Assembly (NCBI GenBank): GCA_026394015.1 | Contig: JAPKZA010000231.1 | Location: forward strand, 10,626 to 74,625 | Reading direction: 5' to 3' | DNA: 64,000 nt | Source: Acidobacteriota bacterium | GTDB taxonomy: Bacteria; Acidobacteriota; Terriglobia; Bryobacterales; Bryobacteraceae | Shown here: positions 1-64,000 of the stretch, piece by piece | Layout of the letters: every line of letters begins with the position of its first letter | Position numbering within the stretch: the stretch's first letter is position 1 | The notes under the pieces: model-generated | Told to the model about the DNA's origin: nothing | What the model saw: the letters and a program-made list of their open reading frames with translations, nothing else | Databases searched by the model: none | Program-made: the position numbers and the translations under genes

Positions 1-533
1 ACGCCGGAGGACTTTACGGGGAGGGGCGGGAGGGGGTAGGGTTTGGAGCGGGGGCCCTCGAAGGGGTTGGCACCGGCGAGGCCGGAGATGCCGAGTTCCC
101 ATTCGGCTTTGGTGTAGTAGGGTTCGAGTTCGTCGTAGGTGACGGGCCAGTCGGAGAAGCTGGAGCCGGGGACGTCGCCGAAGACGGAGCGTTCGCGGAA
201 GTCGTTGGGCTGGAAGCGCCAGTAGTTGGCGGTGAAGTGGACGCTGCCGCCGCCGACGAGGCGACCGTAGTTATAACGCTGTTCGACCTTGGCGGTTTCG
301 GAGGCGTTGGCGCGGAAGGTGTTGGGTTGGAGCTTGGGATCGTTGGCGATCGCGTTTTGGAAACTGACGCCCATTTCGTCGTGGGTGAAATCCTTCTCCT
401 TGAGATAGGCTCCTTGTTCGAGGACGACGACGGAGAAGCCGGCGGTGGAGAGTTCCTTGGCCATGACGCCGCCGGCGGCACCGGAGCCGATGACGATGAA
501 GTCGACTATTTCGGAGGGCTTGTAGGTGGTCAT
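1..533 (-). CDS. GMC-family oxidoreductase, N-terminal part (cut by window edge)
   Basis: The 177 visible codons encode the N-terminal half of a glucose-methanol-choline type FAD dehydrogenase, of the gluconate 2-dehydrogenase large-subunit or choline-dehydrogenase kind. The protein starts MTTYKPSEIVDFIVIGSG and shows the Rossmann FAD motif GSGAAGG at residues 17-23, the acidic end of that fold (VVVLEQG), and the second family signature YGRLVGGGSVHF with YWRFQPNDF after it. The C-terminal catalytic His/Asn region lies outside the window. The start ATG overlaps the TGA of the upstream subunit-3 gene (ATGA), so the two are translationally coupled. Such enzymes oxidise sugars or alcohols in the periplasm and pass electrons to a cytochrome. 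The substrate cannot be told from this fragment. Confidence 0.85.
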   Translation of the reverse strand, partial: MTTYKPSEIVDFIVIGSGAAGGVMAKELSTAGFSVVVLEQGAYLKEKDFTHDEMGVSFQNAIANDPKLQPNTFRANASETAKVEQRYNYGRLVGGGSVHFTANYWRFQPNDFRERSVFGDVPGSSFSDWPVTYDELEPYYTKAEWELGISGLAGANPFEGPRSKPYPLPPLPVKSSG

Positions 534-1060
534 TTGGCCTTCTCGTCGTAGAAGCCGAAGGGGGGTTGGAAGCCCATTTTGTGTTCGAGGCCGATGTGGG
601 CCCAGCCGACCATGCCTTGGTTGCCGCCCCAGTCGGGGGTGGCGAGGAAGCCCATGATGCTGTGGGTGCGGAGGAGGGCGAAGAACTCGGTTTGTTCGAT
701 GGCTTGGAGGAGGGCGATGGCTTGGGCGTTATCGAGGCTGGCGAGGGTGGTGGATTGCGGGAAGAGTTCGGCGCGTTTTTTCTGGGCGGTGGCTAGGCCT
801 TCGCGGTAGAGATTTCGCTTTTCCTTGTCGAAGGTTTCGAGGGCTCGATCGATGAAGAAAATGCAGCGGGCTTCTTTGGCGCCGGGGGTGCCGTCGGAGG
901 GGATGATTTGGGCGGCGAGGGCTTCGATTTCGGGGGCGTCGGTGGGGGAGAGATAGCGGAGGGTGGATTGGGTGGCGGCGTGGTGCTGGGCGCTGGCGAC
1001 GTCGGCGAGGGTGGCGGCGCTGAGGGTGGTGAGGAGGATGTCGCGGCGAGTGATGGGAAT
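530..1060 (-). CDS. Gluconate 2-dehydrogenase subunit 3 family protein
   Basis: About 176 residues with the order seen in the small subunit of membrane gluconate-type dehydrogenases: an N-terminal ITRRDILLTTLSAATLAD segment resembling a twin-arginine signal, then YLSPTDAPEIEALAAQIIPS (the usual subunit-3 opening), a helical middle, and a C-terminal FLATPDWGGNQGMVGW motif. The family is an accessory to the FAD subunit encoded directly downstream, with ATGA overlap, and probably escorts it through Tat export. The start is odd: this frame has no ATG, GTG or TTG between an upstream TAA and the signal sequence. The first plausible codon is ATT at 1060 (or ATC at 1054). ATG codons just upstream lie in the other two frames, so a one-base error or a rare start are both possible. 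The product is well supported; the start is not. Confidence 0.75.
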   Translation of the reverse strand: MPITRRDILLTTLSAATLADVASAQHHAATQSTLRYLSPTDAPEIEALAAQIIPSDGTPGAKEARCIFFIDRALETFDKEKRNLYREGLATAQKKRAELFPQSTTLASLDNAQAIALLQAIEQTEFFALLRTHSIMGFLATPDWGGNQGMVGWAHIGLEHKMGFQPPFGFYDEKAK

Positions 1061-1074
1061 GACCTCTGCATGAC

Positions 1075-1080
1075 ATTATA
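1075..1080 (-). promoter_or_regulatory. Candidate -10 element (TATAAT) for the dehydrogenase operon
   Basis: A perfect TATAAT on the minus strand lies 14 bases before the first possible start codon of the subunit-3 gene. No good -35 hexamer is seen 16-18 bases upstream (CCCGCC is there). If it is used, transcription would begin near 1068 and leave almost no leader. Confidence 0.3.
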
Positions 1081-1186
1081 CCGCTGTGGGCGGATTCGGC
1101 GGGTGGCCCGAGAGGAACGTGATCGATTCGTTTTTGACGAGGATCGAGGTGAGCCTTTTGCCATATTATTTGGGGATTTGCATTGA

Positions 1187-1213
1187 GACCGCTCGCTCAC
1201 GCTCGCGGCTCGG
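1187..1213. repeat. REP-like imperfect palindrome in an intergenic spacer
   Basis: The 233-base spacer between the dehydrogenase genes and the MFS gene holds CCGCTCGCTCACGCTCGCGG, an imperfect palindrome built from CGCTCG/CGAGCG words. Sequences of this style recur between genes in several GC-rich bacteria. I found no second clear copy in this window, so repeat status is inferred from its form. Confidence 0.35.
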
Positions 1214-1293
1214 TTACTGGCGTCGTTTGCTCGTGATTTGGTTGCGGGCGTCAGGTGCGCGTGACTGGGTCACCGGTGTTGGTTGCCCGCGAT

Positions 1294-2559
1294 TTAGGCC
1301 GGTTGCGCGGCGGACTTTTTCCATTCGATCTGTTGGATCGGGCCGACCAGGAACAGAATGGAGCCGACGCCCATGGCGAGGAAGAAGGCGACGACGAGGA
1401 AGGCGTAGTCGTAGCTGCCGGTGCGCTGGACGATGACTCCGGTTAGGTACGAAACGACGCCGCCGGCGAGGTTTCCGAAGCCGTTCTGGAGGCCGGTCCA
1501 TTTGCCGGAGGCGAGGGGGCCGGCGAGAGTTTGGGTGACGGCCCAGTGGTTCGACGTCGTGAGGCCGAAGCAGAGACAGGCGGCGATGATGAGGCCCATG
1601 CTGACGTTGGCGTCTTCGACATAACAGGCGGGCACAAGGAGAGTACAGAGCAGGAGGCCGCTGGCGACGAAGGTCTTGCGGACCTTGGTGGGGTTCTGGT
1701 TGCGGTTGATCCAACGGTCCGAGGCGATGCCGGCGACGGTGGTGGAGCCGGCTAGGCCCCAGAAGGCCACGGAGCCGAGGAGCGCCATTTTCTCCATGCT
1801 GAAGTGGCGCTGCTGGACGAGGTAGGTGGGCATCCACGTGAGGAGGAAATACCAGGCGTAGTTGATGGAGAAGAGGACGAGGAATGTTCCCCAGGTGGAG
1901 CGGTGGCTGAGGATTTCCGAGGCGGTGGGGCCGGGGTTGGTTTTGCGGTCGAAGTCTCCGACGGGCTTGGGGGCCCAGAGCATCCAGCCGATCAACCAGG
2001 GGAGGCTGCCGAGGCCGAGGGCGAGGAAGAGAAAGCGCCAGCCGTAGTTGGCGACGAGGAGGCCGCCGAGGAGGGTGCCGATGGCGGGTCCGCATTTGGA
2101 GCCGGCGTCGATCAAGCCGTTGGTGAGACCGCGATGGCGGACGGGGAAGCCGGTGGCGAGAATTTTCGAATAAGCGGGGTAGGCGACGGATTCGCCGGCA
2201 CCGAGGAGGACGCGGAGAATGAGCAGGCCCATGAAGCCGCCGACCATGCCGGTGGCGGCGGTGGCGCAGGACCAGACGAAGAAGCCGATGCCGAAGACGA
2301 GGTTGACGTTGTAGCGGTCGACGAGCCAGCCGGCGAGGACTTGGAAAGTGGCGTAGGTCCAGAAGAACGAGGAGAAGAGAAGCCCGAGTTGTTCGGGGGA
2401 GAGGCCCATTTCCTTTTGGAGAATCGGGGCGGCGATGGAGAGGCTGCCGCGGTCAATATAATTGATGCCGACGGAGAGGACGAGGAGAATTAAGGCCCGC
2501 CAATGAGTGGGGCTCATGCGGGTGTCGAGGGCGCTGGCGGCGGTCGTCGGGGACGTCAT
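1294..2559 (-). CDS. MFS transporter, anion:cation symporter (ACS) type
   Basis: A 421-residue integral membrane protein with about twelve hydrophobic segments. The N-terminal half carries YIDRGSLSIAAP in helix 1, the loop 2-3 region GWLVDRYNVN, and LRVLLGAGESVAYPAYSKI in helix 4, which is typical of the hexuronate/galactonate/phthalate ACS branch of the major facilitator superfamily. Its likely role is proton- or sodium-driven uptake of an organic anion such as a sugar acid; the substrate is not determined. The ATG at 2559 is preferred to an in-frame TTG two codons earlier. It follows the cytochrome c gene on the same strand after a 23-base gap and precedes the sugar/alcohol dehydrogenase pair, so uptake and periplasmic oxidation of related compounds would be a reasonable guess. 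Confidence 0.85.
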   Translation of the reverse strand: MTSPTTAASALDTRMSPTHWRALILLVLSVGINYIDRGSLSIAAPILQKEMGLSPEQLGLLFSSFFWTYATFQVLAGWLVDRYNVNLVFGIGFFVWSCATAATGMVGGFMGLLILRVLLGAGESVAYPAYSKILATGFPVRHRGLTNGLIDAGSKCGPAIGTLLGGLLVANYGWRFLFLALGLGSLPWLIGWMLWAPKPVGDFDRKTNPGPTASEILSHRSTWGTFLVLFSINYAWYFLLTWMPTYLVQQRHFSMEKMALLGSVAFWGLAGSTTVAGIASDRWINRNQNPTKVRKTFVASGLLLCTLLVPACYVEDANVSMGLIIAACLCFGLTTSNHWAVTQTLAGPLASGKWTGLQNGFGNLAGGVVSYLTGVIVQRTGSYDYAFLVVAFFLAMGVGSILFLVGPIQQIEWKKSAAQPA

Positions 2560-2582
2560 AGGCAATTAGGTTATCAGCAAAA

Positions 2583-5543
2583 TTACTGTCGGCTGCCGCG
2601 GATCCATTCGAGGATGGTTTGGTACTCGACGCTGCCGGTGCGGGCGGGCCACCGTTCGCCTCCGTTGTGGGAGGTGCGGAAGACGTCGCCGTCGGAGGTG
2701 ACGCCGGGGAGGAGGGGCTTGATGAGCAGGGGGCTTTCGGCGGGATCGTTGCGATTGACCTTGCGGGAGGCGGCGTGGAAGTTGGCTTGGGCGTCGGCGC
2801 GGAGGGGGAAACGGGCGTTGGCGGCGTGGCACATAATGCAGGAGCGGCCGTCGGCGGCGGGGCGTTCGAGGAGGGGTTGGATGCGGTCGCGGAAGAAGGC
2901 GAAGTCGAGTTGGCGAGGGGCGGTGGGTTGGGCTAGGGCTTGATGGATATTGGGGTTGCGGCGAAGGCGATCGTGTTTGCGAGTGAGGTCGAGGGCGGCG
3001 GCGCGGACGAGGGGGTCGGGGTGGCGGAGGCTGGAGAGGACGAACTCCTGGACGGATTCGAGGCCGAGGATGTTGGCGTCGGCGGGGATTTCGAAGGGCG
3101 GGGGGCGGTAGGTAAGAACGAGATCGAGGCGGAAGCGGACGCGGGCGGGGTCGAGGCCATCGAGGAGCATGCGGCGGGCGGGGCCCTGGGCGTGCTTGAA
3201 GAACTGGGTGGTCATGGCGTTGAGATTGGGGTTGGTGACGAAGCGTTCGACGGCGACCTCGACGGCGGCTTGGACGAGGGCGACGTCGGGGGAGGCCATC
3301 GCTTCGAGGACCTGGGTCCGCATGAGGGGGGCGTCGGCGATGTTGGGGAAGGCGGCGGAGGCGCGGAGGACTTCGGCGTTGGGATGATCGCGGAGGAGCC
3401 GTTCCATGACCGCTTGGAGGGGGACGTCGCGGGTGAGGCGGGAGTCGGGTTCGAGGTTGGCGAGGAGGGGGAGGAGGATGCGGTGGGCGGTGGGATTTTG
3501 TTGGCGGAGGAGGCTTGTGAGGAGGGTGGCGAGGGCTTCGGGGTATTGGTTGTCGCGGGTGAGGGAGAGGCGGCCGCGGCGGCCGGGGGCGAAGGAGTCT
3601 TCGACGGTGGGGCCGTAGAGGGGGAGGGCGTCGCGGAGGAGGGCGAGGGTGAAGTAGGGGGTGAGGGTGTCGCCGAGGGCGGTGGCGGCGCGGATGGCGG
3701 CCTCGGCTAGGGCGGGGTCGGGGAGACAGGCGAGGAGAGCTTGTTCGAGGGCTTGGTTTGCGTCGGCGAGGATTTGGGGGGCTTCGAGGTCGTTGCCGAC
3801 GCGGGGGCGGGGCGGGAAGCCGGCGACGCCGGGGACCTTGGCGAGGGCTTGGAGGATTTGGAGGCGCTGGGGGCGGGGGCCGCTGTTCAAGGCGTTGGAC
3901 AGGAGGGTGGCTTGGCGTTGGCTATCGGCGCGGAGGGCGGCTTCGACGCGGGCTTGATTTTCGGGGAGGCGGATCGAGCGTTGCCATTCGCGGAGTTGTG
4001 CGAGATTTTCGTCGAGGGTGGCGGCTAAGGCGTCGACGAGAGCGGGGGAGGATTCGAGCTTCATGCGGGCGAGGAGTTGCTGCTGGAGGGCGGGGCGGTC
4101 GGGGTTTTGCCAGGGGTCGGGTTGGGGGCGGGGGCCGGTGGCGAGGAGGGCGGGGAGGGGATGGGCGGGTTGGCGGTGGAGTTCGCTGAGGGCCATGACG
4201 GCGAACTGGGTTTCGCGGAAGGGGGTGTCGAAGCCTTTGTACTCGGGGGCGCCTTTCCAACTGCCGTCGGGGCGTTGCTGGCGGAGGGTGTAGGCGGCGA
4301 GGCGGTCGGTGGCGGGGCCACGGTGCTTGGCGACGGCGAGGGCGTAGAGGACGTGGTAGCTGATGAAGTCGGCGGGCGGGGCGTCATCTAACAAGGAACC
4401 GCGCACAACGGACTCGCTTCGGCCCGGCAAGATGGGCGAGTTCCTCGCCCGTTGGTGCCGGGCCTGCGCGGCCTGTGCGCTGTTTGAGAGGGCGAGGCCG
4501 AAGCGGCCGTCGGGTTGCTGGTGGCGGAGGAGTTCGGCGATGGCGGTAGCCGTGGGTTGGTGGAGACGGGTGAGGGCGACGATGCGCCAAGCGGCGTCGA
4601 TGGTGTTGGTGGGTTTGGTGGTCGAAAGGAGTTGGGCGATGCAGGCGGTCTTCTGGGGCCAGACGGGGTTGTGGGGTTCGGCGGCGGCGGCGAGTTGGAA
4701 GGTCTCCCAGGTTTGGAGGCCGATTTCGAAGGCGCTGACATCGGGGCGGGAACCATCGGCTTCGGGGCGGAGGGCGGCGGCGCCGCAGTCGTCGGCGAGG
4801 AGGAGGAAGCGGGCGGCTCCGAGGGTGAGGGCGCGGTCCTCGGCTGGTTGGGAGGCGGTGGCTTGGCGGTGGAGGTTGAGGAGGACGGGGAGACGGCTGG
4901 AGACGGTGCGGGCGGAGTAGATGACGCGGGCCCAGTTGACGCCATCGTGGCCGTAAAGGGGGCGGGGATTGTCGCGGAGGCGCTGCATGACGTTGGCGAG
5001 GGCTTGGGGGGCTTGTCCGTCGTGGCCGTTGCGGGCGGCGGTGAGATAGCCGCGGGTGGTGAACTGGGTGACGTGGCAGGCGATGCAGGCGCGGGCTTCG
5101 GGGTGTTGGGCTTGGTCGGGCTGCTCGATAGCTCCGTGGCGGGGTTGGTTGGAGAGCCAGGCGTCGGCGGCGCGGATGAGCCAGGAGGCGCCGGCGGTGA
5201 TGGCTTTGTGGGGGTTCTGGGCGTCGGGGGCGGGGAGGAGCTGTAAGTTGAGTTCGCCGGGTTCGGAGGAGAGGATGGAGTAAGTGACGCCCTGCCTGAC
5301 TAAGCCGGCGCGGAAGGTCCAGCGGCCGGGATGGGTTTGGGTGTTTTCGGGGACGAGGGAGCGGAGTTCTTCGGAGAGGGATTGGATTTCGAGGTTGGCG
5401 GGGAGTTGGGAGTAAGCGCGGTGGAGGGAGGCGTGGAGGAGGCCGTCGCGGGGGGCGGTGTATTGGACTGTGTGGTGGGGTGCGATGGGTTCCGCTGTTG
5501 CGATGCCTGTGGTGACGCAGAGAAACAGCAGTAGGATGCGCAT
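2583..5543 (-). CDS. Large two-haem c-type cytochrome with toroid/HEAT-like repeats
   Basis: A 986-residue exported protein. The start at 5543 gives a clean signal peptide (MRILLLFLCVTTGIATA). One haem-binding CIACH lies at residues 153-157 and a second, CIMCH, at 902-906 near the C-terminus. Between them are alpha/alpha-toroid repeats of the terpene-cyclase/prenyltransferase fold (for example LRQQRPDGSWKG), then helical HEAT-like repeats. This architecture resembles the large cytochrome proteins of Acidobacteria and Planctomycetes, most of unknown function and thought to act in periplasmic electron transfer. Residues near 360-375 are encoded by a palindromic element (separate entry) and look like an insertion: the low-complexity stretch QAAQARHQRARNSPILPG breaks an otherwise regular repeat. 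The MFS gene follows on the same strand. The exact substrate or partner is unknown. Confidence 0.75.
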   Translation of the reverse strand: MRILLLFLCVTTGIATAEPIAPHHTVQYTAPRDGLLHASLHRAYSQLPANLEIQSLSEELRSLVPENTQTHPGRWTFRAGLVRQGVTYSILSSEPGELNLQLLPAPDAQNPHKAITAGASWLIRAADAWLSNQPRHGAIEQPDQAQHPEARACIACHVTQFTTRGYLTAARNGHDGQAPQALANVMQRLRDNPRPLYGHDGVNWARVIYSARTVSSRLPVLLNLHRQATASQPAEDRALTLGAARFLLLADDCGAAALRPEADGSRPDVSAFEIGLQTWETFQLAAAAEPHNPVWPQKTACIAQLLSTTKPTNTIDAAWRIVALTRLHQPTATAIAELLRHQQPDGRFGLALSNSAQAAQARHQRARNSPILPGRSESVVRGSLLDDAPPADFISYHVLYALAVAKHRGPATDRLAAYTLRQQRPDGSWKGAPEYKGFDTPFRETQFAVMALSELHRQPAHPLPALLATGPRPQPDPWQNPDRPALQQQLLARMKLESSPALVDALAATLDENLAQLREWQRSIRLPENQARVEAALRADSQRQATLLSNALNSGPRPQRLQILQALAKVPGVAGFPPRPRVGNDLEAPQILADANQALEQALLACLPDPALAEAAIRAATALGDTLTPYFTLALLRDALPLYGPTVEDSFAPGRRGRLSLTRDNQYPEALATLLTSLLRQQNPTAHRILLPLLANLEPDSRLTRDVPLQAVMERLLRDHPNAEVLRASAAFPNIADAPLMRTQVLEAMASPDVALVQAAVEVAVERFVTNPNLNAMTTQFFKHAQGPARRMLLDGLDPARVRFRLDLVLTYRPPPFEIPADANILGLESVQEFVLSSLRHPDPLVRAAALDLTRKHDRLRRNPNIHQALAQPTAPRQLDFAFFRDRIQPLLERPAADGRSCIMCHAANARFPLRADAQANFHAASRKVNRNDPAESPLLIKPLLPGVTSDGDVFRTSHNGGERWPARTGSVEYQTILEWIRGSRQ
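4421..4464. repeat. Nested palindromic element inside the cytochrome gene
   Basis: Two nested inverted repeats: GGCCCGGCA (4421-4429) pairs with TGCCGGGCC (4456-4464), and inside it GGGCGAG (4434-4440) pairs with CTCGCCC (4444-4450) around a three-base loop. The arms match perfectly, with short unpaired AGAT and GTTGG bulges between the stems. The element is in frame within coding sequence and adds residues that look foreign to the host protein. It has the form of a REP or other miniature palindromic element. No mobility gene is nearby. Confidence 0.6.
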
Positions 5544-5597
5544 GGAGGTATTTTGGCAAATGTGGTTCGGGGTTGTCAGGAGGGGTAGGATATTGGT

Positions 5598-6188
5598 ATG
5601 GCTGCTCGGCGCATGCCCTGGATTTCCGCGGATGAGTTTTTGGATCAGGAAGCGCTGTCCGAAACGAAGCATATGTACTATGGCGGCGTCGTCACGGCGA
5701 TGGCGGGGGGGACGTTTGAGCATGGGCGGCTCGCTATGAATCTGGGCGGCCAGTTGTATGGGGCTCTGCGTGGGCGGGGTTGCGCGGTTCTGGGGGGCGA
5801 TGTGATGTTTCAGACGGGGTCGCTTCCTATGTTGACCTATCCGGATCTGATGGTGGTGTGTGGGCCGGTGGAACGTATGCAGGGTCGGCGGACGGTAATT
5901 ACGAATCCGATGTTTTTGGTGGAGGTGTTATCGCCGAGTACCGAGGGGAAGGACCGGGGGGAGAAGTCGCATGAGTATCGTTTGAGCCCGACGATTCGGC
6001 AGTATGCGCTGGTTTCGCAGGACCGGCCGCTGGTGGAGATCCATACGCGGGGGGCGGATGGGAACTGGTGGATCAGCGAAGTGATGGGCTTGGAGGCGGA
6101 GTGTGCGTTTAGTTCGCTCGAATGCAGCGTGCCGATGGCGGCGCTGTATGAGGGCGTGCTGGAAACGGGTCTAGCGGCGGGGGGCTGA
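5598..6188 (+). CDS. Uma2-family endonuclease-like protein (DUF820)
   Basis: 196 residues with the Uma2/DUF820 pattern, a PD-(D/E)XK nuclease fold. The N-terminal MPWISADEFL, the E-x-x-x-M-Y-Y-G-G segment, the acidic TYPDLMVV motif near residue 93 and the FLVEVLSPSTEG motif near residue 118 supply the expected metal-binding Asp and Glu. The length is normal. These proteins are abundant in cyanobacteria, Chloroflexi and Acidobacteria, usually as scattered single genes with no proven role. A GTAGGAT site lies before the ATG. The gene sits alone on the plus strand and its last 18 bases overlap the end of the WG-repeat gene. Confidence 0.85.
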   Translation: MAARRMPWISADEFLDQEALSETKHMYYGGVVTAMAGGTFEHGRLAMNLGGQLYGALRGRGCAVLGGDVMFQTGSLPMLTYPDLMVVCGPVERMQGRRTVITNPMFLVEVLSPSTEGKDRGEKSHEYRLSPTIRQYALVSQDRPLVEIHTRGADGNWWISEVMGLEAECAFSSLECSVPMAALYEGVLETGLAAGG

Positions 6189-7286
6189 CCTCCAGACGAT
6201 TTTGCCTTGGGGGTCGATGTAGGCGCTGGCGCCGTCGGGGAGTTGGACGGCGGCGAGGCCGTGGTTGAAGTCGGCGGCGCCGGAGAATTGATTGGGGATT
6301 TTGGGGTTGCCGGACTTGTCGAGGAAGCCGTAGGTGCCGTCGAGTTTGAAGCGGGCGAGGCCGGTTTGGTAACTATAGGCTTCGTCGTATTTGCGTAGGG
6401 GGAAGGCGAGTTTGTTCCGGGAATCGACCCAGCCGAGGAGGTCTTCCTCGCGGGCAAGGGAGAGGCCTTCCGAGGGTGGGGCGATGGGTTTGAGCTTACG
6501 CTTGTCGGGGTCTACGATTTTGCCCTGGGGGTCGATGGTGATCCACTTGGCGCCATCCTGGACCTGGGCGAAGCCGTCCTGGAAATTTTGGGCGTCGTTG
6601 AATTTGGGGGGGATGGCCCAGGCGCCGGAAGCGTCTTTGAAGCCCCAGGTGAAGCCTTCTTTGACGCGGAGGCGACCGTTCGAAAATGAGTTGGCTCCGA
6701 CGAGTTGACCACCGACCTTCATGGGGAGGCGGAGGATGATTTTGCCGGTGCGATCGAAGTAGCACCATTCGTCTTTGAGGCCGCCGAAGTTGAGGTCGGC
6801 GGGGTCGTCGGGGAATTCTCCGGCGGGCATGAACTGGGGCGGGATGACGGATTGGCCGTTGGAGTCGACGAAGCCATAGAGGGTGGGGCGGCCGGCGGCT
6901 TGGACGCGAAGGCGGCCTTGGTGGAAGGTGCCGAGGACGCGATGGGGGATATCGGCGATGAGGGCTCCGGCGGGGTCGAGGAGTGCGTATTGGGTGCTTT
7001 CGAGGACAATGGCGCGGCCTTCGTGGAAGTCGTTAGCGACGTTGTATTTGGCGGGAATGACGAGCTTGCCGGCGAGATCGACGTAGCCGGAGAGGCTGCC
7101 GAGGGTGATGCGGATACGGCCTTCGGAAGGTTCGCCGACGGCGTCGAATTGCGGGGGAACGACGACCGAGCCGGTGCGGTTGATGAAGCCGAACTTGCTT
7201 CCTTCGCGAATGGGGAAGAGGTGATCGTTCATGCGGGTTTGGGCGGTGAGGGTGGCGACGGTGAGGAGTACGTAAGCGGCTTTCAT
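6171..7286 (-). CDS. Exported WG-repeat protein
   Basis: 371 residues starting with a signal peptide (MKAAYVLLTVATLTAQ). The rest is a run of WG/beta-hairpin repeats of about 45-50 residues, such as KFGFINRTGSVVVPPQFD, SGYVDLAGKLVIPAKY, LYGFVDSNGQSVIPPQF, TWGFKDASGAWAIPPKF and TYGFLDKSGNPKIPNQF. WG repeats form beta structures that bind ligands or proteins; no enzyme activity is expected. The ATG overlaps the stop of the radical SAM/cytochrome gene (ATGA), so the two are co-translated. The protein may therefore be a periplasmic partner of that cytochrome domain, which is inference from position only. Confidence 0.8.
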   Translation of the reverse strand: MKAAYVLLTVATLTAQTRMNDHLFPIREGSKFGFINRTGSVVVPPQFDAVGEPSEGRIRITLGSLSGYVDLAGKLVIPAKYNVANDFHEGRAIVLESTQYALLDPAGALIADIPHRVLGTFHQGRLRVQAAGRPTLYGFVDSNGQSVIPPQFMPAGEFPDDPADLNFGGLKDEWCYFDRTGKIILRLPMKVGGQLVGANSFSNGRLRVKEGFTWGFKDASGAWAIPPKFNDAQNFQDGFAQVQDGAKWITIDPQGKIVDPDKRKLKPIAPPSEGLSLAREEDLLGWVDSRNKLAFPLRKYDEAYSYQTGLARFKLDGTYGFLDKSGNPKIPNQFSGAADFNHGLAAVQLPDGASAYIDPQGKIVWRSAPRR

Positions 7287-9715
7287 TTTGGGCTCTCTAA
7301 CTCGGCGAGGGTCACTTCCTTTTGCAGGCCGGTGGCGGCGAACTTCAGGAAGCCGATGATGTCGGCGAACTCCTTGCTGTCGTAGTGGGATGCGGCGGGG
7401 GGATGGAGCCACTTTTCGGCGGGTTTCATGCTTTGGATGTCGGCGGCGGCGAAGGTGCGGAGGGTGGGCGGGAGTTTGCTTAGGTCCCAGATTTCGAGTT
7501 TGTCGGAGACCTTTTGTTTTTGAATGCAGGGGAACTCGCCCTTGGTGGTTTTGACCTGCTGGACGTAGGCGGTTTCCGTGATTTCCATGGCCATGACAAG
7601 GGCGCGGGGCGGGGCGGCGGCGGCGAGTTGGGCGAGGTCGGGGCCGACGGCGGTGCCGATGTTACCGATGGAATGGCAGGTGCCGCAGGCGACGCCTTTG
7701 GGCGATTTCAGGAAGAGGGCTTGGCCGCGCTGGGCTTGAGGGGTGAGGGGCGGCCGGGTTTGGCCGAGGGCGGCGAGGGGCAGGAGGAGGATGGCGAGAA
7801 GGAGTGCGGCGGTGGCGGGGAGGACGACGAAGTGGGGCGCGGTGGGCGGTGGGTGGTTCAAGGTTTCAATTCGGCCGACGTCGAGGCGGGTGCGGAGGTA
7901 GGCGAAGTGGGTGCTGGCGAAGTCGCGGAAGTTAGGACTCGTGACGTAAGGGGATGGGGTGAAACGGACTTGGGTCGGGCGGGGGTGCTGCACACCGGTG
8001 GCCGCGTAGGTGGGCCAGTCGAGGGAGAAATTTTGGTCGATGGGTTCGGGGCGCTGCCAACGAGGGGTGATGAGGGATTGATAACGGACGACTTCGGCGT
8101 CGGCGGGGATGAGGGCCGCGGTTTCCTGCAGGAATTCGTCGTACCGGCGGAGGGCGAGGAGGGCGATGGCTTCGTCGACGGGGATGGGGGCGTCGGTGGC
8201 GGAGTCGGCGAAGGGTAGGACGAAGGGGCCTCCGGCGAGGAGGGAGTTTGTATAGCGGTCGACGGTTTGGCTGAGGTTGGCGTAGAGGCATCCGGGTGGG
8301 GCGTCGTCCATGCCGTCGGAGAGGCGTTCGAGGAGGGCTTCGAGCGGAGTGGCGGTGGTCTCGGCCGTGTGCTGGAGCACGACGCGGAGGAGGCGGAGGT
8401 TGTAGAGAGCCGCGGCGAAGTAGGAGAGGCGGAAGGCGCGGCGCCAGTCGGCGAGGGGCATGTCTTTGGTGCCGACGACGACCTCCTGGTATTCGTCGAT
8501 GATGGGATCCCAGCCGGCGGTGGATGTCTTCCATTGGCAGCGGCGAGTTTGGATGCCGAAGCGCTTGCGGGATTCCGGATCGCCGAGTTCGGTGTTGTCG
8601 ATGAGGCGGCAGAGGAAGAGCACGAAGTCATGCCGGGGGAGAGGGGGCATGGCGGTCGCGATGGTGCGGGCGAAGGATTGATAGGTCTGGCCGGGGAGGC
8701 CGAGGATTAACTCGTTGAAAGTCGGGATGCCGCGTTCGCCGCAGATGTCGCGGAGCTTCATGGCTTCGCCGGTTTGGATGTTGTCGCGTTTGACGGCTTC
8801 GAGGACGTCGTCGTCGAAATCCTGGACGGCGAGGCCGACCCAGGTGCCGATGCCGCCGGCTTGGAGGATTTCGATGGTTTCGAGGTTGCGGCCGTGGTTG
8901 TTTTTGGTGAGGTAGAAGTAGAACGTCGCGGGGAGGCCGGTGGTTTGGCGGAGTTCGACGAGGCGGCGGGCGATGGAGGTATCGCGGGGGCGGATGCCGA
9001 AGTTGGCGTCGGCGAGCATGATGTGGCTGAAGCCGTGGGCGACGACCCAGTCGAGTTCGGCGAGGACGCGGGGGAGGGGGAACTCGACGACCTTTTTGGT
9101 GAGGGACCAATCGCAGAAGGTGCAGGAGAAGGGGCAACCGCGGTTGGTTTCGAGGAGGGCCATGGAGAAGCGGTGGCGGTGGCGGGCGATGAGTTCGTCG
9201 AAGGTGCCGTCGAGATAGGGGGAGGCGGTGGGGGTGAAATCGTTGACGCGGCCGGGTGGGGCGGTGATGTGGTGGCGGAAGGCGATGCCGGGGATGTGGT
9301 GGAAGGTCTCGCCGGCGAGATGGGCGCGGAGGAGTTCGCGGAAGGTGAGTTCGCCTTCGCCGAAGGCGAGGATGTCGACGGCGGGATTGTCGGCGAGGAA
9401 GCGGCGGACGCGTTCGTCGCGTCGGGGAACGGAGGGGCCGCCGACGATGATGAGGCAGTCGGGATGGGCGGTGCGGGCGGCTTGGGCGACGGCGAGGGAG
9501 TAGGCGGCGTTCCAGGGGTAGAGGGAGAGGCCGAGGATGGTGGGGTGGCCGAGTTCGGCGACGGCTTCGGCGAGGGGGCGGCGTTCGATGACGATGGAGA
9601 ATTCGACGGCGGCGAGGGCGGGATCGACCCGGGCGGCGGCGACGAGACAGCCGGCGGCGAGGGGCAGCACGGGGGTGGCGTCGATGCCTTCGTATTGGGC
9701 GATGACGACTCGCAT
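7283..9715 (-). CDS. B12-binding radical SAM protein fused to membrane-anchored cytochrome c
   Basis: One uninterrupted frame of 810 residues. Residues 1-150 form a cobalamin-binding Rossmann domain (ILGLSLYPWN, LIIVGGPSVP, FGEGELTF). Residues 185-430 form a radical SAM barrel with the cluster motif CPFSCTFC (Cys194, 198, 201). After a further helical part, residues 628-652 are a hydrophobic segment ending LLPLAALGQ, followed by a cytochrome c domain with CGTCH at 677-681. The first part would be cytoplasmic and the last periplasmic. Two readings are possible: a true fusion, or two genes joined by loss of a stop, since TTG at 7861 (residue 619) could start a protein whose signal peptide is this hydrophobic segment. 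No ribosome site precedes that TTG. The substrate is unknown. Confidence 0.75.
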   Translation of the reverse strand: MRVVIAQYEGIDATPVLPLAAGCLVAAARVDPALAAVEFSIVIERRPLAEAVAELGHPTILGLSLYPWNAAYSLAVAQAARTAHPDCLIIVGGPSVPRRDERVRRFLADNPAVDILAFGEGELTFRELLRAHLAGETFHHIPGIAFRHHITAPPGRVNDFTPTASPYLDGTFDELIARHRHRFSMALLETNRGCPFSCTFCDWSLTKKVVEFPLPRVLAELDWVVAHGFSHIMLADANFGIRPRDTSIARRLVELRQTTGLPATFYFYLTKNNHGRNLETIEILQAGGIGTWVGLAVQDFDDDVLEAVKRDNIQTGEAMKLRDICGERGIPTFNELILGLPGQTYQSFARTIATAMPPLPRHDFVLFLCRLIDNTELGDPESRKRFGIQTRRCQWKTSTAGWDPIIDEYQEVVVGTKDMPLADWRRAFRLSYFAAALYNLRLLRVVLQHTAETTATPLEALLERLSDGMDDAPPGCLYANLSQTVDRYTNSLLAGGPFVLPFADSATDAPIPVDEAIALLALRRYDEFLQETAALIPADAEVVRYQSLITPRWQRPEPIDQNFSLDWPTYAATGVQHPRPTQVRFTPSPYVTSPNFRDFASTHFAYLRTRLDVGRIETLNHPPPTAPHFVVLPATAALLLAILLLPLAALGQTRPPLTPQAQRGQALFLKSPKGVACGTCHSIGNIGTAVGPDLAQLAAAAPPRALVMAMEITETAYVQQVKTTKGEFPCIQKQKVSDKLEIWDLSKLPPTLRTFAAADIQSMKPAEKWLHPPAASHYDSKEFADIIGFLKFAATGLQKEVTLAELESPK

Positions 9716-9757
9716 GGCTTACATGATGGCATCGATTTGAGGCTGATAGGATGAGGC

Positions 9758-10492
9758 ATGGAATTGAGTGTGGATCCGAGGGCGGACTTTGAAACGCGGG
9801 GGGCGGCGGCGTTGGGGCGGGTGTTGGATGAGGGGCAGTTGGAGGCGGTGCGGGGGGCGATGGCGGAGATGATGGAGGTGGCGGTGGAAGGGCCATACGC
9901 GCGGATCGTGCATGATCCGTGGCGGAAGTCGGCTGTGTTGGCGGGGTTAGTGCCACATTTGGGGGAAGTGACTTGCGCAGCGCTGGGGATTCCGGAGTTA
10001 GTGCTGTTCCATGACCATATGTTGTTTAAGCCTTCGGGCGGGGTGGATATGGATTGGCATCAGGACTATTCGTACTTGCCGCTGGACCGGCCGGATGGTT
10101 TGACTTTGTGGGTGGCTTTGGACGATGTTACTCCGGAGAATGGGTGTTTGTATTACTTGTATGGGAGCCATTTGTTGGGGGAGCGGCGGGCGAGTTGGGG
10201 GTTGACGGGGGAGGACGATCCAAGGGCGAGTTTGCCGCCGATGGATGTGGCGGCGGATGAGGAGGGGGTGGCGGCGGTGACGGGGGCGGGGTGCGCAATG
10301 GCGCATCATGGGAATTTGTGGCATCGGTCGCCGGCGAACCGGAGTGGACGGCCGCGACGGAGTTGGGCGTTGTCGTTTGTGTCGCCGGAGGCGCGATGGT
10401 CGCCGGGGCATTCGCCGCATCCGCGGAGTGCGGTGGAGGTAAGGAGTGAGGGGCAGGAGATGGAGGCGGATTTATTGCGGGTTAAAGTCTGA
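9758..10492 (+). CDS. Phytanoyl-CoA dioxygenase (PhyH) family protein
   Basis: 244 residues of the PhyH branch of non-haem Fe(II)/2-oxoglutarate oxygenases. The metal-binding HxD pair is in WHQDYSYLPLD near residue 97, the distal His is in HHGNLWHRSPAN near residues 182-190, and basic residues downstream (NRSGRPRRSWALSF) can bind 2-oxoglutarate. DDVTPENGCLYYLYGSH is also a family signature. The enzyme would hydroxylate a small organic substrate; which one is not visible. It is divergently transcribed from the radical SAM gene with 42 bases between them, and may share its control. Confidence 0.85.
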   Translation: MELSVDPRADFETRGAAALGRVLDEGQLEAVRGAMAEMMEVAVEGPYARIVHDPWRKSAVLAGLVPHLGEVTCAALGIPELVLFHDHMLFKPSGGVDMDWHQDYSYLPLDRPDGLTLWVALDDVTPENGCLYYLYGSHLLGERRASWGLTGEDDPRASLPPMDVAADEEGVAAVTGAGCAMAHHGNLWHRSPANRSGRPRRSWALSFVSPEARWSPGHSPHPRSAVEVRSEGQEMEADLLRVKV

Positions 10493-10521
10493 TTTGGTCA
10501 AAGGTGGAGTAAACTCTGGGT

Positions 10522-10659
10522 ATGGAATCGCTACCCTTACCCGTCTGGTGCAATCGCTCTGGAGCGCCTGTTTTTGGCTTGTGGGAGGGATTCGGAGTAT
10601 CTGAAGGATTCTTCGAACCGTTACCGGAAGAGCTACTCGAGGCCTTCCTCGGCGAATGA
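10522..10659 (+). CDS. Small 45-residue ORF, probable remnant of a type II antitoxin
   Basis: Encodes a 45-residue peptide starting MESLPLPVWC whose C-terminal half (SGAPVFGLWEGFGV then FFEPLPEELLEAFLGE) resembles the C-terminal tail of Phd/VapB-like antitoxins that pair with PIN toxins. A second short frame starts by ATGA overlap at 10656 (MNWLV...) and stops at 10748. That is how a toxin gene would begin, but it has no toxin features beyond the first residues. The set therefore looks like the debris of a toxin-antitoxin pair cut off by the paralog that follows. The call rests on short similarity judged by eye. Confidence 0.35.
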   Translation: MESLPLPVWCNRSGAPVFGLWEGFGVSEGFFEPLPEELLEAFLGE

Positions 10660-10714
10660 ATTGGCTGGTCTGCGTGAGGATTACGAGTGGTGCTTTGATT
10701 GCGGGAGATTCGGG

Positions 10715-13618
10715 GTGCAGCGATCTAACTGGTGTGAACTCGGACTAAGTCAGGGGTGGGTTGGGGCTTTGTTGCGCGGGTGGTGTGTCTTTCTGCCTCT
10801 GCTTTTACACGGGGCTAGTTTGGAGGTTAGGCCGGTGACGGTTCCGGCGGGGGCGATGGCGCAGATTCGGGTGGAGTTGGGGGCTCCTCTGGCGGTGTCG
10901 GTGGGTAGTTTGCGGGTGGAGTTGGAGGGGGCGGTGTTTGGGGAGATTGCGGACGTGCAGATGTTTAGCGCGGCGGGGGAGCTTACGGGGGCTGTGGAGC
11001 TGGATGGGCGTAAAGCGGTAGTGACGTTTTGGTCGGTGGCGAGTGGGGTTGGGCGTATTGGGGGGTGGCCGGTGATGACGGTGACGGTACCTGTTCTGGA
11101 AACTGCCGCGCCGGGGGCAAAGGGGAGGATGAAGGTGGAGGCTCTAGACTGGCGAGGTATGCCGGGGGAGCGTTTCGAGGTGGGAGAGGGGCTCGGAACT
11201 GTGACGGTAGGGGAAGCAGTCGTGATTGAATCCGTAACCCGGGTGTCCATGAGCGGTTACAAATTGACGGGAAGAGGGTTCAGGCCGGAGTCGCGGGCGA
11301 CGGGGGAGGGGATGGCCGTGGATCGGGTGACGTTCCGGTCGGGAACGGAGTTGGAAGTTACGGTAGCGGGGGAAAACGAACTGACGGGACGGATATTTTG
11401 GGTTGATGGGTCGGCGTTTGTCTATGCCCCGCGGGGGCGGGCGAACGGCAAGTGGCGGCCTTTGTTGCCGGTGCGAACGGTTTCGTCGGTAGGAGTTTTC
11501 AATGTAAGTCCGCCGCGGTATGGGGGTGGTGGGATGGTACTCGAGAATCCCAATCCGGTGGCGGTGGATGTGACGGTCGAGGTGTTTCTCGGTTCACTTG
11601 GGTTCTTGAGGAGGAAGACGACCGTTCTACCCGCGTTGGGACGGCTTGAGGTTTCCGCTTTAGTCGACTTCGGATTCGAGGTGAATGGTTCGGGTGGCCT
11701 CTTGTTTTCGTTGCCCATTCGGGCAGGGCATGTGAACTGGCAGACCAAGACGGTGGGTCGGGTTTCCGACGACTATATAGCGTTTCGACTACCGGAGCAG
11801 CCGTTCCTAATACGACAGGAGGGACCTCTCGTGTTTATGAAGCAGGTCGGTGGGCCGGAGCCGGGTTCGCAGGGAGTGAGCTTTGAGCCGAAGTTGAAGA
11901 CGCAAGAGGCGCTACCGATTGTGGTTACAACGACAGAAAAATGGCTGACCGCGGTGGCGCGGCGAGACCTCCGCGGTCGGACATTGAGCGTATCGGTGGA
12001 TCCGGCGACGCTGGCGGCGGGGGACCATTTCGCTTCGGTTATCATCACGCCGACGGAGCCGGGCTATCAGCCGCAGATTGTTCCGGTGCGTTTGGAGGTT
12101 CGAGCGGCGGAGTTCGTTCGCGCATCGCGGAGCGAGGTACGGTTGACGAGTGTGCCAGGAGGGCCAATTCCGCCGCCGGTGACGCTTACGATACGGGCAG
12201 GCGAGACGGTTGGGGTCGCGCTGACGCTACGCACGGAGACGGACGATGGTGGGAGGTGGCTGACGATTTCGGCCCCGACCGCGACTTCACCTGCGAGTGT
12301 GGAGGTTCGGGCGAACCCGGCGGGGTTGAAGCCGGGTACCTACCGGGGACGGATTGTCGTGCGGGGGCCGATCAACCTAGAGGAGGTAAAAGTTACCTTC
12401 GAAGTTGCTCCGCCGGTGCTGCCGCGGTTGCGGTTGTGGGGGCCGGATCTCTTGCGATTCTCGTATCCGGTGGGAGGGGCGCAGCATCCGGTCGACAGTC
12501 TAGTGGAGGTGTCGCCGGAGAGCACGCAATTCCTATCAGAGGTATCGACTGAATCAGGGGGAGGATGGTTGCGGGTAGAGCGAACCTTCAACGGTCTCCG
12601 GGTGGGGGCGAATCCGAGCAACCTAGTCGCCGGGATCTATCGCGGGAAGATCATCGTGCGGGCTGCCGGGTTCGCCAATGAATTGGAGGTTCCGGTGTTG
12701 ATGCGGGTGTGGAGCGGGGAGACAGAGCCGATTGTCGTGACTCCGTCGGATCTATCGTTGGGGGAATATCCCGGAACGCTCGCCGTAACTTCGCCCGGGG
12801 CTTTTGTGGAAACGACAGCGAGGGTAGAAAAACTCCCGGAAGGGTGTCGGCTGGAGATTTCCGAACGAGACAATTCCGGTGGAGGGCAAGTGGTTACTCC
12901 GGCAGCGTTTTGGGTTTCGGCATGGGCGACTGAGTGGAGGGCCAGGTGCGATGGGTCGGTTCGAGTTACGGCGGGAAGCCGGTCGGTCGTGGTACCGGTT
13001 AGCCTTGTTGTTCTCCCGTGGAGATATGTCTGGCCGAAGACTCCATCGTCGGTGAGTTCGGTGGTGAACGGCGCGTCGAATCGGTTGGGGGCCGTGGCGG
13101 CGGGGCAGTATGTGGCTCTGCATGGGGTGGGGAAGGATCGGCAGGTGACGTTTGACGGGCTGCCGGCGCGGGTTTTGTTTGAATCGCTGTTTCAGACGAA
13201 CGTGGTGGTGCCGGAGGGGGTTCGGGGAAGGTCGGCGACGACGATTCGGGTGGGGTCAGGGGAGGCGGTGACGGTGGCGGTGGAAGAGGCCGCGCCGGGT
13301 TTGTTTACCGTGGACGGGACCGGGGTGGGGCAGGGGGCGATTCTGAATCAAGACAATGCGGTGAATGCCGCGGGGCGGCCGGCGGCGCGGGGGAGCGTGG
13401 TGCAGATCTTTGGGACGGGGGAGGGGACGGTGCAGGATGTAATGGTGACGATCGGCGGGGTGGAGGCGACGGTGGTTTACGCGGGGTCGGCGGGGCCAGG
13501 GTTGTTCCAGGTAAACGCCGTGGTGCCGGAGGGGGTGACGAGCGGGGCGGCGGTGCCGGTGACGCTGCGGGTGGGGCGGTTTCTGGCGCAGGCGGGGGTT
13601 ACGATGGCGGTGCGGTGA
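10715..13618 (+). CDS. Secreted cohesin-like/BACON/TIGR03437 protein, copy A
   Basis: 967 residues from a GTG at 10715, chosen because homology with copy B starts just there, a GGGAG site lies upstream, and it yields a signal peptide ending VFLPLLLHGAS. Residues about 37-200 form a beta-rich, cohesin-like domain (VTVPAGAMAQIRVELG). The middle has three or four BACON-like beta-sandwich repeats, each with a WLT...NPAGL.PGTYRG pattern. The last 200 residues are a TIGR03437-type domain (NGASNRLGAVAAGQYV, GLFQVNAVVPEGV). No catalytic motif is seen, so an extracellular binding or structural role is most likely. It forms a tandem pair with the gene at 14124, separated by hicBA. Confidence 0.75.
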   Translation: MQRSNWCELGLSQGWVGALLRGWCVFLPLLLHGASLEVRPVTVPAGAMAQIRVELGAPLAVSVGSLRVELEGAVFGEIADVQMFSAAGELTGAVELDGRKAVVTFWSVASGVGRIGGWPVMTVTVPVLETAAPGAKGRMKVEALDWRGMPGERFEVGEGLGTVTVGEAVVIESVTRVSMSGYKLTGRGFRPESRATGEGMAVDRVTFRSGTELEVTVAGENELTGRIFWVDGSAFVYAPRGRANGKWRPLLPVRTVSSVGVFNVSPPRYGGGGMVLENPNPVAVDVTVEVFLGSLGFLRRKTTVLPALGRLEVSALVDFGFEVNGSGGLLFSLPIRAGHVNWQTKTVGRVSDDYIAFRLPEQPFLIRQEGPLVFMKQVGGPEPGSQGVSFEPKLKTQEALPIVVTTTEKWLTAVARRDLRGRTLSVSVDPATLAAGDHFASVIITPTEPGYQPQIVPVRLEVRAAEFVRASRSEVRLTSVPGGPIPPPVTLTIRAGETVGVALTLRTETDDGGRWLTISAPTATSPASVEVRANPAGLKPGTYRGRIVVRGPINLEEVKVTFEVAPPVLPRLRLWGPDLLRFSYPVGGAQHPVDSLVEVSPESTQFLSEVSTESGGGWLRVERTFNGLRVGANPSNLVAGIYRGKIIVRAAGFANELEVPVLMRVWSGETEPIVVTPSDLSLGEYPGTLAVTSPGAFVETTARVEKLPEGCRLEISERDNSGGGQVVTPAAFWVSAWATEWRARCDGSVRVTAGSRSVVVPVSLVVLPWRYVWPKTPSSVSSVVNGASNRLGAVAAGQYVALHGVGKDRQVTFDGLPARVLFESLFQTNVVVPEGVRGRSATTIRVGSGEAVTVAVEEAAPGLFTVDGTGVGQGAILNQDNAVNAAGRPAARGSVVQIFGTGEGTVQDVMVTIGGVEATVVYAGSAGPGLFQVNAVVPEGVTSGAAVPVTLRVGRFLAQAGVTMAVR

Positions 13619-13638
13619 GGGCTGACTACAATTGAGTC

Positions 13639-13851
13639 ATGAGTTTCGACGACTACAAGCTCGTGATGTATCGGAACCGACCGGATGGGTGGGTCGCGGA
13701 GATTCCTGCTATTCCGGGATGCCATGCCTTGATGCCGACTGCCGAGGCGGCTGTGAGTGAACTCGCTAAAGTGTTTCAGTTGATCGAGGAAGAGCATCGC
13801 GAGAGCGGTCTGGCCCTGCCCCTCGATACGACCGAAATCGTGCATGCCTAG
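13639..13851 (+). CDS. hicB: HicB-family antitoxin
   Basis: 70 residues with the HicB partial RNase-H-like fold: a first strand (YKLVMYRNRPDGWVAEIP), the family signature IPGCHALMPTAEAA, and a helix. It lacks a separate DNA-binding domain, so it is the short form. It would neutralise the HicA RNase encoded directly downstream, and the complex probably represses its own promoter. The 3' end overlaps hicA by eight bases (ATGCCTAG). A TACAAT sequence at 13627-13632 could be the -10 element. The antitoxin-first order is common for this family. The pair stands between two tandem secreted-protein paralogs. Confidence 0.85.
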   Translation: MSFDDYKLVMYRNRPDGWVAEIPAIPGCHALMPTAEAAVSELAKVFQLIEEEHRESGLALPLDTTEIVHA

Positions 13852-14095
13852 CGCTCGCGCGGCTGAGCTTCGGCGTGCGGCCGCCAAGCTCGGATTTGAG
13901 CGCGCTCGCAAAACTGGAAGCCACGAACGATGGCGACACGAAGATGGCCGGGCGACGACCCTTCCGATTCACGGTGGCACTGACATCGGGCCATCGTTGC
14001 TTTATCGGATTCTTGAACAGCTCGGGATCGACTTGGAAACCTTCGAGCGATTGCGGCAGGTTGATCGGATCTTGTCTCAGTTTTGTTGCGGGTGA
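13844..14095 (+). CDS. hicA: HicA-family mRNA interferase toxin
   Basis: 83 residues with the double-stranded-RNA-binding-like HicA fold. The catalytic His is in the motif KTGSHERWRH near residue 26, followed by the strand ATTLPIHGG and the C-terminal helix that recognises HicB (TDIGPSLLYRILEQLGI). HicA cleaves mRNA independently of the ribosome when freed from HicB. All key features are intact, so the pair looks functional. The C-terminus is slightly long (to residue 83), ending SQFCCG. The gene stops 28 bases before the GTG of copy B. Confidence 0.85.
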   Translation: MPSARAAELRRAAAKLGFERARKTGSHERWRHEDGRATTLPIHGGTDIGPSLLYRILEQLGIDLETFERLRQVDRILSQFCCG

Positions 14096-14123
14096 GTGGG
14101 GCTTAACGTGCTGGGCGTTTGGG

Positions 14124-16994
14124 GTGCTGCGAACTAACTGGAAGCAAAATGGATTGAGCCACGGGCGGATTGGGGCCTTGTTACGACTGGGGTGTGTCTT
14201 TCTGCCTCTGTTGGTGCAGGCGGCTAACTTGGAGGTTAGGCCAGTTACGGTTCCGGCGGGGGCGATGGCGCAGATTCGGGTGGAGTTGGGGGCTCCGCTG
14301 GCGGTGTCCGTGGGTAGTTTGCGGGTGGAGTTGGATGGGGCGGTGTTTGGGGATATCGCGGACGTACAGATGTTTAGCGCGGCGGGGGATCTGTTGGGGA
14401 CGGCGGAGTGGGACGGGCGGAAGGCGGTGGTGAAGTTTTCGTCGGTGGCGGGCGGGGTGGGGCGGATTGGGGGATCGCCGGTGATGACGGTGACTGCGCC
14501 GGTATCGGGGACGGCGGGAGCGCAGGGACGGGTGACGGTGAGCGCTTTGGATTGGCGGGATGTGGCGGGGGAGAAGTTTGTTGTGGGGGATGGGCTGGGG
14601 ATGGTGACGGTGGGGGAGGCGGTGGTGATCGAGGCGGTGACTCGGGTGGGGGCGAGCAGTTATCGGGTGACGGGGCGGGGGTTTACGGCAGAGTCGCGGG
14701 TGACGGGGGAGGGGATGAAGGTGGATCGGGTGGCGTTTCGGTCGGGGACGGAGTTGGAGGTGACGGTGGCGGGGGAGGGTGAACTGACGGGGCGGGTGTT
14801 TCGGGTGGAGGGGGCGGAGTTTGTTTATGCGGTGCGGATGGAGCCGGTCGGGGGTCGGCGGGCTTTTTTGCCGACGCAGATGTATTCCTCGGTTGAGATT
14901 GGCCGACAGGCCACGCCACTCGGCGGAGGGCCGGCGTTGTTGTTTTTGGAGAATCCGCATGCGGTGGCGGTAGAGGTAACGGGGGAGAACTTTGACCTTA
15001 TCGGGGCGCTGTCGGGACGGCAGACAATCGTTCTGCCTCCGCGCTCGCTGTCCGAGAACCTCAGGACGCTTGGATTTGAGGCTACGAGATCCGGTGGCCT
15101 GCTGGCGTCGATGCCGATTCGGGCAGCGTTTGGTCGTCCGCTAGTCGACAGCCTGTTCGCTGTTTCGAGCGGTTACGAGCCATTTCGACTGCCAGCGGCA
15201 CCGTTTTCGATTCCCTCGACACCGATTGTGTTTCGGCAATCGGGCGCGCAGACGGTAACCCTGGGCGTGAACGGGAGGACTTTTGAGGTGACCCCGATTG
15301 CGGTGACGACGACGGAGCGTTGGCTAACGGCGGGGGTAGAGCGGCAGGATTCGCGGAGTGTGAGCTTGTCGGTGCGAGCGGAGATAGGGGGGATGCTGCC
15401 GGGAGACTATTTGGCGTCGGTGGTGGTGACGCCGAAGGATCCGGGGTATGAGCCGCAGTCGATTCCGGTTCGTTTGGAGGTTCGGGCAGGGGAGTTTATT
15501 CGGTTGTCGCCGGGAGCGATAACATTGACGAGTGTGCCGGAGGGGCCGATTACGCGGGCGGCTGGTTTTGCGGTTCGGGCGGAGAATGGCGCATCAGTGC
15601 CGATCACTCTGCGGACGGAGACCGATGACGGCGGACGGTGGTTGACCGTTTCGACCGCTGCGACGACGACTCCAGCCGGGCCGGATGTCCAGGCGAACCC
15701 GGCGGGATTGAGGGCAGGGACCTATCGGGGCCGGGTTATGGTGCGAGGGCCGATCAACGAAGAAACGCTGGAGGTTACCTTGGTAGTGGCGACGCCGGGG
15801 GTACCGGTGCCGCTTCGATTGCTGTCCTTGACGCCGGGATCGCTGAATTTTTCGAGGCAAGTCCTGGCGGAGGGTGCGCCTTTGTCAATCGGCATTCAGG
15901 TGACGCCTTTCGTTGCCTCCCTCGGACTGGCGGTCCTTACGGAATCCGGTGGCGCCTGGCTGGAGGCGGTGGGTTCGGGTAGCGCGATTACGGTGACGGT
16001 GAATCCGCGCGGGCTCAATCTGGTGGTGGGGATTTATCGTGGATCGGTGAAGGTGAGCGCTCCGGGTGCGGTGAATACTTTGGAGTTACCGGTAACGCTG
16101 CGGATTTGGGGCGGGGAGACGGAGCCGCTGGTGGTGACTCCGGCGGCGGTGTCGGTGGCCGATGGGCAATCTGGAAAGTTTCTTGTGACTTCCTCCGGGG
16201 CACCACTGGAGGCTACTGCGTTGGTGGAAAAGGAAGCGAACGGTTGCGCTCTGCGTATCAATGCCTCCAAGTTGATGACTCCGGCGGAATTTTCGGTTTT
16301 TTGCGTCGGTCCGCCGGGGCGGTACGAAGGGTCGGTGCGGATCACGGCTGGAAGCCGGTCGGTGGTTGTGCCCGTGAGTGTGGTGATTGGTCCTTTGGCC
16401 TACACGGGGCTGGTGAATCCGGCGGTCGTGAACACGGTGGCTAACGGGGCTTCGAATCGGTTGGGGGCCTTGGCGGCGGGGCAGTATGTGGCTCTGCATG
16501 GGGTGGGGAAGGATCGGCAGGTGACGTTTGACGGGCTGCCGGCGCGGGTTCTGTTTGAATCGCAGTTTCAGACGAATGTGGTGGTGCCGGAGGGAGTGCG
16601 GGGGCGGTCGTCGACGACGATTCGGGTGGGGTCGGGGGAGGCGGTGACGGTGGCAGTGGAAGAAGCCGCGCCGGGCTTGTTTACCATGGACGGGACCGGG
16701 GTGGGGCAGGGGGCGATTTTGAATCAGGATAATGCGGTGAATGCCGCGGAACGGCCGGCGGCGCGGGGGAGCGTGGTGCAGATCTTTGCTACGGGCGACG
16801 GTTCTGTGCCCGGAGCGAGCGTGACGATCGGAGGCATCGGAGCACCGGTGATTTTCGCGGCGGTGACGGTGCCGGGGCTGTTTCAGGTGAACGCGGTGGT
16901 GCCGGAGGGGGTGGCGAGCGGAGCGGCGGTGCCGGTGACGCTGCAGGTGGGGCGGTTTCAGGCGCAGACGGGGGTTACGATGGCGGTGCGGTGA
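14124..16994 (+). CDS. Secreted cohesin-like/BACON/TIGR03437 protein, copy B
   Basis: 956 residues from a GTG that matches the start of copy A; a signal peptide ends VFLPLLVQAAN. Domain order is as in copy A: cohesin-like N-terminal domain, several BACON-like repeats (for example ITLTSVPEGPITRAAG with NPAGLRAGTYRGRVMV), and a C-terminal TIGR03437-type domain. The N-terminal 230 residues and the last 200 residues are nearly identical to copy A, with runs of tens of identical bases, while the central 300-700 region is clearly diverged. Recent exchange between the ends is likely. Function is probably extracellular binding; no enzyme motif is seen. The AsmA-like gene converges with an eight-base gap. 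Confidence 0.75.
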   Translation: MLRTNWKQNGLSHGRIGALLRLGCVFLPLLVQAANLEVRPVTVPAGAMAQIRVELGAPLAVSVGSLRVELDGAVFGDIADVQMFSAAGDLLGTAEWDGRKAVVKFSSVAGGVGRIGGSPVMTVTAPVSGTAGAQGRVTVSALDWRDVAGEKFVVGDGLGMVTVGEAVVIEAVTRVGASSYRVTGRGFTAESRVTGEGMKVDRVAFRSGTELEVTVAGEGELTGRVFRVEGAEFVYAVRMEPVGGRRAFLPTQMYSSVEIGRQATPLGGGPALLFLENPHAVAVEVTGENFDLIGALSGRQTIVLPPRSLSENLRTLGFEATRSGGLLASMPIRAAFGRPLVDSLFAVSSGYEPFRLPAAPFSIPSTPIVFRQSGAQTVTLGVNGRTFEVTPIAVTTTERWLTAGVERQDSRSVSLSVRAEIGGMLPGDYLASVVVTPKDPGYEPQSIPVRLEVRAGEFIRLSPGAITLTSVPEGPITRAAGFAVRAENGASVPITLRTETDDGGRWLTVSTAATTTPAGPDVQANPAGLRAGTYRGRVMVRGPINEETLEVTLVVATPGVPVPLRLLSLTPGSLNFSRQVLAEGAPLSIGIQVTPFVASLGLAVLTESGGAWLEAVGSGSAITVTVNPRGLNLVVGIYRGSVKVSAPGAVNTLELPVTLRIWGGETEPLVVTPAAVSVADGQSGKFLVTSSGAPLEATALVEKEANGCALRINASKLMTPAEFSVFCVGPPGRYEGSVRITAGSRSVVVPVSVVIGPLAYTGLVNPAVVNTVANGASNRLGALAAGQYVALHGVGKDRQVTFDGLPARVLFESQFQTNVVVPEGVRGRSSTTIRVGSGEAVTVAVEEAAPGLFTMDGTGVGQGAILNQDNAVNAAERPAARGSVVQIFATGDGSVPGASVTIGGIGAPVIFAAVTVPGLFQVNAVVPEGVASGAAVPVTLQVGRFQAQTGVTMAVR

Positions 16995-17002
16995 GGGCTC
17001 GG

Positions 17003-18568
17003 TCAGTCCTTGTTCTTGCCGCGGTCGAGGCCGAAGTGGGGGTCCTTGCGGTTGCCGTCGATTTTGATCTTGACGAACGTACCGGCTCCTTTCTTTGAGA
17101 AGAAGGGGTCGACGGGTTTGAGGGCCCAGCGCTTCCAGCCGGTCTGGGTCTGGGAGACCTTGGCGCGGAGACGGGCGGTGCCGCGGAAATCGAGATCCTC
17201 CGAACCCATCTCATAGCGCCCACCAATCTCCATCAGCGCTCCGGGGATGGCGAAGGTCAGGTCCTTGAACGTGATGGATTTGTTCTCTAAATGGAAGTGG
17301 CCGGTGAGGTCGGTGAAGACTTCGTCGATCGCGTCGTTCTTGGGTTGGCCCTGAGCTTGGCGGCTGAGGCCGTCGATCTTGTCCTGGATTTGTGAACTCA
17401 GGAAATGCCCGTTTTGTACCTTGAAGTTGCCGTCGAGCAGGAGCTTTTCGTTGACCTTGCCGTCGAGGGGCGGGATACGGATGTTGGTCTTAAGATAGAA
17501 GTCGCCGGTCATGAAGGGCGTCGTGCCTTTCATGGCGAGGTGGAGGAGGTCGGCGAGGTGGCCTTTGGGCATCAGCACGTCGAGGTCGATGGTTTTGCGG
17601 GTGTCGCCGTGGCGCTTGAGGACGACGCCGGAGGTGGTGAAGTGGGTTTGACCGAGGGTGGCTTGGATCGGCTTCAGGATGGTGTTGCCGTTGGTGCCGT
17701 CGACTTCGACATCGTAGTGGACTTGCAGAGGCACGGGGTTGCCAGCCATGGTGAGGCGGAAGTCGGGGACGGTCGCGTCGCCTTGGGCGAAGATGTGGGA
17801 GAGTTCGCCTTTGAAGGAACCGCGGGAATCGAGGATGCCGGCGATGGCGGGGAAGACGCTGAGGTCGGCGTTTTGAAAGGTGAAGTCGCCGTCTAGCGGG
17901 GTGTCGCCGGGGTCGGGGGCGTTCCAGGGGCCGAAGCCGCCGTGGGCTTCGATCTGGCCGGGCGGCTTGGGGTTGCGGAGGGATGCCTCGTACTTCATGG
18001 GGACGCCGAGGCCGGCGGAGCGGAGGCGGATGCGCTGGAGTTCGAATTCGAGGGGCGTTTTGGAGGGGTCCTTCGAGAGGATGACGAGTTTGGCGTTGGT
18101 GATGACGAGTTCTTCGATGATGACGTTGCTCGAAATGGGTTTAAGGGCTGTTTTGGGGCGCTCGCCCTTGGGCGGGATGTAGATTTCGAGGCCGTCGAGG
18201 ATGACGAGGGGGACGTATTTGACGGGGTCGAAGAGTTTGCCGAGGTCGGCGGTGAAGGAGAAGTGCTTCATGCGGAAGAGGGGGGTGGGGCTGCCGCGGC
18301 GGAGGATGACGTTATCGACTTCGACGCCGGCGGAGGAGCCGCGGCCTTTGTTGATCCAGAGTTGGACGGGGGAGAACTTGGGGAGGTGGACGCGGAGGGC
18401 GCCGAGTTCCACTTCGGCTTGGAAATGGTCGCGGAGATAGGTGACGGCTTGCTCGCGGATGTAGGGTTCAAACTTCGCGGCGAGCTGTTTGGCGGAGTAG
18501 TAAAGGGCTCCGATGACACCGGCGAGAACGGCGAGGAGGATGAGAACGATGAGTTTCCATTTGCGCAT
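17003..18568 (-). CDS. AsmA-like membrane-anchored protein
   Basis: 521 residues with one N-terminal transmembrane anchor (LIVLILLAVLAGVIGALYY) and a long periplasmic beta-rich region. The pattern PYIREQAVTYLRDHF then VELGALRVHLP at residues 33-62 and repeated strands with LDG.F.FQNADLSVF and the late GGRYEMGSEDLDFRG match the AsmA/DUF748-type proteins, now viewed as bridge-like lipid carriers between inner and outer membranes. The C-terminal segment KRWALKPVDPFF followed by KIKIDG.....PHFGLD is commonly seen in acidobacterial members. It is divergent from rpmH, with the rpmH promoter in the shared spacer. Lipid transport is inferred from the family. Confidence 0.7.
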   Translation of the reverse strand: MRKWKLIVLILLAVLAGVIGALYYSAKQLAAKFEPYIREQAVTYLRDHFQAEVELGALRVHLPKFSPVQLWINKGRGSSAGVEVDNVILRRGSPTPLFRMKHFSFTADLGKLFDPVKYVPLVILDGLEIYIPPKGERPKTALKPISSNVIIEELVITNAKLVILSKDPSKTPLEFELQRIRLRSAGLGVPMKYEASLRNPKPPGQIEAHGGFGPWNAPDPGDTPLDGDFTFQNADLSVFPAIAGILDSRGSFKGELSHIFAQGDATVPDFRLTMAGNPVPLQVHYDVEVDGTNGNTILKPIQATLGQTHFTTSGVVLKRHGDTRKTIDLDVLMPKGHLADLLHLAMKGTTPFMTGDFYLKTNIRIPPLDGKVNEKLLLDGNFKVQNGHFLSSQIQDKIDGLSRQAQGQPKNDAIDEVFTDLTGHFHLENKSITFKDLTFAIPGALMEIGGRYEMGSEDLDFRGTARLRAKVSQTQTGWKRWALKPVDPFFSKKGAGTFVKIKIDGNRKDPHFGLDRGKNKD

Positions 18569-18630
18569 CTTGAGAGGGGGGATAGTCTATAGATACGGCG
18601 GCGGCGGCGAGAGTTACGCGCGTGGTCCGC

Positions 18631-18659
18631 TTGCGTCGTGGGACGGGAGGCCTTATACT
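18631..18659 (+). promoter_or_regulatory. Sigma-70-type promoter of the rpmH operon
   Basis: TTGCGT (18631-18636) and TATACT (18654-18659) are separated by exactly 17 bases. Transcription would start near 18666, giving a leader of about 50 bases before rpmH. The position, upstream of the first gene of a conserved operon, supports it. Confidence 0.65.
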
Positions 18660-18715
18660 GAAAGATCGGGTCCAGCGCGCCTCCGTGTGTCTGTGCCCAT
18701 TAGGAACTAAAGAAA

Positions 18716-18883
18716 ATGCCGAAGCGTACATATCAGCCCAATAATCGTAAGCGTGCCAAGGTGCATGGCTTTCGCGAGCGCATGAGCACCAAAAATGGTC
18801 GCGCCGTGCTGGCTCGCCGCCGCGCGCGGGGCCGCTGGAAACTCACCGTCAGTGACGAGCCTGCCGTCCGTACCGCCAACTAG
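18716..18883 (+). CDS. rpmH: Ribosomal protein bL34
   Basis: 55 residues beginning [20 protein letters not shown], followed by [19 protein letters not shown] and WKLTVSDEP, the complete bL34 signature. It belongs to the large ribosomal subunit. Bacterial bL34 is usually 44-47 residues, so this one has a short C-terminal extension (DEPAVRTAN), as in some other lineages. It is the first gene of the conserved rpmH-rnpA-yidD-yidC-khpB-mnmE block. Its 3' end overlaps the likely start of rnpA in another frame. Confidence 0.97.
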
Positions 18884-19244
18884 CGGCCCGCTCAGCTCTC
18901 ACCGTCTGCGTAAACCGTCGGAGTTCCGAAAGGTTTACGATCAAGGTGTGCGATATCCGAGTACCTATTTCGTGGCTTTTTGCTTGCGGCATAGTTCCGT
19001 CTCCGCCGACGCGGCCGTCCGCGGACCTGGTCCGCGTATTGGGATAACGATCCCTCGCGCGGTGGGTAAGGCGGTGCAGCGGAATAAGATTCGCCGTCGG
19101 CTGCGGGAGATTCTGCGGCCGCGCCTGGCCAAGATCTCGGCGGCGTGCGATATCGTATTCAATCCGCGGCGTTCGGCGCTGCTGGTTGATTTTGCGGTGC
19201 TTGAGCGCGAGATGGACAAGGTTTTGGCGCGATGCAGCGCGTAA
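18852..19244 (+). CDS. rnpA: Ribonuclease P protein component
   Basis: The protein subunit of RNase P, which matures tRNA 5' ends. The core runs [26 protein letters not shown], and the RNA-binding helix [20 protein letters not shown], all hallmarks of RnpA. The frame is open from an ATG at 18795, well inside rpmH; an in-frame GTG at 18852 gives 130 residues, close to the family's usual length, and is used here. Both starts lie within rpmH, so overlap is at least 32 bases. No canonical start lies between rpmH's stop and the conserved core. The last 13 bases overlap yidD. Confidence 0.93.
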
Positions 19245-19474
19245 TGACCCGGCTGACGCCGGTGGAACTTTCGCTGCTCGTGCTCCGTTTTTATAAGCGA
19301 GGGATATCGCCCTGGCTTCCGTCGGCTTGCCGATTTCATCCTACCTGCTCCGTCTACATGATGGAGGCGATCGCCCGGTTCGGCGTCCTGAGGGGCGTCT
19401 GGCTGGGCGTGCGGCGTTTAGGCCGTTGCCATCCGTTTTGCGAAGGCGGAGTTGATCCCGTCCCGAACAATTAA
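19232..19474 (+). CDS. yidD: Membrane protein insertion efficiency factor
   Basis: 80 residues matching YidD: an amphipathic N-terminus ([18 protein letters not shown]), the cysteine signature [15 protein letters not shown], and the tail [17 protein letters not shown]. It is a small membrane-associated protein that helps YidC/Sec-dependent insertion. It overlaps rnpA by 13 bases and is followed by yidC after six bases, so the three are co-translated. Confidence 0.95.
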
Positions 19475-19480
19475 TCCCTT

Positions 19481-21184
19481 ATGGCTGATCCGAATCCGAA
19501 GAAAGAGTTTTCGATGGAGCAGCGGCTGCTGCTGGCGTTCGTATTAATGGGGGTGGTGATTTTTGCCTCTCAATACTTGATGCCGAAGTCGCCGACGCCT
19601 CCGACGCCGACGAAGAAAGACGTAGGCCAAGCGCAAAAGCAGGAGGCGAAGGCGGGAACGCTGGGGGCTCCGGCCGCCGCTCCGGCAGAGGCACCGCCGA
19701 TGTCTACGGAAACGACGACGGTGACTAAGGCGGAGTTCCCGTTTCTCGATACGGACCTTTATCGGATCCAGTTCGCCAACCGTGGGGCGGTGGTGCTGAG
19801 TTGGGTGCTGAAGAATTTCAAAGACAACACGGGCAAGCCGCTGGATTTGGTTTCGGCCGTGAACACGACCGCGATTGGGGTGCGACCGTTTTCGTACGAC
19901 TTCAAGGACCAGAAGCCGGGGGTGGAGTTGAGCACGGCGCTGTTCGCGGTGGAGAAGGGGGCGGACGGGAAGTCGATCACGTTCACTTATTCCGATGGCA
20001 AGGTGACGGCGCGGAAGAGCTTCTCGTTTAAGGACAAGAGCTATCTGGGCGAGGTGAAGAGCGAGGTTGTATCGAACGGCGCGCTCCTTTCGCATGGCTT
20101 GGTGTGGCGCGGTGGATTTGGCGACCCGAGCGTGGATAAGGCTTATGCGGCGCAGCTTTCGCTGCATCAAGAGGCCAACGAGAACTATCCGACGACCTTG
20201 GAGAGTTCGAAGGCCGAGAACGGCCCGATTGTGAACGCGGGCAATTATACGTTTGTCGGGATGGAAGACGCGTTTTTTGCAGCGCTGTTTTTGCCCAAGC
20301 CGGGGCAGACGGTGGAGATCAAGACCTTTACGGATAAGCTGCCGTGGCCGGCGGGATCGAAAGACTTTCTTCCGTTTGTGGGGACTGGCGTCGGGCTGGC
20401 GGGGAAGAACGAATTTAAGTTGTACGTGGGGCCGAAGGATCTGGAGATTTTGAAGGCGACGGATCCGCGGATTGAGTCGGTGGTGGATTGGGGATGGTTT
20501 GGCTGGATTGCGCGACCGCTGTTCGCGATGCTGCGTTGGGTGCATGCGCATTCGTTTCAGAACTGGGGTTGGGCGATTGTTTTAGTGACGGTGATGATCA
20601 ACTTGGCGCTGGTGCCGTTGAAGCTGAGCAGCATGAAGAGCATGAAGAAGATGGCTCTTTTGCAGCCGCAGATTCAGGCGATCAACGATAAGTACAAAGG
20701 CGTGGGGATGAACGACCCGCGGGCGAATGAGAAGAACACCGAGACGATGGATTTGTATAAGAAGAACGGGGTGAACCCGGCAGGTGGCTGCGTGCCGCTG
20801 CTGTTGCAGTTCCCGTTTTTCATTGGGTTCTATAAGGTGTTGTCGGTGGCGACGGAGTTGCGCGGGGCGGAATGGCTTTGGGTGACGGACCTATCGCGGC
20901 CGGAGACGTTGGCGCTGCGGGTGTTGCCGTTGTTGATGTTGGGGTCGCAGATTTACTTGCAGAAGATGACGCCGACGACGGGTGGAGACCCGGCTCAGCA
21001 GCGGATGATGATGTTCATGATGCCGGTGATGATGGCGTTTCTGTTCTGGAATGCGTCCAGCGGCCTGGTGTTATACTGGCTTACCGGAAACGTAGTCGGC
21101 ATTGTGCAGCAGATGTTCTTCAATAAGCTGACGCCGGCGACGGGCGTGACCGCGGCACCGATTGTGGCGAAGAAGAAAAAGTAA
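19481..21184 (+). CDS. yidC: Membrane protein insertase YidC
   Basis: 567 residues, the long Gram-negative form. A first transmembrane anchor (LLLAFVLMGVVIFASQYLM) is followed by a proline/alanine-rich linker, a periplasmic beta-supersandwich domain (about residues 80-330), and the conserved insertase core beginning PLFAMLRWVHAHSFQNWGWA with the helices KLSSMKSMKKMALLQPQIQ and NPAGGCVPLLLQFPFFIGFY. The C-terminus is lysine-rich (VAKKKK). It inserts membrane proteins alone or with SecYEG. The KhpB gene follows 15 bases later. Confidence 0.97.
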   Translation: MADPNPKKEFSMEQRLLLAFVLMGVVIFASQYLMPKSPTPPTPTKKDVGQAQKQEAKAGTLGAPAAAPAEAPPMSTETTTVTKAEFPFLDTDLYRIQFANRGAVVLSWVLKNFKDNTGKPLDLVSAVNTTAIGVRPFSYDFKDQKPGVELSTALFAVEKGADGKSITFTYSDGKVTARKSFSFKDKSYLGEVKSEVVSNGALLSHGLVWRGGFGDPSVDKAYAAQLSLHQEANENYPTTLESSKAENGPIVNAGNYTFVGMEDAFFAALFLPKPGQTVEIKTFTDKLPWPAGSKDFLPFVGTGVGLAGKNEFKLYVGPKDLEILKATDPRIESVVDWGWFGWIARPLFAMLRWVHAHSFQNWGWAIVLVTVMINLALVPLKLSSMKSMKKMALLQPQIQAINDKYKGVGMNDPRANEKNTETMDLYKKNGVNPAGGCVPLLLQFPFFIGFYKVLSVATELRGAEWLWVTDLSRPETLALRVLPLLMLGSQIYLQKMTPTTGGDPAQQRMMMFMMPVMMAFLFWNASSGLVLYWLTGNVVGIVQQMFFNKLTPATGVTAAPIVAKKKK

Positions 21185-21199
21185 ACGAACTTAACGCAG

Positions 21200-21841
21200 A
21201 TGAGCAACGCACAGAAATACACGGTAGAAGCCTACGGGCCGCGCATCGAGCAGTTCTTGGGCGAGTTGATCGCGAAGGCTGGCTTGGAGTTGGAGTTCGC
21301 GGTGACGCCGGGGGCGAGTCTGCATCCGGAGATTGAGAATCCGGAACTGATGGTGAAGTTCACCGGCCCGGACCTCGACATGCTGCTAGCGAACCGGGCG
21401 GAGCTCATGTTGGCGCTGGAGCACTTGACGTTGGAGTTGCTCCGGGTGCCTTCGGATGAGCATTCGCTGCTGTGTTTCGATGCGAATGATTATCGGCTGT
21501 TACGGATGGAAGAGTTGCGGCTGAGTGCGTTGGCGGCGGCGGAGAAGGTGAAGAAATCGGGGGAAGCGTTCCGTTTCTCGCCGATGACCTCGCGGGAGCG
21601 CCGAATTGTGCATATGGCGCTGCGGGGTGAGACGGAGTTGCTGAGCGAGAGTTTTGGCACGGGGCCGACGCGGCAGGTGGTGATTTACCTGGCGAGCGGA
21701 CCGAAGCCGAATATTCCGCTGTTGCCGCCGCCGCCGCCTCGGCGGGCGTTTGGGGCTCCGGCGACGGAGCGGGCCCCGCGGGATGATCGGGATCGGCGGG
21801 GCGGGCCACGTTCGGGCCCGCGTCCGCGGCGCGACGCGTAA
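21200..21841 (+). CDS. KhpB/Jag-like RNA-binding protein (KH and R3H domains)
   Basis: 213 residues. The N-terminal and central parts (FLGELIAKAGLELEFAV, then NRAELMLALEHLTLELL) fit a Jag-type KH domain, and RFSPMTSRERRIVHMAL contains the R3H signature (Arg, three residues, His). The C-terminal 45 residues are a disordered proline/arginine tail (LPPPPPPRRAF, RGGPRSGPRPRRD) suited to RNA binding. The family (KhpB, Jag, SpoIIIJ-associated protein) binds RNA and affects cell envelope and division. Its place between yidC and mnmE is the conserved one. Confidence 0.88.
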   Translation: MSNAQKYTVEAYGPRIEQFLGELIAKAGLELEFAVTPGASLHPEIENPELMVKFTGPDLDMLLANRAELMLALEHLTLELLRVPSDEHSLLCFDANDYRLLRMEELRLSALAAAEKVKKSGEAFRFSPMTSRERRIVHMALRGETELLSESFGTGPTRQVVIYLASGPKPNIPLLPPPPPRRAFGAPATERAPRDDRDRRGGPRSGPRPRRDA

Positions 21842-21847
21842 GTTTTC

Positions 21848-23158
21848 GTGGTGGATACGATTGTAGCGATTGCGACGCCGCCGGGACGGGGCGGGATTGG
21901 CGTAGTGCGGGTGTCGGGAAGCGGGGCGCGGGAGATTGTGGAGCAGGTATTGGGCGCGCCGCTGGGGGCGGTGCGGGTGGCGACGTTGCGCAAGATCGTG
22001 GACCCGGTGGTGGTGACCTACTTTGCGGGGCCGGGGTCGTATACGGGCGAGGATGTGGTGGAGATTTCGTGCCACGGGTCGCCGGTGATTTTGCGGGATG
22101 TGGTGGAGCGGTGTGTCTGGGCGGGGGCGCGGCTAGCGAATCCGGGCGAATTTACGCTGCGGGCGATGGTGCATGGGCGGTTGGACTTGCCGCAGGCGGA
22201 GGCGGTGCGGGATTTGATCAACGCGTCGACGTTGTACCAGGCGCGGGTGGCAGCGCGGCAGGTGGGCGGGTCGGTGGCGAAGGTGGTGCGCCCGATTAAG
22301 GAGATGCTGCTGGAGTTGATCGCGCTGCTGGAGGCGGGGATCGACTTTGCCGAAGACGACGTGAGCGTGGCACCGGATGCGGAGTTACTACGGCGGTTGG
22401 CGCCGATTGCGGTGGAAGTGGAACGGTTGGCCCGGAGCTTCGACTATGGACGGTTGGTGCATGGGGGGGTGACGCTGGCGATTGTGGGTCGGCCGAACGT
22501 GGGGAAAAGTTCGCTATTCAATCGGCTACTGGATCAGGATCGGGCGATTGTGACCGATATTGCGGGGACGACGCGGGATTTGGTGGCGGAGACGGCGAGT
22601 TTGGGGGGCGTGCCGGTTCGGTTTGTGGATACGGCGGGGATTCGGGTGGGGGGCGACTTAGTGGAGACGTTGGGGATTGAGCGGAGTCTGCAGGCGATGG
22701 CGGACGCGGATTTGACGATTGTGGTGGTGGATGGGAGTGTGGAGTTAGGGGCGGAGGATGTGCAGATCTTAGAAAGGGCTGAGGAGCAGGGGCGGCACTT
22801 GGTCGTGTTGAATAAGTCGGATTTAGCGGGGAAGGTGGAGCGGGCGGGGTTGCGGGTTTCGGCGAAGACGGGGGAGGGGGTGGAGGAGTTGCGGGGGGCG
22901 GTTCTGGCGGCGATTGGGCATGCTTCGGCTGGGGAGGATGAATTTTCATTCATTACCTCGCTGCGGCAGGCGGAGTTATTCCGCGCGAGTGGGGAGGCGC
23001 TGCGGAACGCCGAGCAGGCGGTGGGGCAACGGGTACCCCACGAGATGCTGCTTTTGGACCTTTACGAAGCGCTCTGGCCGCTGGATGCCGTGACCGGTGC
23101 GACGACTGCGGACGACATCCTGAATCGGATTTTTTCTACTTTCTGTATTGGAAAGTAG
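21848..23158 (+). CDS. mnmE: tRNA uridine-5-carboxymethylaminomethyl modification GTPase
   Basis: 436 residues from the first of two adjacent GTG codons. The N-terminal folate-binding domain starts [20 protein letters not shown] and contains [17 protein letters not shown]. The inserted GTPase domain has the P-loop [21 protein letters not shown] and NKSD motifs. The C-terminus ends in the catalytic FCIGK motif. With MnmG it modifies the wobble uridine of several tRNAs. It ends the rpmH block, and the Tudor-like gene converges one base away. Confidence 0.96.
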
Positions 23159-23159
23159 G

Positions 23160-23402
23160 TTATTCGGCGACGGCAACGGCTGCGGTGGTGGCCTTTTTGC
23201 GGGCGGCGCGCTTCTTTTCAGGGGGAGGCGTCCGGTTCGATTTGGTCAGGTTAGGCAGGACGATAGAGAGGACGAATTTCTTCTCTCCGAGATCGTCAAA
23301 TTTGATCGTGATGTGCTCTTCCGTGCAGAGGACCACGCTGCCGAGGCCGAATTTGGGATGTTCTACTTGCGCGCCGACGGCGAATGCGGGTTTAGCGGCC
23401 AT
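23160..23402 (-). CDS. Stand-alone PcrA/UvrD-type Tudor-like protein
   Basis: 80 residues. Positions 8-52 (VGAQVEHPKFGLGSVV, then ITIKFDDLGEKKFVLS) match the small Tudor-like domain normally found at the very C-terminus of PcrA/UvrD helicases, where it contacts RNA polymerase. The remaining 28 residues are a lysine/alanine-rich tail (KKRAARKKATTAAVAVAE). There is no helicase here. An AGGAG site precedes the ATG. It could be an RNA-polymerase- or DNA-binding accessory protein; this is inference from the domain only. Confidence 0.65.
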   Translation of the reverse strand: MAAKPAFAVGAQVEHPKFGLGSVVLCTEEHITIKFDDLGEKKFVLSIVLPNLTKSNRTPPPEKKRAARKKATTAAVAVAE

Positions 23403-23476
23403 ATCGATGGACTCCTAAACGCTATGATAACACAGGGCTTTGAAACGAACTGAACCCTGGGAGCGTCGAGGTGAGT

Positions 23477-26400
23477 ATGAGAGTTCTGATCCTGCTGGCA
23501 ATGGGTGGCGCAATGTTTGCGCAAGAGCGGTATGCGGTGGTGCTGGAGGCGCCGCCGACGGCGGTGGCCCGTACTGGGCGCGCGAAGGTACTGGACTCGC
23601 AAAAGGCGATGCGGGGGGATCTGAGCCGCATGAAGGTTCGGGAGACGGGGAGCACGGAGACGCTCGTAAACGCCGTGTTTGTGGAGGCGACGGCGGAGGA
23701 GGCGCTCGAGTTAGCGGGGCGGCCCGGGGTGAAGTATGTGCAGCGGTTGCGGAAGTATAAGCGGCTGGATCAGGCGGCGTCGCAGCTTGTGCAGGCGCAG
23801 GCGGCATGGAGCGCGCTGGGTGGGGTGGAGAACGCGGGGGCGGGGGTGAAGATTGGGATTTTGGATAGTGGGATTGACCAGACGCACCCGGCGTTTCAGG
23901 ATGCCGGGTTGGCGATGCCGGCGGGGTTTCCGAAGTGTGTAGGGAGTGATTGCACTTACACGAGTAACAAGGTGATTGCGGCGCGCAGCTTTGTGGACTC
24001 TTTGGTGTATTTGTATCCGGACGACACGCGACCGGATGATTTGAGTCCACGAGATCGGGTAGGACACGGAACAGCCGCGGCGATGCTGGCGGCGGGGAGA
24101 GCGATGCAGGGTCCGGGAGCGAGTGTGACGGGGATTGCTCCGAAGGCCTATCTGGGAAACTACAAGGTTTTTGGTTCGCCGGGAATTAACGATTTCTCAG
24201 ACGATCTGGCGATTATTCGCGGGTTGGAGGCGGCGCTGGCGGATGGGATGGACATTGTGAGTATGTCGCTGGGGCAGTCGGCGGTGTGGGCACCGACGGA
24301 CCGGGGAACGATTTGCGGCAAGACGGGGCAGACGGCTTGTGACATTCAGGTGGAAGCGGTGGAGAACGCGATTCGGGCGGGGATGGTGGTGGTGGCGAGC
24401 GCGGGGAACGATGGGGATGTGGGCGGAAAGATTCCGACGTTGAACTCGATTTCGTCGCCGGGTTCAGCGCCGTCGGCGATTACGGTGGGGGCGACGACGA
24501 ACAGCCGGATTTTGGTGCAGACGTTGCGGGTGGAGGGCGGGCCGGCGACGTTGCAGCAGGTGAATGGGCGGTTGGGGAATGGGAGTAGTGTGTTGGCGGT
24601 GAATCCTTCGTCGATGGTGGATGTGGCCGGTGTGGATGGGAGCGGGAAGGCTTGTGACCCGTTGGGGACCGGTGCTTTGGCGGGCTCGATTGGGCTGGTT
24701 TTGCGGGGCGATTGTTCGTTTTTAACGAAGTTGACGAACGCGCAGCGGGCGGGTGCGGTGGGGGTGGTGGTTTATCAGGCGAGCAGCAACGGGGTGTTTG
24801 TGGCCACGGGCTTGGAGGGGACGGCGATTCCGCTGATGTTGATTGGGAATCGGGATGGGTTGGCGTTGAAGCAGTATCTGACGTCGACGCCACGGGCGCG
24901 AGTGGGCTTTGATGCGGCGCTGCGGCCGGTAAATGCGACGGCGGATGACATGGCGATTTTCAGTTCGCAGGGACCGTCGATTGGGGATGCGTTGATTAAG
25001 CCGGACTTGGTGGCCGTAGGGACGGATGTATATGTCGCGACCCAGAATTATGACCCGAATGGGGACATGTTTGACTCGTCGCGGTACCGGAGCGTGGAAG
25101 GGACGAGTTTTTCGGCACCGATGGTGGCGGGGGCGGTGGCGATGGTGAAGCAGCGGAACCCGGGGTTGGCACCGGCGTGGTTGAAGTCGGCGGTGGTGAA
25201 TACGGCGGATCCGCGGATTACGGATTTTGATTATCAAGAGCGGGCGATTGAAGCGCGGGCGATCGCGATGGGAGCGGGTAAGTTGGACGCGGGGAATGCG
25301 TTGAAGGCGACTGTGTTGGCGTCTCCGGCGACGATCTCGTTTGGTGAGTTGGTGACGGCGACGACGTTGCCGGTGACGCGAACGCTGCGGCTGCGGAATG
25401 CGGGTTCGGCGTCGGCGAACGTGCGGCTGAGTGTGGTGCAGCGGGATACGGATGCGAATGCGCGGGTGACGTTGAATCCGAGTTCGGTGACGCTGGGGGC
25501 GAATCAGGAGACGACGATTACGGTGCGATTGGAGGGCACCAAGCCGAGGGCGGGGATGTACGAGGGGATTATTCGGGTGGAAGGCGGGGGGACGCCGTTG
25601 CGGGTTCCGTACCTATATGTGCAGGGCGACAACGTGGCGTTTAACGCGTTTGCGCTGGGTGGGGATGGGTTTACGCGGGGACCGGGGCGGGGTTTGATTT
25701 TGCTGGCGAAGTTTGTGGACCAATACGGTACGCCGGTATCGAACTTACGGGTTCGTTTTCGGCCGGACGTGGGCGGGGGCGGGATTACGCAGGCTTCGCA
25801 ATCGACCGATGAGCTGGGGATTGCGGAGGCGCGGGTGACGGTGGGGGCGGCGTTAGGGCAGCAGGTGTTTTCGGTGGAGCCATTGAACGGGGGGGATCCG
25901 CGGGTGGAGTTTGTGGGGACGGTGGTGCAGGAGCCGGCGCTGCGGAGTGATGGGATCGTGAATGCGGCGAGCGGGCAATTGGGCCGGGGCTTAGCACCGG
26001 GGTCGTACATCTCGCTGTTTGGGGCTTCGTTTACGGCGGAGACGCGGGTGTTTGGGACGAACTATCTGCCGATTTCGCTCGCGAATGTGAGTGTGGGTTT
26101 CGATGTTCCGGGGCAGACGCGGCAGAGCTATCCGGGGGTGGTTTCGTTTGTTAGCCCCGGGCAGATTAATGTGCAGGTGCCGTGGGAGTTGGCGGGGTTG
26201 TCGCGGGTGCAATTGAAAGTGAGCAATGGGGAGTATTCGAGTTCGCGGTTGACGGTGGCGTTGAACGACGTTTCGCCGGCGTTCTTTGAGTATTCGGATG
26301 CGGTGAGCGGTCGGCAGTTGATTGCGGCGCTCGACCAGAATTTCGGGTTAGTGACGGGGGGGACGGCGGTGCCGCGGGGCGGGGTGGTGCAGTTGTACGC

Positions 26401-26662
26401 GAATGGGTTGGGGCCGGTGGAGAACCAGCCGCGGACGGGGGAGGCGGCGTCTTCGACGGTGCTGGCACCGTGTAAGATTGCGGTGCAGTTGACGATTGGG
26501 GGGCAGAACGCGACGGTGCTTTTTGCGGGATTGGCGCCGGGCTTTGTGGGGCTGTATCAGGTGAACGCGACGGTGCCGATGGAGTCGCCGGTGGGGATTC
26601 AGCCGGTTGTGCTTACGATGAACGGAGTGGCTTCGAAGGTGGCTTCGTTGCCGGTGAGGTAG
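23477..26662 (+). CDS. Secreted subtilisin-like (S8) protease with PA and TIGR03437 domains
   Basis: 1061 residues from the ATG at 23477, with a GAGGTG site upstream and a signal peptide MRVLILLAMGGAMFAQ. An inhibitor-like propeptide covers about residues 20-90. The catalytic triad is Asp130 (GILDSGID), His197 (RVGHGTAAAM) and Ser544 (EGTSFSAPMVAG), with the oxyanion Asn at 311 (SAGNDG). A protease-associated domain interrupts the fold at about 350-480. The C-terminal part has beta-sandwich domains and ends with a TIGR03437-type domain (IVNAASGQLGRGLAPGSYI, GLYQVNATVP). It probably degrades extracellular protein. The second subtilase follows after seven bases. Confidence 0.9.
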   Translation: MRVLILLAMGGAMFAQERYAVVLEAPPTAVARTGRAKVLDSQKAMRGDLSRMKVRETGSTETLVNAVFVEATAEEALELAGRPGVKYVQRLRKYKRLDQAASQLVQAQAAWSALGGVENAGAGVKIGILDSGIDQTHPAFQDAGLAMPAGFPKCVGSDCTYTSNKVIAARSFVDSLVYLYPDDTRPDDLSPRDRVGHGTAAAMLAAGRAMQGPGASVTGIAPKAYLGNYKVFGSPGINDFSDDLAIIRGLEAALADGMDIVSMSLGQSAVWAPTDRGTICGKTGQTACDIQVEAVENAIRAGMVVVASAGNDGDVGGKIPTLNSISSPGSAPSAITVGATTNSRILVQTLRVEGGPATLQQVNGRLGNGSSVLAVNPSSMVDVAGVDGSGKACDPLGTGALAGSIGLVLRGDCSFLTKLTNAQRAGAVGVVVYQASSNGVFVATGLEGTAIPLMLIGNRDGLALKQYLTSTPRARVGFDAALRPVNATADDMAIFSSQGPSIGDALIKPDLVAVGTDVYVATQNYDPNGDMFDSSRYRSVEGTSFSAPMVAGAVAMVKQRNPGLAPAWLKSAVVNTADPRITDFDYQERAIEARAIAMGAGKLDAGNALKATVLASPATISFGELVTATTLPVTRTLRLRNAGSASANVRLSVVQRDTDANARVTLNPSSVTLGANQETTITVRLEGTKPRAGMYEGIIRVEGGGTPLRVPYLYVQGDNVAFNAFALGGDGFTRGPGRGLILLAKFVDQYGTPVSNLRVRFRPDVGGGGITQASQSTDELGIAEARVTVGAALGQQVFSVEPLNGGDPRVEFVGTVVQEPALRSDGIVNAASGQLGRGLAPGSYISLFGASFTAETRVFGTNYLPISLANVSVGFDVPGQTRQSYPGVVSFVSPGQINVQVPWELAGLSRVQLKVSNGEYSSSRLTVALNDVSPAFFEYSDAVSGRQLIAALDQNFGLVTGGTAVPRGGVVQLYANGLGPVENQPRTGEAASSTVLAPCKIAVQLTIGGQNATVLFAGLAPGFVGLYQVNATVPMESPVGIQPVVLTMNGVASKVASLPVR

Positions 26663-26669
26663 GAGAAGG

Positions 26670-28985
26670 ATGACGATGATGCGGTTGTGTCTGTTTTTGT
26701 TGGGTTCGGCGTTGCTCTTTGGACAGGTGGTGCCGAACCTGTATATTGTCGAGTTGACCGAGGAGGCGCGTCCGACGCGAGCGGTGCGGCGGGCGGCGCA
26801 GGACCGGTTACAGCGGCAAATGGGCGCGCGGCACCAGGTGCGGGGCCGAGTGGAGACGGTGGGGAACGCGATGGTGGTGGAGTCGCCGGACCGGGCGGCG
26901 CTCGAGACGATGGCGGGGGTACGGCGGGTGACTCCGGTGGTGCAGGCGCACACGAATTTAGACCGGGCGTTGAAGAGCCATCGGATTCCGCAGGCTTGGG
27001 AGTTGCTAGCCGACCCGGAGCGGGCGGGCGAGGGGATGAAGATTGGGATTATCGATACGGGGGTGGATCCGAGTCATCCGGGATTTCAGGAAGGGGAGTT
27101 GAAGGCACCGGAGGGATTTCCAAAAGTTTCGAGCGAGTCGTTTCGCGCGGCGACGAACGGGAAAGTGATTGTGCAGCGGAGTTACGACGGGTTGAACGGG
27201 ACGCCGGAATCGATTGTGGACGGGGCGGGGCATGGGACGGCGGTGGCGATGGTAGCGGCGGGTGGGCGGGTGATGAGCCCCTATGGAGCGTTGGTGGGGG
27301 CGGCACCGAGTGCGTGGATTGGGGCGTACCGGGTGTTCGGTGGGGAGACCGGCCAGACGGCGAATTCGGCGGCGTTTTTGCGGGCGCTGGATGACGCGGT
27401 GGCGGACGGGATGGACGTGGTGAACATTAGTCTGGGTTTTTCGCCCCCGTATCGGGAGGAGGTGGACCCGATCGCGGATGCGGTGAAGCGGGCGGTGGCG
27501 ATGGGGGTGATGGTGGTGAAGGCGGCGGGGAATGACGGCCCGGATATTGGGTCAGTGGATTCGCCGGCGGTGGCGGGTTTTGGGATTTCGGTGGGATCGA
27601 TTTTTAATGAGCGATTGCTGGGGCAGGGAGTTCGGCTAGAGGGGTTGGGGGATGTGTTTGCGGTGGCTTCGACGGGGCCGCGACCGGTCGAGCCGGTACG
27701 GGGAAAGCTGGTGGATGTCAGTGAGAGTGATCCGACTGGGCTGGCTTGTAATCCGCTGGCGGGGGAGAGGTTGCGGGGGGCGGTGGCGTTGATTTTGCGG
27801 GGGACGTGTAACTTCAGCGTGAAGTTGAACAATGCGGCGGCGGCGGGAGCGATTGGGGCGGTGGTGTACACCCATGCGCTGGACCCGCTTCCGTTTCCGA
27901 TGTCGGTTGAGGGGGCGTTGTTACCGGCGTTGATGGTTGGTTTTGAGTCGGGGAAGTTGCTGAAGCAGGCGGTGGCCGAGGCGCCGGAGTCGTTGGTAAC
28001 GATGACGTTTACGGAGACTGTTTCGTTTGAACTGAGTTCGCAGCCGCTGTCGTCGTTTTCCGCGCGGGGCCCGACGGTGGACGGAAGGATTTCGCCGGAT
28101 GTGGTGGCGGTCGGGCAGTTTATGGTTACGGCGGCGGGGAGGGCGGAGCCACTGGGTGGCGTTTACAATGCCAGCGGCTATACGGTGACGCAGGGGACGA
28201 GCTTTTCGGCTCCGCTGGTGACGGGGGCGTACGCGATTTTGAAGCAGGCGCGTCCCGGGTTGACGACGGCGCAATATCGATCGTTGTTGATCAATAGTGC
28301 TTCGGCGCTTACGGGTACGCTGGCTCCGCAGACGAATGGGGCGGGAAAGTTGGACCTTTTGAACTCGGCGTCGGCACCGTTGGTGTTTGAGCCGGCGGTA
28401 TTGAATTTGGGCGCGGGGGGGGCGGCCGGGCCGGGCTCGCGAACGGTAACGGTGGCCCAGGTGGGCGGAGAGGCGGGTCGATACAAGGTATCGGTGGAGG
28501 GCGGAAAGGGCGTGGTGCCGACGGTGGAGCCGACCGAGTTTGATTTGGCAGCGGGCGGGACGACGACGCTGCGCTTGCACTGGGGCGCGGGACAGTTTGG
28601 GGCCGGCGAGCATTCCGGGTATCTGCTCGTAAGCGGGCCGGAGGGTCAGCGAGTATCCCGGATTCCTTATTGGTTTGGGGTCCCTTCGCGGCAGGCGGCG
28701 AACATTACGTTTTTGCCGTATCCTGATGCGGAGGCAGCGGCGGGATCGACGGTGGAGATGTGGTTGTTCACGACGGATCGGATTGGTTTGGCGGCGACGG
28801 CGCAGGAGGTGGTGGTGACGGCGGAGGAGGGGGGAGGAAGCTTAGTGACTCTGCGGCGGCGGGAGGGGTTGGCGCCGGGTTTGGTGCAGGTGACGGTGAA
28901 GATGGGCCCGAGGAGTGGCGTAGACAACGTGTTTTTGGTGAAATGCGGGGAGGCGCAGGCGCGGGCGTTTATCTTCGCGCCGTAA
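26670..28985 (+). CDS. Secreted subtilisin-like (S8) protease with PA domain
   Basis: 771 residues with a signal peptide (MTMMRLCLFLLGSALLFGQ) preceded by AGGAG. It shares its plan with the upstream protease: propeptide, Asp129 (GIIDTGVD), His188 (GAGHGTAVAM), Asn288 (KAAGNDG), a PA domain at about 330-450, and Ser511 (QGTSFSAPLVTG). The C-terminal region has beta-sandwich repeats but no TIGR03437-type end, so it is 290 residues shorter than its neighbour. The two were probably made by tandem duplication and then diverged. All catalytic residues are kept. Confidence 0.9.
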   Translation: MTMMRLCLFLLGSALLFGQVVPNLYIVELTEEARPTRAVRRAAQDRLQRQMGARHQVRGRVETVGNAMVVESPDRAALETMAGVRRVTPVVQAHTNLDRALKSHRIPQAWELLADPERAGEGMKIGIIDTGVDPSHPGFQEGELKAPEGFPKVSSESFRAATNGKVIVQRSYDGLNGTPESIVDGAGHGTAVAMVAAGGRVMSPYGALVGAAPSAWIGAYRVFGGETGQTANSAAFLRALDDAVADGMDVVNISLGFSPPYREEVDPIADAVKRAVAMGVMVVKAAGNDGPDIGSVDSPAVAGFGISVGSIFNERLLGQGVRLEGLGDVFAVASTGPRPVEPVRGKLVDVSESDPTGLACNPLAGERLRGAVALILRGTCNFSVKLNNAAAAGAIGAVVYTHALDPLPFPMSVEGALLPALMVGFESGKLLKQAVAEAPESLVTMTFTETVSFELSSQPLSSFSARGPTVDGRISPDVVAVGQFMVTAAGRAEPLGGVYNASGYTVTQGTSFSAPLVTGAYAILKQARPGLTTAQYRSLLINSASALTGTLAPQTNGAGKLDLLNSASAPLVFEPAVLNLGAGGAAGPGSRTVTVAQVGGEAGRYKVSVEGGKGVVPTVEPTEFDLAAGGTTTLRLHWGAGQFGAGEHSGYLLVSGPEGQRVSRIPYWFGVPSRQAANITFLPYPDAEAAAGSTVEMWLFTTDRIGLAATAQEVVVTAEEGGGSLVTLRRREGLAPGLVQVTVKMGPRSGVDNVFLVKCGEAQARAFIFAP

Positions 28986-29013
28986 TAACGGCCAGTGAGG
29001 ACCGTGGGCTAGG

Positions 29014-29019
29014 TATACT
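29014..29019 (+). promoter_or_regulatory. Candidate -10 element (TATACT) for greA
   Basis: TATACT lies 18 bases before the greA ATG. The -35 region (GCCAGT) is poor. Transcription would begin close to 29026 with a very short leader. Confidence 0.4.
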
Positions 29020-29037
29020 GAATACGATCGGTCGTCA

Positions 29038-29529
29038 ATGGAAGTTGGTTCAATGGAAGCACTGAAGAAGAAATTGCAAGATGAGATTACGGCGCTTGAA
29101 TATGAGTTCCGTAACGAGTTGCCGAGGGAGATCCTGCGGGCGCGTGAGCTGGGAGACCTGAGCGAAAATGCGGAGTACCATGCCGCGAAGGAGCGGCAGG
29201 GTATGGTGAACGCGCGGCTTGGGCAGTTACAGCAGCGGTTGGCGGAGCTTTCGATGATCGATCTGACGAAGGTGCCGCGGGATCGGATTGGATTTGGTTC
29301 GACGGTGTTGGTTTATGACATTGTGAAATCGACGGAGATTGAGTACAAGCTGGTGACGAGCGAGGAATCCGACGCCAAGAAGGGGATGGTCTCAACGAGT
29401 TCGCCGATTGGACGCGGGTTGTTGAACCGGCGTGTGGGGGACGAGTTGAAGATTACGGTTCCGGGTGGATCGTTGGAGTATGAGGTAGTTCGGATTGTAA
29501 CGATCCACGGGGATAAGCTGGAGGCTTAA
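29038..29529 (+). CDS. greA: Transcription elongation factor GreA
   Basis: 163 residues. The N-terminal coiled coil holds the GreA signature LGDLSENAEYHAAKERQ, with the acidic tip residues (Asp and Glu of GDLSENAEY) that let it stimulate RNA cleavage by stalled RNA polymerase. The C-terminal FKBP-like domain ends GDELKITVPGGSLEYEVV. A second in-frame ATG at 29053 could be the true start. It is followed after six bases by the phosphatidyl-transferase gene. Confidence 0.95.
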   Translation: MEVGSMEALKKKLQDEITALEYEFRNELPREILRARELGDLSENAEYHAAKERQGMVNARLGQLQQRLAELSMIDLTKVPRDRIGFGSTVLVYDIVKSTEIEYKLVTSEESDAKKGMVSTSSPIGRGLLNRRVGDELKITVPGGSLEYEVVRIVTIHGDKLEA

Positions 29530-29535
29530 GGGCAA

Positions 29536-30174
29536 ATGACGATTACCCGCGCCGTCGGCGAAGCTTGCAATCAGGTGATTCTTCTGATTGTGCGAGGTTT
29601 AGCGCTCTCGAAGATTCACCCGAACATGTTGACGTTTATCGGCTTGCTGATTAACGTCTACGCCGCGGTGTTGCTGGGTCGGGGCGAGTTTTTTGCCGGC
29701 GGATTGGTGGTGTTAGGGGCGGGGCTCTTCGACATGGTTGATGGCCGGGTGGCCCGGCATACGAATCAGGTGACGATGTTCGGCGGGTTCTTTGATTCGG
29801 TGCTTGATCGTTACTCTGACTTGGGTTTGCTGATGGGATTGCTCGTGTACTACGCATCGATTGATCGGTTCTTCTACGTCGTGCTGACGGCGGTGGTGAT
29901 GACGGGATCGGTGATGGTGAGCTACACGAGGGCTCGGGCCGAGAACACGATTCCCCAGTGTAAGGTGGGTTTTGCGGAACGGCCGGAGCGGGTGGTGTTG
30001 TTGATCATTGGCGCGCTGTTTGACCGGATGGCGCCGGTGTTGTGGGTGATTGCGGTGCTGGCGAACCTGACGGTGATTCATCGCATGATTTACACCTTTC
30101 AAGAAGCCAAGCGGCTGGAAGAGGCGCAGTTGCGTCCGGCGGGTAAGGACAAGAACGGGGCGGCGGTCGTTTAG
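29536..30174 (+). CDS. CDP-alcohol phosphatidyltransferase family enzyme
   Basis: 212 residues with several transmembrane helices and the full catalytic signature D-G-x2-A-R-x8-G-x3-D-x3-D, seen as VDGRVARHTNQVTMFGG followed by two spaced Asp residues (FFDSVLDRYSD). The enzyme joins a CDP-activated lipid to a small alcohol in phospholipid synthesis. Which one (glycerol phosphate, inositol phosphate or other) cannot be read from the motif. It lies six bases after greA, and its stop overlaps that of acpS on the other strand by four bases. Confidence 0.9.
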   Translation: MTITRAVGEACNQVILLIVRGLALSKIHPNMLTFIGLLINVYAAVLLGRGEFFAGGLVVLGAGLFDMVDGRVARHTNQVTMFGGFFDSVLDRYSDLGLLMGLLVYYASIDRFFYVVLTAVVMTGSVMVSYTRARAENTIPQCKVGFAERPERVVLLIIGALFDRMAPVLWVIAVLANLTVIHRMIYTFQEAKRLEEAQLRPAGKDKNGAAVV

Positions 30175-30548
30175 TCTTCGAGGATTACAACCGCCATGGC
30201 CATGGTGGCGGTATGGGTTAGGGAGACGTGTATATTCCGGGCTCCGAGGCGCTCTGCGTGGACGGCGGCCTGTCCGGAGAGGCGCAGGGTGGGGCGGCCG
30301 GAGGGAAGGTTTGTAACCTCCACATCGTGCCAGGAGACGCCCTGCGTGAGTCCGGTGCCGATGGCTTTCATCAGTGCTTCTTTGGCGGCGAAGCGGGCGG
30401 CGAGGCGTTCGAAACGGTTGGCTTTGGCGAGGGAGTAAGCGATTTCGTGGGGGGTGAAGACGCGGTGGAGGAAGCGATCGCCGAAACGGGCGTGGGCGTC
30501 GCGGATACGGGGGACTTCGGCGAGGTCGGTGCCGATAGAAAGGATCAC
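30171..30548 (-). CDS. acpS: Holo-[acyl-carrier-protein] synthase
   Basis: 125 residues from a GTG at 30548, chosen because MILSIGTDLAEVPRI is the normal N-terminus and AAAGG lies just upstream. The Mg-binding Asp in GTDL and the Glu in FAAKEALMKAIG are both present, as is the terminal SLTHTATMAMAVV strand. It transfers phosphopantetheine from CoA to acyl carrier protein for fatty acid synthesis. An upstream ATG at 30596 would add 16 residues unlike the family. It is divergent from the ABC ATPase gene. Confidence 0.93.
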   Translation of the reverse strand: MILSIGTDLAEVPRIRDAHARFGDRFLHRVFTPHEIAYSLAKANRFERLAARFAAKEALMKAIGTGLTQGVSWHDVEVTNLPSGRPTLRLSGQAAVHAERLGARNIHVSLTHTATMAMAVVILED

Positions 30549-30606
30549 GCCTTTATTGTGCCGTAAGTAGAATGGGAAGGGCGGGGAAATCCGCACTGGG
30601 GGGACG

Positions 30607-31308
30607 ATGGGGGCGGTATTGCGAGTAGAAGGGCTGAGCCATTGCTACGCCAATGGCTGGAAGGCGATTGAGGGCATTGATTTTTCCTTGGAGGAGGGTG
30701 AGACGGTCGCGCTGCTGGGGGCGAACGGATCGGGAAAGACGACGTTCCTGCTGCACTTGAATGGATTGTTGCGGGGGGAGGGGCGGATCGAGGTAGGTGG
30801 GGAGTTATTGACGGGTGAGAGCGTGGCGCGGATCCGGGAGATGGTGGGCCTTGTTTTTCAGGACTCCGATGATCAGTTGTTTATGCCGACGGTGTGGGAG
30901 GATGTGGCGTTTGGGCTACGCCAGCGGGGAGTAGCCATTGCGGAAGCCAGGGAGAGGGCTACTGGCATGCTCGAGCGCCTGGGAATCGGCAAGCTGGCCG
31001 AGCGCGCGCCGTATCAATTGAGTGCGGGGGAGAAGAAGCGGGTGGCGGTGGCGGGGGTGTTGATTCTGGAGCCGAAGATTTTGGTGTTGGATGAGCCGAC
31101 GACGTTTCTGGATCCTCCCGGGCAGCGGGAGTTGTTGGAGTTACTGCAGAGCTTACCCCAGGCGAAGGTGGTGGCAACGCATGATATCGGGTTTGCGGAG
31201 GGGATTGCGGAGCGGGCGGTGTTTTTTGAGGGGGGACGCACCCGCGATAACGGCCCAATCGGTGAGATTGTGAACCGCTATCGCTGGCGCGTGGTTGAGA
31301 GGGAGTAA
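30607..31308 (+). CDS. ECF/CbiO-type ABC transporter ATPase
   Basis: 233 residues of a complete ATP-binding subunit: Walker A GANGSGKTT (38-46), Q-loop GLVFQDSDDQLFMPTVWEDV, signature YQLSAGEKKRVAVA, Walker B ILVLDEPTT and H-loop ATHD. The DSDDQLFMPTV segment is typical of energy-coupling-factor ATPases for metal or vitamin uptake (CbiO, NikO, EcfA). No transmembrane or substrate-binding component is next to it, so it must work with partners encoded elsewhere, or belong to a shared-module system. Confidence 0.88.
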   Translation: MGAVLRVEGLSHCYANGWKAIEGIDFSLEEGETVALLGANGSGKTTFLLHLNGLLRGEGRIEVGGELLTGESVARIREMVGLVFQDSDDQLFMPTVWEDVAFGLRQRGVAIAEARERATGMLERLGIGKLAERAPYQLSAGEKKRVAVAGVLILEPKILVLDEPTTFLDPPGQRELLELLQSLPQAKVVATHDIGFAEGIAERAVFFEGGRTRDNGPIGEIVNRYRWRVVERE

Positions 31309-31318
31309 GAAGTGAAAG

Positions 31319-31630
31319 CTACTTGCTCTGGGCAGCGCGGAAGGTTTCCCAGCGCTTCTTTTGAGCTTCAGCAATACGCGTACGAGCCTCTTCGCTGAGG
31401 GTCCGTTTGCGTTTCTTCCCGGCGACGGGGGCGACTTTGACTTTCTTCTCTTTCTTGCTTGGGGCTGCGGCAGGAGCAGCCTCCGACTGGGGTGCGGCGA
31501 CCCGACGTCCGCTTAGAACTTCACGGACCTGACGGATCTGTTCTTCTACGCGCTGTTTCTGGAGCTCTAAACCTTCTAGAGCCGCTTGATAAAGCGCGAT
31601 GTTGTCAACTAGGAGAGTTGTTTTAGCCAT
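31319..31630 (-). CDS. Small coiled-coil protein with lysine-rich, H1-like tail
   Basis: 103 residues. Residues 1-45 form a predicted helix or coiled coil (LQKQRVEEQIRQVREVLSG). The middle is alanine/proline/lysine-rich (APSKKEKKVKVAPVAGKK), and the tail is KRTLSEEARTRIAEAQKKRW, a basic motif that recurs in small acidobacterial proteins and resembles NUMOD- or AT-hook-like DNA-binding tails. It is probably nucleic-acid associated. It is encoded three bases after dtd on the same strand and likely co-transcribed. No known function. Confidence 0.65.
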   Translation of the reverse strand: MAKTTLLVDNIALYQAALEGLELQKQRVEEQIRQVREVLSGRRVAAPQSEAAPAAAPSKKEKKVKVAPVAGKKRKRTLSEEARTRIAEAQKKRWETFRAAQSK

Positions 31631-31633
31631 ACT

Positions 31634-32107
31634 CTACCTATTACTTTCAACCTTAGTTTTGCAATTGTCAAGAGTGTCGATTAGCAGAGTTACCGGGCCG
31701 TGGTTTAAAAGTGAAACGGACATCGACGCTTGGAATACTCCAGCCTGCAGATAGACACCTGATTTAGACGCTTGGAGGAGGAAATATTCGTAGAGCTGTT
31801 TGGCTAAGTCTGGTGGGGCGGCGAGTTCGAAGCTGGGTCTTCTGCCCTTGCGGGTATTGGCGTACAGAGTGAACTGCGAGGCGACGAGCAAGGCGCCACC
31901 AACGTCTCGAAGGTTACGATTCATGAGCGATTGTTCATCTGAAAAGATGCGGAGGTGGAGAATCTTGTCGAGCAAGTAGTCTGCTTCATTTGGGGTATCC
32001 CCTTTCCCGACCCCGAGAAAGACCAGCAAGCCGGGTCCGATGGAGCCCACGACTTGCCCTTCGACGGAGATTTCGGCTCTCAGGACCCGTTGGATTAATG
32101 CACGCAT
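31634..32107 (-). CDS. dtd: D-aminoacyl-tRNA deacylase
   Basis: 157 residues from the ATG that starts MRALIQRVLRAEISVEG, the usual N-terminus. It has both chiral-proofreading motifs, SQFTLYA (with the catalytic Thr) and NHGPVT near the C-terminus. DTD removes D-amino acids, and glycine misloaded on tRNA-Ala, from tRNA. It is divergent from the GHMP kinase gene, with 62 bases between them. Confidence 0.95.
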   Translation of the reverse strand: MRALIQRVLRAEISVEGQVVGSIGPGLLVFLGVGKGDTPNEADYLLDKILHLRIFSDEQSLMNRNLRDVGGALLVASQFTLYANTRKGRRPSFELAAPPDLAKQLYEYFLLQASKSGVYLQAGVFQASMSVSLLNHGPVTLLIDTLDNCKTKVESNR

Positions 32108-32169
32108 AAATCTCAGTATGACGCCGCCGGTTGCGTCGTGCGGGGTCGGCAAGGCAAGATGGAGGCCGT

Positions 32170-33162
32170 ATGATTGAAACCTACGCTTACGCGCGCGCTG
32201 GACTGTTGGGCAATCCTAGCGATGGTTATTTTGGGAAGACGATCTCTCTTTTGGTGCGCAATTTCAGGGCGCGGGTGTTGCTCTATCCGAGCGCGCGGTT
32301 GGAAATCAAAGCCGCTAAGTCGGATCTTCCGGTGTTCGACAGTCTGGACGATTTGTATCGTTCCACTCGCTGGCGGGGCTATTACGGTGGGATAAGGATC
32401 GTCCAGGCGCTGATCATGCGGTTCCTTGAATACTGCAAGGAACACAACATCGAATTGCCGGAGCGGAACTTTACGTTGGAGTACGAGTCGACGGTGCCGT
32501 TGCGGTTGGGGATGGGCGGGAGCAGCGCGATTATCACGGCGGCGCTGCGGGCGCTTTTGATTTACTACGGGATTGAGATTCCCTTGCCGATTCAGGCGAA
32601 CTTGGTGCTGGAGACCGAGACGCGCGAATTGGGAGTGAGTGCGGGGTTGCAGGACCGGGTGATTCAATCCTACGGCGGGGTAGTTTACATGGACTTCGAT
32701 GAGGAGTTGATGAAGCGGCAGGGATATGGGATGTATGAGTCTCTTGACCCGGGGCTGCTGGGTCGGGTGTATGTGGCGTACCGTACTTCCCTGAGCGAAG
32801 GTACAGAACTATTCCATAACAACGTACGGGATAGATGGCGACGGGGGGAACCGGCGGTGGTGGAGGCGATGGCGACGTGGGCATCGTATGCGGAGCGGGG
32901 CCGGGAGGCTTTGCTGGCGGGTGACCGAGCGACGTTGCATGAGTTGATTGATGCGAATTTTGATTTACGGACGAAGCTGTATCAGATCGGCGAGGGGAAC
33001 TTGGAGATGATCGAGGGGGCGCGTCGTTGCGGGGCCTCGGCGAATTTTGCGGGATCGGGGGGCGCGATTGTTGGTTTGTTTGAGACCGAGGAGCAGTATG
33101 CGGAATTGCAAAAGGTTTTGGGAGGGATTGGCGTGGCGGTGATCCGTCCGAAGATCGCATAG
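32170..33162 (+). CDS. GHMP-family sugar kinase, glucuronokinase-like
   Basis: 330 residues from the ATG at 32170, preceded by GGAGG. The N-terminal RAGLLGNPSDGYFGKTIS and the ATP-binding loop PLRLGMGGSSAIITAAL are GHMP kinase motifs 1 and 2; NFAGSGGAIVGLF near the C-terminus is motif 3. The N-terminal pattern is closest in memory to plant-type D-glucuronokinase, which makes glucuronate 1-phosphate. Other GHMP sugar kinases cannot be excluded. A damaged galU gene for the next nucleotide-sugar step lies 3.4 kb downstream, with other genes between. Confidence 0.8.
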   Translation: MIETYAYARAGLLGNPSDGYFGKTISLLVRNFRARVLLYPSARLEIKAAKSDLPVFDSLDDLYRSTRWRGYYGGIRIVQALIMRFLEYCKEHNIELPERNFTLEYESTVPLRLGMGGSSAIITAALRALLIYYGIEIPLPIQANLVLETETRELGVSAGLQDRVIQSYGGVVYMDFDEELMKRQGYGMYESLDPGLLGRVYVAYRTSLSEGTELFHNNVRDRWRRGEPAVVEAMATWASYAERGREALLAGDRATLHELIDANFDLRTKLYQIGEGNLEMIEGARRCGASANFAGSGGAIVGLFETEEQYAELQKVLGGIGVAVIRPKIA

Positions 33163-33232
33163 GGAGCGCTCTCAGTTTCTGTAAGGGTTTCGCCGGATAG
33201 CATTTCAGTCGAATGGGGAGGAGAATCAGGGC

Positions 33233-33520
33233 ATGATCTACCGTCGCAAGCAGGGTTCTACTTCAGTGCCGAGCGGCTACTACCGATTTGAAAACGTGCG
33301 GGGCGGGGGCACCCTGTTTGGGTTTGGGACGGGGGAGTTTGTGCGGCTGCGGGACGAGTATGGGGCGGAGTGGAACGGGACGGCGGAGCCGCAAGGCGAC
33401 AACGTAATCCGGTACCGATTCTCCAATCAGCATGGCAAAACGATCTCCGGGATGTCGGACAGTTGCGGGATTTTGTTGCGCGACGAGCGGGGGAATGCGT
33501 GGCGCGGATTTATCGAATAG
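33233..33520 (+). CDS. Hypothetical 95-residue protein
   Basis: A short frame with a strong GGAGGAG ribosome site 9 bases before the ATG. The protein is beta-rich with glycine turns (VRGGGTLFGFGTGEFVRLRD, GAEWNGTAEPQGDN). It has no signal peptide, membrane helix or motif I recognise. The composition and ribosome site make it a likely real gene. It lies between the GHMP kinase and purM genes on the same strand. Confidence 0.6.
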   Translation: MIYRRKQGSTSVPSGYYRFENVRGGGTLFGFGTGEFVRLRDEYGAEWNGTAEPQGDNVIRYRFSNQHGKTISGMSDSCGILLRDERGNAWRGFIE

Positions 33521-33554
33521 TCTGTTTACGGTACCCTAAAGGTTTTCGTATCCC

Positions 33555-34595
33555 ATGGCAAGTTCGAAACCGATTGAGTATAAAGACGCGGGAGTGGATA
33601 TTGACGAGGCGGATCGCGCGGTAGCGCTGATTCGATCGCACGCCCGCAAGACGTTCACGCAGTCCGTGAAGACAGATATAGGCTCCTTTGGGGCTGGATA
33701 TCTGTTGCAGGGCTGGAAGAAGCCGGTGCTGATCAGCTCCGCGGACGGGGTGGGGACGAAGCTGAAAGTAGCTTTCGTCACCGGCCGTCATGACACCGTG
33801 GGAGAGGACCTGGTGAACCACTGCGTCAACGACATTGCGGTGCAGGGGGCGGTGCCGCTTTTTTTCCTCGACTATTTTGCGGTGGGGAAGCTGGAAGCCG
33901 CGATCGCCGGCGACGTGGTGAAGGGCATTGCCCGGGGTTGCAAGGCGAACGGCTGCGCGCTCATTGGCGGGGAGACGGCGGAGATGCCGGGAATGTACCT
34001 GCCGGGTGAGTATGATCTGGCGGGGTTCATTGTGGGCGCGGTGGAGAGCGATAAGATGCTCAACGGCAAGACGGTCGAGGCGGGAGACGTCCTGATCGGC
34101 CTGCCTTCGACGGGCTTGCACACGAACGGCTATTCGTTGGCGCGAAAGCTGCTTTTTGAAGTGGCGGGTTATCGGCCGGATCAGCGAGTGGACGTTTTAG
34201 GTATGACGGTGGCGGATGCGCTGTTGAAGGTTCACCGGAGCTATCTGGCGGCGATTCAGGCGCTGGTGAAGGCGAAGATCCTGAAAGGGGCGGCGCATAT
34301 CACGGGTGGCGGGATCAGCGACAATACTCCCCGGATGCTGCCGAAGGGTTTTGGGGTGGAGATTGACTTGCAGTCGTGGACGGTGCCGCCGTTATTTGAA
34401 CATCTGCGGGAGTTGGGTAATATTCCGGAGGAAGACTATCGGCGCACCTTTAACTTAGGGGTCGGGATGATCCTTTGCGTTGGCGCGAAACACGCGGCGA
34501 AGGCGGCGACGATTCTGAACGCGATGAAGGAGCCGAACTTCCGGATGGGTTCGGTGATTCCGGTACGACGGGGCGCCCGCGTCCGTTACGTATGA
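33555..34595 (+). CDS. purM: Phosphoribosylformylglycinamidine cyclo-ligase (AIR synthetase)
   Basis: 346 residues of the complete PurM enzyme, which closes the imidazole ring in purine synthesis using ATP. The N-terminal YKDAGVDIDEAD, the ATP-binding SSADGVGTKLKVAF, NDIAVQGAVPLFFLDY, LIGGETAEMPGMY and ITGGGISDNTPRMLP are all characteristic. The stop codon overlaps the purN start (ATGA), so the two purine steps are translationally coupled. Confidence 0.97.
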   Translation: MASSKPIEYKDAGVDIDEADRAVALIRSHARKTFTQSVKTDIGSFGAGYLLQGWKKPVLISSADGVGTKLKVAFVTGRHDTVGEDLVNHCVNDIAVQGAVPLFFLDYFAVGKLEAAIAGDVVKGIARGCKANGCALIGGETAEMPGMYLPGEYDLAGFIVGAVESDKMLNGKTVEAGDVLIGLPSTGLHTNGYSLARKLLFEVAGYRPDQRVDVLGMTVADALLKVHRSYLAAIQALVKAKILKGAAHITGGGISDNTPRMLPKGFGVEIDLQSWTVPPLFEHLRELGNIPEEDYRRTFNLGVGMILCVGAKHAAKAATILNAMKEPNFRMGSVIPVRRGARVRYV

Positions 34596-35212
34596 CCCGG
34601 TTAGGAGTCGTTCTCTCCGGCCGCGGTTCGAATTTCGAGGCGATTGCGGAGCAGATCGGCCAGGACAAGCTCGGGGCCGAGATTGCGGTGGTGGTGTCGA
34701 ATCGGGCGGAGGCGCCGGGTTTGGACGCCGCGCGTCGACTTGGGTTGTCCGCGGTGGCGCTGCCTTCGCGGGGGGTGGAGCGGCCGGAGTATGACCGGAG
34801 TCTGATTGCCGTGCTGCGGGCGCACGACGTGGAGTGGGTGATCCTCGCCGGTTACATGCGAATTTTGACCGCCGACTTTATTCGAGCGTTTCCGGAGCGG
34901 ATTTTGAACATTCACCCGTCCCTGCTGCCGGCGTTTCCGGGGTTGGACGCGCAGCATCAGGCGTTTGCCTATGGCGTGAAGGTGACCGGTTGTACGGTTC
35001 ACTTTGTCGATGAACATCTCGACCACGGGCCGATTGTGATGCAGGCGACGGTGCCGGTGGACGACGGGGATACGGTGGAGACCCTTTCGGCGCGGATTCT
35101 GCGGGAGGAGCACCGGATTTACAGCGAAGCGTTGCGGTTGCTGCTGGCCGGCGGTTGGCGGATTGAGGGCCGGAAGGTAATTGGGGCTATGGGGCTGCCA
35201 GCAGGCGGTTGA
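34592..35212 (+). CDS. purN: Phosphoribosylglycinamide formyltransferase
   Basis: 206 residues of the folate-dependent GAR transformylase. It starts RLGVVLSGRGSNFEAI, has the catalytic triad region (ILNIHPSLLPAFPG with Asn and His, and HFVDEHLDHGPIVMQ with Asp), and ends with the helix TLSARILREEHRIYSEAL. The ATG overlaps the purM stop. The 3' end overlaps by 26 bases the end of the receiver-domain gene on the opposite strand. Confidence 0.97.
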   Translation: MTRLGVVLSGRGSNFEAIAEQIGQDKLGAEIAVVVSNRAEAPGLDAARRLGLSAVALPSRGVERPEYDRSLIAVLRAHDVEWVILAGYMRILTADFIRAFPERILNIHPSLLPAFPGLDAQHQAFAYGVKVTGCTVHFVDEHLDHGPIVMQATVPVDDGDTVETLSARILREEHRIYSEALRLLLAGGWRIEGRKVIGAMGLPAGG

Positions 35213-36524
35213 CGGCGTCGACGAGCGCGGAGTGTTGGAACGGCTTGGCGAGGAAGGCCGTACCGGGGGCGAGACGTCCGGATTGCACTTCGGCATCTTC
35301 GGTGTAGCCGGAGATGAAGAGCGTGCGGGTGCCGGGGCGAATCTTTGCGACCTGCGTCTCGAGAGCGCGGCCTCCCATGCCGGGCATCATCATATCGCTG
35401 ACGAGCAGGTCAATGGGCGTCGGATCGGTCCCGAGAAGGGTGAGCGCGGTTTCGCCGGAGTCGGCTTCGCTGACTTCGAAGCCGTTGCGTTCGAGTACTT
35501 TGCGGACGAGGGTGCGAATGCCTTCCTCGTCGTCGACGACGAGGATGCGTTTGGCAGGGCCGGTGGAGGCGGGTTCGCTAAGGAAGTGGAGTTGGAGGCT
35601 GGAGCCTTCGGCGGCGGCTAGGATGCGCCAGGAGATGCGCGACTCGCCGAGGAGGGCTGGGATAGCAGAGAGCGCTCCGTTCGACTGGCGGGCCGCTGGA
35701 CTGAGCAGTTCGAGGTCTTCTCGCAGGGCGCGGGAGAAGCCGTGAATCAGAAGCGTGGTGGGGAGTTGGGCTTCGAGTTGGAGGGGGCGTTGGGCGTAGC
35801 GGGCGAGGGCGAGGAGGACTTGTTCGAACTGGCCCCGGTCGGCGGTGACGGAGAAGTGGGGTGTTTCGGCTCCGAGGGAGAAGAGGGGCTCTCGGGAGGT
35901 GAGGCTGCGGAGGACGGTTGCGAGGTCGAAGGTGGTGCGGACGGCCTTGGCGGGAGCGGCGAAGGCTTGCAGTTGGCTGGACATTCCTTTGATCCGTTCG
36001 GTGGAGCGGATGATTTCGCGCATGTCTTCGCGGAGAGGGCTGCTGGGGGGGAGGGCGTCGAGAATCTCTTCGCCATAGCCGGAGAGGACCATGAGAAGGT
36101 TATTGGCTTCGTGGAGGACGCGGCCGGCGAGGCGGGCGGAAGCGGCGGTGGCGGCTTGGTTGGCGGCGCGTTCTTCGAGGGCGGGGTCGGGCGGCGGGGG
36201 CGGTCAGCGTTGGAGGCGAAAAAGCTCCCAATCGTGATGGAGGCCGGGGGTGAGCGGCAGACCCGGAAGGAGCCGGGCGACTCTAAGGGCGGCGAGTTCG
36301 CCGGCTCCGACCTTGAAGTGCTTCAGGAACGCGCGGTTTCCGGAGATAAATTGCCCATTGGCTTCGATCAAGGCGATTGGAGCGGGGAGCAGCGTCACGA
36401 TATCCTCGTAGTATCGACGCTCTGACTCGAGTAGCGAGAGTAGGCGAGCGACCTCGCGGGAGCGCCAATGATAGGAATCGGATCTGTCCATGAGAAGTAG
36501 GGCTACTATAGTCTGCGGGGGCAA
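35187..36524 (-). pseudogene. PAS / histidine-kinase-like / receiver protein interrupted by in-frame TGA
   Basis: One continuous frame of 445 sense codons broken only by a TGA at 36204-36206 (codon 107). Before it is a PAS-like domain (LLPAPIALIEANGQFISGN); after it, PPPPPDPALEERAANQ leads into an H-box (GRVLHEANNLLMVLSG) and a degenerate ATPase region with no clear N or G box. The last 120 residues are a receiver domain with the acidic pair VVDDE, phosphoacceptor Asp in LLVSDMMMPGM, SGY and AKPF. The TGA stands between Arg and Pro and would be Trp (TGG) with one change. It may be a nonsense mutation, a sequencing error, or two separately translated parts. GTG/ATG starts downstream of the stop could still give a kinase/receiver protein. 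Confidence 0.75.
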
Positions 36525-36551
36525 GTGCGCTGGCGCAACTGCTCTCTTGGG

Positions 36552-36578
36552 GTACTAGAGGCCAGTCCGTCCTAGTAC
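36552..36578. promoter_or_regulatory. Inverted repeat upstream of galU
   Basis: GTACTAG (36552-36558) and CTAGTAC (36572-36578) form a perfect 7-base inverted repeat with a 13-base spacer in the 76-base region between the divergent PAS/kinase and galU genes. It ends 22 bases before the galU ATG. It could be an operator or part of a promoter; no regulator is identified. Confidence 0.35.
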
Positions 36579-36600
36579 TGCAGACGAGTCGGAGTTAGGG

Positions 36601-37427
36601 ATGAACGTAATTGAGGAGACTGAAAACCGAATGATTGCGAAACCACGCAAAGCCGTTTTTCCTGCCGCGGGATTGGGGACGCGCTTTTTGCCTGCTACCA
36701 AGGCGATGCCGAAGGAGATGTTGCCGCTGGTGGATAAGCCGCTCATCCAGTACGGGGTAGAAGAAGCGCTGCACTCCGGGATGTCGAACATCATTATAGT
36801 GACGGGTCGCGGCAAGAGTGCGATTGAGGACCATTTTGATGTGAGCTTCGAGTTGGAGCATCTGCTGGAAGCGCGGCACAAGAAAGATTTGCTGCATCAG
36901 GTGCGGAGTATCTCCGACATGATCGATGTGAGCTATGTGCGGCAGAAAGAGGCGCTGGGTTTGGGGCACGCGGTGTTGCGGGCGAAGGAGTTGGTGGGGA
37001 ACGAGCCGTTTGCAGTAGTTTTGTCGGACGACATTATTGATGCCGAGATTCCTTGGGGGTGGTGGACGCTAAGCCGATCGATCATCAAGGGGTGGGCGGT
37101 CGATTGTTCCGGATTCGGAACATGGTGGAGAAGCCGAAGCGGGAGGATGCGCCGTCGAACCTGGCGATTGTGGGGCGTTACATTTTGACGCCGGAGATCT
37201 TCACTTCGATTGAGTCGATTGAGCCGGGAAAGGGCGGCGAGATTCAATTGACCGATGCGTTGAAGCACCTGCTGCGGAGTCGTCCGATCTACGGTTTCAA
37301 GTTTGAAGGCAAGCGGTTCGATGCGGGCGACAAGTTGGGTTTCCTGCAAGCGACGGTGGAGTTGGCGCTGAAGCGCTATGATTTGGGTGCCGATTTCCGG
37401 GAGTATCTGAAGAAGCTAGAGCTATGA
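36601..37427 (+). pseudogene. galU: UTP-glucose-1-phosphate uridylyltransferase, internal deletion with frameshift
   Basis: The first part (36601 to about 37050) encodes a normal GalU N-terminus: [20 protein letters not shown] with the nucleotide-binding loop, [13 protein letters not shown], and [13 protein letters not shown]. The second part (from about 37053, in another frame) resumes with [46 protein letters not shown] and GKRFDAGDKLGFLQA, to a normal end. About 30 codons that in other GalU proteins join DDIIDAE to YGVVDA are missing, and the frame changes at the junction (near 37048-37058). As it stands no full enzyme can be made. UDP-glucose is usually important, so an assembly error or a second galU elsewhere should be suspected. 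Confidence 0.85.
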
Positions 37428-38539
37428 TTCAGGTTCCTTTGACGTTACCGATCCGGGCGGCCGAAGGGGCTGCCTTGGCGGATTTGGTATTTCAGGTGAC
37501 GGGTCGCTCGCCGATGAGCGAGGCGGCGCGTCATCAACTGTCGGCTCGGCTGACGTCGGTGAACTTCGAGAGCTTTGTGGTGAAGCCGTGGTCGCTGGTG
37601 GCCGACCCGGGGGCCCCGCAGACCTTCTATGTCGCCATTGATGCCCAAGAGCCTTGGCTGTTGCATATTGCCTCGGCCAGTTCGCCGGCGAGCGCTTTGT
37701 TTCCGAAGCCGATCTTGATTGGCCGGATGCGAACGCCGAGCGGGATGGAGGTGGTGGTGAACGCGATCCCCTTCGGCCCGGGAGACGAGAAGGCGATAAC
37801 GACCTATTTGGAGTCGATGGACCGGGGGGTGAAGCCGCGGCCGCAGGGAACGCAGTCGCTGTTTGTGGCGGCGGTGCGGGAACCGGATGCGGCGTTTGTC
37901 CAGTACCGGGCGGTGTTGCGCAAGTACGGGTTGAACGTGGCGGCGCTGGAGGTGGACAACACACAGGAGGTAGCGTGGGCAGCGGTGCGGAACGGATGGC
38001 GGGAAGGGTTTAGCGCGATGGGGGTAACGCGGGTGGCGGCGGCGGATTTGGACGCGGTGCGCGCGGCTCGGAATGGGTCAGGTTTGATGGACATCAACTG
38101 GGACATGGCGGGACCCGGAATCACCTCTGGGTTAACCACCGCTGAAGAGATTCGGGTTGGCTTGCGGGCGTTGCGGGATGAGGACATTCAGGTGCAGGCG
38201 GTGACGGTGAACCTGGGGACGAAACCGGGCGAGGCGTATCCGGAGACGATGGAGGCGTTGGGGGCTTATCTCGAGGGCACGCCATGGACGGAGTTGGCGG
38301 GACGGGTGGAATGGCAAGCGAAGGGCAAGCCGCTTGTGGAGTTGCGGGACAGGGTGCGGGAGATGCAGGAGACGGCGCGGCAGTTCGGGGCGCTGCTGCG
38401 GGTGACGGGCGACCCGGCGCATGGCGAAGGGTTTCTCGAAGCTTTGGGAGCGGGATGCGCGGGTAGGTTGTATTATCGTTTGCATCCCGAGCAACCGGTA
38501 GAACGGATTGCGGAGATGGCTGGATTGTTGCGAGGTTAG
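37424..38539 (+). CDS. Unrecognised 371-residue cytoplasmic protein
   Basis: I do not recognise this family. It has no signal peptide, membrane helix or nucleotide-binding loop. It is an alternating alpha/beta protein with segments such as VNFESFVVKPWSLVADPG, SLFVAAVREPDAAFVQYR and GLMDINWDMAGPGIT, and it ends with a helix (PVERIAEMAGLL). The ATG overlaps the galU stop (ATGA) and the isomerase gene follows after five bases, so it appears to be part of a carbohydrate-related operon. An alpha/beta-barrel enzyme is possible, but nothing in the sequence proves it. Confidence 0.7.
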   Translation: MIQVPLTLPIRAAEGAALADLVFQVTGRSPMSEAARHQLSARLTSVNFESFVVKPWSLVADPGAPQTFYVAIDAQEPWLLHIASASSPASALFPKPILIGRMRTPSGMEVVVNAIPFGPGDEKAITTYLESMDRGVKPRPQGTQSLFVAAVREPDAAFVQYRAVLRKYGLNVAALEVDNTQEVAWAAVRNGWREGFSAMGVTRVAAADLDAVRAARNGSGLMDINWDMAGPGITSGLTTAEEIRVGLRALRDEDIQVQAVTVNLGTKPGEAYPETMEALGAYLEGTPWTELAGRVEWQAKGKPLVELRDRVREMQETARQFGALLRVTGDPAHGEGFLEALGAGCAGRLYYRLHPEQPVERIAEMAGLLRG

Positions 38540-38544
38540 CGAAT

Positions 38545-39570
38545 ATGGTTTCCCGTCGTTCGTTTTTGGCTGGGTTGGCCGCTGGTCCTTTACTCGCTCA
38601 GGGTGGAGCGTTTCCTATGAAATTTGGCATCGACTTGTTCAGCTTGCGGTCGCAGGGTTGGAGCCCGTTTGAGCTGCTTGACTACTGTGCGAAGCAGGGC
38701 GCGAAAGTAGTGCATTTCTCGGAGATCCGGTTTTTGGGTGGCTTGGAAAAGAGCCACTTGGAGAAGGTCCGAGCGCATGCGGAGCGGGTCGGGATCGAAG
38801 TCGAGATCGGGATGCTTTCGATTTGCCCGACGGCAGTGCGCTTTGATCCGGCGCAGGGGACGGCTGAGGAACAGCTGACGAAGATGATCGAGGCTTCGAA
38901 GGTGGTGAATGCACCGCTTGTGCGTTGTGTGTTGGGCGATTGGCGGGACCGGGCGAGCAAGACGCCATTGGCGCAGAGCATTGAAAATACCGTGAAGACG
39001 TTGCGGGCAGTGCGGAGCCGGGCGATGGATGCGGGCAAGCGGATTGCTGTCGAAAACCACGGCGGGGATTTGCAGGCGCGCGAGTTGAAGCTGCTGATTG
39101 AAGAAGCCGGCAAGGACGTGGTGGGGGCGTGTATTGATTCGGGTAATCCGACCTGGGCGATTGAGGATCCGCATGTGACGTTGGAGACTTTGGCGCCCTA
39201 TGTGTTGACGAGCCATGTGCGGGATTCGGCGGTGTGGCGGACGCCGGAGGGGGCCGCGATGCAGTGGACGCGGATGGGCGAAGGCAACGTGGATATGGGC
39301 GGATGGGTGAAGAAGTTTGGGCAGTTATGCCCGGGCAAGGCGCTGTCGCTGGAAATCATTGTGACGGGGACGCGGCCGTTTCCGTATCTGGACCCGAAAT
39401 TTTGGGATGCGTTTCGCGGGACGCCGGCGTGGGAGTTTGCGCGGTTTGCGGCGCTGGCGGAGAAGGGTAAGCCGATGCCGACCCGGGCCGCGGTGCCGAA
39501 GGAACGGGCGGCGGCGCAGGAGCGGGAGGACTTAGAGGCGTCGATTCAATGGCTGCGCGATCTGCGCTAG
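38545..39570 (+). CDS. Exported sugar phosphate isomerase/epimerase-like TIM-barrel protein
   Basis: 341 residues. The N-terminus has a twin-arginine signal (SRRSFLAGLAAGPLLAQGG), so the folded protein is probably exported by Tat. The rest is an AP-endonuclease-2-type TIM barrel with metal-binding positions typical of the family: the Glu in RIAVENHGG, the Asp in GACIDSGNP, and His in LTSHVRDS. Family members isomerise or epimerise sugars or act on inositols. Acidobacteria and Planctomycetes carry many exported copies of unknown substrate. It is in the operon that begins with galU. Confidence 0.8.
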   Translation: MVSRRSFLAGLAAGPLLAQGGAFPMKFGIDLFSLRSQGWSPFELLDYCAKQGAKVVHFSEIRFLGGLEKSHLEKVRAHAERVGIEVEIGMLSICPTAVRFDPAQGTAEEQLTKMIEASKVVNAPLVRCVLGDWRDRASKTPLAQSIENTVKTLRAVRSRAMDAGKRIAVENHGGDLQARELKLLIEEAGKDVVGACIDSGNPTWAIEDPHVTLETLAPYVLTSHVRDSAVWRTPEGAAMQWTRMGEGNVDMGGWVKKFGQLCPGKALSLEIIVTGTRPFPYLDPKFWDAFRGTPAWEFARFAALAEKGKPMPTRAAVPKERAAAQEREDLEASIQWLRDLR

Positions 39571-39580
39571 GCTAGGTTTT

Positions 39581-40486
39581 ATGGTTCGCTTGGTTCTAGT
39601 TTTTTTGGCTTTGGCGCTGGTGGCACCGGCTCAACTGGTGACGGCGGTGCGAGCGTCGCTCAACGCGAAAGATTTTGCGGGCGGGGAGCGGATGCTGCAG
39701 GCGTATCGGGGCTCGAACGGGGTGACGCCGGAGTATGTCGAAGCGTATTCCTGGTTAGGCCGGGCGGCGCAGGCAAACAAGCTATGGGACAAAGCGGCGG
39801 CGTACGCGGCGGAGACGCGGAAGTTAGTGGCGGCGGAGCTAAAGAAGCGGCCGTTGGACGCGGAGCCGAGCGTGCCGCTGGCATTAGGCGCGGCGATTGA
39901 AGTGGAAGGGCATACGCTGGCGGGGACGGGCCGTTTGAGCGAGTCGCTGGCGATGTTGAACCAGGAGTTGAAAACCTACCATGGGACGTCGATTCGGACG
40001 CGAATCCAGAAGAATATTCACTTGCTAAGTTTGGTGGGCAAGCCGGCCCCGGCGCTGGATTTGCAGCGGTACCTAAGCGGCCCGCGGATGAAGAGTTTGG
40101 CGGATTTGAAGGGTAAGCCGGTTCTGCTGTTTTTCTGGGCGCACTGGTGCGCCGATTGCAAACAGGTGGGTCCGGCGCTGACGGTGCTGAAGCAGAAGTA
40201 TCCAGCGCTGCAGATTGTGGCACCGACGCAGACTTACGGCTACGTGGCGGGTGGGGAGGAGGTGGGCCCGGCGGTGGAGGTGCCTTACATGGAGAAAGTG
40301 CGGGCGCAGTATTACCCGGATCTGCTGAAAGTACCGACCCCGTTGAGCAACGAGAGTTTCAAACGCTATGGGTCTTCGACTTCGCCGACGCTCGTGCTGA
40401 TCGATAAGGCCGGCCTAGTGCGGCTTTATAACCCGGGTCGAATGACGCTCGAAGAGCTAACGCCGTTCGTCGAGAAGGTTCTCTAG
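39581..40486 (+). CDS. Exported thioredoxin-like (TlpA-type) protein with TPR-like region
   Basis: 301 residues with a signal peptide (LVFLALALVAPAQ). Residues 20-150 are helical repeats of TPR type (EYVEAYSWLGRAAQANKLW). Residues 155-300 form a thioredoxin fold with the redox motif HWCADCKQVGP and the cis-Pro segment SSTSPTLVLID. It would act as a periplasmic disulfide reductase or in cytochrome maturation. It lies 10 bases after the isomerase gene, and its end overlaps the convergent FAD oxidoreductase gene by 30 bases. Confidence 0.85.
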   Translation: MVRLVLVFLALALVAPAQLVTAVRASLNAKDFAGGERMLQAYRGSNGVTPEYVEAYSWLGRAAQANKLWDKAAAYAAETRKLVAAELKKRPLDAEPSVPLALGAAIEVEGHTLAGTGRLSESLAMLNQELKTYHGTSIRTRIQKNIHLLSLVGKPAPALDLQRYLSGPRMKSLADLKGKPVLLFFWAHWCADCKQVGPALTVLKQKYPALQIVAPTQTYGYVAGGEEVGPAVEVPYMEKVRAQYYPDLLKVPTPLSNESFKRYGSSTSPTLVLIDKAGLVRLYNPGRMTLEELTPFVEKVL

Positions 40487-41584
40487 GCGGGTAGGGAAGA
40501 TGGGCGGGCGGACCGAACCCGCCGGCCAACCGCAGAGGTGCTCGAGGGCCGGGCCGCAGATGCGTCCCTGACAAGGTCCCATGCCGCATCGGGTTTGGAG
40601 CTTGGCGGAGCGCCAGTCGCGCTGCTGCCAGACCGCGCCGAAGGGGACGTCCTCGCAGCGGCAGACGATGGTATCGGGCGTGGCGAGGCTACTGAGTTCG
40701 GAACGGAGCCGGAAGGCTTGGTCGATGCGGCGATCGAAGCGGAGGGCGCGGTCGCGGGCGGGGTAAAGGGGGCGAGCGCGTTCGAGATCGAAGCCGGCGA
40801 TTTGGCCTTCGAGGATGGAACGATCGACGCTGCCGGCCCCGGCCCAGTAAATATGGGGAATGGTCGTGCGCTGCTTGGAATCGGTGACGACTTGGCCCGC
40901 GTCAATGGCGCAGCCGAGGAGGGCGGGGAGTTCGGTATTGGCGACGAGCCCGAAGCCGCAGGCGACGTAATCGCAGGGGATTTTGCCGTGGCCCTGAATG
41001 GTGACCGAGCCGGCATCGGCGCGGATGGGCCAGGCGTCGGCGCGATAGCGGAGCCCCCAGCCGAGTTGGGCGGCTTGGATAAGCTTGGCAGGTTCGCGCC
41101 AGAGTTCGCGGGTGAACTGGGCGATGCGGGCGAAGGGGGCCTGTTCGGCGATGAGCACGACCTTGGCGCCGCGCTTGCGGAGATAGGCGCCGACGGCGAG
41201 CAGGAGCGGCCCGGTGCCCGTGATGACCACCCGCTTGCCGGCGATGGGCAGGCCGCTTTTGACCATGGCTTGGAGGCCGCCGGCGCCGAGGACGTGCGGG
41301 AGCGTCCAGCCGGGGAAAGGCAGGAAGCGCTCGCGGGTGCCGGTGGCCAGGATGAGGCGGTCGGCGGTGGGGATCTGCGTCGCCGAATGAATCTGGACTC
41401 CGGTGCGGACGGTGATGCGGGGGTCGAGGAAGCGGTGATACGCCTTGGGAATTGCGCCGCGCCAGATCTGGCCGCCGAGGGCGGGATTGTCATCGAGGAG
41501 CGTGACCTGGTCGCCCGCTTGGACGGCGGCCCAGGCGGCGGCGAGGCCGGCGGGGCCGCCGCCAATCACGAGTGTGCTAGGCAT
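40457..41584 (-). CDS. D-hydroxyproline dehydrogenase-type FAD/NAD oxidoreductase subunit (alpha-like)
   Basis: 375 residues. A Rossmann FAD motif is at the N-terminus (LVIGGGPAGLAAAWAA), a second nucleotide-binding motif is in RVVITGTGPLLLAVGAYL, and the C-terminus carries a BFD-like [2Fe-2S] cluster site with four cysteines in VCRCEDV and CGMGPCQGRIC. This plan matches the alpha subunit of heterotrimeric D-hydroxyproline dehydrogenase and of related opine or sarcosine oxidases. With the two downstream-overlapping neighbours (2Fe-2S and DAO-type subunits) it should oxidise cis-4-hydroxy-D-proline to a pyrroline carboxylate. Confidence 0.85.
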   Translation of the reverse strand: MPSTLVIGGGPAGLAAAWAAVQAGDQVTLLDDNPALGGQIWRGAIPKAYHRFLDPRITVRTGVQIHSATQIPTADRLILATGTRERFLPFPGWTLPHVLGAGGLQAMVKSGLPIAGKRVVITGTGPLLLAVGAYLRKRGAKVVLIAEQAPFARIAQFTRELWREPAKLIQAAQLGWGLRYRADAWPIRADAGSVTIQGHGKIPCDYVACGFGLVANTELPALLGCAIDAGQVVTDSKQRTTIPHIYWAGAGSVDRSILEGQIAGFDLERARPLYPARDRALRFDRRIDQAFRLRSELSSLATPDTIVCRCEDVPFGAVWQQRDWRSAKLQTRCGMGPCQGRICGPALEHLCGWPAGSVRPPIFPTRLENLLDERR

Positions 41585-41813
41585 CGGTTGCGACCTCCAT
41601 GCCGGGAGCGCAAAGGGTTTGGCAACTGCGTTCGTGGGGGTGGCCGTTGAGGGTGACGCGGCATTCCATGCAGATGCCCATACCGCAGAGGGGGCCGCGG
41701 ATTTCGCCGGTGACGGAGCGGCGAAAGCCGGGTTGGACGGTCATGACGGCGGCGGCTACGGTGGTTCCCGCGGCGACCTGAAGCGATTGGCCGTTGATCC
41801 TGATGGCGATCAT
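41577..41813 (-). CDS. [2Fe-2S]-binding subunit of D-hydroxyproline dehydrogenase (gamma-like)
   Basis: 78 residues of a plant-type [2Fe-2S] ferredoxin-like protein. The Cys residues of GPLCGMGICMECRV and RSCQTLC fit the C-x4-C-x2-C...C spacing. Small proteins of this size form the gamma subunit of the hydroxyproline dehydrogenase and sarcosine-oxidase-like complexes. It overlaps the beta gene by four bases and the alpha gene by eight bases, so the three are translated together. Confidence 0.85.
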   Translation of the reverse strand: MIAIRINGQSLQVAAGTTVAAAVMTVQPGFRRSVTGEIRGPLCGMGICMECRVTLNGHPHERSCQTLCAPGMEVATDA

Positions 41814-42871
41814 GCGAAGCGCTCCGGTAGATACGGCTCGCAGGGGATGGCCGGGGGCTGGCCGATGTAGCGATCGGCCAGGAGGCGGGCGGTGCCGAGG
41901 GAGGTCGTGATGCCAAGCCCTTCGTGGCCGGCGGCGACCCAGACGCGGTCGGAATACGGGCCGATGAGCGGCAGGCTGTCCGGGGTGGCGGCACGGAAGC
42001 CGGTCCAGGTGCGGATGACTTGGAGGTCGACGAGGCGGGGCATGTACTCGACGGCGCGGCGGAGCATGCGGGAGAGCAGTTCGGGGCGGACTTCGGCCGA
42101 GTCGTCGCCGTATTGGCGAGAGCTGCCGATGAGGAGTTGGCCGGTGGAGCGGGGTTGGACGTTGAAGGCGACGCTTTCGTTCGCATGGCCGTGGGCGCTT
42201 TTGAGATAGCCGAGCTCGACGAGTTGATGGTGCAGAAAGCCGGGGTAGCGATCGGTGATGGCGAGGTGGCCCTTGCGCGGCTTGACGGGGAGGTTGGGGA
42301 GCAGGCGGGTGATGCCGGTGCCGCAGGCGAGGATGGTGAGCCCGGCGGAGACCGGGGTGCCGTCGGCGAGGCGGGCGCCGTCATGGGTGAGGGCTTCGAT
42401 GGCGGTGTAGCGAACGGGGGAGAGGCGGAGGAGCCAAGCGGCGGCGCAGGGGGCGTACAGGACGCTGTCTCCTGACACGAGCAGGCCGCCGGCGAGGCCG
42501 GGGCGGAGTTCGGGCTCGGCTTCGTAGAGGGCTTGGGAATCGAGGATTTCGCTGGCGGGGTAGAGGGAGTGTTTGCGATGGACCTCGGCCATCTCTTCAG
42601 CGTCGGCGGCGACCCAGAGGGTTCCGCGATGTTCGCGTTCGACGTTGGGGGGGAGGGGGAGGGCGTCCCAGAGGTGGCGAGAGTATTCGGTGAGGGCGAG
42701 TTGGGCGGGGGAATCGTCCATCACGACGACATGGCCCATTCCGGCGGCCGTGGCGCCGCCGCCGACGATTTCTGGCTCAACGACAAGGCACTTGGCTCCG
42801 GCCTCGCGGAGGGCCGCTGCAATCGCAGCGCCGACGATTCCAGCGCCGGCGATGAGCACGTCCGTCGTCAA
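41810..42871 (-). CDS. D-hydroxyproline dehydrogenase-type FAD subunit (DAO family, beta-like)
   Basis: 353 residues from a TTG whose last two bases begin the TGA of the epimerase gene (TTGA overlap). The protein opens [20 protein letters not shown], a DAO-type FAD Rossmann motif, and has the typical [10 protein letters not shown] loop, [12 protein letters not shown] strand and C-terminal [18 protein letters not shown] segment. It is the catalytic subunit that would oxidise D-hydroxyproline. The TTG start is supported by the fit to the family N-terminus and by coupling to the gene before it; the frame is open far upstream but has no family similarity there. Confidence 0.88.
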
Positions 42872-43755
42872 GGTTGGAAGCCCCAGGCGAACGGGTCCTG
42901 CTCGTCGATCAGGAGTTTGGCTTCGGCGGTGATGGAGGCGGTGCCGGTAATGGTGGGCAGGATGCGGTCGCCGTCCCAGGTGTAGGTGGCTTGGAACTGG
43001 CTGCCGATGATGCTTTCCTGGACCCAGACTTCGCCGGGGGCGAGGTGGCCGTCGGCGGCGAGGCAGGCGAGTTTGGCGCTCGTGCCGGTGCCGCAGGGGG
43101 AGCGGTCGTAGGCTTTGCCGGGGCAGAGGACGAAGTTTTTGTTGCCGGCGTAGAGTTCGATGTGATCGACCTCGGGGTAGCCTTGGGCGTTGACGGCCTG
43201 GCGGACGGCCCAGGAGTAGGCGGTCAGGGTTTCGATGTCGGCGAGGCCGGGGTAGGGGGTGAGGAAGAACCAGTTGCCGCCCCAGGCGATGTCGCCGTGG
43301 ACGGCACCGTGGCCGGGGACGTTGATCACGGCTTGCGCCGAGCGATAGCTGGGGACGTTGGCGATCGAGACCGAGCCATCGGCGTTGAGGGTCGCGGCGA
43401 TTTCGCCGACGGGGGTTTCTATACGATGTTCGCCGGGGCCGATGCGACCCAGGTGCGCCAGGGTGACGATGAGGCCGATGGTGCCGTGGCCGCACATGCC
43501 GAGGTAGCCGACGTTATTGAAGAAAATTACGCCGGCGGCGCAGGCGGGGTCCACGGGTTCGCACAGCAGGGCGCCGACCAGGACGTCCGAGCCGCGGGGT
43601 TCGTTGACGACGGCGGAGCGGAAACGGTCGTGGTGGTCGCGGAACATCGCGAGGCGCTCGGCCATGGAGCCGGGGCCAAGCTCCGGCCCACCCGCGATGA
43701 TGATGCGGGTGGGCTCGCCGCCGGTATGGGAGTCGACTACCTCAATCGCGCGCAT
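42868..43755 (-). CDS. 4-Hydroxyproline 2-epimerase (proline racemase family)
   Basis: 295 residues of the PLP-independent proline racemase fold. Both catalytic cysteines are present: Cys88 in [11 protein letters not shown] and Cys221 in [11 protein letters not shown]. That pair marks hydroxyproline epimerases and racemases, while the related 3-hydroxyproline dehydratases have Thr or Ser at the second site. The start [17 protein letters not shown] is typical. It converts trans-4-hydroxy-L-proline to cis-4-hydroxy-D-proline, which fits the dehydrogenase subunits just downstream. It overlaps the upstream gene by 14 bases. Confidence 0.93.
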
Positions 43756-44656
43756 AGCCGCTGAGGTCGGGCCGATTGGCGAGAGCGTGACGGATGATGC
43801 CGAGCACCTCTTCGCGTTCCGCGCCGGTGATGACGAGGCGGGGCGGGCGGGTCAACTCCGAGCCGAGGCCGACTTCGGCCATGCAGAGCTTGATGTACTG
43901 GACGAGCTTGATTTTGGTATCGAGGTGGAGGAGCGGGGTATACCAGCGATAGAGTTCGCGGGCTTCGGCCCAGCGGCCAGCCGTGGCCAATTGCCAGAGG
44001 ACGCGGTTCTCGTCGGGGAAGGCGTTGACGAGACCGGAGACCCAGCCTTCCGCGCCGAGCAGAGCGCTTTCGAGGACGAGGTCGTCGACGCCGCTGAACA
44101 GGATGAACCGGTTGCCGACGGTGTTACGCAGATCGGTGATCCGGCGGACGTTGTCCGACGATTCTTTGATGGCGACGATGGTGGGTTCTTCGGCGAGTTC
44201 GACGAACGCGTCCGGCGGCATATCGACGTAGTAGGCCGGCGGATTGTTGTAGATCATGACGGGCAGGCCACTGGCCTGGGCGACGGTGCGAAAGTGGGCG
44301 ATGGCCTCGCGCCGGTCCGCCTTATAGATCATGGCCGGGAGGACCATAAGACCGTCGAGACCGATCTTTTCGCAATCCCGGGCGAAGCGGGCGGCGACCA
44401 GGGTCGTGTTTTCGGCGACCCCGGAAAGCACGGGGATGCGCCCTTTGACGACCGCGTTGAGCTCGCGGAGAATCAGAAGCTTCTCTTCGTATTCGTGGGC
44501 GGTGTTTTCGCCGACGCTGCCAAGGAGGATCACGCCGTGAATGCCGGCGGCGATCATCTTTTCGAGGTGCGCGGCGGTGGCTTCAAGGTCAACCGAGAAG
44601 TCGTCGCGGTATTGAGTTGTCAGCGCCGGGTAGACGCCATGCCAGTTCACTTTCAT
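43742..44656 (-). CDS. DapA-family lyase, candidate 1-pyrroline-4-hydroxy-2-carboxylate deaminase
   Basis: 304 residues of the dihydrodipicolinate synthase/N-acetylneuraminate lyase TIM barrel. The Schiff-base Lys164 is in TIVAIKESS and the catalytic Tyr136 in [21 protein letters not shown] is the substrate-carboxylate loop. In hydroxyproline catabolism a member of this family deaminates pyrroline-4-hydroxy-2-carboxylate to 2-oxoglutarate semialdehyde. The 14-base overlap with the epimerase gene makes that role the best guess. A semialdehyde dehydrogenase is not in the window. Confidence 0.88.
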
Positions 44657-44665
44657 GGATTTTTT

Positions 44666-46681
44666 CTAGAGCCACTCCGCATGATTTTTTGTATCGAGTT
44701 CGAACGTGCCGCTGTGGGGCAGGGCTTCCATCGGGAGGCCGGACTGCCAAAGCGAAACCTGGAATTTCGCTACCGCCTCTGGCTTGACGCCGAGGTCGGC
44801 GAGATTGATGGAGAGTTCGAGGATGCGACCGGCGACGAATTTGTCGTGGGCCGAGCGGACCTCAGTATCGTCTGATTTTACGCGAACTTCGAGATGGGCG
44901 AAGTCAGGGAGGGGGTCGAAGTCGAGGCGGAGAAAAAGTTGGGAGCCATTCGTGCCGTAAAAAAGTTCGGAGAGGCCTCCGCGGCCGCCGTGCATCGCTC
45001 CCTGGCGCTGGTCGACGCGGTACTCCCCGGCGCCCATCCATTCGAAATAGCTGCTAATTTCGCCGTCGATCCTGGGCTGGATCGGCCCGGTGGCGCTGCG
45101 GTGGTGTTCGGCGATGGCCGTTTTGAGAATCGGCCGGGAGAGCTCTTCGGGCGGGCTCTGATCCAGGGCCCGATAGACGTTGGCGAGGTGGTCGCGGTAG
45201 AGCTGATCGAACTCAATGCGATTGGCGGAATCGTGCTCGGGGCCGTACCACCAGCACCAGTCGCTGCCTTCGGAAATCAGCAGCTCTTCATAGGCCAGCG
45301 CTCGCTTTTCGGGTGAGACGGTGGTGGCGTAGAGATCGTAGGCTTGCCGGGCGCGGAGGAGATACTCCCAGGCGCGATTGTCCTCTTCGGCTCCGATCCA
45401 GATATCGAAATTGGAGTTGATCCAGGAGCCGGGGAAGATGTGGTCGATGGTTTGGGCCGCGTGGCGGGCGATGCCTTCGCTGACGGTGACGGACTGCATC
45501 TGCGGGTCCGCAACAATGCGGGCGTAGAGATGACGAAGGAACTCGCGACCGCTTTCGGGGAAATACTCCCAGGCGTTTTCGCCGTCGAGGATGATGGGGA
45601 CGAGCGAATCCCGCCCGCCGCAGTTTTCGCGAATGCGGCCGAGGAAGTGGTCGGCGGCTTCTTCGGCGCCCATCTTCGAATAGACGAAGCCGACGAGATC
45701 GCTCAGGTAGTGATCGCGGAACAGGGCGTGCATCTGGCGGCCATCGTGGCTCCAGAGATAGGGGCGGTAGGTTTCCGCGGCCCCGGCCGGGCCGCCGAGG
45801 GTGCGCGAGAGGACCCCGTTATCAGTAGCGAACCATTTGAAGCCGGCGTCGGCGGCGAGCACCAGGGCTTCATCGGAGACAGAACCTTCGGAGGGCCAGA
45901 GGCCGGCGGGGGTAATGTTCAGCCGCTTTTGCATGTAGTCGCGGGCGGTGCGCAACTGATGGCGGGCGTCTTCGGGATAGCGAAAGCGGGTGGGCAGGGG
46001 GACGTGCGGGTGGGAGATGCCGGCGATGTCAGAGTCGCAAAGCAGCGGCAGGATGGGGTGGTAGTAAGGCGTCGTCGAAACTTCGATTTGGCCGGTGGCG
46101 GCGAACTTCTCGTAGACCGGCAAGACGTGGCCGAGGATTTCGAGTTGTTTGCGCCCCATCAGCTTTTGGTCGGCCAGGGAGTAGCCGCGGCCCTTAGCGA
46201 CGAGGGCTTTGATTTCGGGGTCGCTGGCCAGAAAGATTTCGTCGAACCAGGCGACTTGGGAGAGGATTTGGAGATCGCGGAAATCCTGCGGGCCGAAGTA
46301 GCGGCCGGCCTTGAGATGGAGTTCGTACAGCTCTCCATAGCGCGGATACCGGTAGACCATGTGGGCTACGTTGGCCTGGAAGAAGTACTTGAGCAGGAAC
46401 TGTTGTTCGGGCTCGGTGAGCTCCTCGGCGGGCTTCAGAGCAAGGCGCAGAAAACCGTCCTGTGCCGCGCCGGAGGCGTACTCATCGAGCTGCGCGATCA
46501 TGGACGGAACGACGTTGAAGGTCTGATGGATGCTGGGGAATTCCTCCAGAATCTGCACCATGCCGTAGTAGTCCTTGAGGCCGTGCATACGGGTCCAGGG
46601 AAGCTTGTACTCCCCGGTGACCAGATCCTTGTAAAAGGGCTGGTGCATGTGCCAAACGAAGCAAAGATCGATACGGGCCAT
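44666..46681 (-). CDS. Glycoside hydrolase family 57 protein
   Basis: 671 residues. The N-terminal LCFVWHMHQPFYKDL is the GH57 opening motif. The catalytic nucleophile is Glu265 in GLWPSEGSVSDE, and the acid/base is Asp366 in PIILDGENAWEYF. A C-terminal beta-sandwich (residues about 500-671) follows the barrel and helical region. GH57 enzymes act on alpha-glucans as amylases, branching enzymes or amylopullulanases. No signal peptide is seen, so it is probably intracellular and acts on glycogen or maltodextrins. The ATG at 46681 is used; a TTG one codon earlier is also open. Confidence 0.92.
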   Translation of the reverse strand: MARIDLCFVWHMHQPFYKDLVTGEYKLPWTRMHGLKDYYGMVQILEEFPSIHQTFNVVPSMIAQLDEYASGAAQDGFLRLALKPAEELTEPEQQFLLKYFFQANVAHMVYRYPRYGELYELHLKAGRYFGPQDFRDLQILSQVAWFDEIFLASDPEIKALVAKGRGYSLADQKLMGRKQLEILGHVLPVYEKFAATGQIEVSTTPYYHPILPLLCDSDIAGISHPHVPLPTRFRYPEDARHQLRTARDYMQKRLNITPAGLWPSEGSVSDEALVLAADAGFKWFATDNGVLSRTLGGPAGAAETYRPYLWSHDGRQMHALFRDHYLSDLVGFVYSKMGAEEAADHFLGRIRENCGGRDSLVPIILDGENAWEYFPESGREFLRHLYARIVADPQMQSVTVSEGIARHAAQTIDHIFPGSWINSNFDIWIGAEEDNRAWEYLLRARQAYDLYATTVSPEKRALAYEELLISEGSDWCWWYGPEHDSANRIEFDQLYRDHLANVYRALDQSPPEELSRPILKTAIAEHHRSATGPIQPRIDGEISSYFEWMGAGEYRVDQRQGAMHGGRGGLSELFYGTNGSQLFLRLDFDPLPDFAHLEVRVKSDDTEVRSAHDKFVAGRILELSINLADLGVKPEAVAKFQVSLWQSGLPMEALPHSGTFELDTKNHAEWL

Positions 46682-46684
46682 CAA

Positions 46685-49180
46685 TTATCTTCCGAGGTAG
46701 CTGCGGACAGGGACGGGAGGCTTGGTCTTCTTGATCGCCAGCCAGAGGATTTCGTTCAACTCGTCGTCGTCGATCTCGTCGGCTTCGTCGAAGTCCATCC
46801 GGGCGGACCGAGCGGCGAGCGTTCCTTGTCCGGGGTTGCGTTCGTCGAGGGCGTAGCGGGGCTTTTCCGCGGTATAGCCGGCCGTGTTCGGGGTGGCCTG
46901 GAACGCGCCGACCATGGGCCGGGCGCCGCCGTCAAACATGGTCATGGGCCGAAGACCCAGGATGAGCTCGATGGTTCGGAGCATGGAAGTGGTGTTGTAG
47001 AACGTGCTGTCGATTGCACCGCGCTTCGTGTACGGCGAAATCACGAAGGCCGGGGAGCGGTGGGAGTCGACGTGGTCAGGGCCGTTTTGGGCGTCGTCTT
47101 CGATGACGAAGATCGCCATTTTGTCCCAGAATTTGCTCTTGCTGAGGGCTTCGACGATGAGGCCCAGGGCGTAGTCGTTGTCGGCCATATTCGCCAGCGG
47201 GGAGATTTTGCCAGCGGCGAGCCCGCTGGTGTGATCGTTGCCGAGGCGAACCATGGAGAAGTTGGGGAACTTGCCTTCGGCTTCCATGCGGGCGAGGTCG
47301 GCAAGGAATACTTTCGCGCGATCGACGTCTGTGTAGTCCATGTCGAAGCCACGGTAGTTGCGGTTGGTGTGCGGGACGAGCGAGGGGTCGCGCAGCGACT
47401 TCACCTGGGGCGCGGAGGCGGTGACGTCTTTGAGCGGAGCGTTATCGACGTAGTAGCCGTAGTTGCGCAGCGTGAGACCTTTGGCCAGGACGTTGTTCCA
47501 GATGTGCCCGGCGGGCGGTAGAGCGGCCGGTTCGCCGCCTTCATAGTCATAGTGCTTGCGGCGGCCGGCGTAGCTGTTGGGCCACATTTTTTGAACGTAG
47601 TCCGGGGCGATGCCGGCGGTGGTCCAGTTGTGTCCATCGGCGCTGACATCGGCCGAGACGTAGAAGTTGTCGAGCAGGACGAATTCGCGGGCGAGCTTGT
47701 GATGGTTCGGGCTGACCTTCTCCGGGAAGAGGGTGAGCGACGGATCGCCGTTGCCGCGGCCGAGGTCGCCGAGAACCTGATCATAAGTACGGTTCTCCTT
47801 GACGATGTAGAGAACGTGTTTGATGAGCGAAGGGTCGCCGGCGCGGACAGGGATGATGGCCGAGGCCGGGTCGTTGTGTGCGAGTACGAGGCGACGGTCG
47901 TCGTAAGGGGTATTCCGCCGCACTTGAGCGCTCCAACGGTCCAGTTGATCCTCATCAAACGCGTCGATGATGGAGACGGATCCGCGTTGGAGCTTGCCGA
48001 CGTACTGGACGGCGACGTTGCCTTCGTGAACCGGGGCCGGGCGTTGGGTGGGGTTGGGCCCTTTGGGATTCGGGAAGCTGCCGCCACCGCGGCCGTTGAA
48101 GACGAGCAGTTGGTTGTCGATGACGCGGGCGGCGAGCGGGTACCAGCCGGTGGGGATGAAGCCGCGCACGCGGCTGCGGGCCTGGCTGATGTCCGCGACG
48201 GCGACGGCGTTAGCGTCCGAGCACACGACGTAGAGATCCTTCTGGTCGGGGCTGAGCGCCAGCGCGCTGGGGGTCATGCCGGCGGGCTGATTGGGGGAGA
48301 GCGCGACGTTTAAGGACTCAATAGCCGTGGCGGTGTTGCTGTCGCTGACGCCGACCACGGAGACGAGGTTGGTATTGCTGTTCGTGACAAAAATACGGCC
48401 CTTAAACTTGGGCGCATCGCTATCGGCACCTTCGGGTTGGCGGTCGCTCCAGAGCATGTCGGTGGGGTGTTGGCCCGTGCGGACGAGTCCAAGACGGTTG
48501 CCGGTTTCGGCGGCGTAGTGGCCGATGGCGCCGTCGGCCCAATGAGACACGAAGTAGCTCTTGCCGTCCGGATGGAAGAGGATGCGATAGGGGCGGCGGC
48601 CGGTCTTGAGCTTTTCGATAAGGCGACCGGATTGCGGATTGATGACGTGCAGGGCGTCGTGGAAGAGCCCGGCGGCGTAGACCAGACGGCCATCGGGAGA
48701 GACGGCCACGTCGCCGATGAAGTCGGTGTGCTTCCGGTTGGCAGCGGGGACGATAGGAATCGAACGAAGGAGTTTCAGTTGGCCGGCGTTGTCGTCGAAG
48801 CTGAGTTCGTGGACGTTCGCCTGGCTGCCGCCGCCGACGTAGACCATCTTTCCGTTGGGCGTGAACGCGAGGCCGAGCCAGGCGTCGGCTAGCGGTAAGC
48901 GACTTTTTTCGGCCAGGGTTTTAGCGTCGAGTACGACCACTGAAGGCGGGTTGTAGCCACCGTGAAGGACGAGCAGCCAGCGCTTATCAGGCGACAGGGC
49001 GGACGCCATCGGAAAGGTGTCCATCGCCTGTTGGCGGCCGGCGGCTTTGAGCACGGCTCCGCTGTTGAGTAGAAAAGAGCCATCGGGCCGGGGGCCGACA
49101 CGTTCGCCCATTTCGGCCTGGGAGACCAGGAGCACGGCGGCGAGCAGTGTCGCGCTGCCAGCCAGAAGTAGTGTTTTCAT
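46685..49180 (-). CDS. Exported YVTN beta-propeller / phosphoesterase fusion
   Basis: 831 residues with a signal peptide (MKTLLLAGSATLLAAVLLVS). Residues about 50-400 are YVTN/WD-like propeller repeats (SPDGRLVYAAGLFHDALHV, SPDQKDLYVVCSDANAVAV). Residues about 430-760 are a phosphoesterase (phospholipase C-like, alkaline-phosphatase superfamily) domain with KHVLYIVKENRTYDQVLGD, a metal-binding SADGHNW and IEDDAQNGPDHVDSHRSP. The combination is common in Acidobacteria. The substrate is unknown. The ATG overlaps the nadE stop (ATGA), and the GH57 gene follows within three bases. Confidence 0.87.
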   Translation of the reverse strand: MKTLLLAGSATLLAAVLLVSQAEMGERVGPRPDGSFLLNSGAVLKAAGRQQAMDTFPMASALSPDKRWLLVLHGGYNPPSVVVLDAKTLAEKSRLPLADAWLGLAFTPNGKMVYVGGGSQANVHELSFDDNAGQLKLLRSIPIVPAANRKHTDFIGDVAVSPDGRLVYAAGLFHDALHVINPQSGRLIEKLKTGRRPYRILFHPDGKSYFVSHWADGAIGHYAAETGNRLGLVRTGQHPTDMLWSDRQPEGADSDAPKFKGRIFVTNSNTNLVSVVGVSDSNTATAIESLNVALSPNQPAGMTPSALALSPDQKDLYVVCSDANAVAVADISQARSRVRGFIPTGWYPLAARVIDNQLLVFNGRGGGSFPNPKGPNPTQRPAPVHEGNVAVQYVGKLQRGSVSIIDAFDEDQLDRWSAQVRRNTPYDDRRLVLAHNDPASAIIPVRAGDPSLIKHVLYIVKENRTYDQVLGDLGRGNGDPSLTLFPEKVSPNHHKLAREFVLLDNFYVSADVSADGHNWTTAGIAPDYVQKMWPNSYAGRRKHYDYEGGEPAALPPAGHIWNNVLAKGLTLRNYGYYVDNAPLKDVTASAPQVKSLRDPSLVPHTNRNYRGFDMDYTDVDRAKVFLADLARMEAEGKFPNFSMVRLGNDHTSGLAAGKISPLANMADNDYALGLIVEALSKSKFWDKMAIFVIEDDAQNGPDHVDSHRSPAFVISPYTKRGAIDSTFYNTTSMLRTIELILGLRPMTMFDGGARPMVGAFQATPNTAGYTAEKPRYALDERNPGQGTLAARSARMDFDEADEIDDDELNEILWLAIKKTKPPVPVRSYLGR

Positions 49181-50826
49181 TCGCTGTATCTCTGTACGAT
49201 CGGAAGGCGGCGACCGAAGCCGAATGCCTTGGTTGTGACTTTGAGTCCAGGGGCGGCTTGCTGGCGCTTGTACTCGGTGCGGTCCACTTTGCGCGTAACG
49301 TCGCGAACAAGGGCGAGCGATAGGCTTAACTTTTCTGCGATGCGGGGCGGTGACATCATCTTCTCGACGTAGAGTTCGAGAATGGCGTCCAGCACAGGAT
49401 ATTCGGGCAGAGAGTCAGAATCCTTCTGGTCGGGACGGAGTTCGGCCGAAGGGGGTTTGGTGAAGACGGATTCGGGGATGGCGTTGTTGAGGCGGCGGTT
49501 GGCCACGCGGCAGAGTTCGTACACCTTCATTTTGGCGATGTCGCTGATGACCGAGAGGCCGCCGCACATGTCGCCGTAGAGGGTCGCGTAGCCGACGGCG
49601 GTTTCGCTCTTGTTGCCGGTGGAGAGGACGAGGGCCCCGGTCTTGTTCGACAGCGCCATTAGCGTCATGCCACGCAGGCGGGATTGGAGGTTCTCTTCGG
49701 TCAGGTCCGGAGCGGCCCCGGCGAAGGCGGGTTGCAGGGTTTCGATCATGGCGGCGTAGCCGGCGTTAATCGAAATGGTGGGGCAATGGATGCCCAGGAT
49801 TTCGGCCATGGCCTTGGCGTCGGTCAGTGAATGATCACTCGAATAAGGCCCCGGCATGGCGACTCCAGTGACGTTTTCCTTGCCCAACGCTTCCACGGCG
49901 ATGCAGGCGACGAGCGCGGAATCGATCCCGCCGGACAGGCCGAGCAGTGCCTTCCGGAAGCCGGTTTTGGCGAAGTAGTCCCGGGTGCCCAGGACGAGGG
50001 CTTCGTAGACGGCGTCGATTTCTTCCGGGTGGCTCGGACGTTGGTCTCCGGTGCCGGTGTGAAAGTTCGCGAAGATGAGATCTTCCTTGAAGCTAGGGGC
50101 GGCCGCGATGATCTTGCCGGTGGCATCCATCGCGAAGCTGGAGCCATCGAAGACGAGTTGATCGTTGCCGCCGACCTGGTTGACGTAGACAAGGGGGAGC
50201 CCGTGGCGGCGCGCCGTGGCGGCGAAGATCTGTTCCCGTTGGGCCCGTTTTCCGATGTGATACGGCGAAGCGTTGATGGAGAGAATGGCCTTAGCCCCGG
50301 CGAGCGAGAGCTCCTGGACGGGGTCGCGCTGGTACAGCCGTCGCTCCCAAAACGTCTGGTCGTTCCAGGCGTCTTCGCAGATGGTGACCGCGACCGGCGT
50401 CGCTCCGAGCGTCGCGAGTTCCTGGCTTTCCGCCGACCGGAAGTAGCGTTGCTCGTCGAAGACGTCGTAGTTCGGAAGCAGCATCTTATGCTGGCGGAAG
50501 ACTACCTTGCCACGCTGGAGCATGGCCGCCGAGTTCCACACCCGCTTGCCTTCGTTGAAATCAGCCACTTCGACCGTGCCACAGAGGATCGCGATGCGCA
50601 GCGGCGCTGATTCGACCGCGAGCCGGGCCAGTTCCGCTTCAGCCGCTTCGAGGAACGCCGGGCGTTCGAGCAGGTCCTGCGGCGGGTACCCGGTGAGGGC
50701 GAGCTCCGGGAAGACGACCGCCTCCGCGCCTCCCTCGGCCGCGCGCCGCGCATAGCGCATGATTAAGCTGGCGTTGCCGACCAAGTCGCCAACCGTAGTA
50801 TTGATCTGCCCCAAGGCAATCCGCAT
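49177..50826 (-). CDS. nadE: Glutamine-dependent NAD+ synthetase
   Basis: 549 residues of the two-domain enzyme. The nitrilase-type glutaminase has its Glu41-Lys114-Cys150 triad in VFPELALTGYPP, RQHKMLLPNY and AVTICEDAWND. The synthetase domain has the ATP-pyrophosphatase loop GLSGGIDSALVA, and LSTGNKSETAVGYATLYGD. It makes NAD+ from deamido-NAD+ with glutamine nitrogen. The C-terminus ends KAFGFGRRLPI.QRY, as is usual. It follows hspR by 23 bases and overlaps the next gene. Confidence 0.97.
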   Translation of the reverse strand: MRIALGQINTTVGDLVGNASLIMRYARRAAEGGAEAVVFPELALTGYPPQDLLERPAFLEAAEAELARLAVESAPLRIAILCGTVEVADFNEGKRVWNSAAMLQRGKVVFRQHKMLLPNYDVFDEQRYFRSAESQELATLGATPVAVTICEDAWNDQTFWERRLYQRDPVQELSLAGAKAILSINASPYHIGKRAQREQIFAATARRHGLPLVYVNQVGGNDQLVFDGSSFAMDATGKIIAAAPSFKEDLIFANFHTGTGDQRPSHPEEIDAVYEALVLGTRDYFAKTGFRKALLGLSGGIDSALVACIAVEALGKENVTGVAMPGPYSSDHSLTDAKAMAEILGIHCPTISINAGYAAMIETLQPAFAGAAPDLTEENLQSRLRGMTLMALSNKTGALVLSTGNKSETAVGYATLYGDMCGGLSVISDIAKMKVYELCRVANRRLNNAIPESVFTKPPSAELRPDQKDSDSLPEYPVLDAILELYVEKMMSPPRIAEKLSLSLALVRDVTRKVDRTEYKRQQAAPGLKVTTKAFGFGRRLPIVQRYSE

Positions 50827-50849
50827 TCAGACTTCTATTGTAGCGAGCC

Positions 50850-51284
<435 letters not shown>

Positions 51285-51300
51285 AAGCTTCGCTATTTAG

Positions 51301-52470
51301 TTATACCTTGGTCCAGAGTTCGCTTCGAGGGTCGGGCGGATACTGCTCCGCCAACTCGCGGAGAAGTTCCCGCGTTCGTTCGTCGTTAGCCGGGGGAGCT
51401 TGCAGGAAAACCTCGACGATTTGATCGCCGCGGGTCTCTTTGCGCGCGCTCGCGACACCCTTCTCCCGCAGACGGAATTTTTGCCCGTTCTGGGTGCCTT
51501 GCGGAATTTTCAAGATTGCTCGTCCATCGATCGTCGGCACCTCGATCTTGGCTCCGAGGACGGCCTCGGGCACCGTGATCGGGACTTTGATTTCGATCGT
51601 GTCCCCGTCGCGTTTGAAGAACGCGTGCTCTTCGACGCGGACCGTGATGTACAGATCGCCGGCGTCGCCGCCCATGCGACCGGCATTGCCTTTGGCGGCC
51701 ACACGGAGACGCGAGCCGCTGGCGACCCCGGCCGGAAGTCGAACTTCGACCGAGTCCATGCGCGCGGTACAGCCCTCGCCTCGGCAAGCCGGGCAAACGT
51801 TCCGCAGGCGGCCGGAGCCGTTGCAGCGGGTGCAGGTCAGGTTGAATTTCATCGCTCCAGCCGTCTGGCTGACTTGGCCGGAACCGTTGCAGTCACCGCA
51901 GGTGGCCACCGCGCCGCCGTCCGAACCGGAGCCGTTGCACGTCGTGCAGGCGTCTTGACGCGAGATGCTCAGACGGACTTGCGTGCCGCGAATCGACTGC
52001 CAGAAATCGATGTTGAGCGAGTATTCGAGGTCGGCTCCCTTCTCCGGCTGCTGCTGCTGGGCGGCTTCCCGGCCCCCGAAGAACTGCGAAAAAATATCAC
52101 TAAAGCGACCGCCGGAGTCCGCTCCGCCGCCGGTGGGATGCGGGCGGCGGCCACCCGGTTGGTTAATGAAATCGGAAAAATCGAAGCCCTCGAAGCCCAT
52201 GCCGGGTCCCCCCTGCGGCGGCGCTCCGCCCCCGGGAACGCCCGCGTCCGAGTAGAAGCCATATTGGTCGTACATCTGCCGCTTCTTCGGCTCGTTCAGA
52301 ATATCGTAGGCTTCCTGAACGGTCTTGAACTTGTCTTCGGCTGCTTTGTCGCCGGGGTTAAGGTCGGGGTGGTATTTGCGCGCTAAACGGCGATAGGCCT
52401 TCCGAATCTCGTCGTCCGTTGCTTTCTTGGCGACACCGAGGGTGCCGTAATAGTCTTTGCGTTCCGGCAT
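51301..52470 (-). CDS. dnaJ: Chaperone protein DnaJ
   Basis: 389 residues. The J domain is at 1-70 with the HPD motif in RKYHPDLNPGD. A Gly-rich region follows, then the zinc-binding domain with four repeats: CTTCNGSG, CGDCNGSG, CTRCNGSG and CPACRGEG. Two C-terminal substrate-binding domains complete a full-length type I DnaJ. It stimulates DnaK ATPase and delivers unfolded proteins. It is 58 bases downstream of dnaK. Confidence 0.97.
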   Translation of the reverse strand: MPERKDYYGTLGVAKKATDDEIRKAYRRLARKYHPDLNPGDKAAEDKFKTVQEAYDILNEPKKRQMYDQYGFYSDAGVPGGGAPPQGGPGMGFEGFDFSDFINQPGGRRPHPTGGGADSGGRFSDIFSQFFGGREAAQQQQPEKGADLEYSLNIDFWQSIRGTQVRLSISRQDACTTCNGSGSDGGAVATCGDCNGSGQVSQTAGAMKFNLTCTRCNGSGRLRNVCPACRGEGCTARMDSVEVRLPAGVASGSRLRVAAKGNAGRMGGDAGDLYITVRVEEHAFFKRDGDTIEIKVPITVPEAVLGAKIEVPTIDGRAILKIPQGTQNGQKFRLREKGVASARKETRGDQIVEVFLQAPPANDERTRELLRELAEQYPPDPRSELWTKV

Positions 52471-52528
52471 ATCGTAAACCGCCTCGGGCGCCGCCGGTCA
52501 GCGGCTCCCGAAGACGTCTCACTGATTC

Positions 52529-54445
52529 CTACTTCTTACCCTTGTCCTCGACGTCGACGAATTCGGCGTCGACCACCGAGTCCTTGGGCTGCTCCGGCTT
52601 CGCATCGGCTCCGGGAGCCGGTCCACCTTGGGCCGCGCCGCCACCGGACGGGGACTTGTACATCACCTCGGCCAGCTTGTGGCTTGCCTGCGTGAGCTTG
52701 TCGATTGCGGCGTTGATCTTGTCCGGGTCGCCATCCTGCACGGCCTTCTTGGCTTCTTCAAGGGCCGCCTCGACCGTCGCCGCTTCGGTCTCGCTGACTT
52801 TGTCGCGATGATCTTTCAGCGTCTTTTCGACCGAGAAGATCATGCCGTCAGCGCGATTTCTGGAATCGACGCTGTCGCGGCGCTTCTGGTCACCGGCCGC
52901 ATTCTCTTTGGCTTCCCGCACCATCTTCTCGACCTCTTCCTTGCTGAGGCCCGAGGAACCAGTGATCGTGATCTTCTGCTCGTTGTTGGTCGCCTTATCC
53001 TTGGCGGTGACGTGCAGAATTCCATTGGCGTCGATGTCAAAGGTCACTTCGACCTGCGGTACACCACGGGGGGCCGGCGGAATGTTGCCTAACTGGAAGA
53101 CGCCGAGTTGCCGATTGTCGACCGCCATGGCGCGGTCGCCCTGGCAAACCTTGATCTCAACCGAGGTCTGATTGTCGGAAGCGGTGGAGAACGTTTCGCT
53201 CTTCCGGGTCGGGATCGTCGTGTTGCTCTCAATGAGCTTCGTAAACACCCCGCCCAGCGTCTCGATGCCGAGCGAAAGCGGAGTGACGTCGAGAAGGAGC
53301 ACGTCCTTCACTTCGCCGCCCAGGACGCCGCCCTGGACCGCTGCGCCAATCGCCACCACTTCGTCCGGGTTCACCGAGCGGTTGGGTTCCTTGCCGAACA
53401 TGTCGCGCACGATCTGATGAATCTTCGGGATACGCGTCGAGCCGCCGACCAGCACGACCTCATCGATCTGGGCCGGCGTGAGCTTGGCGTTCTTCAACGC
53501 GCGTTCGCAAGGGGCGAGCGTGCTGCGCAGAATATCGTCGATCATCTGCTCGAAGCGGGTCCGGGTGAGCTTCATCACCAAGTGCTTCGGGCCGCTGGCG
53601 TCAGCGGTGATAAACGGCAGATTGATTTCGGTCTCCAGCGTGGTCGACAGTTCGATCTTGCCCTTCTCGGCCGCTTCCTTCAGGCGCTGCTTCGCCATGT
53701 TGTCGTTCAACAGGTCGATGCCGTTTTCCTTCTTGAACTCGGCTACGATCCACTCCATGATCCGATCGTCGATGTTGTCGCCGCCCAAGTGGGAGTCGCC
53801 ATCGGTGGACTTCACTTCGACGACGCCATCACCGACTTCCAGGATCGAGACGTCAAAGGTGCCGCCGCCGAAGTCGAATACCGCGATGGTCTCGTTCTTC
53901 TTCTTGTCGAGTCCATACGCCAACGCCGCCGCCGTCGGTTCGTTGATGATCCGCATCACTTCGAGGCCGGCAATCTGGCCGGCGTCTTTCGTGGCCTGGC
54001 GCTGCGCGTCGTTGAAATAGGCAGGGACGGTAATTACCGCTTTGGTCACCTTTTCGCCCAAGTACGACTCGGCCGCCTCTTTCAACTTGGTCAAAATCAT
54101 CGAGGAGATTTCAGGGGCCGAAAGCTTCTTGCCCTGGCTCTCGACTCGTGCGTCGCCGTTATCGCCCGGCAGGACTTTATACGGCACAAGCTTCTTCTCG
54201 GCGTCGACTTCGTCGAAACGGCGACCCATGAAGCGCTTAATGGAGTAGATGGTATTCTCGGGATTGGTGACGGCCTGCCGCTTGGCTACCTGGCCGACCA
54301 GGCGTTCGCCGCCCTTCGTAAAACCCACCACCGACGGGGTCGTCCGCGCGCCTTCCTGGTTGGGGATCACCACCGGTGACCCTGCTTCCATCACAGCCAC
54401 AACCGAGTTTGTGGTTCCTAAATCGATTCCGATGATTCTGCTCAT
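52529..54445 (-). CDS. dnaK: Chaperone protein DnaK (Hsp70)
   Basis: 638 residues from the ATG that gives [18 protein letters not shown]. The ATPase domain shows [45 protein letters not shown] and [12 protein letters not shown]. The substrate domain begins with the linker [17 protein letters not shown], and a helical lid leads to the tail [11 protein letters not shown]. All signatures are intact. It is the first gene of the dnaK-dnaJ-hspR set; its promoter lies in the 5' part of the divergent modA gene. Confidence 0.98.
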
Positions 54446-54481
54446 GATTAGATTTTCTGCCTCTTCCCTTAGTCTACTACA

Positions 54482-54510
54482 AGTATTGAATCTGCGTGTC
54501 TTGCTGTCAA
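54482..54510 (-). promoter_or_regulatory. Promoter of the dnaK operon
   Basis: On the minus strand, a perfect -35 TTGACA (54505-54510) is separated by 17 bases from AATACT (54482-54487). Transcription would begin near 54475, 30 bases before the dnaK ATG. The promoter lies inside the first codons of modA if that gene starts at 54486. Confidence 0.55.
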
Positions 54511-55178
54511 CATTAATTGCTGCCGGCGGCATGCAACTTTCCGCGCAGGCGCCGCTCGTCGCCGCCGCTTCCGACCTCGCGCCGATTCTGTCCTCCTACC
54601 TTGACGCCCGCTTCACCTTTGGCTCCTCCGGCCAATTGGCCCGCCAAATTGAAAACGGGGCCCCTTACGAACTCTTCCTGTCCGCCAACAAAGCCTACGC
54701 GGAGCAGTTGGTCGCGGCGGGCAAGGCCAAGGCGGAAGACCTTCGCCCCTACGCGACCGGTCGCTTGGCATTGTGGTCCAAGTCGGGAAGGTACAAGCGG
54801 CTCGAAGATCTTCTCGATCCGGCCGTGCGGCACATTGCGATCGCCAACCCCGCCCACGCTCCCTACGGGCAAGCGGCGCGGCAGGCGCTGGAGAAAGCTG
54901 GTTTGTGGACTCGCCTGCAGCCCAAACTCGTCTACGCGGAGTCGGTCCGCCAGACCTTACAGTTCGCCGAAAGCGGCAATGTCGACGCGACGATCACCGC
55001 TTGGTCGTTGGTCCATGAAAAGGCTGGCGTGCTGCTACCCGCGGAGTTGCACGCGCCGCTCACGCAATATGGGGCGCCGGTGGCGGGCTCGCCATCGGGA
55101 CGACGAATATTGGCTTGGCTAATCGGGCCGGAGGGCCAGAAGCGCTTAGCGGCGGGAGGACTCTTCCCCCCACCGTAA
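54486..55178 (+). CDS. modA: Molybdate-binding periplasmic protein
   Basis: 230 residues from a TTG at 54486, giving a signal peptide ([17 protein letters not shown]). The mature part has the ModA order: [55 protein letters not shown] and [12 protein letters not shown]. It binds molybdate or tungstate for ABC uptake. The usual modB and modC genes are absent from this window. No ribosome site is visible, so a later ATG at 54531 is an alternative, but it would remove most of the signal peptide. The gene is divergent from dnaK by only 40 bases. Confidence 0.85.
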
Positions 55179-55183
55179 CGGCG

Positions 55184-56515
55184 TTAACCGGGCAACAGCT
55201 TGCTGATGTCGTTATAGAGCACGAAGGCGACAACCATCATCAAGAACACGAAACCGAGCTTGAAAACGGTTTCCTTCACGTGCAAACTCAGGTCCCGCCG
55301 CATGATCATTTCGATGGCCAACATCAGGATCGTTCCGCCATCCAGGATTGGAATCGGGAGCAGATTAAAGATGGCCAAGTTCAGGCTAACCGCGGCCATT
55401 AAACCGATAAACGGGGCCATCCCTTCTCGGGCGGCGTCTCCGCTCAGGCGGGCGATCCCGATCGGACCTTCCAGACTCTTGGCCGACATGCGGCGTTCCA
55501 CCAGGCCCTGCAGGAACTGTAGGATCAAGCCGGCGCTACGGTAGTTTTGCCGGGCGGCTTCGTTGAAGGCTTCGGCAACCGGTAGCTGTACGTAAGTCAC
55601 TCGGGCGGAAAGCTGCACGCCGAGCATGTATCGCTTATTGGGGCCATCGGCGACCACGCTCGGGGTCATTGCTACCTTTTGCGTCGCTCCATCCCGGCTG
55701 TAAGAAAGCTCAACCGGCTTGCCCTGCCCATCCCGCAGCATCTGCAGGAGCATTTGCGTCGACCGCAGCGGAACACCGTCCAAGGCAACGAGCAGATCGC
55801 CGGATTTCAGCCCGACGCGCTCCGCCTCCATCTTGGCGCTCACCCCGCCAAGTTGGATCTCGTGCTGCTCGCCCCAGCCGATCGTCCCGACGCCCGTCTG
55901 CTCGTGGAGCGCCGGAGTCAGCGTGGTCACCACCTGCTCGGTCGCCCGCTTCAAAACCACGGGTACCGGCCGATTGGCGGCTGCGATTTCGGCCAGCGTC
56001 ACATCTTCCCAGGTCGGGTCCGCGATATTGTCAAAGCGAACAATCCGATCACCCTCTTTGATCCCGGCCTTCGCGGCGACCGAGTCTTTCGCGATGAACC
56101 CAACGAAAGCAGGACCATCCGATCCGACAACCTTCGGATAGCGGTACATGAACAGGCCGGTCAATAAGGCGAGGGCGAGCAGAATGTTCATGCCCGGGCC
56201 GGCAAACGCGATGATCATCCGCTGCCACCGTGGCTTGGCTTGGAAGCTGCGCGGGTCCTCAACCATCGAATCCGGAGTCCCGTCCTCACCCGTCTGCTCG
56301 CCGGTCATCTTGACATACCCGCCAAACAGGATCAGCGAAACGCGGAAATCTGTCTCCCCCCGGCGAAAGCCGAATAGGCGCGGACCAAAGCCGAAGGAAA
56401 ACGCCTCGACGCGAACATCGAAAAACCGAGCCGCCCAAAAATGACCCAGTTCGTGAATCAGAATCATGATCCCGATGAGAACAAGAACCCACCAAATGTT
56501 TTGAAAGAGAACCAT
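55184..56515 (-). CDS. rseP: Site-2 protease RseP
   Basis: 443 residues of an intramembrane zinc metalloprotease. The first helix has the active-site HELGH (IMILIHELGHFWAARFF), a PDZ domain covers about residues 120-300 (AGIKEGDRIVRFDN), and the second metal-binding motif is in NLLPIPILDGG. It cleaves anti-sigma factors and signal peptides in the membrane. It is 12 bases downstream of dxr, a classic neighbour pair in many bacteria, and converges with modA. Confidence 0.96.
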   Translation of the reverse strand: MVLFQNIWWVLVLIGIMILIHELGHFWAARFFDVRVEAFSFGFGPRLFGFRRGETDFRVSLILFGGYVKMTGEQTGEDGTPDSMVEDPRSFQAKPRWQRMIIAFAGPGMNILLALALLTGLFMYRYPKVVGSDGPAFVGFIAKDSVAAKAGIKEGDRIVRFDNIADPTWEDVTLAEIAAANRPVPVVLKRATEQVVTTLTPALHEQTGVGTIGWGEQHEIQLGGVSAKMEAERVGLKSGDLLVALDGVPLRSTQMLLQMLRDGQGKPVELSYSRDGATQKVAMTPSVVADGPNKRYMLGVQLSARVTYVQLPVAEAFNEAARQNYRSAGLILQFLQGLVERRMSAKSLEGPIGIARLSGDAAREGMAPFIGLMAAVSLNLAIFNLLPIPILDGGTILMLAIEMIMRRDLSLHVKETVFKLGFVFLMMVVAFVLYNDISKLLPG

Positions 56516-56527
56516 ACTTCGCCTACC

Positions 56528-57697
56528 TTACAAACTTTTTCTGTCCGCGATCTCTTGGGCCGTCTTTCGGCTTGCCCGGTCAATCTCAAGTACTTCTTCG
56601 ACGGACCGTGGGGTCCGGTTGGGTACTTTTTCTAACGTCTCTTCGACGATCTCCGCAATTCCCGGAAAGGAAACACGGCCTGCTAAAAATGCTCCGACCG
56701 CAATTTCGTCGGCGGCATTCAGCGTGCAAGTAGCTGACCCACCAACGGTTTGCGCTTCGTATGCCAACCGCAAAAGCGGAAACTTCCGCAAATCCGGCGG
56801 TTCGAATTCCCACGTGCGGGCCTTCGACCAATCCATGCGGGGCACCGGCGCTGTCGAGCGCGCGGGATAGGTCAGCGCATACTGAATCGGCATGCGCATG
56901 TCGGTGGTTGAAATTTGGGCGATTACCGAACCATCGTTGTACTCCACCATGGCGTGAATCGACGACTGCGGGTGGACCACGACCTCGACCTCCGCCGGGG
57001 CGAAATCGAATAGCCAGCACGCTTCGATCACCTCGAAGCCCTTGTTCATCATCGTCGCCGAATCAATCGTGATGCGTTGGCCCATCTTCCAGGTTGGATG
57101 ATTCAAAGCCTGCGCAACGGTTACTTTTTCAAGATCTTCGCGCGGCGTCTTTCGAAACGGTCCGCCGGAGGCGGTCAAAATGAGCTTGGTCACCTCATCC
57201 CGCCGCCCCGCCCGAAGACACTGATGAGCTCCGTTGTGCTCGCTATCGACCGGAATCATCTCCGTTCCCGCCGCTCGACAGGCGTCCATGACGAGCTGCC
57301 CGCTGGCCACGAGTACCTCTTTATTGGCCAATCCGATGATCTTCCGCTGGCGAACCGCTTCGTAAGTAGCTTCCAGGCCCGCCACGCCCACGATGGCAGA
57401 CATCACAATGTCCACTTCAGGAGCGGTCGCTACGGCGACTCGCGCCTCGGCCCCAGCGTCCAGTTGGGGGACCGGCACCCCGGCGGCAACCAGTTTTTCG
57501 TGCAGTTGATCTCGCAACGAAGTGGTGGCCACTACGGCGACGCTCGGCGCGAACTCTCGAATCTGGTCAACCAGAAGGTCGAGATTGCTCCCCGCCACGA
57601 GGGAATATACCGAAAAGCTGTCCCGTCGGTGACGGACAACGTCAAGGGTGCTGGTTCCGATCGAGCCAGTCGATCCAAGTAGGGTCAGTGTCTTCAT
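56528..57697 (-). CDS. dxr: 1-Deoxy-D-xylulose 5-phosphate reductoisomerase
   Basis: 389 residues. The start at 57697 gives MKTLTLLGSTGSIGTSTL with the NADPH loop GSTGSIG; a GTG ten codons upstream is also open. The signatures ANKEVLVASGQLVMD, PVDSEHNGAHQCL (acidic metal ligands), and NHPTWKMGQRITIDSATM with NKGFEVIEA are all there. It makes MEP, the first committed step of isoprenoid synthesis. A long structured leader precedes it (separate entry), and rseP follows. Confidence 0.96.
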   Translation of the reverse strand: MKTLTLLGSTGSIGTSTLDVVRHRRDSFSVYSLVAGSNLDLLVDQIREFAPSVAVVATTSLRDQLHEKLVAAGVPVPQLDAGAEARVAVATAPEVDIVMSAIVGVAGLEATYEAVRQRKIIGLANKEVLVASGQLVMDACRAAGTEMIPVDSEHNGAHQCLRAGRRDEVTKLILTASGGPFRKTPREDLEKVTVAQALNHPTWKMGQRITIDSATMMNKGFEVIEACWLFDFAPAEVEVVVHPQSSIHAMVEYNDGSVIAQISTTDMRMPIQYALTYPARSTAPVPRMDWSKARTWEFEPPDLRKFPLLRLAYEAQTVGGSATCTLNAADEIAVGAFLAGRVSFPGIAEIVEETLEKVPNRTPRSVEEVLEIDRASRKTAQEIADRKSL

Positions 57698-57750
57698 CCG
57701 ATCAGACAAGCCTATGGTATCACTCACTTTGATACTTGTTGGGGAGAAGA

Positions 57751-57799
57751 GAAGCAGCCTGGGGTAGGGAACCCCGAAGGGCGACGGGAGGGATGCTTC
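57751..57799 (-). promoter_or_regulatory. Potential RNA hairpin in the dxr leader
   Basis: On the transcript of the minus strand, GAAGCA and TGCTTC form a perfect 6-base outer stem (57794-57799 with 57751-57756), enclosing a GGGGT/ACCCC stem (57761-57765 with 57771-57775). The element lies 54 bases before the dxr start. It does not match a riboswitch I know. It could be a structured leader or a chance GC-rich fold. Confidence 0.35.
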
Positions 57800-57859
57800 A
57801 GGGGTCTATATTGAGGTTAGTCTCGCTTTGGTGGGAGTTGCCCCCCCGTCTTACTTTCA

Positions 57860-57888
57860 ATAGTAATCTATGATTTTTGGAATCGCAA
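57860..57888 (-). promoter_or_regulatory. Promoter upstream of dxr
   Basis: TTGCGA (57883-57888) and TACTAT (57860-57865) on the minus strand are separated by exactly 17 bases, in an AT-rich patch unlike its GC-rich surroundings. Transcription would begin near 57853, giving a leader of about 155 bases before dxr. Confidence 0.55.
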
Positions 57889-57920
57889 GACTTTTTTTGT
57901 GAAAAATTGAAGAATCGGGA

Positions 57921-58600
57921 TCACCTCGCGGCCCTGCCCCTCACTTCCACCCCGGCGATTTCCTCTAACCCCATCATTATAAGCCAGATATCCTCGTCAC
58001 CGACCCCGTGAGGGATCGCGTCCTGGAGGAGCGAATGAGTTAAGGAAGTTAAAGAAAGAGGCACTCCGGTCGTTTTTGCGGAGTCCAGCAGGAGCCCGAT
58101 ATCCTTGTGCATCCATTTTACGGGAAAATTTGTGGAGAACTCGCGACGGAACACGGAGGTTGCCTGAAAGGAAATCAATCCGCTACGGGCGGCAGAGTTG
58201 CTCAGGATTACGACCATGAGCTCGGGCTCGACTCCGGCCTTGGTCGCCAGCACAATCCCCCAGTACCATCCGATCGTCGAAGGCCGCGGCCGGTTCGATA
58301 GGATCAGGTTCCGGGTCAGCTTGGCGTTCCTGCCAAAACGCGGGCTGCCGCAATAACCGGACTACTTTCCCACCGGCTAAGAATATGGCTTCACGGATCT
58401 GCTTTCCGCTCCGGGTTTGGATCCAATGCAACGAGCGTCGAGAACAGAAACCCCTCCCCGAAGCAACATTCCGAAGCGGAGCGGAATTCGGCTGGTGCCA
58501 CCGTCGACCGATTCCGACATGGTGGCCCGCGTCAAGAAGATACCCGGCCATGGGGAACCCATGATGCCCAATCCGAGACAACCGGTTTCGCCAAAACCCG
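57921..58600 (-). pseudogene. Decayed 3-hydroxyisobutyrate / 6-phosphogluconate dehydrogenase-like gene
   Basis: Two pieces of one NAD-binding dehydrogenase survive in different frames. The N-terminal Rossmann segment is readable as CLGLGIMGSP in one frame and then MAGYLLDAGHHVG in the next. After a gap that lacks most of the first domain, NLILSN and then GIVLATKAGVEPELMVVIL lead to an intact C-terminal domain (AARSGLISFQATSVF, TNFPVKWMHKDIGLLLDSA, the latter with the catalytic-type Lys) to a normal stop. A functional protein would be about 290 residues; this locus could encode at most its last 110 intact. Frameshift plus deletion is clear. Confidence 0.75.
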
Positions 58601-58612
58601 GCTATCGGTTCG

Positions 58613-58810
58613 TTAACGGAGGTTGCCGAGCAGCCGCAAAACCACCAAATCGGAGGGTTGAAAGGTCGTCGACGGAATCATCTGTTGCTCTTCTTCACCA
58701 TGAACGATGTGGGTTCTGACGAGGGATCGGAATTGTTCGATCGAAACACCGAGGGATTCTGCCGCCTCGGACTCGGAATAATAAGACTTCGACGCTCTGG
58801 TGGCTAGCAT
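58613..58810 (-). CDS. Small helix-turn-helix-like protein
   Basis: 65 residues. The segment YYSESEAAESLGVSIEQFRS resembles the first helix-turn-helix of MerR or excisionase-type DNA-binding proteins, and it is followed by TTFQPSDLVVLRLL. The ATG has GGAA nine bases upstream. It may be a small regulator. It ends just before the decayed dehydrogenase gene and begins 100 bases from the NIDO/He_PIG gene's stop. The function is not known. Confidence 0.6.
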   Translation of the reverse strand: MLATRASKSYYSESEAAESLGVSIEQFRSLVRTHIVHGEEEQQMIPSTTFQPSDLVVLRLLGNLR

Positions 58811-58909
58811 TGCTGTGGTTCCTTGCCGCTTTGGTATAACCCATTGTAAAGAGGAAGCGGCGCAGGCCCAATCAGCAAGAGTCCCTAGATAGGAGTGGTT
58901 TTCTCCTGA

Positions 58910-61900
58910 CTAATTGCAGGCACGAGCACTCCGTTCGGTCGAGCTACCAACCCGATTCTGTAAGGTGATTCGGAGACTCTCGACACGGAACGTGTTCGCA
59001 GAGGCTGCAACGGGAATTGGGAGATCGATCTGGAAGGTGCCGCCCGTCCGAACGCTAAGGTCGTTGCCGAAGAAGTCGACGGCGTAGGACGCAATGTTCA
59101 AATCCTTCACCTCCGCTCCGTTCAGGAAGGCCGTAACACTCTTGAGTTCCCGCGTCGAACTGAAGCCCGTCAGCCGGACGTTCAATCCTCCCGCTCCGAC
59201 GGTGAAACAGGCATCCGTCAAAACCGGGGGTGATTGCAGCACCGCGACCGTGGCAGCCCCCGGCAGTGCGGTCACCTCCTGTCCGGCCACCGTCAGCCGT
59301 TCGACCCGCGTCTGGATCGTGCCGGCAACCGAGCCAGAAGTGGCCACCGTGGTCGGAAACGTCCGGCTACCAGCCGGGATCAAGAAGTTGAGGCTTCGTC
59401 TGCCATTGGTCGAAAACACGACTGCCGGATCCGCCCGGTTCGCCTGAGCGTCGCCGCTCCCAGTCTCCGGGGTGTTCGTGATCGACAACGTTCCCGAGAT
59501 CGGAAGCGGATAGGGAGTATCGAGCTGCAAAGTCAACGGGATAGCGCGGCTCGGGGCTACGACCGAAGGTTGGGGACCGACGAGACGCAAGCCGGGTAAC
59601 GTCGGGATCTTGGAACTCAAAGAACACGTCCGTCGGGTTGAAGCTCTGCGGGCATCCTCGACCACGACGGTGAATTCCGTCGTTCCCAGGCCGCTGGGGG
59701 TGCCGGAGAACCAGCCATCGCTACCCAAAGTAATCCCACTTGGCAAACGACCCTCCGCGCTGAATCGATACGGCGCGATTCCGCCCTCGGCCAGGCTGTG
59801 GCTGCGATAGAACGAACCCACCGTCGCGTCGGCATAAGGGCAGTCCCCCAACAAACGAAGCGGCTGAGGCTCGGTGAACAGCTCAGACTGTTGTGTCGCC
59901 GTCCGACCGTTCCCATCGCGCACCTGCAACGAAAACAAAGCACTCCCAGGATTGGTTGGGCTGCCGGCCAGCCTGCCGTCAGAAGATAGGCTCACGCCAA
60001 TCGGCAGGGAGCCCAGCGCGCTCCAGACCAAGGGTTCCGAGCCCCCGATGGCCGAGAGGCGAGTGTCGTAGCTCTGCCCCAATTTGGCCGGCGGCAGCGG
60101 GCAGGAAGAGATACTCAGCGCGGCCCGCAATACCGATAACGCGCATGGCTTCGCGGCGTTCAACCCATTGCGATCCCTCACCACCAGCTGAAACGCATAG
60201 GAGCCGGCCGCATTTGCCGAACCCCGCAACTGCCCCTCCGCGCTCAACGTCAATCCCGGGGGGATGGCCCCGACTAGGCTCCAGGAATAAGGCGCGGTGC
60301 CGCCGGAAGCGTCGAGATCGCGGCTCATTCGCTCTCCGGTTTCTATCGTGCCCAACGGACAGCTGTTCTGAATCGTCAGCGCTTGGCTGCCGACCGTAAG
60401 GTTGCAGTTCGTGCGACCCGTCCGGCCGAGCGCGTCGGCCACTTCAAGGCCGAACACGAACCTCCCGGTGCTTCCAGGGATCCCACTCAGCAATCCGGAC
60501 TCACCGAGGCGCATTCCCGTAGGCAGCGAGCCCAGCGCCGTCCAGCGGTACGGGGCGAGGCCACCGCCCGCCCGAACCGTCTCTGCGTAAGGAACACCTG
60601 CGGTGCCCCACTCAATAGGACACGCCGCTACCGTGAGCTGCTGGAAGGGTTGCCGAACGTTCAACGTGCACGTTTGGCTGCCTGCCGCTATCTCCGTCCG
60701 CGCGCTCCCTGCCACCCGCAATATAAAGTTGTACGACCCGCCTAGACTGGGCACGCCGGAAAGTTCGCCATTCTCGGCCAAGTTCAGCCCCGGCACCGGA
60801 CTCACGCCATTCTCTCCCCACGACCATATATAGGGTCCAGGGCCACCGCTAGCCAGGAGGCCCTGGCCATAGGCGACACCCACGGTCGCGTCGGGCAACG
60901 GGCAGCTCCGGCTCGAAATCTCCAGTGCCGCTGGAAGCACGCGAAGAGTCAACCGCTGCGTCGCCGTCTCATCGACACCGTCGATGCGGCTGGTCACCAC
61001 AGCCGTGAACTGATAACTCCCCATAGCGGTTGGGGTACCTGACAAAATCCCTCCGGCGCTCAGCGTTAGCCCGGGGAGCGTTTGACCTGGATCAGGCAAA
61101 AGCGTCCAGCGATAACTGGTTCCACCTTCAGCCGTTAGAGTGGATGAGTACGGGGAGCCAGTCCGAGCGTCGGGCAGCAGGTTCCCCGTCGAGATCGATA
61201 GTCCCGGGCTCAACTGCCCATCGCGCGCTCGAAAAAGATACCGCCCAATCACGGGAGAGTTCAGCCGACGGCGGGCTAGCGCCGACGGACCGGTATCCAG
61301 AAACGCCCCCACAAGCAACGACCCGGGCAATTGGTAGCTCGTGCCCGGTCCGCCCGAACCATTGGACCAACCGACCGCCGCCGGAACACCGCCGAGGCCA
61401 CCGACGCCGTTCGAGGCGTCGCCGGTCTCCCACGAAATCCGTGCATAGTTGAATTCGACGTCAAAATTTCCGGAACCGGTATCGGAACGGTCAATCAGCA
61501 CCACCTGGAAGCTGTTCTGCTTTTCGTCGTGCTGGGCGAAGTATCCAACGTTGATATAGTTTGCGCCGAATGCCGCCCGACCGTTCACGACGTCTTCGCC
61601 ATACGTGACCAGCTGAGAGAGCATTCCCCGGGTGTCGACGTCAGCAAAAAACGGCGCGATGATCTCGGTCCGCGTGCTTTCGAGCCCAAATGGCGTAAAC
61701 GTAGAAAGCGCGCGGTCGAAGGTGATGTTCCCGTTATTGTTTACCCAGCATCCGGCGCGTAACCGACCGAAGAAATTGATCGGGAAGGGCAGCCCGACGA
61801 AGGGGCTCGAACCATCATCGTTTCGTGGTACAGATCGGGTCTTGAAGCCTGGTAGGTCCCGGATCGCTTGTGCCTGGACGCCAACTGGAAACGCGAAGCA

Positions 61901-62098
61901 GCTGATCAAAACTACAATCACGGGCAAAACGGATTTCCGAAGCCGTGCCTCTACTGGGGCCTTTGCTGCGGGGACCTCTGCCTCTACCGAAACCGCAGGG
62001 GCTCCTCGCTCCTGGTCTAAGGCTTTACCGAGAGCGATCAGGCTTTCCGTAAAAGCCCTCTCGTCGTTCTTCACGTTGACTTCCTGATTCGTCTGCAT
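58910..62098 (-). CDS. Large secreted protein with NIDO and He_PIG (Ig-like) repeats
   Basis: 1062 residues from the ATG at 62098, which has a perfect AGGAGG site seven bases upstream. An unusual charged N-terminal stretch of about 52 residues precedes the hydrophobic segment VLPVIVVLISCFAFPVGVQA, which would be a signal peptide with a long n-region, or a membrane anchor. A NIDO-type domain follows (IIAPFFADVDTRG, YINVGYFAQHDEKQNSFQVV). Then come about seven He_PIG/putative Ig repeats with the cadence GG.APY.W...G.LP.G..L...G.LSG.P, many with paired cysteines. The last part is a beta domain. It looks like a surface adhesion or binding protein. Its start overlaps the stop of the upstream gene (TAATG). 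Confidence 0.8.
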   Translation of the reverse strand: MQTNQEVNVKNDERAFTESLIALGKALDQERGAPAVSVEAEVPAAKAPVEARLRKSVLPVIVVLISCFAFPVGVQAQAIRDLPGFKTRSVPRNDDGSSPFVGLPFPINFFGRLRAGCWVNNNGNITFDRALSTFTPFGLESTRTEIIAPFFADVDTRGMLSQLVTYGEDVVNGRAAFGANYINVGYFAQHDEKQNSFQVVLIDRSDTGSGNFDVEFNYARISWETGDASNGVGGLGGVPAAVGWSNGSGGPGTSYQLPGSLLVGAFLDTGPSALARRRLNSPVIGRYLFRARDGQLSPGLSISTGNLLPDARTGSPYSSTLTAEGGTSYRWTLLPDPGQTLPGLTLSAGGILSGTPTAMGSYQFTAVVTSRIDGVDETATQRLTLRVLPAALEISSRSCPLPDATVGVAYGQGLLASGGPGPYIWSWGENGVSPVPGLNLAENGELSGVPSLGGSYNFILRVAGSARTEIAAGSQTCTLNVRQPFQQLTVAACPIEWGTAGVPYAETVRAGGGLAPYRWTALGSLPTGMRLGESGLLSGIPGSTGRFVFGLEVADALGRTGRTNCNLTVGSQALTIQNSCPLGTIETGERMSRDLDASGGTAPYSWSLVGAIPPGLTLSAEGQLRGSANAAGSYAFQLVVRDRNGLNAAKPCALSVLRAALSISSCPLPPAKLGQSYDTRLSAIGGSEPLVWSALGSLPIGVSLSSDGRLAGSPTNPGSALFSLQVRDGNGRTATQQSELFTEPQPLRLLGDCPYADATVGSFYRSHSLAEGGIAPYRFSAEGRLPSGITLGSDGWFSGTPSGLGTTEFTVVVEDARRASTRRTCSLSSKIPTLPGLRLVGPQPSVVAPSRAIPLTLQLDTPYPLPISGTLSITNTPETGSGDAQANRADPAVVFSTNGRRSLNFLIPAGSRTFPTTVATSGSVAGTIQTRVERLTVAGQEVTALPGAATVAVLQSPPVLTDACFTVGAGGLNVRLTGFSSTRELKSVTAFLNGAEVKDLNIASYAVDFFGNDLSVRTGGTFQIDLPIPVAASANTFRVESLRITLQNRVGSSTERSARACN

Positions 62099-63012
62099 TA
62101 ACGTACCTCCTGCTCCTGGCCCGGCAACATCGAAAACTGGATCGCTCCATCGTCGACGCGAACCACAAATATTTGCTGCTTCGTGCTCTCCTGCAGCCGG
62201 AACATCCCGCTCCTGCCCATCTGCCAGAGCCCTCCGGGCCGACATTCGCAATCTGCAACGCCGGAAATCCGACCGGAATCGTCGACCAGCCGGATCTTGC
62301 CATCCCGATAAGCGATCACTAACCAGCGACCGTCGGGGGCCCAGGCCGCGCCGATGGCCCCTTCCTCAGTCTCCAGTTGGGCCGGGTTGGGCGTCGCGGC
62401 GTCGAACAAGAGCACCGATCCGGCATCCTGCACGAGAGCCAGTCGAGATTGGCCAGGAAGGAATGCCGCCGCCGCCACTCCGCCCTCAATCACCCTCAAT
62501 TCATTGTCCTTGCCCCAAACAACGGCAACTTTGCCGCGCTGCAATAAAGCATCGGTTGCGTTGTCGGCCAGCGCTACCGCGTCCAACTTCGCTTGTGAAT
62601 CAATTCGGCGGATAACCGTTCCGTCGCTCACCCGATAAACCGCGCATCCCGGCGTAACGTCCCCGCAAGCCAGCCAGGCCGACCCCGACGGATTCCAAGC
62701 AACGTGGGCCCAGTCTTGCGCCCCGAGTTCCACCGTTCGGGTCAAAGCCCAGTCGCGATTCCATTCGAGTAATCTCCACGAGCCGTCAACTTGAACCAGC
62801 GCGTAAGATTCAGCTGCCAGCCAAGCCGCCTCCACCGCCGTCGGCAGGATCTCTCTTCCCAAGTTGAGCCTTCCCGGCACTCCTTCGATTGCAATCAACC
62901 GTCCCGATGCGGGATCGGCAACCACTCCCAAAGTGGGGGCGGACACTCGGGTGACCTCGGCCGAGTGGGCCCCAGCAAAAGCTAAACTCGCGATCAGAAG
63001 AATGCTGCGCAT
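62098..63012 (-). CDS. Exported beta-propeller-like protein
   Basis: 304 residues from the ATG with AAGGA six bases upstream and a signal peptide (MRSILLIASLAFAGAHSA). It has WD/YVTN-like strands repeated about every 40 residues (WAHVAWNPSGSAWLACGD, GAIGAAWAPDGRWLVIAYRD), consistent with a six- or seven-blade propeller. No enzyme motif is visible. The stop overlaps the start of the NIDO/He_PIG gene by one base, so the two are co-translated and may form a surface complex. Confidence 0.7.
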   Translation of the reverse strand: MRSILLIASLAFAGAHSAEVTRVSAPTLGVVADPASGRLIAIEGVPGRLNLGREILPTAVEAAWLAAESYALVQVDGSWRLLEWNRDWALTRTVELGAQDWAHVAWNPSGSAWLACGDVTPGCAVYRVSDGTVIRRIDSQAKLDAVALADNATDALLQRGKVAVVWGKDNELRVIEGGVAAAAFLPGQSRLALVQDAGSVLLFDAATPNPAQLETEEGAIGAAWAPDGRWLVIAYRDGKIRLVDDSGRISGVADCECRPGGLWQMGRSGMFRLQESTKQQIFVVRVDDGAIQFSMLPGQEQEVR

Positions 63013-63199
63013 GAATCGTCCTTCGGGGCCAACTGTCCCTAGGGGCAAATCGACCGATGGCGCGCGAAACTTTACCCCGTCCCGACAAACCTGCTCAAGT
63101 GCTAAAGTAAAAGCTGCGTAACCTCTGCCCGGCCCTGTGCGCCTTCTCCGCTGAGGTAGTCCGTCCCCAAACCTACCGAAGTCGAGGCACAAGAACTTT

Positions 63200-64000
63200 A
63201 TGTCGGCAATATTGAACCCGACCCCGCAACCGACCCCCCCAGGTCAACCCGAACGTCTGGCACCCGCGCTTCCGCCGGAGACCCCGGCAGGTAGCAAGTG
63301 GAAACCTCTTCTCATCTTTGGTCTGGTCGCCGGCGGCGCCTGGGCGGCCTACGAATATGGCTACAAGCCTTTAGAGGCCCAGAAAGCGCAGAGTACGGTT
63401 GTCGTGATTCCGACCACCACAGTGACGCGCGGCTCGCTACAGAAGACGCTCCGCATCACCGGGACCACCGCCGCGCGCAACTTCGCCAACGTGACCGCTC
63501 CGATGATTCGGGGCCCGGAGGGCAATCGCCCGATGGTCCTTCTTAAGATGGTCACCTCCGGTGCCGTCGTTAAGAAAGGGGATCTCCTTGCGCAGATCGA
63601 CGGTCAGAGTCTCCAAGACCATATCGATGACGTCAAAGATACCGTAGAAGCCGCGACTGCGGATGTGCGGAAGCGGAAAGCAGAGCTGGAGATCGACTGG
63701 AAGAATCTCGAACAGACAATCCAGGTCGCCAAAGCCGATCTCGACAAAGCAAAGCTGGAAGCGTCGGCTGGTGAAGTGCGGACGGAAGTGGAACGTCAAC
63801 TGCTACAGTTGGCCGAAGAGGAAGCTGCGGCCCGCTACAAGCAGGTGCAGACGGATCTGGGCAATACAAAAAAACTGCAAGAGGCCGATCTTGCCATCCT
63901 GAACTTTACGCTCGAACGCCATAAGCGTCATCTCGGTCGTCACGATGCCGATGTGAAGCGTTTTGTGATCTTCTCCCCGATGGACGGTCTAGCCGTCCTG
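63200..64000 (+). CDS. HlyD-family membrane-fusion (periplasmic adaptor) protein, partial
   Basis: The first 267 residues of an efflux adaptor cut by the window edge. A proline-rich cytoplasmic tail (residues 1-33) leads to a transmembrane segment (PLLIFGLVAGGAWAAYEYGY), a beta-barrel/lipoyl half (VVVIPTTTVTRGSLQKTLRI, VVKKGDLLAQID) and a long alpha-hairpin coiled coil (DVRKRKAELEIDW, LLQLAEEEAAARYKQVQ). The second lipoyl half begins with IFSPMDGLAVL. It would join an inner-membrane ABC or RND pump to an outer-membrane channel. It is divergent from the beta-propeller gene with 187 bases between; no clear promoter was recognised there. Confidence 0.88.
   Translation, partial: MSAILNPTPQPTPPGQPERLAPALPPETPAGSKWKPLLIFGLVAGGAWAAYEYGYKPLEAQKAQSTVVVIPTTTVTRGSLQKTLRITGTTAARNFANVTAPMIRGPEGNRPMVLLKMVTSGAVVKKGDLLAQIDGQSLQDHIDDVKDTVEAATADVRKRKAELEIDWKNLEQTIQVAKADLDKAKLEASAGEVRTEVERQLLQLAEEEAAARYKQVQTDLGNTKKLQEADLAILNFTLERHKRHLGRHDADVKRFVIFSPMDGLAVL

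Follow-up and report, generated by a model that had tools for sequence, protein, structure and literature searches.

TokK (PDB 7kdx/7kdy) and CysS (PDB 9n1b-d) are cobalamin-dependent radical SAM enzymes which act as sequential C-methylases and represent the closest described systems for the larger part of the protein considered here. PMC12667779 identifies Trp76 of TokK as the residue below the cobalt, and PMC8992657 discusses a flavodoxin system as reductant for this enzyme class. In one open-access library, no report was found of a radical SAM protein fused to a cytochrome c domain, nor of a gene fusion of radical SAM and cytochrome c in connection with a physiological electron donor. The window analyzed here, a stretch of 64,000 nucleotides from one contig of a draft Bryobacteraceae genome (G000), features a gene of this composition. 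Two known kinds of protein are joined in it, apparently genuinely and in one genome, which is of limited interest on its own; the gene looks like a recent accidental fusion and not like a new electron-transfer machine.

The gene lies on the minus strand (7283..9715) and encodes 810 amino acids from an ATG start. The sequence-only reading of this DNA had claimed an in-frame fusion without a separating stop codon, and this is borne out: from 9715 down to 7283 a single open frame of 810 codons with zero internal stops passes through a cobalamin-binding radical SAM protein, a hydrophobic stretch and a CGTCH cytochrome c, in this order. The Pfam B12-binding model matches residues 48-129 (9329..9574) with 31.7 bits, slightly below its cut-off of 32.1, and W68 within this domain aligns with Trp76 of TokK. 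The Radical_SAM model covers residues 190-353 (8657..9148; 54.9 bits), including CPFSCTFC at residues 194-201 (9113..9136), the [4Fe-4S] cluster motif; its three cysteines (C194, C198, and C201) are invariant in all five aligned rows. Likewise, the claim of a hydrophobic segment followed by a CGTCH cytochrome c was confirmed by Pfam and hydropathy, as Cytochrom_C matches residues 661-745 with 23.3 bits (cut-off 21.3), with the haem-binding motif at residues 677-681 (7673..7687), and the hydropathy peak of the whole protein, 19 residues from position 629 with a Kyte-Doolittle mean of 2.6, lies between the halves, the next non-overlapping peak reaching 1.63.

Domain models, structure matches and the tails of relatives delimit the first half to residues 1-634 (7814..9715) and characterize it, as judged from its sequence, as a complete TokK/CysS-like methylase with the cofactor residues in place, which is accordingly predicted by analogy to act as a C-methylase. 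The closest solved structures by sequence are TokK (2e-68) and CysS (6.4e-44), the match to TokK extending to residue 598 with a C-terminal domain following the core. Both enzymes were also the top Foldseek matches of an AlphaFold model of the fusion, being 22-27% identical in the structure alignments. This model was built from five sequences and reached a mean pLDDT of 58.8, which was sufficient to find TokK and CysS. Residues 411-620 mostly show a pLDDT of 65-92, and confidence is low past residue 622 and in large parts of the radical SAM core, so that the model is silent on the topology, the junction and the cytochrome. Among the NCBIfam models the KedN5 family (NF033712) fits best (residues 16-456), although 216.9 bits against a curated cut-off of 700 make the protein a non-member of this subfamily by that rule.

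The exact position of the junction follows from the ends of related methylases. Four close relatives with a readable end (two from the genus, one from the Myxococcales and one from the Planctomycetota) are encoded by separate genes. The methylase of G003 stands alone and ends in …RVECEARAAQLVVL, and that of G014, split across two contigs, ends in …HIEELTPARFVLVPA, each followed by a stop codon. The four tails finish before their stops on AQLVVL, GLVVLPARG, RRLAVL, and RFVLVPA, the second belonging to the Myxococcales protein (61% identical over the best segment) and the third to that of the Planctomycetota (57% identical). The window, which reads …RIETLNHPPPTAPHFVVLPA and then TAALLLAILLLPLAALGQTRPPLTPQ at this point, matches these tails up to VVLPA634. 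Six farther methylases (about 28-33% identical) also stand alone and feature unrelated tails. Since the relatives end at a shared tail matched to A634, the methylase is complete to about this residue, with only its stop gone. The boundary at residue 618 proposed earlier must therefore be moved by about 16 residues, to about 634/635 (window position near 7813), because the relatives extend to VVL- or VVLPA-like ends. As a refuting observation the earlier reading had named relatives with two genes and a stop near 7860. This is half borne out: separate genes with stop codons are indeed seen, but the stop falls at the equivalent of about 7813, and the window itself has none there.

The same alignment bears on the TTG at codon 619 (7859..7861), from which the cytochrome might be translated separately, the joint frame then being incidental. 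This TTG is the sole in-frame ATG, GTG or TTG between codons 611 and 665, and it would provide a leader of 33 residues with a cleavage-like ALG at its end. That it is in frame and lacks a ribosome site and a stop before it, as noted earlier, stands; its role as a separate start is doubtful, as it is situated inside the methylase tail common to the four relatives, so that the residues following it belong to that tail. Moreover, such a leader would contain zero lysine or arginine residues, and, with no stop ahead of it, the long product would be made all the same. No Shine-Dalgarno-like letters precede the TTG, against 15 of 19 stand-alone cytochromes with such a site, but this is a weak argument because the ATG of the methylase is equally without them, and the absence is thus not excluding. 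Altogether, separate translation from this codon is considered improbable. Overlapping genes via TTGA (7861-7858), where a stop in another frame adjoins the TTG, were rejected as the main reading because the methylase tail continues past this point in the four relatives. A frame error at the join, which had been raised as a possible artifact, is unlikely and was rejected on the basis of alignments: up to a few residues from the join, each half matches its relatives in the existing frame, and a one-base slip is unable to delete a stop codon together with a spacer and a start codon.

The second half is related to small secreted cytochromes that are encoded by genes of their own. The nearest of these is a stand-alone protein of 177 residues in G001, which is 73-76% identical, begins with MKRSPLLILGALILPLLAPGQSKPPLTPQ and has GGAGG ahead of its ATG. 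For a broader comparison, 19 stand-alone cytochromes were aligned, i.e., L004 and all 18 new loci from the order search, with the distant cytochromes L007 and L009-L020 left out; for L053 an inner ATG was taken, so that the leader is absent from this row, and for L036 a farther ATG. In 18 of the 19 an ATG is located 21-32 codons ahead of the matched part and in one (L053) a GTG, and the Shine-Dalgarno-like site of four to five letters ahead of the start in 15 of them is based on a crude match. The window retains 33 of 36 columns conserved at at least 90% among the stand-alone proteins, those lost being the initial Met along with one Gly (C730) and one Leu (F783). Its cytochrome is without the start codon and the charged leader, and the hydrophobic core and the haem motif are kept. 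Residues 629-651 (7763..7831) are accordingly read, from alignments and hydropathy, as the last residues of the methylase together with the hydrophobic core of what was once the signal peptide of the cytochrome. A signal peptidase site, placed by eye, likely follows ALG651, which would leave residues 652-810 (7286..7762) as the mature cytochrome according to Pfam and the alignment of relatives. As a secreted c-type cytochrome (PF00034) the protein thus shows CxxCH and a family score over the cut-off, its signal core being internal after about 634 residues instead of N-terminal. On these alignments the fusion comprises a whole methylase and a cytochrome from which nothing but the start and the charged leader has been lost.

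The check proposed earlier, whether the halves occur fused or adjacent in relatives, was run and found separate, unlinked genes in every relative seen. The search covered 41 relatives (all candidates scored), 257 order genomes (at E up to 1e-25, with three candidates scored in each) and 396 genomes of the phylum sampled from a larger group (two candidates per genome, E up to 1e-60), the sets overlapping. No second fusion was found among them, with the qualification that the candidate limits in the order and phylum searches mean that distant fusions could be missed. Among five named loci, the three with a readable end are not fused, one stops at a contig end (L082) and one is broken (L085); L081, L082, and L085 correspond to G003, G014, and G002, hence the overlap between sets. 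Among the 41 relatives, weak matches spanning part of both halves occur in G030 (residues 493-710, E 8.0e-4) and G031 (residues 508-708, E 9.7e-4), where they sit in frames of 1041 and 1093 residues; neither match extends into the radical SAM core.

Within the genus, the methylase or its remnants were detected in five of 19 genomes (G000, G002, G003, G007, and G014) and the close cytochrome in two (G000 and G001), so that both come together in the window genome only. Some cytochrome of the same kind (E up to 1e-5) is present in 17 of the 19 genomes, those outside G000 and G001 being only 26-34% identical to the window's; in G002, G003, and G007 these distant cytochromes are found on contigs other than that of the methylase. 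Six further genomes of the order (G133, G139, G140, G162, G199, and G238) match both halves, in all cases on different contigs and with distant methylases (28-36% identical).

This distribution bears on the suggestion of a possible new electron-transfer arrangement, for which no support was obtained: the halves are separate in every relative seen, and their close forms never co-occur in the other genus genomes. A working fusion, in which the cytochrome exchanges electrons with the radical SAM or the cobalamin center, could draw on the direct covalent in-frame linkage and on the intactness of both cofactor sites. Yet the two families are unlinked in the other genomes searched, the reductant under discussion for such methylases is a flavodoxin system, and the signal-type segment would put the membrane between the cofactors, which renders a direct passage of electrons unlikely. 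Besides, class I cytochromes c are generally too positive to reduce a radical SAM cluster. A rare combination of domains, when it comes from a single draft genome, says little in favor of new electron-transfer chemistry, and such a function is regarded as very unlikely.

We consider it somewhat more probable than otherwise that the gene is a lineage-specific fusion, seen in one genome, of a complete methylase and a secreted cytochrome which keep their old, separate jobs. In both halves amino-acid-changing differences from the nearest relatives are fewer than silent ones, with pN 0.158 and pS 0.336 for the radical SAM half against G014 (residues 1-501) and pN 0.162 and pS 0.664 for the mature cytochrome against G001, silent sites being saturated in the comparison with G003; the selection measured in this way mostly predates the fusion. 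A TokK/CysS-like methylase gene would have lost its stop codon and an unrelated gene for a small secreted cytochrome c its start codon and charged leader, whereby the signal sequence of the latter became the internal hydrophobic segment of one chain of 810 residues. The methylase domain would then fold in the cytoplasm, while the segment would insert with its N-terminal side inside and its C-terminal side outside, as an internal signal or anchor, and haem would be attached outside the membrane. Cleavage by signal peptidase after ALG651 may set the cytochrome free. Each half would hence perform its former task, i.e., methylation, perhaps together with the neighboring PhyH-type protein, and electron carriage outside the membrane, with no electron transfer between them. 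The internal signal sequence probably still exports the cytochrome and perhaps releases it, export behind about 630 cytoplasmic residues being deduced from the order of the parts; no account of such an internal signal arrangement was found in the open-access library searched. A more elaborate possibility is a natural "polyprotein", in which the methylase is tethered to the membrane via an internal cleavable signal, with its yield tied to that of the cytochrome and possibly near a membrane-bound substrate; to this we give little credence.

In contrast to a fusion of two functional proteins, the join might also mark ongoing decay, with one half or both having ceased to be useful. The methylase is broken in G002 (matches confined to residues 1-286, with internal stops) and partly missing in G007 (about residues 1-400 missing, followed by the contig end), so the module may be dispensable, and the window genome carries a second, distant cytochrome of the same kind at C500 (31% identity). 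However, both halves are fully open, the cofactor motifs are present and nearly all conserved cytochrome columns are retained, as given above. Decay is judged quite improbable.

The genes around the fusion provide further evidence on its origin. At its 3′ end, a gene for a WG-repeat protein that by eye seems to carry a signal peptide (6171..7286, minus strand) overlaps the fusion, as described earlier, its ATG at 7286 sharing four bases with the stop (ATGA). This gene was detected in six of the 19 genus genomes (E up to 1e-30) and is no constant partner of the cytochrome, both being present only in the window genome among these. On the other side, a PhyH-type dioxygenase (9758..10492, plus strand) is divergent from the radical SAM gene. 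PhyH (E up to 1e-30) is found in the same five genus genomes as the methylase, adjoining it each time, and a homologue 62% identical is encoded divergently about 0.8 kb from the methylase in the Myxococcales genome; none was found on the Planctomycetota contig of 7.6 kb. The usual neighbor of the methylase is thus PhyH and not a cytochrome.

In G011, homologues of both flanks of the window are adjacent. Its WG gene, which is broken, is immediately next to a homologue of the large genes of about 1000 residues at window positions 10574-16994 and is followed by a homologue (91% identical) of the window gene at 1294-2565. In place of the window's PhyH, methylase and cytochrome there are 41 unmatched bases (L061 3356-3396); of the tandem copies, the one closest to PhyH matches only as far as L061 3276, and the second copy matches to 3355. 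As G011 is also without the window genes at 5598-6188 and 2583-5723, it represents an imperfect empty site. Still, such an arrangement is better explained by an insertion into a real locus than by distant contigs having been joined by chance.

The latter would imply an assembly error, in which reads of two loci were joined and the true genome has a methylase stop and a cytochrome start. The fusion is known from a single draft genome of 574 contigs with an estimated contamination of 2.41%, the halves are unlinked in the relatives seen, and the nearest cytochrome relative (G001) occurs in a neighborhood without the window's neighbor genes. Against this, the reading frame continues across the join, which falls on the very last residues of one protein and within the signal peptide of the other; the joined genes are unrelated and should have no long word in common, the two sides resemble each other in GC3 (0.857 and 0.818), and the contig is, given G011, not obviously made of two distant places. 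An artifact of this kind is unlikely, though it deserves to be kept in mind. If the join is real, it offers a clean snapshot of a gene fusion, with the end of one protein meeting a signal peptide nearly residue for residue, and allows one to ask how a cell copes with an export signal turned internal.

Probably the more useful lead is the TokK-like methylase with its divergent PhyH-type dioxygenase, a conserved pair observed in one acidobacterial genus and one Myxococcales genome; no pairing of a cobalamin-dependent radical SAM enzyme with a 2-oxoglutarate phytanoyl-CoA dioxygenase was found in the open-access library searched. Compared with known systems, the first half shares its domain order with TokK and CysS and resembles, below the cut-off, the methylcobalamin-dependent radical SAM C-methyltransferases of the KedN5 family. 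Unlike TokK and CysS, the methylase of the window adjoins a PhyH gene and is fused to a cytochrome. The second half has the signal core, the haem motif and a C-terminal W.HPP region in common with the stand-alone secreted monohaem cytochromes of the order (PF00034), whereas it differs from them in being attached to a methylase, the start codon and charged leader having been lost.

The divergent pair of a PhyH-type dioxygenase gene and the TokK-like B12 radical SAM methylase (window 7814-10492) is conserved, with PhyH adjoining the methylase in all genomes of the genus which have the latter or its remains (five of five). A distance of about 0.8 kb separates the two genes in L083, a locus of a Myxococcales MAG. 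The genomic location of the pair varies among genomes; in the congeneric genome G014, it adjoins genes matching window 55183-57727, which by eye look dxr- and rseP-like. PhyH and methylase possibly form a small tailoring module, a pairing for which a limited search of the open-access literature returned no paper. Two members of the genus, G002 and G007, carry a disrupted or incomplete methylase beside PhyH (loci L025 7358-8614 and L026 10728-11790, respectively), which suggests that either the module is dispensable or these two assemblies are poor.

Further genes of the window include a minus-strand gene (2583-5723) whose product is 1046 residues long and contains two haem motifs of the CxxCH type (CIACH at 213, CIMCH at 962). 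This protein also matches HEAT repeats weakly, with a score under the cut-off. In the related genome G011, the homologue of the WG-repeat gene features internal stops (L061 3392-4391). Three large proteins of about 1000 residues each (window 10574-13618, 13875-16994, and 23471-26662) match common relatives. Two of them lie in tandem, and G011 seems to feature a single gene at the site of this pair.
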